The notes under the pieces are model-generated. The model ran no database searches. It was not told the origin of the DNA and worked only from the letters and a program-made list of their open reading frames with translations. The position numbers and the translations under genes were made by a program. A DNA stretch of 64,000 nucleotides from Sphagnum magellanicum (Eukaryota; Streptophyta; Sphagnopsida; Sphagnales; Sphagnaceae), in NCBI GenBank assembly GCA_021904315.1, contig CM038910.1, positions 23,942,256 through 24,006,255 on the forward strand. Reading direction: 5' to 3'. Shown here one piece after another: positions 1 through 64,000 of the stretch. Numbering within the stretch: the stretch's first letter is position 1; every line of letters begins with the position of its first letter.

Positions 1-94
1 TAATTCCTTCCACAGTTCGCTTCTGCTGCTCCGGCTCTCCCTCAGGCAAGAACATCTCTCTCTCTATCTTCACGCTAATCGGTGTCTACGTATC

Positions 95-112
95 ATGAGC
101 ATTGCACCGTAG
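95..112 (+). promoter_or_regulatory. five-codon upstream ORF in the BUB1 leader
   Basis: ATG AGC ATT GCA CCG TAG ends one base before the BUB1 start codon at 114. The stop and the next ATG are so close that termination-reinitiation is possible. Only the sequence layout is seen; any effect on translation is inference. Confidence 0.4.
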
Positions 113-113
113 A

Positions 114-3100
114 ATGGACGAGCAACGAGCAAAGCAGCACGAGTTCATCGCCAACATGTCAAAGAACAACCTGGCCAGGTCTGTTCTGCTTGTTGTTGTA
201 ATTTTCTTGCTTCTTCTCCTCCTCCTTTAGCTTGACCAGCATTAGGTCATGGCGGTTTCTAGTGTCTGGATGAAGACTGTTTGGATCTGTGGTTGAAATC
301 TGGCAGAGAACTGGCTGCGGCCATAATCAATTATCAGGGCGATGATCCTCTTCAACCCTGGCTTCGGTAAGTGGTTTCTTTCTATCAACGGGAGCGGGTT
401 TGTTTCTTCCTCCATGCGACAATTAGTCCTCTTCTCTGCCTACTTGCATATTCTTACCACTGGTGGCTACCTAATGCACTGGTGAGCTGCAATTCAATTG
501 ACAGTGTGATTCCTTGTTGTGTGCATGTATCATCTCACTGTTTGCCTGGGAGCTCAACTGGGAGCAGGTACATTAACTGGTTGAAAGAGTCACAGCCAGA
601 GGATTTGCAGCCATGGCTGCAGGCGTGTGCTCAAGCATTTGAAACAGATGAGCGCTACGTATCTGACATTCGTTACCTAAGAGTGTGGGTGCAATATGTA
701 AGGCAGCCTCTCTTAGTATCTGACAACTTTTCCCCATTTGAATTGTATCTATCTCACATGGAGGATACTTGCAAGGACAAACAGAATCACATCCCATTTT
801 CTGTGGTTTGTTTTGGGTGTGCTCACTGTCCTTGTAGGCAGACTGCTGCCCAGAACCTGCAGACGTCCTTTCGGGTTTGGAGGGGAAAATAGGCCAAGAG
901 CATGCACTCTTCTATGAAGCATATGGAACATGCCTGGAACTTCGCAGGAATTTTACCAAGGCCAAACAAATTTACGAGCTTGGTGTTTCAAGGTATACAC
1001 AAAACATCATCAGTTCAGCACTTCTACTGCAACTTGAATTCAACAAACTCTGCATCAGAAAATAGGAAATTGTTAATTTGGTCCCACTCATTTTCCATTG
1101 TTAATGAGGGACCATATGCTGCAATTTAGTTTCAGGAAGACCAACAGGAACTGAGGGGTGCAGAACATGAGTGCAGGCAAGCACAGCCAATTGGAAGGCT
1201 GAAAAATATGTATGAATCTTTCCTCCATCGGATGAACTTACGCCATGAGCGCACACAGCGAGAGGTTAGTTGGCATTTTTGTTGATGACTATTTTATGTC
1301 TTACTTCCAGTGGTATTGGCCTTGTATTCATGTGCACTCATGTCCCAGGCTAAGTTTGCCACCATTGCCAGATGGAAGGGATTTGAGGAGCTATGGGTTT
1401 TCATGACTTTGTGGATAAAGATCAAACACTGATGGTCTGTAAATCACTAGAGGTTGGAGTGCAGTATAGATTGATGCCCCTGTGGATTGATGTTATACCT
1501 GAATACTGATCCATATTTGCAAACTTGTGCAGCAGCAACAGGCATTGTCTTGCATGATGAAATTAGGGCCAGAGAGACCAAATGGTTTTGCACATTCATA
1601 TGAAGACACAGGAGCTTGTCAAAACTCAGGTTCACACCAGCTCAGAGTTTGTAGGATGCTTTAGTGGAGGTCATTCATATCTTCTGATCCTCCTGCTTGA
1701 TGCAGTGATTGTTTAGCTAACTCTTGGCAGGTTTTGGGGGGTTTATAATTACAGAACCAGGTCCTGCCAAAACTCTCAGGGCTGAAACTAATTCAAACCC
1801 CCCTACTCGTGTTGGATGGATGATATATGGGATGAGCACAGAAAAAATGGAGGCCAGTTTTGAGGAAGCAAGGCTATTGCATTGGAAACCTGCCCAATCA
1901 GGGCCTCAATGGACTAGTTCATGTGAAAATCTTGCTGATGAGGTCAATGGCAAAGAGAAGCCTTTGGGCTTCCTGAGAGCAAATGTTGGCTTCAAGGAAA
2001 AGGAAGTTCCTCCATCTATTACTAGATGGCTGGAGAGCAATGATGACTTGCAAGACAGAAATGTAGTTGGTTTGCTGAGGGGATACACACAGAAGGAGGA
2101 AAGGGCAGGGCATGAACTTCCTGTGGCTCATTTCCTCCCAGCAAGATCAGCTAGTCAATCTAAGAATGTGCTGATCAACCATTGTTCTGTTAATAGGATT
2201 GATAAGGGTTTACTTCTTCACTGTCCTTCTCCACCCAGGGGTTGTGGGCCTGTTGATAATTCTGTGTTAGTTGATGGAGATGAAATTGCTGGCAGCAGAC
2301 CATCTACCGAACAACATTCAATTGATCTTGATGCAAATGCTCAGGACACAATGGATCACCAATGTCTAGTTGACACTACACAAGATGCTGTAGCAGACAT
2401 TCTTTCAATGTTTACTGATCCGATTTCCTGCAACACATCCAAACCAAAAGCTGGGTTTTCCCCGGGCATGAGGTCCAGAGTACCAGCTTTTGTAACCAGG
2501 GACTTTGATTCACAGAATTTTGAAATTCCTAATTTTGTACCAAATTTACAGACTATGGACACAAAAAATGAAAGCAATCTGGGGAAAGACTCTGTGTATC
2601 CCTGGGAGGAAGCTCTGGTCTTGAAGCTTCTGAAAGATTTGAATCCACCTCTAACAGAATATGAGGTACAATGCTAGCTGATGTTGGTGATGATAAATAC
2701 CATACAGCTGACTGCAGTATGATTGCAATGGAGTAGAATATTTTATTGCAAATAACTTGTGTCAAGCCATCTAATAGCTTTTAGCAACACCAGGTTTTTA
2801 ACAATATCAGTTGTGAAGTCGGACACACTTTCAATAAGAATTTCATCTTCAGTAGTAATAACCATGTGCCTGGAATCACTCATCTGATTCCTGTCTGGTT
2901 TGAATGCAGGGTTATTTACCAAGTACTAAGAAGTATACTGGGACTGTAAGTCTCTCAATGTTGAAGTCTGGTGTGCGAAACAAAACACTGAAGCTTGGTG
3001 AGCACATCTGCCGTATTGTGAAGTCATGGATGAAAGAAATGTATATGTGGGCTTCTTACACTACTTTCTTATCATGCAAACAATACCAAATTGGAGACAG

Positions 3101-5467
3101 AAGGACAACCAAAAGAACATTGTGGTGAAAAGTGGAAATACCCTCAAACTAACAGTTATGCCTTGATGTAGGGTCCAGCACCTATCACATGAAAAGGTGC
3201 ACAGGGAAAGGTGCTTTTGCCCAGGTCTATGAAGCTGAGGTTGAAGATGGTTATGGAAGAGATGACTGTCGTGTTGTGTTAAAGGTTTGCATGTGACCTC
3301 TGAAGGTGTATTTCCTGCTTAGTTATGTAGCTAGAGACTGTAGAATTCCCTGGGGTGCTTGAAAAGGGAGCTGACAAATTAATGTATGGGTCCACAGCTA
3401 TGGTGGATGTGGAGATCATGTTCATGAATGTTAGGTAGTTTGAGAGGTAAATTGAATAACTTTTATATGGTGCTTGACCAGAGATCTCAAAAGTGAGACA
3501 TAAGTTTTCACCTTGCAATGACGTAGCTCAGAAGAAGGTCAAGTCCTTTTTTGACTGACAGCAACTGAGATACCAAGCTGTGTTCCTTGTATTCAGCTAG
3601 GTTTGTGTGGTCATGGATACAGGTCCAAAAGCCTGCTTGCCCTTGGGAGTTCTATATCTATAAGCAGCTTGACATACAGATCCCTTCTGAGGAGGTGTGT
3701 CCAAATCACTTTTGTTTTCCACCCCCATCTTGAGTTTGTTTGCTTGTTTTCCTATTTAATTTCAGGTGGCACTGTGTATAGTGTACTCTATTTCCAGAAA
3801 GTCTGCTACAGGAGTGGTTGTATTTGTTGTCTCAAACTTGTGCAAAATGATTTTGCCTAGGTGTGGTCTGACAGTTACTCAATTGTTGCTCTTGTAGAGG
3901 TGCTTCTATGGGTATGCTCATAAAATCCATGTCTACTCAGATTGTAGCTTTATGATGTGTGATTACTGCCAGTATGGCACCCTTCAGGTACGCACAAGTA
4001 ACCTTATGTATTAACCATTCTGAGCTCGGTGATTACTGTGCTTGCTGTAGACACTACATTAATTTTCTTTTGCAGATGTTAACTTACTGGAGTGATCTGG
4101 AAAATTCAGTGCAGTTTGGTCTTTTTGCATGCAGGAACTGGTGAATGCTTATCTTGCACTTGGGCAACGCATGGATGAAGTTCTTTGTATGTACTACACA
4201 ATTGAGATGCTGGATATGCTGGAAGTTTTGCACAGAGTTGGCCTCATCCATGGGGACCTCAAGCCTGATAATCTCCTCATACGTAGTGACAGGTGTGTTT
4301 AGGTCTGCCCTTTGCTGTGACAACAGACATTATGCAGATGGAACTCATTTTCATTTCTCATTTTTCATGACTCTGATATCATACGAATACTTCTTCAGAG
4401 ACTGGTGTCCTTTCTGGAATGTTGTATGAAGCCTGTTTTCACTATCTGAAGTGCACATTTTGCAGTGAGGATTGGGAAGAGTGGCCGCCTGATCGGCCTG
4501 GGCGCTGGAAACATCAGGTTTGATCTTTTATGAGTGATATATGCAAGCTGTGGATAGGCATGAATGATATCTTTTCTATGTATATGCTGTTGAGGAGAAT
4601 GAACAAGTACTGGACAGGCCATGAATTCCAAAGGGAAATATTCTTATTGGTTATTCCTTTGTATAAGAAAGCTTCAATCCTTGTGCAGGGGCTTTGCTTG
4701 ATAGACTGGGGCCGAAGCATTGACACAAATCTATTTCCTGAAGGGATGGAATTCATAGGAGACAGCAACACTGTTGCATTCCGGTGTATAGAAATGCTGG
4801 AGAAAAGGCCTTGGACTTTTCAGGTTGCACTTTGGATTTGTTTCAAGTGTCTTTGGAGCCCTCAGTCATCAATCTAGTTTCCATTATCAGCAATCAATCT
4901 TGTGACTGTTAAAGTATGTCCTGTGAAGTTTGTTAGTGATGTCATTCATAAGCATGTGACAGCAAGCAAGAAGCTTAACTGAAATATTGAACAGGTGGAC
5001 ACATATGGTTTATGTGGTGTGGTACACTGCTTGCTACATGGCAGCTACATGGAGATTCAGAAGAGCTGTGGATCAGACTCCTGTCCCATCTATTCTCCTA
5101 AAGCACCCTACAAACGGTATTCTCCTTGCTGTAATTCTCTTCCTCTTGTAGGACATGTCCAGATGTTGCAAAACTGAGTGGTTCTGTATTTCAGAAGAAG
5201 CGTTGAAGGAATTGAAGCCTCTGGTGTTTTTCATCTCTGAAGGCATACATGTTACTTGACTTCTGATGGTGTTGCAGATACTGGAATGTAGAGCTATGGC
5301 AGAATCTCTTTCAGACACTGCTGAATGTGGGAAGCTGTGCGAATAATCCAAGCTTGGGAATTCTTCGCAAAACTTTTGAGAACCACCTAATGAGCACTTC
5401 TGGCCTAGTCAAGAAGCTACGTCAGCTTCTGTTGAAGCAAAGCATCATGTTGCGCAGCCGGAGATAA
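114..5467 (+). CDS. BUB1: BUB1-type mitotic checkpoint serine/threonine kinase
   Basis: Spindle-assembly checkpoint kinase that acts at kinetochores and phosphorylates histone H2A. Exons that join in phase: 114-178, 307-366, 568-697, 838-992, 1177-1264, about 1730-2664, 2910-2997, 3172-3284, 3623-3694, 3898-3987, 4135-4292, 4466-4517, 4689-4823, 4995-5116, 5278-5467, giving roughly 815 residues. The junction between 1264 and about 1730 is unresolved; a small exon may lie near 1349. Exons 2-5 encode the Mad3/BUB1 homology region 1 (TPR-like; YINWLKESQPEDL, then GQEHALFYEAYGTCLEL). The long exon is linker and includes TTQDAVADILSMF, resembling the conserved CD1-type motif of BUB1. The C-terminal kinase has a glycine loop (GKGAFAQVYEAE), VVLK lysine, catalytic HGDLKPDNLL and IDWGRSID in place of DFG, as in BUB1 kinases, which use a degenerate metal-binding motif. 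The start follows a 5-codon upstream ORF. Family assignment is firm; minor exon edges are inference. Corresponds to Arabidopsis BMF1/BRK1. Confidence 0.92.
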
Positions 5468-8400
5468 TTCCTATTCTTCTCAGTTGGTCCACAGCATTTA
5501 AGTTCAACTGTATGCATCCCTTGTTTATTTCACAGCTGCTGTTACTGAGCTAGGTGCTCCATACATAAGCATCTCCTTCTCTATGTGGTTCCTCTCATTG
5601 GGGCAACCTATGTGAAGACTTTAAGGCTGACTCACCTGAGCAGAAGACTCAAATCACAACTGGGTGTGGGATCTGTACAATTCAAGAGAAGCAGAGAGAC
5701 CAGATTCCATGGCTGGCAGTCTGGAGACAAAAAGATGATTTCCATCCTGTGTTGCAGGGGACTCTGGAGTGGTCTTGTCCAAGTGAGCCATGTTTGACCC
5801 ATGTAGTAAGAAACTTGTTCCTCCATTGGATGCCACTATTGCAAGTTACAAGGCTGATGCTATCTAGTGTTTGGGGCAAGCTATTATGTCTATTGCTCCT
5901 GACTCATACTTTTGCAACAAAATTGTAGATGATACCCGGAGGCCTGGTTGATCATTCAAGTATGCAGTCTCAGTGCAGGAGTTGCTTTCTGGGGAGATAG
6001 TGGCCACCTTTGTGCAGCCTTACCCCACTGCCTTGCTTCCTGAAACTGGGGTGAAGGGTAACTGGCTGCACCACAGAAGTAAGCTGGCTGATCCATCAAA
6101 GCTCATGTCAGATTTATGCTCTAGTTACTTCTTGGCATAGTAAATATAAGTACTTGTGTACCTGTGGTACATCTCAAGACAGCAACAATAAATTAAAATA
6201 TTCAAGCTCCATTCCATAGCCTTGTCATACAGAGTCTGTGGCCTTGATTTTTGCAATAGCATTTGCACCAGTACTATATTCTGGCATCTATTTGCTCAAG
6301 TGCATTTTCAGTAATTTGGCTTGTGTAATGGAGACCTGTACTAATGCATCATGATACTTATTGCAGGATTTAACGCTGGAAATACACAGGGCAGGCATAT
6401 TCTTGTAACTATGTGGGGTTCAAGCACAGGACTTACTGAATATGGCAAAATATGCAGACAGTAACAACAGCAGCTCTTGATTTCAATGCTGTATTAGATC
6501 ACTTGTGAAGGCAAATTGTCTGGGACCAGAATGGAGTCCCAGGAATTTTAGAGCAGGCAATCACACAATGATCAGTTAAAGCATCTTGTAAACTGGTCTC
6601 ACTGTGTGGTGACCTCTTGGAATAATTTTAGTATATTGCAAATATTGGTTAGCAAACATGATATTAGTGATCACAGCACAGAGTTGTATTACGGATGACT
6701 GACCTTATGGTAATTTGTTTGCCATATATGGCTTTTGGTATCTTTGATTTTCACAGACTCTGAATACGATGTTGGATGGACTGGTGCACAATTTGGAATT
6801 CCATGGTCCTGGTGAGAAATGTTTTATATTTGTCTATTTGTGTCCACTAATGAGAAGTTTGCTTTTGAGAACTGTGTTTGATAACAAAGCTTTTGAACTT
6901 ACCCATGCTTAATCAGATTGTTGTGCTTTCCTCAGTTCAGAATCGTTTATCAAAAATCTGGTAACTGTAGAGCCAGTTCATTCAGGTGCCAGTAATGTGT
7001 GGCAATTAGAGTAGTGCAAACACAGCATTTAACCTTCATGAGCTTGTTGCAGGTCTGACTCCTGTTTTGGTATTCTCTTCATTATTCCATTGTCCCTGTT
7101 ATTGGATTTCATAGATGTGAAAACTGTGTTTCATTGCCTTTTACTAACTTGTTTCTTGTAATTTTGCAATCTTCTTGTTGTGGACAGCCTCTACAGTACA
7201 CTTCCATGGCTCCCAAAATTCCTACCACTTCAAAAAAACAGAATGAGCTGATCCAAGCATCAAACATGGACAGAATTGAAGAAGCATGGATCAATTTCAG
7301 GGAGATTGCAAGATCTGGGCACTGGCAGTCAAATGAGGTAATACAAGTCTGTAGGACACACCTGTCCTGCTTCTGGGGCCTTTAACTCCTGCCCTGAGCC
7401 TTGCAGCCCTGCCTTGAGCAGTAGATAAGTATTTTTCTTGCTGAGGACCTTGTTGAGTTTCCAGATAATACATATGTAGACTTATTAGCCAATTCCTCAT
7501 CACTAACCCCACTCTTGCTCAGGCATCACTGCGGATGTTCCACAGTTGGTTGGGTGCAGTTCGAAAGATCAGATGCATGTGAATCATGGTCATCAATCTG
7601 TTTTTTCACTGGCATATTGAACATTGGAACTGAACTTGTAGGCAAATGGGAACTCTCTGTGAAAAACCACGGCAGGGGTGAAAGACAATTGTGAAACCCA
7701 ATGACCAGGAAAGTAATACTGAAAACTCCAATTTTTTTATCAGCACGTGTAAGCAAAACTAGTATCAGGGTCTCCTGCAATCTCAAGGCCTGTTAGTTTA
7801 TTTCACTTTATTCATTCAGATAATTTTGGGAACTCCTGGTCCTTGCTTGGGGCAAAAATCATCTTTCCTTTTACAAGTCTCTTTCTACAAGTTCTCATGC
7901 ATTCATGTGGATTTTGTACCACATATCTTCATGATAATACACCGGGAATAGTTCCTCATATGGTTTTTTTGGACCAGGCTTCCTAGTAAGTGTATGTGTG
8001 TTTGGTAGGTACAATCAGAAGCATCAGGAATAATCATCTTAAGCTTTTCGTGGATTCTTTCTTACAAATATGGGTCCCCGCACCTGAAAAAAAAGTTTTG
8101 ACAGCTGTATGCACAGGGGGGAAAAGGCCTTGTAACAAGGTTGTATCTCAAGGCTTTGCAACAAGGTGCAAGTCACTGCAGATTGGCACAGTTGTATCTC
8201 ATCGGAAGCTAACACCTGTTAGCCATCCACGGTTTACAGGTACTCACTACTCACTCCCATGACTAGAATTCACAACTTTCAATATTAAGTACATAGGTAA
8301 TCGGTGCATGTCTTCTTTCTGCTCACAAAACATTTGAAGAATAATTGATAAAAGTGATCAGGTTGCAGGTGTTTGGAATTTGAAGTTGTAACCTGAATGT

Positions 8401-10358
8401 CTCCACAGGAAACTATCATGACAAAAAGGTCGAAGAATAATGGTAAAAGTGATTCTAAAGGTACAACAACACACCCTTCCTTGCTTAGAAATTTCACCTT
8501 CTGCATTCATTCTCCATGCACATCCCCCTATTGTGTGCCATGGTTCAACTTCCATGTATATAACTTGTAGAGGGCTGCAAGATGTTGTGCTGAGGCACTA
8601 CAAAGCATGCTACTATTTTTGGGGGAGAGAAGAATATTTAGGCTTTTATGTTGGGGTGGGGAGTACCCAATGTTACCAAAATGTCGATGATGGGCCAATC
8701 AAGTGACTCCATCTGGAAAAAATAAAAATAAAAAATAAAGTGTGGATGCACCCCTCACTACATAATAGAAGCCTGAATAAGTACCTCCTATTTATTAATA
8801 GAAAGGTTAAATCAACACATTTCTGTCAAACAATTAATTAAATTTGAAGATTCCATATATATATATGTATATATATTCTTGATCATTCTAAATATTCTTT
8901 AATATCCTAGGAAATTTTTTGTTCTTTGAGGTTTCTTTTTTTGGGGTGAAAATTTCAACGTTTCTGAAAATAATATAATTAGTGTCAAAGCTGCCAAGGT
9001 ACTATGGTCTTCTCCAACAGACCAAGGCAAAATTTTTTTTTTAATGAATTGTGTTTGCTTTCCCGTCAACTTCATGAACAAACCATTTTTATGATCATGG
9101 TAGGTGTATAGGTACCAGTTCTGGACAGAAATTTGGTACTAGGTACTCATTTAGTCTCTGGACAGAATCCTCTCACAAAAGCTTTTTTTTTGCCCTTTTT
9201 GCATGAAACTTGCCAGGGCTTTGTGGAAGGATTTGGAAAAGTGGGTGGGGTGCGGTGGGGTGGGTCGGTGGGTAGTTTCACACTTTTGTGGTTTGAATCA
9301 ATAAAGAGATCACAAGAATTCTGTTGTTTTTGGATCATCAGTAAAACGAGTGTGCATTGCATGCTTGTACGATGTATTACAAAATGTCACTAGTCCTTGT
9401 TCAGTGTACCAATAAACTCATTTGAATCCTCATTAAATCTGTTCAACCTCATTAAATCTGTTCAACGAGATTAGTGAATTCACTCAAAATCCAATAAAAG
9501 CCCTCAACAATAATTGAAGATGCATTTTGTTATAATGTTGGGTCTCCCCTTTGATCAATCTCTGAATATTGGTTTGTTTGGTTTTATCTGAGGTATTCAA
9601 TTGTTTATCAGTTTGAGCATGTGTTGATTGTCATTGCCGTTGTTGTCTTCATCGGCGAGAGCTATGGAAAGTGTAATTTGGCAGCTGTTGTTGTTGCAAT
9701 AAAAGATTCTTGAATGTAGATGAGAATTTTGACTGAGTGGTGTCCTATTGATTCTGAAAGGTGTCACACCGTGGCCTTGCCATTTACATTAAAAAGTATC
9801 TGAAAGCAAAAGAAGAATGAAGAATGATTGAAACTCAAATATTTTCACCATGCAAAAATGTAATCTTCAAAAAATCCTGTAGAAGAAACCACCAAATCCT
9901 TCAAGAGATTATAACTCTGATAACTAATCTCAAGTTTCAACACAAGCCAAAATATTATCTTTCAAAAATCCTCATGTAAAAATAGACCTATTATTATATT
10001 ACCTAGGGGCCAAAATCCCTTAAGCTATTATACTCTATGATGAATCTAAAACACAATATCCTTGCCTACCAAGGCAAGGCCAATATAAAAAAACTCTTTA
10101 GATCTTGAATTTGGATGTTTGGCATTTCTGCAATGGGGGAATTGGTCATGCTTTTTCTTGATTGGGTCATGTGGCATTTTCTCCCAAATTAAATATTTTT
10201 TCAATCAAATACTACTATAATATTGTGAAAAGAGTAGTGAAATTAATTCAAAGTGTAGCCTATGATAATAATTATGATGATTTTCAACATGCCAACTTCA
10301 TATTTTCACAAATTTTCAGTTCACTATTTTGAGGATTATTTAATGACGAAACTGACCT
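5468..10358. other. mostly non-coding interval between BUB1 and STAR1 region
   Basis: No gene can be called with confidence. Two stretches look exon-like: 6766-6811 lies between an AG acceptor and a GTGAGA donor, and 7186-7338 is open, rich in polar residues and followed by GTAATA. Joining them in phase gives a short tail that ends at a TGA near 7240, so they could be a last exon pair, but no family is recognisable. The open stretch at about 7990-8262 also has no recognisable family. After 8700 the sequence turns AT-rich. A 19-bp direct duplication (CTCATTAAATCTGTTCAA type) lies near 9430-9470. The BUB1 3' UTR probably occupies the first few hundred bases. Confidence 0.4.
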
Positions 10359-10439
10359 TAGGGTAAGGTACTGCGTGAACCTCAGGGCTCTGACCTCGGT
10401 GCTCACACAGTAATTCCCTGATAGGAAGGCCTTACCCTA
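10359..10439. ncRNA. candidate structured RNA, three-way junction
   Basis: An 81-base stretch folds on paper into a three-way junction. The closing stem is TAGGGTAAGG (10359-10368) with CCTTACCCTA (10430-10439), ten perfect pairs. Arm 1 pairs TACTG (10369-10373) with CAGTA (10408-10412), then GTGA with TCAC, ACC with GGT, and TCAG with CTGA, with small bulges. Arm 2 is TTCC-CTGATA-GGAA (10414-10427). The flanks are AT-rich, so this GC-richer, highly paired island stands out. It lacks tRNA A and B boxes and the conserved TPP-riboswitch motifs. It could instead be a small transposon hairpin. Strand unknown. Confidence 0.3.
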
Positions 10440-10823
10440 GTATTAATTCTATAGTTTGGTGAAGGAAAAGTTTTTGGTGGGGATGGGGGGGATGGGGAGA
10501 GGGAATGTTGTTTTTGTTTTTCGAATTTCTCATACCTTGTGTTCCTCTAGTTTCTGGGAGTGATTTGGGAGAAAAAGCTCATCATCGTCAACAACACACC
10601 CATCTTGTGCTGTTGTCATGCATGCTAGTACTAGTAGAAGAAGAAGAAGAAGAAGAAGAAGAAATTCCAATTATCACGCTCCCAACACAAAGGGTACGGT
10701 GCTGGAAGACCAGGACGACATCAGAGCTTCCCTTCCCTTCCCTTCCCATCCCATCATGAGTTTCCCAAGATTGCAACAACACAAACATACCTGAACAAAA
10801 GAAGAACAAGAACAAGAAAACGG

Positions 10824-10862
<39 letters not shown>

Positions 10863-11726
10863 AAAAAAAGGATTTTTTGTCTTCGTAACTGGTGGTCTTT
10901 TTTTCCACCAGATCACAACTATCATGGCTGCAGAAGGTGGAGGAGATCATCAACCCCTAGAGTCTACATTGGAGCTCACAACATGGCAGCAGCAGCAAGG
11001 TGGGTGGGTCCCCTTTCCCTCTTCACAAATTTTCTTCTGTGCACTCGGAATTAGGCGGCAGCGGCAGCAGCAGCAGCAGCTGATCACAACAACCCAATAC
11101 GGGCCCCCCTCCTTCTCTTCCTCTTCTCTGCTCTTCTCTTCTTTACTGTTCTTTCTCTCTGTCACACAACAGGCTTTTTGAACATTCTCGATTCTTGGTC
11201 ACGTTCTGGTCTTTCTGTTCTTTGTTCTTGGTCACCTTCTCATTTGCAGGAGTCCTTTCTGGCACGCGTCTGGAACTCCCTCTCTCTATAGGAAGTAGAT
11301 CGCTGCTGTAACTACCAATCTCCGGAGTATGCCTGTGTGCATGCATGCATGCATGCATACATGTTTTTTTTGTTTATGAGATGAACTTGCTGCTATAAAG
11401 CTATTGCTGAAACTGTTGAAAGAAAGAAAACTTATAAAAAAAATCTGCGTTCTTGCAAGGCAGTTTTGCACTCGAAATCGATCACGAAAAGACGCTCGAG
11501 AATTGATTCCTTTTTTTTTCTTTTCTGTTTTTTTCCTGTAGATTTTTTTTTGCGAGTAGTTTGTCTGTTTTTTTTCCCGGGGGTTCATTTCTTTGTTTCA
11601 ATTTTTCCTCGCCTTGATATCGCTACAATTTGAAGAAGATAGGGACAAGAAGCTGAGCCTCGGAAGCCCCAGAAGAAGAAGAAGCAGAAGAGAATTCGGG
11701 GGACAATTTGTCATGGATCTCTAGCT
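10440..11726 (+). promoter_or_regulatory. promoter and leader region of the STAR1-like gene, microsatellite-rich
   Basis: Contains a GAA tract (about 10636-10663), a GA tract (10826-10859), a CAG-type tract (about 11055-11080), a GCAT tract (about 11338-11358) and several CT/T-rich blocks (11100-11220, 11500-11580). Pyrimidine- and GA-rich leaders are common upstream of plant genes. A further GAA run lies inside the likely first exon near 11770-11793. No specific transcription-factor site is claimed. Confidence 0.4.
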
Positions 11727-13915
11727 ATGGAAAATCCCGGCTATGGAAGAAAATGTCAACATTCGGAGAAGAAAGAAGAAGAAGAAGAAGAAGAATGTCT
11801 CTGTGTGTGCTCCAAGGGATTTGAACTGAAGATGTGTTTTTTGGTAGAGTTTTGCAGGCAAGGAGGAAGTCACAGAGCATTTGCTCAAGATTCCAGACGA
11901 TTTCGATGGCTTACAAAACAACAGCAACAGCAATATTATGCAGCAGCAGAAGTTGCAGAAGAGGTCTTCTTCAGCCAAGATCAGCATCCAAAGCTTGGAG
12001 AGAGTAGTGGAGCTGGACAACCATATTCTGACAGGCATCTCGGTCGACATCCAAGCTGGGCAGGTGGTGGGGATCATTGGCCCCAGCGGGAGCGGAAAAT
12101 CGACTCTGTTGAGAGCTATCAATCGGTTATGGGAACCACCTCGAGACTCCATCTTTCTCGACGGCGAGGACATCACCAAACTGAACGTCCTCACGGTCAG
12201 ACGTCGCATTGGCATGCTGTTCCAAACACCACTGCTCTTTGATGGTAAGTTCATGGCATCCATGTGCAGAAGAAGAAGATTCATGACATCCCATGTGCTC
12301 TGTAGATCTGTCTCTTGGGCATCATCATCATTCCATGTGGGTGCTCTCTGGCAGGTACCCATGTGCTTGTTTGCTCTCTAGCATCCATGTGTTCTCTGCA
12401 TTTTGCTCTCTGCAAACAACTCTGCAAAACTTGTCTTTCTTTCTCTTTGATGGTGGGTGATAGGCTGCCTGGCTGTCTATTTGAATCTCTTTCTTTCTTG
12501 CTTTCACAAGTAAAAATGTGTACATGTGATTGTGGTAGTGTAGTACTTGAAGAGCTCAAAAACCATTGTTTGTTGGGTTTTGGGGTTTGCCAGGAACTGT
12601 TGCAGATAATGTAGCTTATGGACCAAGACTTCAGGGAAAGAGATTGACTGATGCTGAGATTGAGGGATATCTACGGCAGGCAGATCTGGATGTGTCATTT
12701 GCTAAGAAATCTATCATTGGTCTTTCAGTTGGTCAAGCACAGCGGGTGGCTCTTGCTCGCACCCTTGCCAATCAACCTGAGGTATACATTTTGCCATGTC
12801 CCTCTTTGTCTCAAGACTCACACTGTCTACCCATAATAGTTATATGTATGCCTTTGGGGTGTTCTCTCCTGGAATCAAATGTGTTGTAGTGTGTGGGAAG
12901 GAAGCTTGCTGAGGAGAGAATTTTGATATCTGACAAGCATCAGACAGAAGGGTGAAATTCTTTTGGGAAATTGGTGAATCTCATTCACTCACCCTCTGGA
13001 GTAGAGTCCTTCCTTCCTTCTTTCCTTTGTTGTTTTCCTTTGCACCTCCTTCTGCTAACCCTCAAATTCCCTGCTGCTCTGTCCAAGCTGTGAGAGAAAA
13101 AAGCTCTAACAGTTGCAATCTGGAATCCAGTAATGTGTCATTATATGACTGTTGCTTGATGTGCACACACTAATAGGGTTTCGTCTGCAGATCAGTCATG
13201 GGTTCTGTATAGTTGATGCAATTGTTTTACTTCTGCACATCTGTAAGTTCTCTTGGTGAATCTGCTTCAAGCTCCAAGACATACAGTTGAAGAAACTTAA
13301 CAAATGCCTCTGATCTGATCGTTATATTTGGTGATAATAATGCTACTCTTTTTCTTTTTGTTTTAAACCCTTTTTTTGGAAGCTTTTGTCAGTATCAGCT
13401 TCAGTTTTGCATCTGTGAAGTTGGGGCAGAAGCCCATTGTGCTGCAGCTGGGCACCTGTTTTTCTTTTGCTGATTGCAGCAACACAGAAAAGGTGCTTTG
13501 AAGATTGTCAGTTCTCTCCTCTACAAGAGTGGCCAGAAAGTCCCATATTGAGCTGAAACATTCCCAAAATTCTTCAGCTGAATGAAGAAGCTCACTCCTG
13601 GGTAAACTCTTGAAAGAATGTTTTTTTAACACAAATTTTACTAATTGGGGGCAGGTTCTACTCCTCGATGAACCAACAAGTGCACTGGACCCAGTGTCAA
13701 CACGCCATATAGAGGAATCAGTGATGCACTTGTGCAGATCGACAGGCTTGACAGTCATCATGGTTTCACACAGTATTGAACAGGTGAAACGGATGGCAGA
13801 CCTGGTGTGCCTGGTGGTAGCAGGAGAGCTTATTGAGGTTTTGAAACCTACTGAACTGGTTTGTGCCAGGAATCCTCGAGCACAGGAGTATCTCAGAGCT
13901 GCTCAGCAGCAGTAA
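11727..13915 (+). CDS. STAR1: STAR1/ABCI17-like ABC transporter ATP-binding subunit
   Basis: ATP-binding half of a bacterial-type plant ABC transporter. In rice and Arabidopsis, STAR1 pairs with the membrane protein STAR2/ALS3 and is needed for aluminium tolerance. Well-supported exons: about 11852-12244, 12594-12781 and 13655-13915; they join in phase. Seen: Walker A GIIGPSGSGKSTLL, then NRLWEPP and FLDGEDIT (close to the Arabidopsis protein), Q-loop region GMLFQ, GTVADNVAYGP across the second intron, signature LSVGQAQRVALART, Walker B plus D-loop VLLLDEPTSALDP, H-loop VSHSIEQ, and the family tail EVLKPTEL. Length is about 260-300 residues, normal for the family. The start is uncertain: ATGs at 11727 and 11743 precede a GAA-repeat stretch and a possible intron that ends at TTGCAG near 11857. 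No membrane segment is present, as expected. Confidence 0.9.
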
Positions 13916-15460
13916 TATTTTCCAAAATCAAAATGTGCAACTAAAAGTGCTCTAATTGTGTGTGTGTGCACGTGCTTCTCTCTCTCCTCTCTCTCCTTGT
14001 CAAGGGGGGATGAAGATCCCCTCTCGAGTTTTTTGCTTCAGCTATGATCCCTCAAGGGTTCTCTGCAAGGGGGTTTTAATTTCTTACACAAATGCATGCC
14101 ACCCAATATTGGGTCTGGAGTTTTGTGGTTCTTACACCAATTGATCTGCTGCTGGTGCATGAAACAAAGGTGGTTGCAATCACATCCAGGTGTGTGTTTC
14201 TTGCCAATATGATTTACAATCTCCTATGTTGTGACATGCTTTATCTCATCAACAACAAACTTTTAGCATGGAAATTTTCATGCATGTCACAAAAAGATTT
14301 GTCAATCTTGATAACAACAGCAATCCAACAATTTCCCTCAACATATGAAATCCTTCAATAATTTTTTGTCATGAGTATGACTTTTCCCTCAAGCAAAACT
14401 TAGTAAAAAGAGAGGCAAACTTTGCTAACCCAAACTTCTGATTTTAAGCCTCTCTTCTGCATCCATTTTTCATTGCTATAGCATGGATGATCGATTGCCC
14501 TTGTTTGGAAAACTTAGACACTTTTGATAAATTGAGCTGTAGTAGGGGCCACAACTGGGACTGTGTTATTATTCCTCCCAAGACTTTGATCATCCCTTTC
14601 ACTCATTTACTATTAACAATAAGAATGAGTGCTTAATGTGAACAAAGTTGCTTGATCTGAGCTAAGGGTCTTAGCTATCCTTTGTGGTGGACTCCATGGA
14701 ACAGGTTTATCATGTTGTTTATGTGTGTGCAAAAATTCATCTTTTTTGAAGTTGGATCTCTTGCATCATCTAGTTTTCCTATTTCCAGTACATGTGGTTT
14801 TTTGTGAGCCTCAATGCCTGTTGTAGGGGCATGTTGCAAGGCACAACTCCTATTGGAGGGTGTGATTTTGTTGTGAGGCACAATTCCTATTTTAGGGTGT
14901 GATTTTGTTGTTAGGCACAATTCCAATTCTAAAGTGTGCTTTTGTGTGTGGTTTTGTTGCAAGGCACATTCCTATTCTGGGTTGTGTTATGGCTTTGATT
15001 GGAAATTGTGTGTTTTTTCACTTTAGGAATGGTATGCATGGGATTATTATATGTATGTGACTTTGCTTGTGACTTAGTAATATGTCTAATGCTAATAAGT
15101 CGGAGCCCATGACCAAATTTGGATCTGAATCAAAAATCATATTTACAGTTTATAGTTGAGTACATAAAAATTGAATAATAGGGTGGTCCTTCTTTTCTTT
15201 TTTTTTGAAAAAAAACTCATAAGACAACAAGGATTCCAAACTGAAATCATAACAGAATAATCTGTAAATTTGGGAATTATGACCACAAGTGGATCTGAAG
15301 CTGATTCTAAGGTGTTGATATACAACAACAATACATGAATATGTTCCCTTCATCATGTGATGATGTCCATTGCATGTCACAGCCGTCAACCACAGTAACA
15401 CTTGGTGAACATTTCAATATTGGGCGGTTCCTTGATTTTTTTCCCATAACTGCTGGTTCA
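13916..15460. other. intergenic, AT-rich, no gene seen
   Basis: Begins with the STAR1 3' flank. No convincing coding stretch on either strand. The only clear structure is the short tandem repeat near 14.84-14.99 kb, listed separately. Confidence 0.5.
14840..14987. repeat. short tandem repeat, unit about 37 bp, four degenerate copies
   Basis: Four successive units start with GGCACA(A)-TTCCTATT and end with a GTGTGATTTTGTTG-like part. The third unit carries a small internal expansion of TGTG. No coding role is apparent. Confidence 0.65.
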
Positions 15461-15464
15461 TTTC

Positions 15465-16060
15465 GCTAGAATTTGGATCAACTTTTTGAGCAAATGACTT
15501 AGCTAGCATGTAACTAATTGCCAGTTATCCCTCTACATTGCACCCTAGATGTCATGAAAACGGTTGGAATTTTGAAAATCCAAGTTGGTAGGTTGTGGGT
15601 CCTTTCTGGTTTTTTTTGTTTGAGTATGGGTTTTGAAGGCCTTTTTATGTGGGGCCTAGGGTGCACTGAGGCTGAATTTCTGTTCATACAACTTCCAAAG
15701 CATTTGGGAGTTCTTTTTTTGCACAAAAAGAATGAGTGGGGAGAGGGGGACTAGAAAAAAGAGAACGTAATTTTTTTAAATTGCAATTTGTGACTAAAAA
15801 AGAGTTGCAAAGAACACTAACAATTAAGTTTACATGGATAAACCCTAAACCCTTGTCATTACTTCCCATTATTTGTCACTAAATTGTATTCTAGTTATCA
15901 TAAGCATGAACAACAATGTAATGCAACTTGAATTTAATATTGAAAAGAAAGGAGATTGCATAAATATTGGGAGTTTATTCCTGGATATGGTGTTGAAAAA
16001 TAAAATAAAATAAAAAATAAATGTGAAAAGACAAATTTTTCATGCCACATTAGAGAATGG
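15465..16060. repeat. dispersed repeat, copy 1
   Basis: About 600 bp is recognisably the same sequence as 41565-42620. Shared blocks include CTAGAATTT..ATCAACTTTTTGAGCAAA, CTAGATGTCATG, GGTTGGAATTTTGAAAATCC, AAAAAGAATG and CCCATTATTTGT. This copy lacks the MITE found inside copy 2 and about 120 bp next to it. No protein or terminal repeat was recognised. It is probably a non-autonomous transposon or a decayed fragment. Confidence 0.75.
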
Positions 16061-16367
16061 GACAACAAATTAAATCAAACTGAAGCAAAAACAAATGAAA
16101 GTAAAATGTGCGATGTGAAATGAATGAATATATGGCCTAGCAATCAACTATAACCTTGTCTCTTTGCTGGAATAAGAGCGAATACAGGCTCTGGATCTCG
16201 AGAGAATGGAGTCATCTCCAAGATAAACCTAAAGATTGTGTCATGCTGGATGCTCGCAGACCTCCAGCATCGATAACTATCAAACTCTAAAAAAAATGAA
16301 AACAATCTCAACACAAACAGAAATTGAATCCCAACCAAAACCCACTCACCAATAGTGCATCAACATG

Positions 16368-17878
16368 TTAAAAAAGATGCTCCTTGCCATGCTCCTGGCC
16401 CATTTTCATTTCTGCAGCTGTGATCTTCCTTTTGTACCTCTTGTATTATCCCCATAATACAACAAGTCAATAAAAACGCATAAAGAATCTATTCAAGTCT
16501 CCGACCACTTTTGCGAAGTGCGGACCTTCACATATTGAAACTTGCAAAGCAGTTTGCGAAACAAATCCCATCGTATCTAAAAGCGCCAAAGTGCCATTTA
16601 AATCTTTGCGAAGCTGAAACTATCGCAACTCAACACACCAAAACGCCATTTGACCTATCTTTGCGATGCAATACGCATCGCAAAGGTATCGTAAACAGTC
16701 CTATTTGACTCGACAGAAACTCAACAGTAATTTTATTCGAATTTTTGTAGGAAAGAAATGGAGGAGAGGGAGGGTACTTACAAATGCTGCTTTGAGGTCG
16801 GGAATGCCACCTTGGCCTAGCCTGTGGGTGGTGTTTGGAACCAGTTTCACTCGCTCTGCTGCCTTGAGGAACTTCAATGGTGGATCACCAACCTCGTCCA
16901 CCACTAATTGGCATTCAATAAGCTTCAGCTCCAGTGCTTTCAGGTCATGGTCAGACCTCCCAAACTCTCTTGCCTTCTTGGCCTTGGCTAGCTGCTCTAT
17001 GATCTCCTTCAACTACCTTGTTGCTTTCAGCTGCACCTCCGACTAGTAGAAGGCATTCCAAATGTCTTCTGAGAACTTAAGCAGCCTCTCCAAGTTCCTG
17101 TACACATTCAGGTCTCTCAGGTGAGCACGAATCTTCATCCTGTCATGGTATCTTGCTTGAGACATTGAATTGGAGATCTTGTCTGCAATCCACTATGAAT
17201 CAAGCTTTCCTCCATTTCGAAATGTTCCCTTGACCTGATTTATCACTCTCTTTGTTCTGCCTTTGAGAGAGTGTCCCACTCAACTCTTCGTGCAAAGTTG
17301 GTGGAGACAATGTGCTTAATGGTGCTCTTGGCCCCAATGTATGCCAGTTCGGTTGGAATTCCCTCCTTTGCCAATGTTATCAAAGGGAGCTTCTTCCTCT
17401 CCTCCTCCTTCTTCTTCAAGTCAAGCTTCTCCTTTCTGATGGCATCCCTCTCATCCTTCCTCCTTTTCTTCTCGAGAGTTCTAGGTGAGAGGGCTCCTGT
17501 TGTTGCTCTCTCATCTCTCTTTCTCTTCTTCTCTGCTGCCTTGGCTTCTGCAGCCTTCCTTGCCTCCTCATCTCTCTGTGCTTCCTTAGCAATCAGCCCT
17601 ACTTGCAATGCTTGACCTAAGATGGCTGTCAAGGATGCCAACCCTTCAGGTGTCCTAGTATCGATTACAAACAGCTCTGAAGTTCTCAAGTGATCAACAA
17701 CCATCTTCCTCAACCTTTCCTCATTGTTGTCACCTCTTCTAGACCCAGAACCCCCTCCACCAATCACAGCCATTGCAATCCGCAACCTTTTCTTTGCCCA
17801 AGCTTTCATTCGACAATTCTCAAGCAAATTTGAGAATGAACTCAAATTCATTCGCTGGTCCTTAAGGACTTCCGGCAA
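16368..17878 (-). pseudogene. decayed accessory gene of the CACTA element, unrecognised family
   Basis: A minus-strand gene starts at the ATG at 17878. The first 211 codons hold a glycine-rich patch, then a long Lys/Glu/Arg-rich stretch (about residues 90-165) likely to form a charged helix or coiled coil, then PLITLAKEGIPTELAYIGAK. Similar charged sequence continues below 17243 in shifted frames with in-frame stops near 17213, 17043 and 17013. A possible last exon ends at the TAA at 16368. Basic, coiled, DNA-binding-like accessory proteins (TNPA type) are usual partners of CACTA transposases, but I do not recognise this sequence. It is transcribed divergently from the SET and transposase genes. 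Confidence 0.5.
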
Positions 17879-18330
17879 TTCAGGGCTTGCGATGTAATCC
17901 GCATCATAACTTACGATACACTATTTCTCGCAAAGGAGTTTGGGTTTTAAAAATGACTAACAGACGCATTTCCGAAGGCCGTGCAATGTTGTTAGTTTCA
18001 CAAAGTTAGAAGGTTGCGAAGTCGGAGGCTTCGTTAATGTAGGAGGAAGTTAAAGGGTTTAGGGCTTTGGTTTAAGTAACGTATGCAGATGCGAAGAGGG
18101 ATGCGATGGTGGGGGGTTCGCAAGGGGTTCGCAAAGTTTTAATTTATTCTGGCTTTAACATTTTGTTGTTTTTTTTGCATATGCCAAAGGGTTTCGAGGG
18201 CTAGGGTTTTTGAGACTATTCTGGGAAATTTTTTATTTAGTCTCATGTGTGTCATGGTTGGTAACAAGTATGTTTCACCATGAAATTTTGGTAGGGAATA
18301 AGGGTTTACTTCAACTTTTGTTCAATTTAG
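17879..18330. promoter_or_regulatory. divergent intergenic region with repeated TTCGCA / TTGCGA motifs
   Basis: Between the minus-strand gene and the plus-strand transposon genes. Motifs of the type TTGCGA or TTCGCAA recur here (for example CTCGCAAAGG, GTTGCGAAG, GGTTCGCAAGGGGTTCGCAAAG) and again beyond the other end of the minus-strand gene at about 16510-16690. Short clustered motifs are typical of subterminal binding sites for the accessory protein of CACTA elements. That reading is inference. Confidence 0.4.
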
Positions 18331-18690
18331 GCACTGTTGGAGCCCGAACATCTATAAGGTAAGGTTTTTAATGTTTTATGAACAGATTTCTTTCAAGGTT
18401 TTCACTAGTTCCTTGCTCGATTAAACACCTTATCATTTACTCCCTTTGTATTTTTTTGTTTTTACAGTATTTCCCCCTACTTCGAAAATGGTGTTGGCAC
18501 TATAGGCATTGTTGAACCCACATTGGATGCAGGTATGCATTTCTTTTTGGTTTAGGTAGTCTCAATTTATGAGTAGTCAAGGGTTTATATTGTTGTATCA
18601 CATGATTTTTGAAAGTTTAATCTGGTCTTTGCCTTACATTTGTGCCTTATTAATGTGACATATGATATGTTTTCCTCCTCTGTTATCTCC

Positions 18691-18898
18691 ACTAGTGATT
18701 CATCCTCCTCAAATGAAGGCACATGAGCTCATACGCAGGCAGAGGTGTCTCATTCTCCTCGTGGTCTACCTCGGCAACTTTGCCAATGCACCAAGTGTGT
18801 TGGTCAGATTTCACAAAAGTCATATGTTTGTGCTCAACACATTCAGCGATTTGGGCGTCATCGTGGTCTTACCCCATGAGCTTCTTCATTTCATGTGG
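18691..18898 (+). CDS. Cys/His-rich exon ahead of the SET gene, possible zinc finger
   Basis: In the third reading frame the exon reads ...RQLCQCTKCVGQ..SYVCAQHIQRFG: a Cys-x-Cys-x2-Cys cluster followed by Cys-x3-His. Similar C-x-C-x2-C patterns occur in the transposase-associated domain at the N-terminus of plant CACTA transposases. Two in-frame stops flank or interrupt this reading (near 18721 and 18877), so splicing or decay must be assumed. Small leader exons may lie at about 18331-18356 and 18469-18530 (acceptor/donor-like edges). Confidence 0.35.
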
Positions 18899-19022
18899 TA
18901 AGTGTCATTTTACCATTGTCATTTTCCCTCTTTGATACATGTTATTTTTCATGAAATCTTCTTTGAAACTATTTTCACTTCCATGGTTTGTTGTGGTTTT
19001 TTGAATGTAATAGGGTTCCCGT

Positions 19023-19814
19023 ATGACACCACCACCCTATGTTCTATCACAAAGGGTTTTAGCTGCCATCGGAAATGCACTTTCGCAAGCATTTGCTGTA
19101 GGGATTGGTACCTCTCATGAGGCCAATAAGCCACATCATGACGCAAGGCCACATGTGCCCTCCATTAAACAACGATCCAAAGCACAATGTCCAAGTGAGG
19201 GTCATGCTAGGACTATTGTTGAAGGCATATGGGGTATGTGTGAGTTCACTAGCAAATGTGCCAATATTATCTAGTCATGGAACCTTGTAGTTCTTGGGTT
19301 GCTTGATAGTTTGCCCTATGATGAAGAGGTTGTGGTTTGGGGTAGACGATGGATTGTTAAGACCTCTACACTTGGAAAGAGGCATGGCTATGGAGTATAT
19401 GCTTGTGAGGACATCATTGTAGAGGATTTAACTAGTTGTCGTAAAGAGAGTCTTACTTTGTTCCCTTATGGTGGGCCTATCTATAAGAGAAGACATTAGA
19501 ACAAGATCCTCACACAACATCCTGAGTGGAAGACCTTTGCTCTTGAGATGGACACCTTTGCTAGTAGCACTAGGAGGCATAGTGATGGGAGGGTGATAGA
19601 TGGAGACCCCATACGTTCTAGAAACATTGCTGGTTTCATCAATAGTACGGTGGGGACTCAGCCTAAGCGTAGGGCTAATTGTGAGTGGGTTTTTGTTGAG
19701 GGACCTCCTCCAGCACCATATGGCCAAATTTATCATGAAGACCATTGCCTGGTTATAGCTACTAGGACCATCAGATCAGGAGATGAGTTGTTTACACACT
19801 ATGGGTGGAATTAG
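19023..19814 (+). pseudogene. SET-domain protein carried by the CACTA element
   Basis: One frame of 264 codons with two in-frame stops (19272-19274 TAG, 19497-19499 TAG). The last about 165 codons look like a SET (lysine methyltransferase) fold: a GKRHGYGVYACEDI segment like the G-x-G cofactor-binding start, RSRNIAGFINSTVG in the place of the RFINHSC pseudoknot motif, ANCEW, then VIATRTIRSGDELFTHYGW in the place of the E-L-x-Y/D-Y end. The usual H-S-C after N is changed to S-T-V. The reading ends 145 bp before the transposase gene and on the same strand, so it may be transposon cargo. If active it would methylate a lysine on histone or another protein; with two stops it is probably dead here. 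Alternative: an unrelated host fragment captured by chance. Confidence 0.6.
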
Positions 19815-19959
19815 GATTCCACCATTTCTGAACTATGTACTTTGTTTAAGACATAACATACCATATCTATATACATGCATTTTGGCATTTTTTATTTATA
19901 ATGTAATATGTAACTATGCTTGGTATATAGTTAAGATCTTCTAGATTTGGTACTGCATA

Positions 19960-22852
19960 GAATATTCGGCCTTCTGAAGACATGCTGCCACGAAGGTTGA
20001 GAACAACATATCGGGAAATGGGCATGCCACACAAATCAGACTCTTCATCAACTCATTCTTCATCAAATGACTTGTCTGCTCATGATGAAGGTGTCTCTCA
20101 ACCAGTTTAGGAAGCACCACTGCTTGCAAACCAAGAACAAGCGATGGATGACTTCATGGTTGACTGGTTTGGACTTGACATAGTTGATGATATGTCTGGC
20201 AACCCACATGATGAAGGAGCCAATGCAGATGATCCACGTCATCAACATACTGCCCAGGGACAACGGCAGTGGCAAGAGGCGGAGGCACATGTTCAAACAC
20301 CTATTTTTCAAGGTGCAAGGTTAAGCCGTTTAGCCCCCATACTGGGGTTGTTAAACATCCAAGCAAAACATAAAGCAAACAATACTATGTTGTCAGACAT
20401 TTTTCAGTATTGTCATAGCCTTTTGCTGCCTAAGGAAAATAATTTGCCAAGATCTTGGAAGGAGGCTAAAAAGATCTTATCTTCCATAGGCATGGAGTAT
20501 CAAATTGTCCATGCATGTGTTAATGACTGCATGTTATTTCATGGGAACAATGCCCATTTAACGGAGTGCGGTACATGTGAAGAGGCTCGATATGATCCTC
20601 ACATGCTTACAGGGAAGGTGCCCAGGAAATCAGTAAGGTGGTTTCCCATTATTCCTTGTTTGCTGCACATGTATCGATGTACAAACTTGGCTAAGTTAAT
20701 GGTTTGGCATAAGAAACATCGATCAGAGCTTGGTGTTATGAGGTTACTGATTGACTCTCATGCTCACAAGCATGTGGAGTCAACATGGCCAGAGTTTGAG
20801 CGTGACCCTAGGCATCTGAGGTTGGGGTTAACATCAGATGGTGTTAGTCCACATGCACTTGGAGGAAAGGGACGACCTACCTCTGTTTGGCCAATTGTTG
20901 TCATGAATTACAACCTTCCTTCGTGGTTGTCTATGAAAAAAGGATTTTTGTTACTTTCTCTTATTATCCTAGGGCCAAGTAAGGTGAAAAACCTAAACAC
21001 CTACTTAGCACTAATGGTCGATGAACTCAAAACACTGTGGGATGAAGTATGGGCATATGATGGGAGGAAGACCACTGGAGGAATACCACGTGTATTCAGG
21101 TTGAAGGCAATCTGCATGTGGACAATGCATGATTATCCTGGTAAGAAATCATGCACATGCCTCTATATATATTTTTATTATTCCGTTTTATGACTATTTG
21201 TTGTTCTAATATTCAGTTCTTCTACAATCAGGGTTTGGTTTTGTAAATGGGCTGCAAACTCAAGGTTGCAAGGCCTGCTCTACATGTGGCCCAAGTTTGG
21301 AGGACATGGCTAAATATTCAAGCCATCTTCGCAAAATTGTTTACCTTGGCCATACAAAGTTTCTTCCATTGGGACATGATATGAGATCATACCCACTTTT
21401 ATTTTCATCTTTTGACATGCCTTGTGGTGATGAGCGTGATATTCCAAAAGCTACCACTTTTGCATATTGGAGGGATGTGGCCAATAAAGTTACTGACCCA
21501 AATGATTCTATGGTGTTTGAAGGTAGTGGATTGACAAGGTGGGGTATACTCAACAGCTTGCCCTACTGGGGTGAGCTGAAAATAGGTCATCTCTTGGACC
21601 CCATGCACATTGAGGGAAATGTGGGAAAGGATATCATAAAACAGCTCTATGGAGAGAAGGACAGTAACTTTAGGGAGGCCTGTGAGGATTTTGAGAGGCA
21701 TCCCGATGTGTGGATTACTATTGATCCTAACACAGGTATTGAGCAACGACCATCAGCTCCATGGACACTTACTACACGGGAAAGAAAAGACTTTCGAAAT
21801 CGCATAGGAGAGATGCGATTCCCTACAGGTTTGAACTTTGATGGCAAGGGTTGAATTTAGAAGTACTCTGTTGCTTATTTATATTTAAATATGTATGCCT
21901 TATATTGGAAAAAGAGTTTGAAGTATAGAATGTTATCTGTTGGATGTCTAGAATACTTTTGTATAATTTTATGGATCCTTGTTGCAAGTTATGGAGCTAA
22001 TCTTCAAAAAGCTTTTGGTAGGGACGATGACCACAAGTGGCCAAGGTATCTCGAGACACATGACTATCATCGTTTAGTGCAGCACATATTGCCTGTGGCA
22101 ATAATAGGCTTAGCCAGTGCAGAAATACAAGATGCTCTTTGGTCATTGGGAAATTTGTTGAGATGGGTATGCTCAAAGGAGTTATTTGTAGAGGAGATTC
22201 CAAGAATGAGGGTAATAGCAGCACAGGTGGTATGCAAGTTAGAAAAGGCCTTCCCTCCATCATTTTTTGATTGTCAAGTGCATTTACTAGTTCACCTTAT
22301 GGATGAGATAGCCATTGTTGGTCCTGTGCATTGTCAGTGGATGTATTGGCTTGAAAGATATATGGCAGTATTAAAGGGTTATGTCCGTAACCATGCACAA
22401 GTGGAGGGAAGCATGGCAACAGGACACTTGGCAGCAGAGAGCATGTTTTATTGCATCAACATCTTGGCCACTATAGATCCATCATGTCTTCATGTCTGGA
22501 TGGAGGAAAGAGAAGAGGAGGAAGACCGTTTGACTAGTGCCATCAAAACACGTATGTTATTACCTACAGAGTTAATTCAGCTAACCACATTCATGTTGAA
22601 TAATAGCAATGTCATGGAAGAGTGGAGGAACTTCTATGAGAATGCCAAAAGTATGAGTGGGAGATCAAGGATTTTTCCTACGTTTCATAAGTACATGAAA
22701 GAGAAGTTGGCTGAAGTGGATCAATTGTTGGCACAAGGAGAAAGTATATCATGTTTTCCAGAGGTCATAGATGATGTTCGCACCATTGTTCATGGACCAC
22801 TGAGAGTTGTGACAACATGTTCAGCAATGTGGACACAAGGAAGACATTTCAG
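19960..22852 (+). CDS. CACTA transposase, TNP2-like (Transposase_21) with DUF4218
   Basis: The coding stretch runs 20111-21140, intron, 21232-21828, intron, about 21990-22852. An N-terminal acidic and serine-rich leader may reach back to 19960 across a TAG at 20108-20110 that could equally be a splice acceptor (TTTAG). Family marks: CVNDCMLFHGNNA and CGTCEEARY (the Cys-rich TNP2 start), a degenerate RLGLTSDGVSPH where active elements show LGLASDGFNPF, VWPIVVMNYNLP, FLLLSLIILGPSK, GCKACSTCGPSL and LDPMHIEGNVGKD. The last exon carries SHDYHRLVQH-like and PVHCQWMYWLERYM, typical of DUF4218. The first intron joins in phase (CCTG/GTAAG to CAG/GG). The second junction is off by one base as read, a sign of decay or an unseen site. 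It would cut and join DNA in the nucleus. Confidence 0.85.
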
Positions 22853-22927
22853 GTATTTATTTTTTCTATTTCATTAGGCATATTAACTCATCTTCACATT
22901 CCATACAATTTTTTTTGAATGTTCTAG

Positions 22928-23489
22928 GATGATTTTTATGGGCATGAAGTTTTTATTATCATATAAGTTGTTGACTCACAATGCCTAACACAATATTAAT
23001 TTCAAGATTTCCACTTTGGATGAAAAGAGGGGCCGCACCTTTGATTGTGGAGTTCAAGGGCAATTCATTCAGTACTCTAGAAGCAGTCGACATGACAGGA
23101 CTATTGTTCGAGATATTGTGCCACATTATGGAAAGCTAGAAGAAATCTTGGTGGTATTTTATGATGCACATTCAAAGTTTGAAGAGTATGTGTTTAAGTG
23201 CAAGTGGTTTAAAGTGAACCTTGTTGGTGCAAATCGCACTGTAATTCAGGATGAGTGCGGACACACATGGTTAAAGACATTTGCCACTAGTTATCAGCCA
23301 TCTCATTGGCAAACTTCAGAGCCATTTACTTTTCCCAGTCATGTAGAGCAATGCTTTTATCTTCCTTATCCCCCAGACCCAGAGGAGTGGTCACTTGTTG
23401 TCACATATGTCCCATGGTCCCGTTCTATTCTAGGTGAGAAACTAGAGGTTGTGTTTACAACCTCTGAGGTGGATGATGACCACGTATAA
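22928..23489 (+). CDS. DUF4216 module, C-terminal part of the CACTA transposase gene
   Basis: After a TTCTAG acceptor the frame reads DDFYGHEVFIISYKLLTHNA, then a stop, then about 160 codons with the DUF4216 pattern: VVFYDAHSKFEEYVFKCKWF, DECGHTWLKTF, PFTFPSHVEQCFYLP, and WSLVVTYVPWS. This domain follows DUF4218 in many plant CACTA elements. The stop near 22985 could be removed by an intron that ends at TTTCAAG before 23006. Function of the domain is unknown. Confidence 0.75.
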
Positions 23490-24529
23490 TGTCCATGTAT
23501 ATAGTATTGCAATTGAGCTACTGCCCTTGGTATATCTTCTGGATCGTCTAGCTCTAACATTCCAACCACCTTTCGTATAATGTTGGCATTCCTGTTCCTT
23601 AAGTATGCCTCATACCTCTATTCAGGAGTAGGCTCTGGTGGTAAAAATTCTCTGGCCATTACCTCCACTGGTTCCTCCTCCATTAATGGCTCTGGATCTG
23701 GCTCTTGTTGAGGCTGCTGGACATAGTCCCCTTCCTCTTCTTCAACTTTTGCTGCAGCTAGCCTTTCCTCCTCCTCATCACCCAGCTCTGGACTTGGATA
23801 CAGTTGCTCCATTCTTGTATCCATATAGTCTATGGGAATCTGAGTTGTCCCCATTCCTCCTTGGATTTCACTCCCCTGGATTTCACTCCCCTGGTCTGTT
23901 TGAGTCTCCATATCCCTTGTCCTTATAACTAATTCGACCCTAGAGTTTGGTCTATGTTGTCCTTGTCCCTCTTCTTGTCTTTCTCCTAGATTCAGCAAAA
24001 CACTAACCAGTCCTTTGGTGTCTGTCCCACTCTGCTGAGGTTTAGAAACCTATGAGTCCACTACTGCTGCTGCCATCAAAGGTTCCATCATATCTGTACT
24101 CTGTGGCTGATCTGAACTCATGTAAAAACTCTGGTCTCCTCCTTTAGTCTCACCATAATCCTCCAATGGTACCTCAGTGCTCTCCTCCTCTGTCTCCTCA
24201 TAAGTTGCCTCTTCCTCATCAGTGAGCTCATCCTCTGAAGTACCATATACTTCCTTAATTACTCTTCTAACTAGAACTCTATGATGCCTCTCTATTACTA
24301 GCTGGCAGTCCCCATAAGCATAAAGTTGAGCCAGATAACTGGGTAAATAACACAGCTTCTTAGGCCCCAATGCTCTAACCTCATCCTGTATCACTTTGTG
24401 CATGATGAAAGCCCAATTGATCTCCCTCTCTCCTGACCACGAAGCTATGACAGTATTGGCCCACTTTACTAGTATATAACTAGGCTTTTTGGGATGGAGA
24501 ATTGGTATCAAAAAATGAAAGAGCATCAT
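23366..24529 (-). CDS. unrecognised minus-strand reading region, mobile-element-like
   Basis: From 24529 the first part (159 residues) opens with a hydrophobic, tryptophan-containing region (FLIPILHPKKPSYI, WSGEREINWAFIMHKVI, LCYLPSYLAQLYAY). It then becomes very acidic (DELTDEEEATYEETEE) and later Gln/Pro/Glu-rich, including tandem EIQGSEIQG. It is broken at about two places. Its far end runs convergently into the DUF4216 reading. The pattern resembles the poorly characterised proteins found in plant mobile elements, but I do not recognise the family. It sits directly against the truncated NB-ARC fragment. Confidence 0.4.
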
Positions 24530-24589
24530 CAGCTTGAGATCCTTGCACTGTGAGATCTTGTAACCATGTGAGACTACTCTATCCTATGC

Positions 24590-25107
24590 AAAATATAGGC
24601 AGAGCAATGTTTGGAAAGACCTCACCTGAACTTCAATGGGAGCCACTACTGAAGAAGCTAAGGAAATCATGCATGCAAGAGGGGACGGTTGAAGAGAAGT
24701 TATATGGGTGTTTGAAGCTTGGCTATGATCTCCTGGCTGAGGATGATTGGCGCTTGAAGGAGTGTTTTCTTTACTTTGCAGCATTTCCTGAAGATTCTGA
24801 GATTCTTTTTGAAGACATTTTGTGGCATTGGATAGGGAAGGGGTTGGTTCCTGGACACGATGGAGATGATCCTAGAGCAGATGCATTTTCCTTGTTAAAG
24901 AAGTTGTGGGAGCGATCATTCATTGAGTCAGATGAAGAGGTTGTGTTAGATGAAGAGGATTTACTGACATTCAAGGTAAATAAGGTGATGAGACAGTTGG
25001 CTTACATATTGGAAAATGATAGTGGCACACCCCTTCCACAACAGCTTTATCTTTGTCGAGTAGGTCAAAATTTGGAAGAATTCCCACAAGAGTGGAAAGC
25101 TGAGGTA
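24590..25107 (+). pseudogene. NLR fragment: end of NB-ARC (ARC2/winged-helix) only
   Basis: About 170 codons match unit C from just after GLPLALKVIGG to just after the MHD-like region: AMFGK, ELQWEPLLKKLRKS, CFLYFAAFPEDSEILFEDI (RNBS-D), GDDPRADAFSLLKKLWERSFIES, FKVNKVMRQLAYIL (MHD motif altered to VNK), then EEFPQEWKAE. The P-loop, kinase-2 and GLPL motifs are absent; upstream sequence switches at about 24590 to unrelated DNA. The fragment stops at a good donor, GAG/GTAGGG (25105), and the next exon is the hydrolase. Either it is a dead remnant or its 3' donor is now spliced to the hydrolase. Confidence 0.85.
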
Positions 25108-25233
25108 GGGAGTACTTACTTCAGCTCTTGATACATAATTGAATTTGTTATACACGATCCATGTTATGAGGTTGCTATTAGCAAATTCTTGGACTTTCGA
25201 TCTTGTATTAACAAGTCATGTTCATGAATGCAG

Positions 25234-28200
25234 ACTGCTGTTCATCAGCTATGGCCGCCTCCTGGAGACATGCGGAAAACAGAAATGAACATTCTGTTTT
25301 TCCATGGCTACGCTCAAGATCCGGATGGATGGAAGAGTGCGTGGACACAGCACAAGCACCCTGATGTGTGTTGGCCAGAGAAGTGGCTACCCGCTGACTT
25401 AGACTTTGATGTCTGGGTGCTGTTCATGTCATATTATGGTCAATTATGTGCCACTGATGTCGTCAATGTCCTCTTCAAAACTCTTGTCATCAGGTATGCA
25501 TCTGTCATGACATAGATAATTTAGGTCGGGTGTTCTGTCTGATTGGATTCCCGTTGGATTACTGGATGACTGGAAACCAACTGGTGGGTCCAGTACATCA
25601 AGCTGCAATGATGAAGTGGATTACAAATTATGATTCTAAGCCCATATGTCCTTTGGCCGGGACATTGATGTGTGTCTGTGCAGGGACGAATGGCATCTAT
25701 GCAAGAATCATCAACCGCTTGTGCTGGTAGGCCGTGGCTTTGGAACACTAGTGCTAGATAACTTGTTTGTGAAGGCCATGGAAGAGGTGGTGACTAGCCC
25801 CACAGAGGCAGGGGCATTTGTGAGGAATGTGAGAGGTGTTACCTTATATGGAGACAAAGTCAAGAGCTATAAAATTGAAAAGTTTTTCGGGGGGAGGTCG
25901 GAGCACATCAAACGAGTTGCAACCTTCATTCCCAAATTGCACCATGCTGTTTTCATTACACAAGGGAGCATACTCATTAATCGTGCCATCTATGGAAAGA
26001 ACCTCACATGAGATGTACGTATATACAGCACTTACACCAATTCGGAAAGCTCTTGTGGTCTAATATGTCTCTGATATTCTCATTCCTGTATGGACCACAA
26101 CATCTACGTGGTTCTACCTGTGGATAATTTTAATGAACTTGAGTTATGCATAGGTGGTGGGAATGGATCCATGGCAATGGATTAAAGAGGACATATGGGA
26201 TGTCTGGGACCCTGAAGTCCAGTGGAAACCTGAAAGCAAACAGAGTCGAGGCTACAATCTGCTTCTGGAATCATGTCGAATTGTGGTGAGTGCTTTAGTA
26301 CCACTTGTTCTCAGCTACAATAACTTCCTACTGTCTTCTACAAGTTCAATAAAAGCATTGGTTTGCTCAACAATTTTCCTCTTGCAGACAGGGCTTCTGT
26401 AGAGAAGAGGCGCCCACAATCTTGTTATCAATCACATTTCTTTGTTTGTAGTTACTATATGTTTTTGGTCATTGGGTCACCTCTAGTCTGAATAAAATTG
26501 CTAGAAACGTTCAATTAAAGCTTGTACTTTAGGTCATGTAACCTCTGACACAAGAAGTGTTGGTCTAAATTCAACATACAAAAGAAGGTGATGTTGCCCC
26601 AAATGCCAAGTCTAACTATAAGAATGGTCACAATGTTCGGTAAACTATCTAGCCTCAAAAAGTGGAATGTGGACCTTTTGAACCCTAGGCTAACAAATGG
26701 GCACTTTCACTCAGTGTTGCTCAAATTAGGAAGGCTTGACACCTTGTAAGCACATGATGAAAGCATTTTCCAACAATATAATTTTTTCGGCTAACTGTCA
26801 TTTAGTTGTCTAATGTATAGGAGAAAATACTAATTGCAAACACCTCGTTTTTGTGGTAAAACAAGATCCATGTATGCCACAAATCTAAATCTACAAATTT
26901 TTGTTGTTTGAGAGTTTACATGAAATTTCAAAAGTGGTAATAAGTTGGTTTGTCTTGCTTCAGTACCAACTTGAGGCTATACGTGCAATATTAGAACACC
27001 TTCAACAAATGTTGGACAACATTACTACGGCATGTGATATTTCAAATTACTCTGACTCTATGTTTGAGAATGAGTTCACATACTTGCAACGCAATGGAAT
27101 TGAAGGGGCCAAGATCTTGATTGTCCAACGTATGCTTGCAACAGTGGGTGTAGATGTTGAGCAGCACATGGTTGCGAAAAAGTTTGATGATGGTGAACAG
27201 CTTGAGAATGAAAGAAAGCTTGCTATTTTGAAGTTCACTGTTGCAAGGTTCTGTGAAAGTCATGAATGGCATATGGTTCCTAAAATGAAGGAATCTGATA
27301 TGCGACATAAAATTGAGAGCAGTCTAAATGATGTTGTGCATGGAATTTCCCCATTGAGTGACGATGTTGTGAATGAGAAAATGCGGAGAGAGAGGGAAAG
27401 AGAGATGGACCATTCAGGCAGGGAAACCTTTCGTAGAGATGGTATTGATACTGTCCCCATTCACTTTCCTAGCATCAGGGAACAGAGTATTATGAGTGTC
27501 AAGCAGCTTCAACAATTGGCTTGTAACATGCGACCTGGAGAAAATGTGCCAGAAGAAGATGTGCAGGAGCAATTGGCGGCACACATGGCACAAGTTCTAC
27601 ATGGGGGAAAGCTAATTGTTACTGCAAATATACTTGAAGGCAAGATACAGTTTCTCTTTGGAAATGCCAAAAGCATGGCCCAAATTGTGGGGGTGGGACT
27701 TGATTTTGCAACAGTTTCCTTGACTTGCCAAAATGTGATAGTTGTAGAGGGTATCACTGAATTGGAGTGGACCAGATTATGGGGAGAAGTGTTCCTTGGG
27801 GAAAGTTTGTTTGAAAACCCAATTTTCATGGAAAAGGTGGTAATCTCTCCACCTGATCATGAAAAGCCACAAGGTTCACATGTAAATGCATTGTTAAAAG
27901 TTGCAATGTTTTTCATGATACAAAAGTTCCTGCAAAATTTTGATGTTGGAAAGGTATACAACCAAGTAGTCAGAGGTGTAGCAACTATAATGACAGAAGA
28001 GAATCAGTCTGATATTGGGCAGGTCCATGCTAAAAGTGTCAATGACCCTAGCACAAGAATCTTGGGATTCGACTTGTGGGATTACTTATCAAGGTTGCAA
28101 ATCACGAGGGGGCTTGGCAGTGCCACAAGTGATACTAGTGGAGAGGGGGGTAGTCATGTTGGAGGTACAGATATTCCCAGTGAAGGAGACAATCAGGGTG

Positions 28201-28472
28201 GTGATGGCGGGCAGGACGATGACAATCGCGAAGGTCGAGGAGCGAGTGCCACAAGAGATACTAGTGGAGAGGGGGGTAGTCATGTTGGAGGTACAGATAT
28301 TCCCAGTGAAGGAGACAAGGATCAGGGTGGTGATGGCGGGGAGGACGATGACAATCGCAAAGGTCGAGGAGCAAACGGAAGAGAAATACAACAAAATAAC
28401 CAACGGGATGTTCGTGTGATAGTTATTCCGGGTTCTGAACATGGGGTCTGGAATAGGAACCCTGTACAGTGA
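25234..28472 (+). CDS. chimera: alpha/beta-hydrolase exons joined to a domain of unknown family
   Basis: Exons 25234-25493 and 25684-about 26015, 26153-26286, then 26962-28472. The first three align exon by exon with the hydrolase of unit C: HQLWPPPGDMRKTE, ILFFHGYAQD, VCWPEKWLPADL, then LVLVGRGFGTLVL where unit C has IGHSFGGLVL. So the nucleophile position Ser is Gly, and the hydrolase is probably inactive. The second exon has a frame slip before its donor (near 25970), so it may be a pseudogene. Where unit C continues into NB-ARC, this gene continues after TTGCTTCAG (26961) into YQLEAIRAILEHLQQML and about 500 residues. These hold a helical start, an Arg/Glu stretch (REREREMD), a conserved-looking core (IQFLFGNAKSMAQIVGVGLD; WTRLWGEVFLGESLFENP) and a Gly/Asp-rich duplicated tail. 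No known domain is recognised. Confidence 0.6.
28123..28376 (+). repeat. in-frame tandem duplication of 126 bp inside the unknown domain
   Basis: Two copies 126 bp apart, exactly 42 codons, each encoding SGEGGSHVGGTDIPSEGD followed by GGDGG-x-DDDNR-x-GRGA. Near-identical bases show a recent duplication. The reading frame is kept, as expected under coding constraint or by chance with a multiple of three. Confidence 0.9.
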
Positions 28473-29397
28473 GGCTGTACCTGAACAGCTAGAGGGTAGT
28501 GACATAGACCCTATACCTGAACAGCTGAAGGAAAGCTACATAACTCCAACTTTCACGTTTTTGTTTAAAAAAACAGAAAACACCATAGAGTCCGAGGTTT
28601 TGGTGAAATGTTGCATGAACAAAGGAAGTTCATGTCAAGACTCAAAACGTTTTGGTTGGTTTTAAAACGAGCTAGATGTATCGTTCCAATGTTTGGAACC
28701 TGATGCTGCAACGCCTTCTCCCAGCAAATTACTAGAATCGCAAAATTTGAAGTACACCATTTTGGAGCAGACACAAGCCACTTCTGCTCAACTCACACTA
28801 GGAGCGACAGGGGGATGCAATGGCGTTGCTTCTGTAACAGCTTCTTTGAACAAGCCATTAGCATCAACTTTGCAGTTGAACCAAAGGGTGATAGAAATAT
28901 CATCTGAGTTCATAAGTGGCACTAGATTTCGCGCCGACTGTGTTGATCGAGGAGGGGCAACGCCGATGTTAGGGTATAATTTCAAACTTTGGCCAGAGGT
29001 TCCAGCAAACAAGTTACCTGATGGATTCGATGAGGAGAAGTATAAGGGCACCCTCTGCACAGTTTCCCCGAACTTCAAAGCCAATTGGAGAGTGACGCGT
29101 CAAGATGTAATATGTAAATACGAGTTGAAAGTGAAGAGGCATGCATGTGAGTTGGTTTTGGTTGCCAAAAAACCTAAGATGTGGGGACTAGGGAAACAAA
29201 AGCTCTCATGTGCTTGTAACAAAATCTTGCAGACATACATGGTGACACTCTACATCAACCACAACATGTCAAACATTGCAACACTTGCAGAGTCTGAGCG
29301 CACACTTTGGAAAGACAACCCAAAGAATAAATTGGTGGGGTTAGGTGTGCATCCTAGTAATCCTGCTTTTGATGAAGCTTCCTCTGGCACTCAGTAA
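28441..29397 (+). CDS. beta-rich reading region following the chimera, unknown family
   Basis: Starts within the end of the previous frame and lies one frame over, so it may be the next exon or a shifted continuation. It carries one in-frame stop (28663-28665). Segments: PEQLEGSDIDPIPEQLKESY (two PEQL units), ITPTFTFLFKK, SEVLVKCCMNKG, then after the stop YTILEQTQATSAQLTLGATG, LNQRVIEISSEF, GYNFKLWPEVPANKLPDGF and VICKYELKVKRHACEL. Alternating polar and hydrophobic residues suggest a beta-sandwich. I do not recognise the family. Confidence 0.45.
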
Positions 29398-29560
29398 CAC
29401 ACTTTGTAAACACAACCCAAAGAATGAATTGGTGGGGTTAGGTGTGCATCCTAGTAATCCTGCTTTTGATGAAGCTTCCTCTGGCACTCAGTAACACACT
29501 TTGTAAACACAACCCAAAGAATGAATTGGTGGGGTTAGGTGCGCATCTTGTTTCTCCCAA
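29314..29560 (+). repeat. tandem repeat, 97-bp unit, about 2.6 copies
   Basis: CAACCCAAAGAAT begins units at 29316, 29413 and 29510, each followed by TTGGTGGGGTTAGGTG and, in the first two, a GATGAAGCTTCCTCTGGCACTCA-type end. A unit of 97 is not a multiple of three, so only the first copy is read in frame (NPKNKLVGLGVHP). The expansion lies at the 3' end of the gene and its second copy is past the stop codon. Confidence 0.9.
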
Positions 29561-32500
29561 TTTGGAGGATGAACTTGCTAGTAGTGTTGTTTTGGTTTTT
29601 TTTTTTCATGATTTCTCATGGGATTGAAGTGTCAATTGGTGGACTGGACTACGGAAGGATGAGGAACTGCTGCTATTTGAAGGCTGGTGGTTTTGCTCAA
29701 CAACACGGTGGAGGAAAGATGAGGAGGAGAGCTAAGTATTCTATGTTTGGATTATGTGTTGGGAATAATATAGTGCTGGTATAAGTCGAAATGTAAAAGA
29801 GATGAATGCTCTTGGTGCATATTATTGTTCTCCACAATTCCATTGCATTGGAAAAACAGTGTATTATATAATAGTTTGTGTCATAGGCTGGTGGTGAAAG
29901 TGATGCAGAGCTCAGAGGATTCGTGAATGACTACCTTTTATGAGATTGTGCAAAGTGAGATGGGACTTGTGATGTTGAGGGAGTGAATGCCCTGGTTGGC
30001 GCTCTGGGATGGGGATCTGCAGCAGTTCATTTGTTTGCGGTTGGGACTGAAACTCGTTTATCCTTTGATGCCTCAGATCTTGGGACAGTGATGGGATTCC
30101 TTGCTTGTGAAAACTTTTGGGATTTCAGAGAGAATGGGGTGTAGCAATGCCATAAGGTAGTCAGTTGATGTTTAATGAGAGTGACTCCAGAGTGTTCTGA
30201 TTCACCTAAACTTTAAGTCTTAGAAGTCACAATTGTGTAGATTAATGTAGTTGAGGCTGTAAGCTTTAGCAGGTTTATATAAGAATACTAGAATAAAAAG
30301 AGTGTTTTTCATTTTTATGTTACCACCTCTTTTGGCCACAATGTGCTCTCAAATGAGAGTCACAATTGAGAACTACTAGAGTGACTTGGTCTTGTACAAT
30401 GTTGCTAAGAAAAAAATCAGTATAGCATTGAGGCTACATCTTTGAAAGAGAACGGTGGAGATGTCCATTCACCACTTTAAAGACTCCAAAGGATTGTTGG
30501 AAAAATGAGAACAATTGCAATTCTTGTGACAAAAAACTGTGCCTCATTTTTGCCTCTTCCCCAATATCACATGACTAGGAAGAATTGCCCACTAGTTTTA
30601 AAGCTTGGCCTCCTGATTGTCATATTATGCAGCATTGCCACATTTTTGAACCAATGTTGTTTTCTTGACTCCTTCACACCACTAGCACCCTAGCATTCAC
30701 ATGAAAATGTTGCATTCAGTTTTTGTAGTAGGATGAATATCAATGTCAAGGAGCTCAAACCTATTGTGACAGAATTACAAGATTTCATTTGTATTGAAAA
30801 AAACTATGGAAATATATTGTGCATGTAGGAGATTTCCACATACTCTTAGAGGTTTGATGTAAAGGATGGAAGCTTTTCATCTTCCATGAAAATATCAAGC
30901 AAGAGATTGAAAAGCTAAGTGTTGCAAAAAGGGAAGAGATAGAAAGCAAGTGTGTTCTAGAGTTTCATTACACAACTGATGCTTGGAAAAAACGGCAACT
31001 AAAGGTTCCTCTACTTGACAACAAATTTGTTCTTGAATTTTTAGCTACAATACTTCCTTTTGACCAAAACTCATGAAATCGCCTTCTTTGTATACATTTT
31101 GTGTCCCTGTTCTTGTGACTTGAGAAATAATATGTCAAAATCAAATCTCATGATGCACAATTCTGTTTCATGCAAACAATGCCTGTCCATCAATGTGCCC
31201 AACTAAGACCCTAAGACATATGGCCATGTCTATGAAGAGCTCCCAAGCTATTTATTACCCTTGCTGCCAGGAAGAAGCAGAATTCAACTGCTGAAATTGT
31301 TTCAGCATTAAGGATAGAGGAAAGAAATTGGAGCACCATGCATTGGCCCTAGAAATTCCAGCAGGTAGGCCTCTTTGCAAGAAGGAATAGGATGTGCACA
31401 ATGACTAATTTTTAGTGCTAAATCACATGTCTCTCTGTTAATTGTTTGCCCAAAAGCTCATTCATAGATGCCACTAGAGAAGTCTAGTCTTGTGTTTGGG
31501 TGGTTCAAACACCTCAAAAAGCTCTAGGTCTATTGTAATCTTCACTCCAAGTTGCCTAGGAATGACTTCTGTTAAAGCCTAAAGGTCTTCTTCTTGGGTT
31601 TCGTGATCTTGGATAGTATTACAAGGCATGGTGGTTCAGTTGTACATTAGTTTTGCACCCGAAATTTAAACCAGCTCATTAGAAAGATCTTGGATAGTGT
31701 TGTATTCTATTGAATACATCCTCCAGAGCAAACTAACAAACTCTTGCAACAAATATGAGTAGCTGAATCAGCACAGATGAGTTGCATGTTCCAGTTAAGA
31801 AAACATATGTTAGAATGATCACCAATTAGGGCCAAATGTTGGCATTAATTTGCATGATTGGTTCATAATTGTAGATGCACCAACTAATGTAAATGAAAAA
31901 GAAAAAAGGAACCATGTTTTACCCACATTCATCTTTGTTTAGTTCAGACCTCTAAGGTGGATAATGGGAACACTGTTACAAAGTTTTTTCCTTGGGAAAT
32001 TTCTGCTCCATGAAATTTGTCTCATGCGAGGTGCTTGACAAACTACCTTTTCTTAGGTGTTCATGATGTCGATGGTACATCCTTTTCCTAGGAAATTTCT
32101 CTTTTTCACACCATGACCGCTTGGGCATTTCTTGCTGGAACAATTCCAATCGTCGGTCCGCTTGCAATGGCCTTAAATCGATGGAGCTAGGAGCATTGGG
32201 GTTTTCGTTTTCCAATTGTGTCGTATAGCAAAACTTGCGATCATCCAAAAGAAGATTTAGCCAAATCTGGCTATGGACCAGGTATGAAAGTTTTTTAAAA
32301 AAATCCTTTTATATTTTGGCAACCCTATTGGAACCTGTTGTAGAGGTATGGCAATTTAATTTTTTTCTTTTGAAATCTGATGAATTATGGCCTTTATTTT
32401 GTTACAGCAATCCTTGGCATATGTGGAAATTATTTTTTCAAGTTAAAAAAGAAAGTGAAAATTGGTGGCTAGGGTGAAATGATAACCAGGTTGGGAGGTT

Positions 32501-34500
32501 AGTTGGACAGAAGATGGTGGATGAAATTGGTTCCTTGTTCCCATGCTTTAGAATTTTTGTGTTGAAGAATTTTGCAATACCTAGGGTTGCAATACCCATT
32601 TCTAGGTGCACCATGTCCAAAAATGTTACATAATGTAGCACATCAGCAGCCAGGTTTGATTTTAGGACTTTTTCATTGTAGATAAGACTCTTATCTTGAC
32701 CCTATACTACCCCTCACAATTCCCCAATTGACAATAATATGTAGAATAAAAGATATATACATATTTTTAATTGGAGCCTTTTTGGTTCACTACATTCTCA
32801 ATTTTGTTCCTTGTCATGTTCCCAATGACCCCCAATGAACCAAATAGATTCTTGGGAACCAAAAAAGGCTTTTGGGGAGTGCAATGAACCAAAAAAGGTC
32901 ATGGGGATATCCATTGGGAATACAGTAACCAAAAAGGTTGAATCTCATGCACGATTTTTTGTCCAAGTTTTTTAACATCGTTGTCATTTCACCTAATCAA
33001 AATTCACCTTGATTTCATTGTGGAGCACAAGAACCTTAAAAAGCTTGACCATCAATAATAACACTATTCGTAAATTGGGCAAGGATAACATTGAAAGCTT
33101 ATGTTTGCTCAATTCACATGATGGGATGAAATAGATTACACCGAAAAACTACACATAAGGCCAACATGGCTCGAATTATAGAAATCATCCTCAACTTGGC
33201 ATGAATTAAGTATATATCAAGTTTCCTACCCATGCAAACCCAAATGAAGCTTGCGTCTTACATAAACTCAAGCGTTTCATGCTTGCATAACCTTAGCAAA
33301 GAAATAACAAATTTTTATCTCAAAAACACCAAAATAGTTGTAAATGTGAAGTTTGCCAGGAGATTTGTGCCTGGTAAATTTTCACAAAATGATCCTTGGG
33401 CCCAAGCCTCCAGATACCTTTTTGAATTATTTTGTGAAATTTCCCAATGTTTTTTCCAGGCGATTTCCAATGCAAGAGAGGACAACCATGATTCAAGCAC
33501 AGCTTAGAAGATGATAAACAGTGCAAGAAAGACTTTGATAATTGACATTTAAATGAATGGTATGTGTAGTAAGAGAAATCCTGCAGAGTTTGTGGAATGC
33601 AAAAAATGCAAAATACTGACTGCTTTCTCCACGAGTACAAGCTAGACAAGGTGGAGTTTACTGTTCATGGAATCACAGTAAGTTCATGCTTAAGCTTTAA
33701 ACAATCAATCTTGGGAATCAGCTGATCTTGTGGATGTTTGTGTATACCCAAAACTACAGAGATAGCAATGTCTAAATGGTGACTTTCTCAGCTTCCTCTC
33801 ATGCACATGACCACCATTGTACACACCTGATAAACCTGTGCTATCAATCTATCTGACCTGTTTTTCTTTGTATCCAGCTCCCACTCCTCATCAAGAAAGA
33901 ATATTGAGCACAGGTGGTGACAGGAATTGGGTATGCACCTTTGCTCCCTTGGTTGATAATCACATCAAGTTGTGAAGTTTAGTGATGCATAAAGAACTCT
34001 CCAACCCTTTTTGGCATTGGATCCACAGAAACCAGAAACCCAGCTCTTTTGGTCCTTTGACAACCTTGAGCTTTAATCAAACAATATAATCTTGGACTAT
34101 TGCTTGGTGGAAGATGGTGAATTGCATTCAATTTGTGCCTCACTTGGCCCTATGAAAACTATCACCCCATTGCATCATGATTCTCATCATAATCTTTTGA
34201 CTAAAGTAAGTTTTTAAAGTGTACCTACAAATGTCCTTAGTTATATAGTTGTTAAGACAAGTTTAATTGTAACTAAAATGATAGTCCAATTGAACTCAAT
34301 TTCAATTCCAATCAGAATTGATTGTATTGAATTATGTTGAATGGAAAATAAATCATCATCATTGGTGCTGCAAAGTTTAGCATGAAAACTGAGTAGACAT
34401 AAAATTATAAATAGAAGAATATGGAGCCTCTTAAGGCAGCTAGCAACATGAAAAAAAATTATTGAAAAAAGAAAAACCATACCCCAAATTTGTTTTGCTT
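29560..34500. other. decayed sequence, no gene seen
   Basis: Stop-rich on both strands apart from short open pieces. A minus-strand open stretch of 90 codons at 31976-32248 is very basic and acidic mixed and is not recognised. Another at 33232-33507 is also unrecognised. By position this interval would have held the NBS-LRR part of unit A, but I could not align it to unit C. Confidence 0.4.
32773..32945. repeat. MITE-like short element with repeated GAACCAAAAAAGG motif
   Basis: The left edge reads GCCTTTTTGGTTCACTAC. Its inverse, of the type GAACCAAAAAAGG, follows three times near 32858, 32886 and 32926. The interior has CCCAATGA and CCCCAATGAACC. No clear target duplication. Family unknown. 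Confidence 0.4.
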
Positions 34501-34502
34501 AC

Positions 34503-35130
34503 TAATGGATGGCAATGTCATTGCCATTAGCATTTTTAAAATATATCTTTCAAATATATATGTATATGGTCATCCTACCTTTTGATACATGTTCCACCTA
34601 TAACCATTGCATTTTTTTCTTTTTTAATCAAAATATTACCTCTTGTTTGAACCACTTTGACCAAAAGATTGTAGATTTTCAGGCCAAAAAAAAAATTGCC
34701 CTTCTGTTGTTCTTCTAAGGCCTTTTCATATCAATAACAACACCAAATTCTTTTAACAAAATAAATAAATGGTTTTTATTACATATACATTGTACCTACC
34801 TTTCATCATAGTCCACTTGGCATTGCAATGGTAATTTTAAAAAAAGAATTGTGTCATGCCTAAATCACTATGACCATAATGGCGGGAGCATGGGGAGGTC
34901 ACTTCTATTTTATTTGAAAATGAGTGTGCAAAAAAATATAGGGTCCAAATTATTGTAAAAGTTATAATTTATATTTTATTTAAATGTAAATAGGGTGTTT
35001 ATAATTCTTTATGAAAACATAGTTAAAATATACCATTATTTTATAGCATACCAAAAAATAGCTTTTTATCTTAAGTGTTTTGTATTATATATGTACTAGT
35101 TTCCCCAAGCATAGGATTATATCTATGATG
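34503..35130. repeat. relic 3' flank of a lost hydrolase-NLR copy
   Basis: Matches the end and 3' flank of the intact gene (about 54950-55560) in order: ACTAAT.GATGGCAATGTCAT (the last codons there), AATCAAA.TAATATCTC-like, CTTCTGTT.TT, TTTTAACAAAATAAAT, CCACTTGGCAT, AATTGTGTCAT..TAAATCACTA, TGTGTGCAAAA, ATACCATTATTT.ATAGCA, and AGTGTT. This shows that a third array unit once ended here. Confidence 0.75.
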
Positions 35131-35139
35131 ATATAAACT

Positions 35140-38100
35140 TCATCCAAAATTTTATACCATCCATGAAGGATCATTCATTAATTTTATCAAAAATCATCCC
35201 TGAAATTTTATGTCAATTTTATGACAACTTACCAAAATTGGTCACCATGATTTTGGAGATAAATTTTGAGCAATTTGATGGTAAATAAGTTTTTGGTGCC
35301 GTCAAGTGGTGAAGATGACTTTTGATCGCCATCCAATGTAATGGATATCACTTTTGTTGTTATTTTAATGGTGAGTGTTACTTTTGATTGCCATTGAACA
35401 ATGATGATGATTTAATCCACATCAAGCAATGTCAATTGTTTTGGGTCACCATTAAGTAATGGCCTTCTTATTATCATAATCATTTTTCATATGACCATTT
35501 TAATGACTTTTTAAAAATTGGTTTATTTGCAATGTAAATTTTTTAAAAAAGAAGGTTGTGTGGAAAAAAAAAATTGCACTAAAGGCAACCTTTGCCTCAC
35601 AATTAAAAAAACCCAACGAACATGTTTTTGGTGATGTTGACATGACAACCCACATAAACTTTTAGGAATTAAATAAATTGTTAGAAAATATCTCATGTTC
35701 AATTATATTTCATCTTGTGTTTTATCTGTTAAAGTTTTATTATTGATCTAATGCAAATTCACAAACCATATTTCATAAATTTTCATCCATGGAATTTGGA
35801 TGAATGAAATAAAATTGTGAATGAGTTATATTTCATGGATGACATAAAAATTTTAATGGCATTTCATGGATTTGAACTTTATTTCATCAAGTGAATTTCA
35901 TTTTCCATAGAAATTTATCATTCATCCTTGAAATTTCCTTCATGAAAACTTATGAATGGAAGTTCATGCAATATTCATTCATTGAAAATTCACAAATGAT
36001 ACTCAATGGATGTATGGATAGTTTTGCAATGTATGGACAAATTACAAGGGGATAATGGGTGACCAAGGTGAGATCAAATATGGATTCAATTGAGGTTCAT
36101 CATTATTGAATCATAATGGGCATCTAATGGATGGTGTGTTAGTGGTTGTTGTTTCACTCTAGCCCATGTGGTTTATGGTTCAAAATGAGCAACTAGCATC
36201 CCCAAAGCTCAACAATTCAACTTTTTCCCATGTTTTTCATTGAGTTTTAAGTGTTTCATGGAAACAAGTTGTCACATGAGCTTAAAGCCTTAGCCTAAAG
36301 CTTAGAGTTGGAACTTGGGATGGTAAATTGTCTTTTCCCTTAAACAAATGCAAGTAAAACCTAAGAATTTAACTACAAAATGAATGTTATATAAATAGAC
36401 CTAATAGCAAACATGGGGATGAATGTAAGCATTCATCCTCATTATAGATGCATGATTTTTTCATTCATCTAATGTATGAATGAAAAATATTTGAATTTAA
36501 ATGTTTTTAATAATAGAACTTCCATCAAAATTATGGATGAATGTTTATTTTATCATTAAGCTATTATTGATTGAATTTTTTTTTCACAATTTTAATAAAT
36601 AAGAATTTGATGAAACACAATCTACATCATATGATATATCATTTGTTGAATAATATAATGTAACTTTTGTTATAAATGTATTTGATGGTTATGATTTTAA
36701 ATGCCATTATTTTCAATATGTTTTAATTATATTAATATTATTATGTTAACATTCACCCCATGGTTGTTTATTTATTTTTTATTATTATTATTGCCAGGAA
36801 AATTAACCAAATGTCATTGATAATAGTGGGTTTTTTTTTTTCCCTTTCCAAAGGTGCCAAAACTTCCTTCAAACCTATTTATAAGTGTTGTTGATGACAA
36901 TAAAAGTTTTTTTTTTTCATCCTTTCTTCAAATCTAAGTAATGTTGTTAATGATGATGAATTTTGAATGGTTTAAATGTCTTTAAATTACCTAATGTCAT
37001 TGATGAGATTGGGTTGTTGAAATAAACTAGAATTTAATTTTAGGCATCTTAATTAACTTTTTTTAAACAATCTTCTATTATAAATGACAATGGGGTTTTT
37101 TTAACTAATTATTTATTCTCAAGGTGCCTTAGTTTTTCACAAAATTCATACATAATATTGTTGACAATAATGCAAGGGGGGTTACATTCATCCAATGACA
37201 ATATTTTTTAAAAAATTTAACATTGTTTACAAAAATAATTTTTAAATTTAAAAAAAAAATCATCATCATATTTTCCCCTACTATAACAATTTCATTATCC
37301 ATCATTATTAAATGACATTGAATTTTGAAATATTGATATTTAGACAACAAATGAGAATTGATATAAATAATTTTTAATTAATTAAATTTTTAACCATGGA
37401 TGAATTTCATCCAATGATTTATTTATTTAATCCAAATCATAAATGAAACTCATCCATGCAAAAATGACATTCATCCATATGAAATCATTCATCTATGAAT
37501 ATATTTATCCATGTAGGTGGATTAAAATCACATTAATCTTTAAGTTCCAAGCTCAGGTTTTATGCTCGTGCACAAGCCATGCATCTTCTTTAAATATGGA
37601 TAGTTGAAATTGATGGTGCAAAACAACAAATTGATGTCTATGGTCTAAAGGTAAAAATGTTATAATTTGAAAACAACAATGACAATCAAGTTAGTTATAT
37701 GAACATGGGAATGACAAAAAATAAAAAATTGATGAATTTTTTAAAAAATGTTTAATTAATAATAGGTGGGAAGGTGGTTGGTAAGTGGTAGGTAGGTATA
37801 AAACATTGGAAAAAAAAAGTGCATATCAAAAGTTAGATTTATAAAATGATTTGGAAAAAACATGTTATATTTATTATTTGACACATGGTCAAAATGGATA
37901 TGTTCAACATGATTTGACCAAAATGAATACTTGGTTGGGTTGGATTTTGTCACTTTTGTGTGGTTTTTTACTAGTTTTCCTCATCAAATAAGCAATGAAT
38001 TCTTATAGTGATGGAATTGGGAACAAATTAAAGTGAACTTGGTAAAATAATTTAATAATTGGTCTTATGGATGAACATTCATGGATAAAATTTGATGAAT

Positions 38101-38321
38101 TTTAATGATGAAATGAAGATCATCCATCAAATTTTATTTCATCCATGAAAATTATCGAAATATCTTCCATGATTTGTAATATGAAAACATGAGATTAGGT
38201 AGGACTACAATCCAATCTAGTGACAATTTGTGATTAGCAAAACTCATGCCACCTATTATGTCATGTTCCTTTGTCACATGACTAACTTTTACCCCTAACC
38301 CCAAAATTGTAATGATATATA

Positions 38322-38355
<34 letters not shown>

Positions 38356-38560
38356 AGCATTAAACAAGAATGGAATCTTTAAATCAACATGATTAACACA
38401 AAGAACTAACGTAACATGTAAACAAGATTTTAAGAATGAAGTTTAAATAAACTTTCATGAATGAAATGAAAATTTAACCAATATTTCATAATGAGTTTTA
38501 TGGCATATTGAAATTTCATGATGTATTATCCATGAAAGTGTATAAATTTTATCCATTAGA
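35140..38560. repeat. AT-rich block full of ATTCATCCATGAAA-like motifs
   Basis: Words of the type TTTCATCCATG, CATGGATGAAAT and ATTCATCCATG recur many times in both orientations (for example near 35150, 35790-35960, 36430-36540, 37390-37510, 38070-38165, 38455-38550). They look like a degenerate inverted-repeat family. A TA microsatellite lies at about 38330-38355. No gene is seen. Confidence 0.5.
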
Positions 38561-41560
38561 ATTTGAGTTTTATTCATTTCCTTCGCTTCATAACAAAGGT
38601 GAAAAGAATGGGCCATTTGCCTAATTGTCTCCACCTCACAAAAACATGCAAATTGAATCAAGTGGTTGGACCTAATTCCTTTTGTTTCAAGATGAAGAGA
38701 ATTAGGTGGTCATTTGATTGTCTCCACCTCACAACAAATGTGTGAAGTGAATCCCACTATTTCATTCGTGTGGAGTATCAAGCAATCATATGATTCTTAT
38801 TGTACTCACAATGTGTGGTGGAAAAACATAAAACCCAAAAACATGTTATAGTTGTAATTGATGACTTTTGCTAGATGTTCAAATGAGATAGGAATATAAA
38901 ATCTTACAATCTCATGTACATGGAAATTTTTTTCTATTCACTATATTTACAATTAATTATATGGACACACATATTTGCACCTTAAAGGATATGCATTGGT
39001 CTTGGACATTACAAGGGTGCAAAATTGACATCAATATATTGGTGCTTTTGGACTTGAAAATCACATTATTATAGTTTTCAACTTATTATGAAGGTCTTTG
39101 AAAACGCTAAATTGTTTTTTTTTAATCCCTTTGCACAATGTTTTAAAGACCTTGGACTATGTGGGGTTTTTGGCCAATAAAAGACATTTTGCTTCATGTT
39201 AAATAATCCAATGTCCACATTTTAATGTCAAGTCATGTTATGAAGGATGTCATGATGCATGGGGTTGAAAACTTAACATGTACAGAGATGAAATCATTGG
39301 ATGCACTTTTCAACAAGACCAATGATGACATTCAAAATCATTGTTTTGGTTACAAGGATGGTCTTTTGCAAATTGAATTATTTCATTTGCATAGGTTAAA
39401 AAGTCACCTAAGTGATGCCAAGGTTTTTGGAATTGGAAGGAGGAGGTGGTATGTAAGGAAATCTGTCATTTTGAATCAATGGAATTACAATTGTTAAGGG
39501 GTGGATGATTACGTGTGGCCTTAAGGAACTTGCTCTTGATGAGAATCTTAGTGAAAATCATGTCAAAGTAACAATATATGGAATTGCCAAATCACAAATC
39601 ACAAATTATGTCCATTTGGATATATGAACATTGATACAAACAATTTTTGATGGATGTTATCATTGGTCATTGTTTTCTTCTTATGATCAACATCACATGT
39701 TGGAAGATGATGAGGAAAAAAACAATTGGTGTAAGTAAAAAATTTAATACACGATTGTTAAAAGAACACATAAAGATTCAAATGTGGATAGTTTTGTTTC
39801 AAAGATTGAAAAACCTTTGTATGATGAGCCACTATAATGCGAGCACATGCATATGTTGTTGTATAAACTAAAACTAACACTTTCCTTGTCATAAAACATC
39901 TATCATCAAACAATAATTTTGGGACTTGTTATTTGGAAATAAAATATCCCATGTCTTGGATGTTCCAAACATGTTGCATGAAAGAATAATAATAATAAAT
40001 GAAAGTTCATGAAAATACAAGGAAAGGGTATTCATGAAATTTTTAGTACACTATCATTGGGTTGGCACAATTTATTTACATGTCATATAAGCAAGAAAAA
40101 TAACATGTATAGACATAAGCCACAAGGCAACATTGGGATGAAGAAACAACATTGTGTAATTAAGCAAGTGAAATCCAATGTTCAATCATTCATTGAGCAA
40201 TGCCTTGATATAATGCTACATGAAATGAAAAGAAGTGGAAATGGTTGACAAAACATTCACCTTCTAATTCCAAACACATGGAAATGTATTCGAGAATGGA
40301 ACAATGAGGTATGCCAAATCTCACACATATGTATACTTTTCCTGTTGATTAACAATTATGTAAATATGAGATGCTACATAAAATTAGTTCTAACAATTTT
40401 CATTATCATATGTGTGTGATTATAGATTAACAAGGAACTAAAATATTGATAGAATCTCTTAATATGTTATGAGCTAATTGAAAAGGAAACATCATCTCAA
40501 TGTGGATGTCTAAAAAAAAGGCTCGACCTTTTCCAAATGCATAGTTTAAGAGTCATTGAAAAAAATGAATTCTAAAGTTGGAAAAAGAAAAGTTAATGAC
40601 AACGAACACAAATTGAAACTCAAAAGGCATAACAAGATATTGTCATATAAGTAATTTTTTCTTAGTTGGAAAGCAAATCCATTCAATCAAAGGAGGAGTT
40701 CTTGTGCATCATTCGTAGTAAAATCGATCATTGCAAGATTCATTACCAAGTTTCCAAGAGAAAAACAAAACGGTTGCTAGGGTTGGTCAATTTCCAATGA
40801 CATTCGCCAACATGATTGTTCATGGGCATGGGGATAAGACACTTGTTCAATATTCCAATAAATTTTGAACAAGTGACCCTATTTCATTATTGGATTGCTT
40901 TTACATTTGTTAAAAGCTTTGGGGATGGAGGTAATTTGTAAGTCGAATTTTTTTAATATTTTTTTTGGATGATTTCAACCTCCATTTTTATTTTACATTG
41001 AAAACACATTTTTTATTGAATCATTATTAAACTAATAACGTGCTTTAACATTTGCTCCTTCCCACCCTTTGTACATATGACCCTCACATAATATTTACAT
41101 AATTTTAAAAAATACCACAAATTTACAATTTATGATTTATGAAACAAAATAAATAAATAAATAATTGAATACCATAAATAATATTGAAATGATTCCATTA
41201 TGGTTGTTTCCACGTGCATTTTCCTATTCTTATGTTTTGCATTCGCATCTATTCCTTTGTTAATAATCTTTTGAATAATGTCAACATATTCACATGAAGC
41301 CTAATTAAATAACGCATGCTCATATGTCAATAACATAACATGTTGAAATAACGTTGATACAAATGAGTTTTGACCAATGCGTAATAATGATATGATGCAA
41401 TGTGTAACAAAAAAATAAGTTCTCCTTATTTGCACCAAAACTAAAAGCATTGACAAAAGAAGAAAAAATCATATATTCTTGCGGAGCAAGAAAAAAATCC
41501 AAGTGTTCTTAAAACAAGAGATATTAATACATGCCAATATTAAACAATCAATTTTCATTT
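38561..41560. other. AT-rich, decayed, no identifiable gene
   Basis: Scattered open stretches (39225-39497, 39647-39871, 40009-40248 on the plus strand) of ordinary amino-acid make-up are separated by stops and may be one decayed coding unit. I could not assign a family. Confidence 0.35.
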
Positions 41561-41564
41561 CTCT

Positions 41565-42620
41565 AGAATTTAAATCAACTTTTTGAGCAAACAACTTGGC
41601 TAGCATGTACTAATTGTCGATTGTCCCTTTGCATTGCGCCCTAGATGTCATGTAATGGTTGGAATTTTGAAAATCCAACTTGGTAGGTTGCAGGTCTTTT
41701 CTTGTTTTCTTTTCTTTGAGATGAGTTTTGAAGCCTTTTTTATGTGAGGGCTTGTGTGCATTGAGGTTGAATTTAAGTTGATACAATTTACCATGCAATT
41801 GGGGGTTTTTTTTTTTTCCCCCACACAAAAAGAATGGGCGAGGAGAGGGGACTAGAAAGAAAAAATGTAATTTTTTAACTGCAGTTTGTGATTAAAAAAT
41901 AGTTGCCAAGAACATTAACAATAAAAATTACATGGGTTGGATAAGGCTTGCTTTACACTAGGAGTCAGGGCCAAAAAAACTTGGGGCCAACTTTGAGCAT
42001 TTTTGGGTTGCAAATTGTCCCCAAGTTACTAATAAATGCTAGAAGATTGGCCCCAGGGGTTGCAAATTGGCCTGCCAAATTTGATGGTCTCCTTTTTTCA
42101 GCCTTGGGGCCAATACAAGGCCATAAAGTTCATCATTTATTAGTACTTGGGGCAGATTGAAAAGTTTTTTTTTCTATTTCAGTGACCCTTGACTCCTAGT
42201 GTAAAGCCTTTGGGGCTGATTTCAACTTTTGCACTAATAGGAATGTTGGATTTGGGTTCAACATTGGTCCTGACTCTTAGTGTAAAGTGGGCCTAAGTGT
42301 AGTCGCATGTAACATATAGTCACATTTGCTAACCTCATTGTGATGTCGACACAAAATCAACAAATGAAATATATAATAAATGGATACACTTTTATTGGAG
42401 GACCAATTATATAACCCTTGTGATTATTTCCCATTATTTGTGACTAAATTATAATCTAGTTATCAGAGGCATGAATAACAATGTAATGCAAATGCAAGTT
42501 GAATTAAATATTGAAAATTTACTCAAGAATATGCTGTTGATTAAAAAAGTTTTAAAAAATAAAATCCTGAAAAGGCACTTTTTCATGCCTCACATGAGAA
42601 AGGGTCAAACAAATTTTAGT
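41565..42620. repeat. dispersed repeat, copy 2, split by a MITE
   Basis: Same sequence as 15465-16060 on both sides of the inserted MITE. The left block runs to about 41940 (ACATGGGTTGGATAA). The right block resumes near 42410 (ACCCTTGTGATTATTTCCCATTATTTGTGAC). About 110 bp between the MITE and that point have no match in copy 1. Confidence 0.75.
41945..42294. mobile_element. MITE, PIF/Harbinger-like, nested in the dispersed repeat
   Basis: Terminal inverted repeats of about 28 bp: left GGCTTGCTTTACACTAGGAG (41945 on), right the inverse of GCCCACTTTACACTAAGAG (42266-42294). Possible target duplication TAA on both sides. A third copy of the terminal motif, TGACTCCTAGTGTAAAGCC, lies inside at about 42188, suggesting a composite or rearranged element. 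About 350 bp, no coding capacity. Confidence 0.75.
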
Positions 42621-43300
42621 TTGCAATTGTTCAAGGGACAACTTATGAAACTTAAAATTGTCCTACTTAAATCAATGACAACAAGTTTCTTACACCTTGC
42701 AAATCAGTGATGTAAATAATGACTAGGCACACGTACATCATCATATTTGGATATTCTAAAAAAAGTATGAATTATATTTAATTATGAAATATTTAAATTG
42801 ACATTATATAAACTTGGATTAATCCCAAGTTCATTGGGTTCTAAACACAAAACAGCATGGAGCAATTGCGTAACTATTTCTTTTGCAAAAAGATTGGAAT
42901 TTTTTTTGGGGAAATGGGTTTTTTATAATGGAAGTTGCCACATTATGAGCGGAAAAAAAGTCTATAATCGTTATATTTAAAGAATAGGATCCAATAAGTC
43001 TCCAAATTGGAGGAGGAATCTTAGATTTTTCTACTTCCCCTTGGGACTACTAGCCCAATTTGGCTAAACCCTCTCATGCATGATTGCCAACAAACTTCAC
43101 AAATTTGGGGGAAAAAAAAAAGAAAACCTTAGTAATTTTGACTAATTTTGCTCATTTTTTTGGAAAAGTTTGATAAATTTTTGACATCATAAAAATGAAA
43201 AATAACACACAGTTGCGAACCTTACAGCGCCGTAGCGAGGAAGACTCCCTATACAGGAAACAGCAGTGTTTTTTTAAAACAAAATTTCCCCTTTTTAACA
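42621..43300. other. AT-rich spacer, nothing recognised
   Basis: No repeat or gene structure seen. Base composition becomes visibly more GC-rich at about 43200, where the duplicated HNL leader starts. Confidence 0.4.
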
Positions 43301-43369
43301 AAAAATGGGGCCTACGCAGGACGCGGCAAGAGACGGAAGGAAGGAGAAATGCGGCGTCTCGATGAGCTG

Positions 43370-43979
43370 ACTACGTTTTCCACCTCCCAACAGGTGACTT
43401 TTAGATGCAGCATTCTCCCTTGCGCAACAACCAATTGCTTTCTGTCTGGGTACTGGCGTACCTGCAACTTGTAGAACTTTTGGTTCCTGTTTCCTCTTCC
43501 GACATTTTTTTTCGCTCCGGCCACTGTCTGTCAATTCCTTTTTCGCGCGGGTTTGTTCTACACAATGTGCAGCTTGTTTCGGAGATGTGACGATTGCCGT
43601 TGCATATTGTAAACCTCCGTGTACAATTCACCATAGGTTGGGGGTTTGTTGAAGTTTGACGAGGTCCCGTGTGTCTTGCTGTTCTCGACCAGTGTTTCCC
43701 CTGGTAGGGTATAATAGAACCAGTGGTCGAGCTTCATGCAGCTTCACTGAACTGTACTGTCCAATGTGGTGTGGAGAGTACAGAAGATCAGTCTTCTGGG
43801 TCTCGGTGTTGTGTCGTAAGTTCTGGAAGTGGAACATCCACGGAAAAATCACATGATAGGTGTATTGCTAAGTTCGATAGTTTTCAGTACCGCGTCAATA
43901 GCTCCCAACTCTCGGTGTTTTGAAGGTTTGCTATTAATTTTCGACTCTGACGACTCTGGAGTCTGCACGCTCGCAGCCG
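43370..43979 (+). promoter_or_regulatory. 5' leader and promoter region of HNL pseudogene (unit B)
   Basis: Aligns with 49460-50099 upstream of the intact gene: GTTTTCCACCTCCC, GGTTTG..CTACACAATGTG-like, GTTGAAG.TTTGA.GAGGTCCCG, CTTCACTGAACTGTA.TGTCCA. Strong conservation between copies implies both were duplicated with their control regions. Confidence 0.65.
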
Positions 43980-46900
43980 ATGACCATCTTCCTGGTATGC
44001 TACCAGCTTGCAAGCAACTTTATTTTCTAGGGCATCTACAAAACCACAATTGGTGATATTTGTGCTAGATGGACTCCTACCGTCATGTTTTCTTGTTGGT
44101 TGTGCATTGATTGTTTGCTGAACACTTGGAATCTGGTGGATCAGTTGAGAAAATTGCTCTCCAATGTCACTTGAAGTTTTAGTTTTGAGAGTTCCTGAAA
44201 TCACATTCCAGAACGAGGGAGTGCTACCTGTTGTTGCTCAAGGACCTTGAACTATTTGAAGGCTTGTCTTCGACAGATTGCCTTTGCATGAGCAGGATTA
44301 AACCTCCCTCTATGGGCCCAATTTTTGAGGTACTAAGCATATGAGTTTCTTTTTGAAGAGATTGTGGTGTTGTTCAAATTCAACAGCAAGTTTTCAGCAT
44401 GTCATCTGTTAATGGCTATTCCTTCTTATGGTGCTTCCAGACTCAAGAATTTCAGATATTGTTCCTGATGATGCAACAATTAGGGGTGCTGGACTCTGTT
44501 TCTTTAGGTATTTTTGGCTGAACATATCTTGCTTAGGGTCTAATGATTTGTGAACTTTTGCTCACAGACAAGTAGTTCTTTGTTTAAGAGTCAACAAATG
44601 TCTACTAATCATATCAGCAGATCCAATCACTCAAGGGCTAAAAACCATTTGAACAAAATATTATGTATTGCTTTCTCACCCTGCAGGTTTTTTCCAAATA
44701 ATGTATAGAGTCTGACTTTTAGAGTGGTACTGTATATGTATCTGTGGCTAGGTGACAGAGGCTTCAAATTGACTCTGTATTGTTTGATTGGGAGTTGAGA
44801 GAAGAGTTCAACAATGTGCGACAGGGTATGATATTTGGAAGTGCACAAGTTTGTCAGGGATTGAATGAAAGGAAAATGGATGCTTGAGAGCAACACCGCC
44901 ATTTGTATGGCAGCTCCCAACATGCTGTTTTTCACCTATCAATTGAATGAAGAATGAAAAGCCATTAGTTCTTGAGAGCAACACCCCTCCTCTTATATGT
45001 TATGAGAGCCACTTATACAAGCAGTGAGGATTTTTGGATTGCTCTCAGCTCTTAAAAATAAAATTGAACGGCAGTTTACCAATTAATGACACTACTAAGG
45101 CACATGGTATGTATGAGTGTTACCATATCGAGGATTTATGTATAACCGATAAGCGATCTTGATCATCATGGTCACTAGTTCTGTGAGTTCCTTTCACCTT
45201 GCAGATTGGTCCAGTCTGTGATACTAATTTATTTCCAAGCATTTTGGTTGGAATTGCCCATTCTATTACATTCATAAATCAATTGGTGGCCTGTCCTCTC
45301 AGCAATTTCAGATGCTTACTTGTGCTGTGAGTTGGATTTTGGTTATTGCACAATGTTTTGAATGTGGAATTTTTGTGGCAGAGTGATTGCCCAGTGCATC
45401 AGCTATGGCCGCCTTTGGGAGGCAAGCAAAGGACTGAATTGGATGTGGTGTTGTTCCATGGGCTCCAATTAACTGCAAATGACACTAGTGATGCCTCGAG
45501 TAGCAAATGGACACAACGAGGTCATGATGATGTATGTTGACCTCAAAAATGGCTGCTGTTTGATTTGGGGGAAGCTGTGTGCATTTTCTCCGTATCATAC
45601 AATGCACATGTAGTAACCTCCCCTCATGATCACGTATCAGAGATTGCACATAACCTATTCCAGAATCTCATGAATCCTAGGTACAAAGTCACCTCTGTTT
45701 GATTGTCAAAATGGCATGCTTGGGCAAATGTAGTGGTTTCACTCACAAATATATCAAGCAACTAAAATTTTCAGATATAAGATTTGTAACCCAACCATTT
45801 GGTCATCTCTCAATTGCATAGAAAATCTGTATGCTTATCAGTGGTACTATATCAGCCAATTATAGATGGTGTTGCAATGCTTCCTGAAAAATGAACATAG
45901 GACAGTAATGTATTGTGCAGATTGAATGGAATCATCCTTATTTGTGAAAATACACTAAGTTTTTAAAGATTGGTGTTTCAAAGCTACAGTGCAGTGTCCA
46001 AAAGTGTTTTTGAGTAATGTGAGGGGGGTCGCCTTCTATGCTGTTCCACATGCTGGATCAAGCAAATTTGCTGAGTATGTGAAGATGTTGTTGAGATGCA
46101 ACAACTGACATCATCCTGGAATAATGGATAACATTCAACCCTGGCAACAAGATATGGAAGAGTTATCAGTGGATTTTGATGACATTGTCAATGAAAACAA
46201 AATCAATATATATGCTTTTTGTGAGGGCAGGCCAATGGAGCAAGTGGTATGTATGTGTTGGATGAAATGGATTTTTTCAACCAAACACCCGTGATGATTT
46301 GATGTTGTTTGGCGCTGACATGTGCTCTATGACTGGACTAGCAAATTTTAGTGGATTTTAGCTCAGCACAACGATCAGCAGGAAATAATTCCTACAAGGT
46401 TGAGGATGCCGATCACATGGAGGTCTGCAAGCCCCCAAGTAAAGAACATCCCAGCTATGGGTTGTTTCTACAATTTATCATTACTTGCGTACAGGTGAGT
46501 TTTAATAACCTAGTTTGTTCGATTACCTACTCTATAAAATACAATTAAATTTTCTGTTAGGAGGTAAGCAAGTATGCTTGAGATTTTGATGAATTATGAT
46601 AGTGTAAAGTAAATGCCCCATGCAAATTTCCTGGTATAGAGTATTCACCTTAAGTCAGTAATGATGTATTAATATTTTTTCTTTGAGCAATTAATGGGCT
46701 GACCTTTTGATAGTTGTATGTTGATTCTGAAGGTGGCACGAGAATGTGATCAAGCTTTACAAGAGGTTCATGACTTGCCTCAATCAATGCTTGGTCTGGA
46801 GAGCTATGCGAAGAGGGTAGAAACATTGGTAACCTCAGAAGGAAGTGATGCAGCTCCTCAATATGTGGGAGTATGGGGCATGGGTGGAGTTGGGAAAACT

Positions 46901-47693
46901 CTTCTTCTTCAAACACTGTATGGGAGCGCAAAGGTACATGGTCAAGGAGCCAAGTTCATTTGGCGCACAATGGGGCAAACTCCTGACATAATGGCCCTAT
47001 ATCGGAGCCTAAGTGAAGAACTGGGTCTCAAACCAGAATTGAATGTGAACACAGAGGATTACAAGCTCAAATTACACTTTCAGTTCAGATGGAAACGAGT
47101 GTTCCTGGTTTTTGGATGATGTTTGGCAAGACAAAACATTTGATTTACTTGACTTAGCCAAGGGAAAAGGAAGTGTCACATTGTTGAGCACTAGAAACCA
47201 GTCTTTATTGGAAAGAGGAAGTCCACAGATAAGCCAAGAGCATATGACTCCTCTTTTAAAGGAGGATAGTTGGAGCCTCTTTTGTATGCGTGCATTCAGA
47301 GCACCATCCAATGTTCCATGTGAATTAGAGGCATTGGCACAATCCATGGCTGAGGAGTGCCGAGGTCTTCTGTTAGCTCTCAAGGTTATAGGCAGAGCAA
47401 CACCTGAACTTCAATGGGAGCCACTACTGAAGAAGCTAAGGGAATCACACTTGCAAGAGAGGACTGTTGAAGACGAGTTGTATGAACGTTTGAAGCTTGG
47501 CTATGATTTCCTCTCTAAGGATGATTGGCACTTGAAGGACTGTTTTCTTTACTTTGCAACATTTCTTGAGGATTGTCAGATTTACTTTGAAGACATTTTG
47601 TGGCATTGGATAAGGGAGGGGTTGGTTCCTGGAAATGGTGGAGATGATTGTAGAGTGGATGCATTTTCCTTGTTAAATAAGTTGTGGAAACAA

Positions 47694-48740
47694 TCTTCTT
47701 ATATATTAAAGCGACAGTGGTGTCTGTCTGTCTGTGTGGGCAGTGCCTAAAAAAATTTTCCAGGGCGGCCAGGGCAGACACCTGCCCACAGCAGGTCATT
47801 TTTAGTTACGCCTGAAAAAGCAACAGTCACTGCCCGTTCCTTGTGGAGCTTCCCTAGATGTAACTTCCCAAGATGTAACTAACTCCACAGAAAAAAGAAA
47901 TCAGGGGCAGTCTGATTTTTTGAGGCAAAAGATTTGGTAGACTAGAAAAAAATATTTAGGCATTGGACAGCCCAAAATCTTTTTTTTTTTTTTTTTTGTA
48001 TTGACCAAGACTACCTTTTTTTTCTTTTAGCTATTGTCCGTACCGATTAAGGGGACGGATGAAATGTTCATCTGGCTTGATGATGGGACGGATTTAGGGG
48101 AAGATCAGAAAAAAATATTTAGGCCTTGGACAGCCCAGAATCAATTTTAATTTTTTTTGTATTGACCAAGATTACCTTTTTTTTCTTTTAGTTACTGTTT
48201 GTTCCAATTTCCCGATTAAGGGGAGGGATGAAATGTCCGTCCGGCTTGATGACGAGACAGATTTAGAAGAAGACCAGAAAAAAAATATTTAAGCCTTGGA
48301 CAGCCCAGAATCAATTTTATTTTGTTTTTGTATTGACCAAAATTACCTTTTTTTTCTTTTAGCTACTATCCATCCCAATTAAGGGGATGGATGAAATGTC
48401 CGTTCGGCTTGATGACGGGATGGATTTAGGGGAAGACCAAAAAAAAAATATTTAGGCCTTGAACAGCCCAGAATTTATTTATTTATTTTTTTATTGACCA
48501 AGATTATCTTTTTTTTCTTTTAGCTATTGTCCGTCCCAATTAAGGGGATGGATGAAATGTTCGTCCGGCTTGGTGACGGGACAAATTTTGGGGAAGCTTT
48601 TTTTCTTTTAGCTACTGTCCGTCCGGTTGGATGATCACAAAATAATAATAAAAATAAAAAACACATAACAATAAAAAAATAAAAAGGTTAAAAGTTTCCG
48701 GGGGACTTCACAGTGACCGAAGGTCACGAGCACCCACTAG
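47694..48740 (+). mobile_element. non-autonomous Helitron, 1,047 bp
   Basis: Begins TCTTCTTATATATTAAAG and ends with a hairpin GTGACC-GAA-GGTCAC (48713-48727), then GAGCACCCACTAG, the standard Helitron 3' end (hairpin, about 10-13 bases, CTRR). It sits between A and T (CAA/TCATTC) with no target duplication. Removing it on paper gives the same spacing as unit C at the same place. No Rep/helicase gene. The middle is a tandem array (next entry). Confidence 0.93.
47930..48620. repeat. tandem array inside the Helitron, unit about 165 bp
   Basis: GGACAGCCCA recurs at about 47965, 48128, 48298 and 48461 (the last as GAACAGCCCA), spacing 163, 170 and 163. Each unit also has TTTTTTTCTTTTAGCTA, ATTAAGGGGA.GGATGAAATG and CGGCTTGATGACGG. 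A truncated last unit ends near 48620. Such minisatellites are common inside non-autonomous Helitrons. Confidence 0.85.
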
Positions 48741-48946
48741 TCATTCATTAAGTGACATAAAGAGGGTGATTCAGACGGAGGGGATTTACTGAGGTTCAAG
48801 GTACATGATGTGATGAGAGACTTGACTTTCTACGTACTGGAAAAGGATTGTGGCACACCCCCTAGAAAACAGCTTTAATTTTATTGAGCAGGTCAAAATT
48901 TGGAAGAAATCCCCAAGAAGTGTACAGCAATATCGGAAACTTTAAT

Positions 48947-49075
48947 GGCAGCTACTTTAGAGTTAGGCCATAATGTATATGGCGGCTAGGTTTAGGGTTT
49001 AGCGTTAGTGGCGGCTACTTTAGAATTGGGAGATAATATAAATGGCGGCTAGGTTTAGGGTTAGGGCATAGTCTA
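48947..49075. repeat. 63-bp tandem repeat with telomere-like tracts
   Basis: Two units of GGC(A/G)GCTACTTTAGA..., each followed by GGCGGCTAGGTTTAGGGTT. The unit spacing is 63 bp (48981 to 49044). TTTAGGG is the common plant telomere repeat. The block begins exactly where similarity of the pseudogene to the intact NLR ends. Confidence 0.65.
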
Positions 49076-49459
49076 TATGGAAGTGATTTTTTGACATTTG
49101 GTTTTCTCAGGTCCCATGATTTTTGGGCGCTCGTAGATCATTTAAGCTTTGATAGTTGTTACAGGCTATTGTTTTGTGGTTTTAGCATTTGAATAGTGTA
49201 ACCTTTGTAGTCTTGATAGGTAATACAATTTTTCTATTTCATGAACCTTTCATCCTTCTCTTTGCTGACTTCCAGTTCTTTTCAATAGCTGAGAACATTA
49301 CTGTGCTGTATCAAGGAAGACTACTTGTGCCGTAAGCACGAGCGTTTTCAAGGCGAATTTTCCCTTTGTATTAGAAATTCCGGAAATTTGTGTTTCTGTC
49401 AAGCAATTTCCAATGGTTTTATCACCAATTTGTAATTTAGACACTTCAAAATCTGACAG

Positions 49460-50099
49460 CGTTTTCCACCTCCCCAAGAGGTGCTTTTAAATCGAACTTT
49501 CTCCCTAGCGGAGCAAGATAGAAATTGATTCTTGTGGCGGTGGTAGCTGTAGCTTGTAGACCTTCTTGGTTTCAATTTCCTTGTCTGACATTTTATTTTG
49601 TATCCGGCCACTTTCTCTTACTTCCTTTTTCTTGCCGGTTTGCCCTGCACGTGGCGCGGCTTGGTTCGGACATGTGAAGATTTATGATGTATACTAGCAA
49701 GATACGCGTACAATTCACATAGGTTGGGCGTTTGTTGAAGTTTGAAGAGGTCCCGTGCGTCTTGCTGATTTCGACTAGTGTTCGAGTAGTGTGTCCCCTG
49801 GGAGGTTATAATTAAAACGGTGGTCGAGCTTCATGTAGCTTCACTGAACTGTAGTGTCCATTGTGAGTGGAGTGTATTGAGGATCAGTCATGTCTGCCTT
49901 GGTTTTCTGTCGTTTCTGGATTGGCAACGTGCATGGAAAATTCACACGGAGGTTATGGTGGTATGTTTGACTGTTTTCCTTTCTACCATGAGAAATGAGC
50001 GACGCACTGCAGTGTCGAATGCTCGTAAGCCTCGGTGTTTGGAAGGTTCGCTAGTAGTTTTCGACTCTGGCTACTCTGGATTCTGCATTCTTGTAGGCG
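49460..50099 (+). promoter_or_regulatory. promoter and 5' leader of the intact HNL gene
   Basis: Second copy of the leader described for unit B. Ends directly before the ATG at 50100. A TAG stop lies two codons upstream of that ATG in frame, which supports the start. Confidence 0.6.
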
Positions 50100-53000
50100 A
50101 TGACCATCTCCCTGGTAAGCTACCAGCTTGCAAGCAACGTTATTTTCTATAGTGTGTAAAAACCTAAATAGGTGATATTGTGTTAGATGTACTGCTACTG
50201 TCACGTGTTTTTGGTTGTGAATTGATTGTTTTTTGAACACTTGTACCAGATGATTGATCAATTCAATAAGTTGCTTTCTATGTTAGTCGCAGTTTTAGAC
50301 TTGAGAGTTCTCAAATTCCATTCCAGAGCGAAGTAGTCATGTTTGTTGTTGCGGATGAACTCGAACCATTTTGAAGGCTTTTCTGCAGATATTCTTCCCA
50401 TGAGTTGTATAGAACGTCGCTACATTCGTCCGATTTTTATGTCCTATCTAAATGATTTTTTTGAAAGGTTTCTTACGAGCCTCCGAATAATTTACCAGCA
50501 GCGGTCGACTTTTAGAGTGGTACTGTCCATGTGTGTGGCTAAAACCTAAACCCTAAACTCTAAACCCTAGGAGTCTACAAATTGACTGTGTAATGCTTAA
50601 TTGGGAGTTCAGAGTGGAGTTCAGAAATGGGGCTTTTCTCTGGAAAGCAATACAACTCCTGTTGGCTGATATAAGAGCCACTTATACAAGCAGCGAGGAG
50701 CTTTGGATTGCTCTCAGCTCTTTAAAAACGAGGTGAATGGCAGTTTACAGTTAATGACGTTACTGATGCACATGGTATCTATGAGTGTCACCATATCAAG
50801 GTTATATATATAACTTCGACAAGTGATCTTGATCTTCATGTCTGCTAATCTTGTGAGTTGCTTTCACCTTGCAGTTTTGTCCAGTCTGATTCTAATTTAT
50901 TTTTAAGCATTTTGATATGGATTGCAAATTATATTGAATAATTGAATTGGTGGCCTGTTCTCTCGTGGCCTGTCTTCTCAGGAGGTTCGATGCTCACTGG
51001 TGCAGTGATTCGGACTTTGGTTACTGTGCGGTATTCTGAACGTGTTGTTTTGGTTGCAGAGTGGTTCGCCAGTCCATCTGCTATGGCCGCCTTCTGGAGA
51101 CAAGCGGAGGACTGAATTGGATGTTGTGTTGTTTCATGGGCTACAATTCACTGCAAACGACAGTTGTGATTCCTGGTGTAGGACATGGTTGCAACGAGAT
51201 CATGAAGGTGTATGTTGGCCTCAACAATGGCTGCCGGATGATTTGGGAAAAGCTGTGCGGATTTTCTCAGTATCGTACAATGCACATGCAGTAACCTCCC
51301 CTCATGATGATGTATCATCGATTGCACATAATTTATTCCAGACTCTCATGAATCCTAGGTACCAAGTCACTTCTCTTTCATTATCAAAATGCTGTGTTTG
51401 GTCGAAGGTTGCTTGGTTTTGAATGTGCCAAGGACTTTGACTTTCAAAATTCTAAAAATGCCACGAGGGCTGCTGTGCTGGAGTTTGATACAATCTTTTT
51501 TTAAATCTTTTTTAAACGATGTTTTTTATTCTGAAACAGGTGTGCATTGCAAGATATATTTCAGTCACATAAATCTAGACATAAGTAATATGAATTGTAG
51601 AAGATGATTTAGTAGTCCTTGAATAATCAGCATAACAACTGAATTTGTTTTGTGCAGTTATGAATGGCATCATCCTATTGTGTTAATAGGCCATAGTTTT
51701 GGAGGGTTGGTGTTGAAGAGCTTGGTTGTAAAATTGAAGAGGGCATCAACCATCCGGAATCCTACCAATGCCTTGTCCAAAGCTACAGTGCAGTGTGCCG
51801 AAGTGTTTTTGAGGAATGTGAGAGGGGTGGCTTTCTATGCTGTTCCACATGCTGGAGCAAGCAATATTGCTAAATATGTGAATAAGTTGTTGAGATGCAA
51901 CAAGAGACATCATCGTGGAATAATGGATAACATTCAACCCTGGCAACGAGATATGGAACAGTTATCAGTGGATTTTGATGACATTGTCCATGAAAACAAA
52001 ATCAATATATATGCTTTTTGTGAGAGCAGGCCAATGGAGCATGTGGTACGTATGTGTTGGATGAAATGAATTTTTTGCAACCTGTGATGCTTTGCTGTTG
52101 TCCGGTGCTGAAATGTGTCATTTGGGTTCTATGACTGGTCTAGGGAATTTTGGTGAAGTTTAGTTCTGCCCAACGTTTAGCAAGAGCTCATTGCTACATG
52201 GTTGAGGATGCCAATCACATGGAGGTGTGCAAGCCTCCAAATAAAGAACATCCCAGCTACAAGTTGGTTCTACAACTTATCATTACCTGCCGAGAGGTGA
52301 GTTTCAATAACCTAGTTTGTTCGATATTTCATTAACATTGTAGCACTACCTACTCTATAAAATACAATTAATTTTTTCTGTTAGGAGGTAAGCAAGAATG
52401 CTTGAGATTTTGATGAATTATGAAGTGTAAAGTGAATGCCAAATGCAAATTTCATGGTGTAGAGTATTCACCTGAAGTCAGTAATGTATCAATGTTTTTT
52501 CTATAAGTAACAATTAGGCTAACCTTTTGATAATTGTATGTTGATTCTGAAGGAGGCAGGAGAACGTGATCAAACATTACAAGAGGTTCATGACTTGCCT
52601 CGATCAATATTTGGTATGGAAAGCTATCTGAAAAGGGTAGAAACATTGGTGACCTCAGAAGGAAGTGATGCAGCTCCTCGCTATGTGGGAGTATGGGGCA
52701 TGGGTGGAGTTGGGAAAACTCTTCTTCTTCAAACTCTGTATGGGAGCCCAAAAGTACATGGCCATTTTCAAGGAGCCAAGTTCATTTGGCGCACAGTGGG
52801 GCAAACTCCTGACATAATGGCCGTATATCGAAGCCTAAGTGAAGGACTGGATAGCAAACCAGAATTGTATCTGAACTTAGCGGATTACAAGTTCAAATTA
52901 CACAATCAGTTTTTACAGAAAAGAGTGTTCCTGGTTTTGGATGATGTTTGGGAAGATGAGGTGTTTGATTCACTTGACTTAGCCAAGGGAAAAGGAAGTG

Positions 53001-54979
53001 TCACATTGTTGAGCACTAGAAACCAGTCTTTATTGAAAAGAGCAAGTCCACACATAAGGCAAGAGCATATGACTCCTCTTTCAAAGGAGGATAGTTGGAG
53101 CCTTTTTTGCGTGCATGCATTCACACCCCCATCCAATGTTCCAGATGAATCAAAGGAATTCGCACAGTCCATGGCTCAGGAGTGCGAAGGTCTTCCATTA
53201 GCTCTGAAGGTTATTGGTGGAGCAATGTTTGGAAAAGACTCATGTCAATGGGAGCCACTACTGAAGAAGCTAAGGGAATCACGCCTGCAAGAGACGACTG
53301 TTGAAGAGAGGTTGTATAAGTGTTTGAAACTTGGCTATGATCTCCTCTCTGAGGATCGCTTGAGGCGATGTTTTCATTACTTTGCAGCATTTCCAGAAGA
53401 TTCTAACATCGTTTTTGAAGAGGTTTTGTTCCATTGGACAGGGGAGGGGTTGGTTCCTAAACATTATGGAGATGATCCTAGACCAGAAGCATTTTCCTTG
53501 TTGAAGGAGTTGTGGGAGCGATCATTCATTGAGTCAAATGGACAGTTTTGTTCAGATCAATGTTATTTGCTGAATTTCAAGGTGCATGATGTGATGAGGG
53601 ACTTGGCTTTTTACCTACTGGAAAAGGATTGTGGCACACCACATGCAAAACAGCTTTATCTCTATCGGGCAGGTCAAAATTTGGAAGAAATCCCCCAAGA
53701 GTGGAAAGCAATATCCGAATCTCCTGAATCAGAATGTACAACAATATTGGAAGCGCTGAGACTATCATTGGACACGAACAAGTTCAAGACTCTTCCTAAA
53801 TTTTATGCACCTAAATTGGTGTTTCTACTACTTGGTCGAAATCCAATAGTCTCTTTACCAGCAGATTTTTCGAGCTATTTTCCAAAATTGAGTGTTCTGA
53901 ATCTAAGGAATGGACAGTTTCACAGTTTACCTGACGAACTTGGTGATCTTAAGAATTTGGTTTGTCTTGATCTCTCTAATTGTCATGAATTAGAGATTTT
54001 GCCAGACACGGTACGGAAATTTCATAAGTTGAAATTCCTGATTCTAGATGATTGCTGGAGTTTAAAGTATCTCCCTTCAGGAGTGGTTGACCTCACTTCA
54101 TTGCAGGTATTACACACTGCACATTGTGTATGCTTGACATGGGCGGAACATACATTATCACGCACAGCAAGAGCAGGATTTGGTGATTTATATCCAACCG
54201 TTGGAGCTTCACTGGAGAATATATGTCAATTGCTTCTTCTCACAGAACTTACAATTTTTCCACAAGACCATCCAGTGCTAGAGCAGTTCTCGCCCCGCAA
54301 GCTGATGCTAGAGCAGTTCAAGTCGCCCCGCGAGCTGCCTCACAGTATATCTTCACTTACAAAGCTTAAGCTTCTACAGGTATGCCTGGACATTGAAACC
54401 CTGCCAGATGAAATGGCATATCGGTGCATACAACTTCAACAACTTGAATTACGTTCCTCCCTATTGAAACATATTCCAACATCTTTCACACATTATGGGG
54501 CGTTCCCATCTCTTATAAGTTTAAAGTTATCTTGTGCTAAGCTTGTTGAATTTCCAGAAGTGGAAAAAGATGCTCTGCCTACATTGCGAACATTAGATTT
54601 GACTGGCTGTTGGTCTCTTAAAAGCTTGCCTCTTTCTTTAAAACAACTGACGAAATTGAGTAACTTGATTGTGGAATATTGTGACGATACACTTAAAGAC
54701 TCATGTAGGACAAATTGTGAAACATCGTCAATATGGAGAAAATTCCATATTCAAGTTATTAATACGCAGAAAGAGCCATTACATGTACAAAACAGTAGAA
54801 AATATACATTCAGTGCCCACCATAGCAATGAAATAGCATTCAAGCGCATGTACATGCAATGGGAGATTGATTATCTAAACAGAGAAAGGAGCAGACAAAT
54901 GAGAAGACAAATGAGAAAGATGGAAATAGAACGAAGATCTAGTTTGTCTACTAATAAATGGCAATGTCATATCCAATAG
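50100..54979 (+). CDS. hydrolase-NBS-LRR (HNL) immune receptor, apparently intact
   Basis: Exons 50100-50114, 51060-51358, 51658-52045, 52144-52296, 52553-54979, all in phase; about 1,093 residues. Exon 1 codes only MTISL and ends at CTG/GTAAGC. Residues about 6-285: alpha/beta hydrolase with VVLFHGLQ, the nucleophile elbow IGHSFGG, and VEDANHMEV where the catalytic His is likely. NB-ARC follows: P-loop GMGGVGKTLLLQTL, kinase-2 VFLVLDDVWE, RNBS-B GSVTLLSTRNQ, GLPL CEGLPLALKVIG, RNBS-D CFHYFAAFPED, MHD-type VHDVMRDLA. About ten leucine-rich repeats follow (LPDELGDLKNLVCLDLS, LPSGVVDLTSLQVL), then a basic tail rich in Arg/Gln/Met. Family role: intracellular pathogen receptor of bryophytes, with the hydrolase as signalling end. 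Gene order and tandem copies fit an NLR cluster. Confidence 0.95.
50541..50570. repeat. interstitial telomere-like tract in HNL intron 1
   Basis: AACCTAAACCCTAAACTCTAAACCCTA-type tract, about four degenerate CCCTAAA units, inside intron 1. The matching place in unit B (about 44751) reads GTGGCTAGGTGA with no such tract, so it was added or lost after the duplication. Confidence 0.8.
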
Positions 54980-57879
54980 AGAAGTGGGCATTCAAAATAA
55001 GTGTGCCAATTATCACCATTGTATCTTTATTTATTTGTAATCAAAGTAATATCTCTTATCTAAATAACTTTGATCAGAATACTTCAAATTTTTAAGGCGA
55101 AAAAAAGACTTCTGTTTTGTTATTCGTTTGAGTCCTTAAATGATCAATAGCCACACCAATTTATTTTAACAAAATAAATATTTGGTTATATATATATATA
55201 TATATATTCAACCTATTTTTCCATTTTGTTCCACCCACTTGGCATACCTCTAATAGTTTTTAAAACAATTGTGTCATTTAAATCACTACATCCAGATTGG
55301 TAGAAACAAAGAAAAAAAAAAAAAAAAATTAATTGAAATATGTGTGCAAAACATGTAAAATGTAATAATAATATTGAAAATAATATAAAATACAATATAA
55401 ATAAATATAACAAAGGTGCATATAATTAATCATGAAAATATATTTAAATATATACCATTATTTCATAGCACATTAAAAAATATTTTTTAGAACCTGAAGT
55501 GTTCCATAAAATAAAAATAATGGCCTCCCCATGGGTAGAATTATATATGATAAGAATCATGTTTGATGTTCTATTCAAACTAGTGATTGCCTATAGTTGA
55601 ATGCACATTAATTAATCATGTATAACCCTTGTAATCATAACAAGATGATTTTCGTTATTGAAAAATGTTAATATGCAACACACATAAATATAAATCTCCA
55701 CTTTCTATTATGCAACACATCAATTTCCAAAATTTCCTATGTATGAAATAATGGAATTTGATTCTAAACCCAAAAAAAATGACATCAAATTTAAAAAACA
55801 ATTGTTTATCTAAAGTGAGGTGAACATCAACCTCCTTAATAACCCAAGGTTAGCAAATTGGTCTACTTGAATGTTTTTTTTTTAAAATGTATAACATCAT
55901 AATCCTTGTTGTTCCTGTATTTGGAATATTAAACTATTGACAATTGTGGCACCTTGCACAAGTTTCAACTTGATAGTCATTGTTTAAAACCATAAAAAAA
56001 ATTTACTTTTTGCATGTCCTCTTTAAACCCAAAACATATGCCACACCAATAAATAGTCTATTGAATTTTTATTTAAAAATAAGGAAAATATTATTGTTGG
56101 GTGGAAATGGATTCCATTGGTGGATAAAAAAATTAATAATTGTTGGGTCAAAATCCTTTAAGGTGTGCCACCCAAGATGAAAAAAACCTAGTCCTTGATG
56201 TAGTCCTTTTTCATCTTATATTTTGATCCCATAAAAAATAATGAATCAAAAAATGTCAAATATTTCATAACTACCATATTTTAGACCTTTAGCATCTGTG
56301 AACAAGGACCAAAGCCATGATGAAGAAAAAAGGCAAAGCACCATAGAAGAACATGTTTAAAACAAGACAACATTTGAAACAAAGAGATTCAAAAAATGTT
56401 GCAATGGATTAAGATGAATGCAAACAAACTCAAATGATCTAATTTGGAAAACTTGTTCAACTTGTAATAGACTATGTTGTGAGGGGACCAGTTATAAGTT
56501 TTTTATGAATTTGGGAAGAATTGGAAGATGAAAGAATCCAAGGACAAGTGTGTTGTCAAAAAAATATAATTGATTAGGTATTTATTCATGAACAACTTGG
56601 GATTTCCAAGGAAGGAATAGTAGATGCTACAAATGCAACTTTTAAAGAAGCAAAAACCACTTTGAAGAAGATTGTAAATCCACATGCCTTTGCTGAAAAT
56701 GAACAATGGCATGTAGTTTGCATGAAGGAAAATGTCATGCTAGATTTGTAGTATTTTGTAAATTCTTTACCAAAAAAAGCGGTTAGGATATTTTAGCAAC
56801 AAGATTGCTATTACTTTTGAGTTAACCAACGGAGGACAACTTATTAATTGGTGCCCTATATTTTGATTTAATTGAACTTAACATGTGGGACCAAACATTG
56901 GAAGAAAATTTACCAACGCAATTTCTAGCAAAACTAAGGCAAATAATTGTTATTTGGAGCCTATCCTAAATATTTTGTTTAAAAAGTGGTTCCTCCTATC
57001 TGAAGTGCCTTCACCTTTTGAATTCTGTCATAATCTTTCATAAATGTGTCATTACATGTTTAAAATGACTAGGTAAAAAGATTCAACATGGTGACATTGT
57101 GACAAGATTTTGGTATGCCTTAAAGAATTTAAACCCTTTTGACCCTTCTTAGTGATACACATAAGGGAAGATATTTGCTAGTTTGGCCTTAGATTTATTT
57201 ATCTTTCCATTTTCTAATTTATGGAATTTATTTAGGTTATAGCATGTGGGGTAAAAACAATGTTAATTCCCATGTTTAATTTAAAATGAAAAAAAATAAA
57301 TGTAATTAATCCAAGTTGGAATTTAAATGGCGACTATATGAACCATGGGTGAAACGAAAATTTCATAAAACACAGCAACTTAAACTTACAGAGGAACCGT
57401 CAATTTTTTTCTTATAGTATATATTTAGGATTAGGGGGTGCATCAAAATGATAAAAATATCCAAAAATCCTAAATTCCCAAAAGGTGGACTAAAATTTTC
57501 TTGATTTTGGCAAGTTATGAATCTTGCAACTTTATGGGTTCATGATCTTTACATATAAGCTTTATTTTAAAATATCTCAACGGAAAGTTGTAGCCTTTGT
57601 ATCACATGTTCAATTAAAAGGTGATTTTATCTTTTTTTTCAACCTTTAGTGGTTGGGAGTTAAATTGCCAAATTGATTCATGACTATTTTTTTTGCCATA
57701 TTTTTATTTCATAACTCCAAATGAAAAATGTGAACCCTCTTTTGATAATCATTTTTCACAACATTTCCAATGACATATTGAGGGTCTAATTTGGACATCA
57801 TATGCCATTTTAACTTTTGTTTTAAAAATTTAAGACTTTTATAAAACTACAATTCCCAAAGTGCTTTTCATGTGGGAGT
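54980..57879. other. 3' flank of the HNL gene, then AT-rich DNA without genes
   Basis: To about 55560 this is the duplicated flank shared with 34503-35130, with a TA microsatellite at about 55187-55208 and a poly-A run near 55310. Beyond it I see only short open stretches. Part of 56580-56750 looks weakly like the unknown domain of unit A (see rejected items). Confidence 0.5.
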
Positions 57880-58520
57880 ATTGATGATGATGAGCTTAGA
57901 ACTTGTTGATGTTGTGCTCACAACAACAAAAAAAAAACAAAAACCAAAAAATAACAGTGTCAAACTTAAAACTTGCCATCACATTTGTAACACATTTTGA
58001 ACAAATATGATATCATGATTAATTTAAAGCTAATTACAACCAACTTGTAAGCAAATAAACTAATAAGCTTGAAACAAGCTTGAAACTCATTGTCACCCTT
58101 GTAGCACAACCAATTAAAAAACTTCAATGATGTTGAATTCACAATGTGTTGTCATGGCACTTGTAGCAAATAAACAAAAAAGAATTACAACAATAATGAT
58201 CTTGGAGCTCATTGTCACCATTATAAGACAACAAAAATCAAACAAAAATTAAAGATAATGTTTACTAGCTTAAAGCATTACATTGCCCTTATCTCAAAAA
58301 AAAGTAAAACAAAACACATGAGAACAAGCTTGAAACTTGATGCCACTCATGCAATATAATTTTTTTTAAATTTACTATTTTTTTTTTTAAAAACAGATGA
58401 AAAAGAATGATGATGGCAAGCTTTGAGGAATTACCACCACATTTGCAACAAAAAAAACAAAGACAAAACAATGACATTTCAAATTTAAAAAACACAAAAA
58501 GGTCATCGCAAGCTTATCTT
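57880..58520. repeat. degenerate minisatellite, unit about 60-80 bp
   Basis: Repeated phrases of the type AGCTTGAAACT..ATTGTCACC.TTGTAGCA..AACAA, each time varied (for example near 57900, 57960, 58070, 58130, 58200, 58270, 58330, 58420). Too degenerate to count exactly. Confidence 0.5.
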
Positions 58521-61500
58521 TAATGGAACCTACAATGGAGGGGTGCCTACTAGGTAGCTTTAAATGTTCCTTAAAACACATATGACTTACATGAGGGCAA
58601 GCCAAAGAGGAAGCTTTAGGTTGTTCTAAAGTTTTGCACAAAGGCTTGAAGAAACACAAAAAAGAAGTGATGATGAACTTCAAACTATACTTACCTGAAA
58701 GTGCATGTGTTCCTTTGGAAGTGAAATTAAGTGATGGAGGAAGTAAAATGTAGCTTGGAAGAGCATATAGACAAACTTATAAAAATGCAATATGAATATG
58801 AATGAAGGTATTGCAAGGTAGGTTGGTAATTGTGAGCAAGTAAATAAATAAGTAATCATAGTTAGGTAAGTAAATCTTCATGAGCAAGTAGATAGGCAAG
58901 TAGTCATGGGCAACAATATTTTCCTCCAAGATTACTCAAAAGCTTTAAACTTGATTAGCCACTCATTTGCTAACTAAGTTGGGGTTTATCCAACAAAACC
59001 CAAAACAAACTAAAAATTGGATGGTGCAATTGGTCATGGGTCTTATGGGCCTTATGGGCCTTAGGCATCTTTTGCAATAGAACAATTACAATAGATAGCC
59101 CAAAATTACTTTAGAAAAGGAAATAAAAGAATTAAAAAATAAAGTTAACATCCCACTTTCTATTTCAATGTGCACTAATGAAGTTGCATCCCTAGTTCAT
59201 TAGGAGTTTCATTAATCATATAAATGATATCATCAATAATTCATTATATTATAAATCTAGGGAATTCACCACATTTCTTGGTGATTGGCGATAGGTTGGT
59301 ATGAACAAATGAATTCACTTAGAATAATCAAATTAGAAATTGCAACATGACATTTATTATTCAAATTAATTTAATTTTGAATCATTTAATAATTTATTTA
59401 ATATTAATTCGATTTTTTATTTTTTTATATTAAAAAAATTTTATGTACATATAGTCAACATACACCATTGACCACATGAAAGTTTTAACAAAGTTTGAAC
59501 CTTGGATTAAAAGGTGATAACCTATTGCCTTTGCCATCCAATCACCTCATTTGACATGATACAAGTGGGGTGATGATCAAATATATATTTATTATGTTTT
59601 TTATTGTAATTGTTTTCTAAAAAGTCAACTTCAATTATTATTATTATTATTTTCACACTGTCCAAATGGAAAAAAAAAACTTCAATTTAAAAAAAAATCC
59701 CAAGTTTTACACATCATTCGTATTTTAACAAAAAAAATAACTATTTAATTTGATTGAAAATGCATTTGAATCATGCAATTTAATACATTTCAACAATCAT
59801 TTTTGAATATATATATATAAACATTCCCTTTTTTTTCACTCTTTGTCCAAGTGAAAAACATCAAAAATTCCAAGATGTACACATCTTTAATATTTTCAAG
59901 AAAGTTTGACTATGTAATATGAAGAAATACAGTTGAAACTTTCAATTTCCAACATTTCAACAGTGGTGTCTTGAAGATTTATTTTCTTTAATCATTATTA
60001 TCTTTCTCAAACTTTCTCCAAATAATAAATAAATAAATTTCATTCTATATATATTTCAAGATTTTCACACATATATTTTTTTTAAGAAAAGAAAAATGAA
60101 GTAATTTGACTAAAAATGCATTTGAATTTTTTTAATTTAATCCATTTCAACAATATGTTTTGAAGGAAAAAAAACATATTTCAAATAACATAAATTGTGA
60201 ATAAGCCTATTAAAAACACATTGTTTTTTTGTTTCAAAGAATACTTGATTGTTGACGATCATATATATAGTATGAATATTATATCCCTACACATTTTAAA
60301 CATCTATTTAATCAATATAAATTGTATAATTCTTTTATTATGTTAATATAATTATTTAATAATTACCCTAATGTTTAATGTTTAAGTTATTAAAACACAT
60401 AATATTATCTCATTTGAATCTACTTGATAATGATACATAATACTATAAACATCATGTAAATAATTATTATTTTATACGCACTTTTTGTTTTCAATATCAT
60501 AATTTTTACTAAATTTTATTATGAATAATAAAATTTCATCTTTTTAAGGGTTTTTTAATTTTATAAAATGACATTTAATACAAAGTATAACTTTAAATTG
60601 TATGACCAAAAAAATTGATAAATATAAAATATAATATAAAATATAAAATGATAAAATAAAATAATTATTTAAATATATGTTGACAATATTTGAATAATAC
60701 AAAAATGAACTTTAGAATGAATTATTTTGAATTAGGGGTAAATGATTTTATCATCTAATTTTAACTATATATGGAAAAATTTTAATTATAAATTTGTACA
60801 CATATAATTTTTTTGGTGTTGTAAATTGTATAATATTTTTATTTGAAATAAAATTGTCATCTAGTTTTTGGGGAAAAAAAATTATTCATGAAAATAGATT
60901 TTATAAAAACTATAACATGTTTTTAAAGTTGTACAAATAAATAATATTTTAATAAACTAATAAATACACATGTTTAATAAATACTTACATTCAATAACTA
61001 TATATCTTTATTTATTTATTTGTAAATAATTTAAATAACAAAAAAAAGAATCTTAATGAATTAGACATTAATGATTTCACCAATGGTGAAATTGCACTTG
61101 GCTAAAATGGTAGTTAGTGAACCCATTTCACTTTTAAAACATTGTAGCAAATTGGGTTAGTGAATTAGACTCATGTTTCTTGCTAGTGGTGGGACACTAC
61201 ATATGTGTAAAACCAACACAAGGGATTTTAAAAAAAAGACTTTGCAATCCAAAAAACAATTGTCTTTTTTATAAAAAGGGGGTGGTCAAGAATATAAAAA
61301 ACCTAGATTACAAATAATATATACAATAACAAGGGTCTACATTTAGATACAAATAATGTTCATACTCATGTGACAACTTGCATTTGTCACCTTTCCACAA
61401 TAATTTGTACAAACCATCAATACAAGAATTTTGAACATGCACAAGAAGTGGATGAATTTATTTTTTTTCTAGTAAAAAGATAATACAATTTCCATTGAAT

Positions 61501-63020
61501 AATGCCTTTTTTTTTTTAGTGTACAAAAAATCCCTTCAAATCTTTAATACATTTCCCTTTTCAATGAGTTATTATCTTATTTCTATTAATGTAGTAAAAG
61601 TGTCTTGTTTTCCTTTTTTTTTTCACATCGAACAAGATACTAACAAGTTCAAATGTCCAATCTTAATTTTACAAACCATACCTAATATTTGGTAATTGGG
61701 TAAACATAAGTTAAAAATTTACATAGCTATGAAAGATTTTAAAAGGAGAAAAAAAAATATCCTTGTAAAATTGGAATTGAAAACATAAACACATTGAATT
61801 TTAAACATCCTATGAATTAAATCAACATAACATAATAGAATCAATTTCATTAGTGTTAAAAATGAATTTTCAAGTGAGGCATTCTTATAATGACATATTC
61901 CAAGATCATTCAGTAAGAGTATTTTCCAAGGTAATTACCATAATGTATAATAAAAAATATTTAGAAAAATTTAATTGTTAGTCACTATAATTTGCACAAA
62001 TTCATCATAACCATAGACATTGCAAAATGTGGAAATACATATATGTTATATATTGATTTTGACATATACCCTTTGTTAATTATCCTCTTTAAAAATAATT
62101 ACCTTCCATTCAAGAAGGATAAATTGAACAACTATATGTAGCCAAGTAAAATATAGATATGGAAAATATTTACCAATTTTAGCTATGAAATTAAAAGGGA
62201 ATAAAAAACTTACCCTTTGGGTAAAGTATATCAAAAACATATTTAACTTTTTATATACCCATGGGTATATCAATGTAATTATAAGTTTTACCCAATAAAC
62301 AATAGAATAAACCATGCTTAGTATTGGATGGTTGACAATTCCCACTTTTTGGGTCATGCATTTAACAAAACATAATATAATGATAGTTAAATCAACATTA
62401 ATGTTTTAACCTTGCAAGCTAATTGTGTGAATAAACTCTTTTTGTTTTGGTGGAAAATGTTTTGATCCTTCTTAAAATTTCCACCAATAAACACATCGAG
62501 CCCAACAAGGTGAAATGTCATTATGTCATGTGGTAATGAGTTTTACAAGGGTTTATTTTAAAATGTAATTGGTGTTCCCCACCATTGATGGCCATCACAA
62601 CTGGATCTAACATAACAAAAGTGTAACTAATAGATGATGTCCCATGGTCCATCTAGGAAAAAGCCTTAAAAGGTACTTGAATAGGACACTAAAATTTCTT
62701 CCATGCAAAAATCTTACTAAATCATTGATTTATTTTATGTTTGTTGAATACTTGCCTTGTTGTTTATTGATCTATTACAAGTGCTTTATCTTCCTTTCTT
62801 TCATAAATTGAACAAAAGTCCCACAAAGTTTCAATTGTTGAACTTTACTTGAACAAACCATGCTTAATATTGTTTGATTACCACCCAACATTGATCTTGC
62901 CATAATTTAGAGGATTTTCTTTGATGTTGGTTGTTTTACAATCTTGTCATTTTGGTTGTCATGTACGAATGCCTTCAAGTTCCCATTGACGATTATTCAT
63001 GTTCAGTTTAACATAATAAA
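58521..63020. other. very AT-rich DNA, nothing recognised
   Basis: Homopolymer and TATATA-type tracts, no long open frames of plausible composition. Short minus-strand open stretches (58387-58683, 62076-62357) have no recognisable family and the first follows the base bias of the minisatellite. Confidence 0.45.
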
Positions 63021-63029
63021 TTGGTGGAT

Positions 63030-64000
63030 TAGCAAGAATGTGGGCAACACACATATTAGAACATTTTAATCAAGTCGAACCTTTTACAAAGTTATGTTTT
63101 TTTGTAGTGGGGCCTTATTTTCCATCAATTGATTAGCAATAACATTTGTTAAATATTGTTTGGCCAACTTTGTGAACAACCAAATGTCATTTTCAAAACT
63201 AATTATTTCATCAAAGATGGTAAAGGCAACGGGTAAAATTAATGACAACGATTTCATACCAATCTTGAAAGCATTCAACTTGTAAGGTTTTGAAAGACAC
63301 GTTAAATGCTTAAAAAATTGAAATGAAAGTTTTTTTTCAAACAATTTGGAGGAATATAAAAAGGGAAACAAAGTAGTTGTTGAATCCACTATAAAATATT
63401 TTGTTAAATCTTGATAAGAAACTTGATGAAAGGTCAAAAATGGGAGATTTGATGGTATATGCACAATATTGTACTCTATTTGATTTAACAAATTAAAAAA
63501 AAATACATCTACTATATTCATCAATGTTATTTGATTTTTAATTTCCTTGGTTCATAAAATGTTCCTTGGTTTTCATTTACAAGATATGCTTGGGGCATCA
63601 ATGGATACATCTCCAAGCACCTTGGAGTCAACATTATATGAATTCAACCTCCATCTTGAAATTATGAGGAAGGCAAAAAAAAACCTTGACAAGGTTGTAG
63701 GTAAGAATAAGTTATTGATATATTCAAATCTTCCCAATTCATCTTCCAAAACATTATTAAAAAAAAAATTGTTTACACCCTCCAACTCCATTGCAATCCT
63801 TCATTTTAATACTAAAGATTTTCAAATTCTAAACTACAAAATTGTAGTGAACACAAATGTCCTAATTAATATATAGGCTATTGATCGTCATTCTAAAGCA
63901 TGGAAGAAACCTTTAGAATTTGATCTTGATTAATTTTGTGGTTCTGATACCAACATCAAAAGGTCAAGTTACAACTTATTACCATTTGGATTAGGCTATC
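63030..64000 (+). pseudogene. cytochrome P450 pseudogene, incomplete at the window edge
   Basis: Reading along one strand, the following P450 landmarks appear in order: ARMWATHILEHF (C-helix region), KINDNDFIPILKAF and GFERHVKCLKN (F-G region), LQDMLGASMDTSPSTLE (I-helix; a typical P450 has A/G-G-x-D-T-S), KAKKNLDKVVGKNKLL, SIAILHFNTKDFQI, VVNTNVLINI, AIDRHSKAWKKPLEFD, then NLLPFGLGY, the start of the heme loop. At least six in-frame stops or interruptions, for example 63283-63285 TAA and 63877-63879 TAG. The K-helix E-x-x-R is lost. N-terminal region not found. A dead monooxygenase copy of a plant A-type P450. Confidence 0.85.

Follow-up and report, generated by a model that had tools for sequence, protein, structure and literature searches.

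Hydrolase-NBS-LRR receptors, termed HNL or Hyd-NLR, carry an alpha/beta-hydrolase ahead of NBS and LRR domains, and are described from liverworts and some mosses (PMC3352924, PMC11218826, PMC10952240). The class was defined in Marchantia, where phase-0 introns lie within the hydrolase, at its boundary with the NBS, and between the NBS and the LRR; the same paper proposes exon shuffling as the origin of the receptors (PMC3352924). Hyd-NLRs have also been reported along with a first survey of the domains at their N-termini (PMC11218826), and a further paper describes them as bryophyte-specific (PMC12512272). Little is said to be known of the biochemical function of the hydrolase, with EDS1-like action raised as one possibility (PMC10952240). 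The EDS1 plan, as outlined in PMC9153377, is a hydrolase fold with a helical EP domain. Among the titles in the matches listed by a literature search, none concerned an HNL-class hydrolase with a partner other than an NBS.

We consider here a locus of Sphagnum magellanicum that shares the hydrolase module of these receptors and differs from them in most other respects. On the plus strand between 24.6 and 29.4 kb of the window (the whole stretch of DNA analysed, 64 kb in length), four parts lie in a row: an NBS piece, hydrolase exons, a long frame called X, and a second frame. The hydrolase of 25234-26285 is referred to as locus C, and the comparators are receptor gene A and copy B, both within the same window. 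The features are as follows:

24594-25104, plus strand: truncated NBS fragment of a hydrolase-NBS-LRR receptor (ARC2 and winged helix; Pfam WH_DRP, 30.3 bits)
25234-25493, plus strand: hydrolase exon 1 (TAVHQLWPPPGD...), phase 0 in and 2 out, located by tblastn
25684-26014, plus strand: hydrolase exon 2, with the catalytic elbow; donor 26015 in phase 0, located by tblastn
26154-26285, plus strand: hydrolase exon 3, the catalytic-His region; phase 0 in and out, located by a shuffle test
26286-26963, plus strand: putative intron of 678 nt leading from the hydrolase to X, from splice-site scoring
26964-28472, plus strand: domain X, 502 codons, family unassigned; open frame to a TGA, with 3-base periodicity
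28441-29397, plus strand: downstream open frame, out of register with X and perhaps its broken continuation
45382-48941, plus strand: copy B, a broken tandem copy of the receptor with in-frame stops
51060-54979, plus strand: gene A, with hydrolase (GHSFGG, NHMEVCKP), NB-ARC and LRR; apparently intact, first coding exon not located

Gene A has Pfam matches to NB-ARC (132.3 bits), LRR_14 and WH_DRP, and its NBS-LRR stretch is one open frame. Its hydrolase is encoded at 51060-51358, 51658-52045 and 52144-52296, and phase 0 holds both at the 3' boundary of the third exon and at 52553, where the NBS exon probably starts. Copy B is 84% identical to gene A in nucleotides over 1763 columns; its winged-helix region is interrupted by four copies of a 161-nt tandem repeat (47946-48596). 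As had been proposed, the three exons of locus C match the receptor hydrolase exon for exon and with the same phases (0 in; 2, 0 and 0 out). The donors of C at 26015 and 26286 are in phase 0, as in gene A and as described for the class, whose introns inside the hydrolase and at the hydrolase-NBS junction have this phase, and an in-frame ATG (25228) lies just 5' of exon 1. Identity between the spliced hydrolases of C and A is 36%, and over aligned codons it is 45% in exon 1 (86 codons), 52% in the front of exon 2 (50 codons) and 31% in exon 3 (42 codons). In tblastn searches of the window, exon 1 of C found gene A at 51072-51350 (E 4.7e-20) and exon 2 found it at 51650-51838 (E 5.9e-9). The match of exon 3 to gene A is short (~21 residues), with a local score of 36 that was reached by none of 2000 shuffles.

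Profile searches place gene A just inside a known family, its hydrolase reaching the cut-off of DUF676 (PF05057, putative serine esterases) at 20.3 of 20.3 bits, whereas the C hydrolase, which has lost the Ser and His discussed below, was not matched by this profile at E up to 1. Rows for Herpes_UL79 and Pox_L5 among the hydrolase exons did not reach the respective cut-offs and were regarded as chance matches. A search of PDB sequences with the gene A hydrolase gave rows only at E 0.29 or worse, and two patterns found no prokaryotic outgroup for the module. The hydrolase exons show only weak codon periodicity, in gene A as much as in C; codon log-odds did not clearly separate the frames, the gene A hydrolase included, and were left unused.

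The catalytic elbow that reads GHSFGG in gene A (51689) reads GRGFGT in locus C (25730-25747), with six substitutions at three replaced codons, and the Gly originally reported in place of the nucleophile Ser is indeed there. The translation of exon 3 of C contains no His. In gene A the motif NHMEVCKP (52216) holds the candidate catalytic His of the fold, and a gap-free extension of the aligned block gives DPEVQWKP as its counterpart in C. The catalytic acid could not be placed in C, since the last part of exon 2 has no alignment to gene A. An active alpha/beta-hydrolase is expected to have a Ser in GxSxG and a catalytic His, and C has neither. With both residues gone and the frame kept over a long divergence, the analysis supports the earlier proposal that this module is a hydrolase-fold pseudo-enzyme, as judged from its sequence.

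The frame of ~500 residues and unrecognised family that was said to follow exon 3 exists, at 26964-28472 (502 codons, then TGA). Measured from stop to stop it has 527 codons, and none of 1000 order-1 resamples of 26600-28800 held a frame as long (longest 242). Its 3-base periodicity reaches a z of 17.2 over 26964-28110, the periodicity of the tail beyond being inflated by a 126-nt repeat; residues 1-382 of X are followed by a Gly/Asp-rich tail with two such repeats (28124-28372). No significant match to X was found in Pfam, NCBIfam, PHROGs, PADLOC or PDB sequences, and for the frame 26889-28469 Pfam returned 0 families at E up to 1. Scans of viral contigs and prokaryotic genome contigs with a small set of short peptide patterns, suited to close relatives only, confirmed no relative of X. 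Within the 64 kb window tblastn found X once, and it carries no transposase, gag or pol domain of Pfam. AlphaFold models made without an alignment had a pLDDT of 34.6 for X (389 residues) and 32.0 for the downstream frame, and were not usable.

The downstream frame runs over 28441-28662, meets a TAA at 28663-28665, and is open again over 28666-29397 (243 codons), a length attained in none of 1000 resamples of 28473-29600 (longest 218). Periodicity was rejected as proof of coding for this frame, with a z of 3.2 against 4.9 in a control stretch (29600-30500). It has no significant match in Pfam, NCBIfam, PHROGs, PADLOC, PDB sequences or viral contigs, its sole PHROG row standing at E 0.17. A 97-nt tandem repeat at 29301-29547 (2.5 copies, 97% match) repeats the last 31 codons of the frame and its stop.

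The reading that we favour, with confidence a little short of even, is of a once-constrained pseudo-hydrolase of an old lineage, plausibly joined to X at the phase-0 boundary intron, in a copy that has recently died. At the core of the locus would be a gene whose hydrolase module, of the kind used by hydrolase-NBS-LRR receptors, belongs to an old lineage. The catalytic Ser and His would have been lost in that lineage, probably while the frame was still under selection, and the module would most likely have been spliced at the phase-0 boundary intron of the class (26286-26963) to X and not to an NBS-LRR. A hydrolase fold that no longer cuts might act as a binding or assembly surface, either as a decoy or as an EDS1-like scaffold, and X might be the output or partner-binding part of the fusion.

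The junction on which the fusion depends lies at 26285/26964, a correction of the 26286/26962 first given. The donor of exon 3 (GTG/GTGAGT) ranks among the top 1.7% of GT sites, and X is entered in frame precisely at an acceptor of phase 0. On an approximate splice-site matrix, this acceptor (26963) scores 2.15, fifth among those in 26300-27100, where the best (26387) scores 4.19. The original prediction had joined the hydrolase to X with the nearer, better-scoring acceptors between them unnoticed; its joint is compatible in phase and frame, but it is unproven, the acceptor at 26387 giving a 102-nt intron and a terminal exon from 26388 that reads TGLL-stop and ends the hydrolase. We place the splice from hydrolase to X at about even.

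A minority view, though one to be taken seriously, is that the locus holds two separate relics: a stand-alone hydrolase-fold gene ending at 26388 with TGLL-stop, and an independent X gene that begins either at 27009 or in a 5' exon not yet seen. The 102-nt intron with the best site score of the intron region fits this account, as do the in-frame ATGs within X at 27009 and 27060 and the different histories of the parts of the locus. It leaves as coincidence the opening of X in frame exactly at the phase-0 acceptor, and no first exon for X has been identified. The receptors themselves are also instructive, as within the intron between hydrolase and NBS the near acceptor of gene A (52384) scores 4.63 and gives EVSKNA-stop (region 52297-52405), and that of copy B (46560) scores 3.65 and gives EVSKYA-stop (region 46495-46581), yet the NBS exon lies further on, at a site scoring 1.98. 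Because A and B show a similar near acceptor with an early stop, the acceptor at 26387 is compatible with the far splice to X. The EVSKNA-stop and EVSKYA-stop ends in A and B could mark a candidate hydrolase-only isoform, or could be chance. Counting against the fusion are the single sighting of the hydrolase-X pairing, which follows from no relative of X having been found, and the position of the C hydrolase, which has no identified first exon and has an NBS fragment upstream.

Two ages are seen in the one locus. Between C and A, exon 1 of the hydrolase has a pS of 0.754 and a pN of 0.335 (pS 0.76 between C and B), and the front of exon 2 has a pS of 0.744 and a pN of 0.286. The age of exon 3 is less clear-cut, with a pS of 0.69 to A (42 codons) and 0.84 to B (35 codons). 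The full 228 codons aligned to A, which take in the poorly aligned tail, give a pS of 0.712 and a pN of 0.398, figures to be read with the caution that misalignment of such diverged proteins would inflate pS. The synonymous sites of the C hydrolase thus appear to be near saturation. A and B differ from each other by a dS of 0.11-0.40 in the four stretches measured, and since pS to C is ~0.75, the C hydrolase was not brought by the tandem receptor copies. It represents instead an older lineage with the module and introns common to the receptor class. Derivation from a neighbouring receptor with its NBS-LRR swapped out, as first envisaged, is contradicted, the hydrolase having split off long before the tandem copies arose.

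As pN is low against pS, replacement changes appear to have been held back and the protein kept for most of that time. Stop codons tell a similar story in simulations of neutral drift (600 runs each, started from gene A and the present X and not from the true ancestors). At 0.3 substitutions per site a stop-free hydrolase acquired a mean of 6.3 stops, with a P of 0.012 for one stop or fewer, and the C hydrolase has one in 241 codons; for X, with no stop in 502 codons, P was 0.008 at 0.1 substitutions per site. With so few stops in the hydrolase and none in X, decay would be recent, and the death of the copy is judged to be recent relative to its divergence. The loss of Ser and His, for its part, more likely preceded that death.

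The NBS fragment directly 5' of the C hydrolase, which was overlooked when the locus was first described and left that picture incomplete, is of another age. At 24594-25104 it is 81.8% identical in nucleotides to gene A at 53212-53709, lacks both P-loop and LRR, and has a dS of 0.26, a dN of 0.17 and a dN/dS of 0.68 against gene A, with a dS of 0.19 and 0.23 against copy B in two parts. With this young receptor fragment directly upstream of the old hydrolase, locus C is composite. The 3' end of the fragment is a phase-0 GT donor (25105; GAG/GTAGGG, in the top 1.9% of GT sites by the approximate matrix). This donor lies near where the NBS-LRR intron outlined in PMC3352924 would fall, a placement that is suggestive only.

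An ordinary decayed tandem receptor copy, in which a transposon or rearrangement put junk in the place of the NBS-LRR and the loss of Ser and His was pseudogene decay, is an improbable source of the locus. Its dS and dN/dS do mark the upstream fragment as a truncated tandem copy, copy B is visibly broken, and pieces of transposase (tnp2, DUF4218) lie at 20111-22877. The C hydrolase, however, stands outside the tandem family by its pS to A and B, and drift of 1.0 substitution per site predicts ~ten stops in it where one is observed. This explanation is already contradicted for the hydrolase and stands for the NBS fragment.

The transposase pieces found with Pfam 5' of the locus are of CACTA type and occupy several plus-strand frames; beside them, a match to DUF4216 (22989-23486) falls short of the cut-off. 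Two minus-strand frames, 24053-24583 and 23618-24046, adjoin each other, and neither has a significant Pfam match. The upper end of the first meets the 5' end of the NBS fragment, possibly marking the break. One transposon carrying the whole locus was considered and rejected, as a scan for paired CACTA-type ends, covering 10-23 kb for the left and 22.5-40 kb for the right, gave two weak pairs, and no target-site duplication accompanied either. Inverted repeats between 15 and 33 kb were likewise unconvincing as element ends among the 25 longest of 44 pairs, several of which span the locus but are short and 70-94% complementary.

The suggestion that the present copy may be dead had been tied to a frame slip in exon 2. 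The tail of this exon (25846-26014, the last ~55 codons, after RNVRGV..Y) matches neither A nor B in any frame, and in six tests (three frames by A and B) its score was equalled or exceeded by 303-921 of 1000 shuffles, so that its alignment in all three frames was indistinguishable from shuffles. A slip is not demonstrable; the elbow frame stays open to a TGA, and donor 26015 has phase 0, the phase that exon 3 requires. It is the in-frame TGA at 26009-26011, the penultimate codon of exon 2 and one codon before the donor, that supports the death of the copy, and the slip does not. We infer that the copy is now dead, as the TGA, perhaps with a register change near 28440, means that the whole fusion cannot be made by it. 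It is very unlikely that the gene is alive and still yields a functional pseudo-hydrolase-X protein, with the TGA explained by a sequencing error, by polymorphism or by its removal in splicing: the single stop across hydrolase and X up to 28470 and the look of recent constraint in both halves speak for it, but the phase-0 GT sites before the TGA fall within the conserved RNVRGV part or ahead of it, or seem unconvincing on visual inspection, the register change may lie near 28440, and no first exon has been identified.

Set beside the described HNL and Hyd-NLR receptors, locus C has a homologous N-terminal alpha/beta-hydrolase module with phase-0 introns inside it and at its 3' end, and differs in its missing catalytic Ser and His, in X as the next long frame in place of NBS-LRR, and in an NBS piece that is upstream, truncated and of another age. 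After the C hydrolase, no NBS with a P-loop was found (no NB-ARC in X or the downstream frame by Pfam, no NBS-LRR match by tblastn), and Pfam found no LRR family in either frame. The likeness to EDS1, PAD4 and SAG101 is confined to the order of domains, in which a C-terminal domain follows an alpha/beta-hydrolase fold (PMC9153377), along with a possible non-enzymatic role. Neither X nor the C hydrolase has a Pfam match to that family, and no shared sequence was shown. An EP domain, for which Pfam presumably contains a model, was not among the results for 26889-28469 at E up to 1.

The loss of Ser and His in a lineage whose frame was maintained would suggest that the fold is useful without catalysis, and another partner spliced at this boundary intron would speak for the exon shuffling proposed for these receptors in PMC3352924. 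With the copy broken and the fusion unproven here, the value of the locus lies in the search for relatives. By analogy with EDS1, bryophytes might have elsewhere an intact family in which X is fused, across the phase-0 boundary intron, to a catalytically dead relative of the receptor hydrolase, acting through its fold as an NBS-free helper or decoy; we regard this as doubtful, though worth stating.

No match to Rfam was found in the 64 kb window. Elsewhere in it, a dispersed repeat pair (15457-16071 and 41554-42615) is 72-82% identical. An exon at 371-892 encodes Mad3/BUB1 homology region 1 (41.1 bits), and another at 11848-12381 encodes the ATPase domain of an ABC transporter (66.1 bits).
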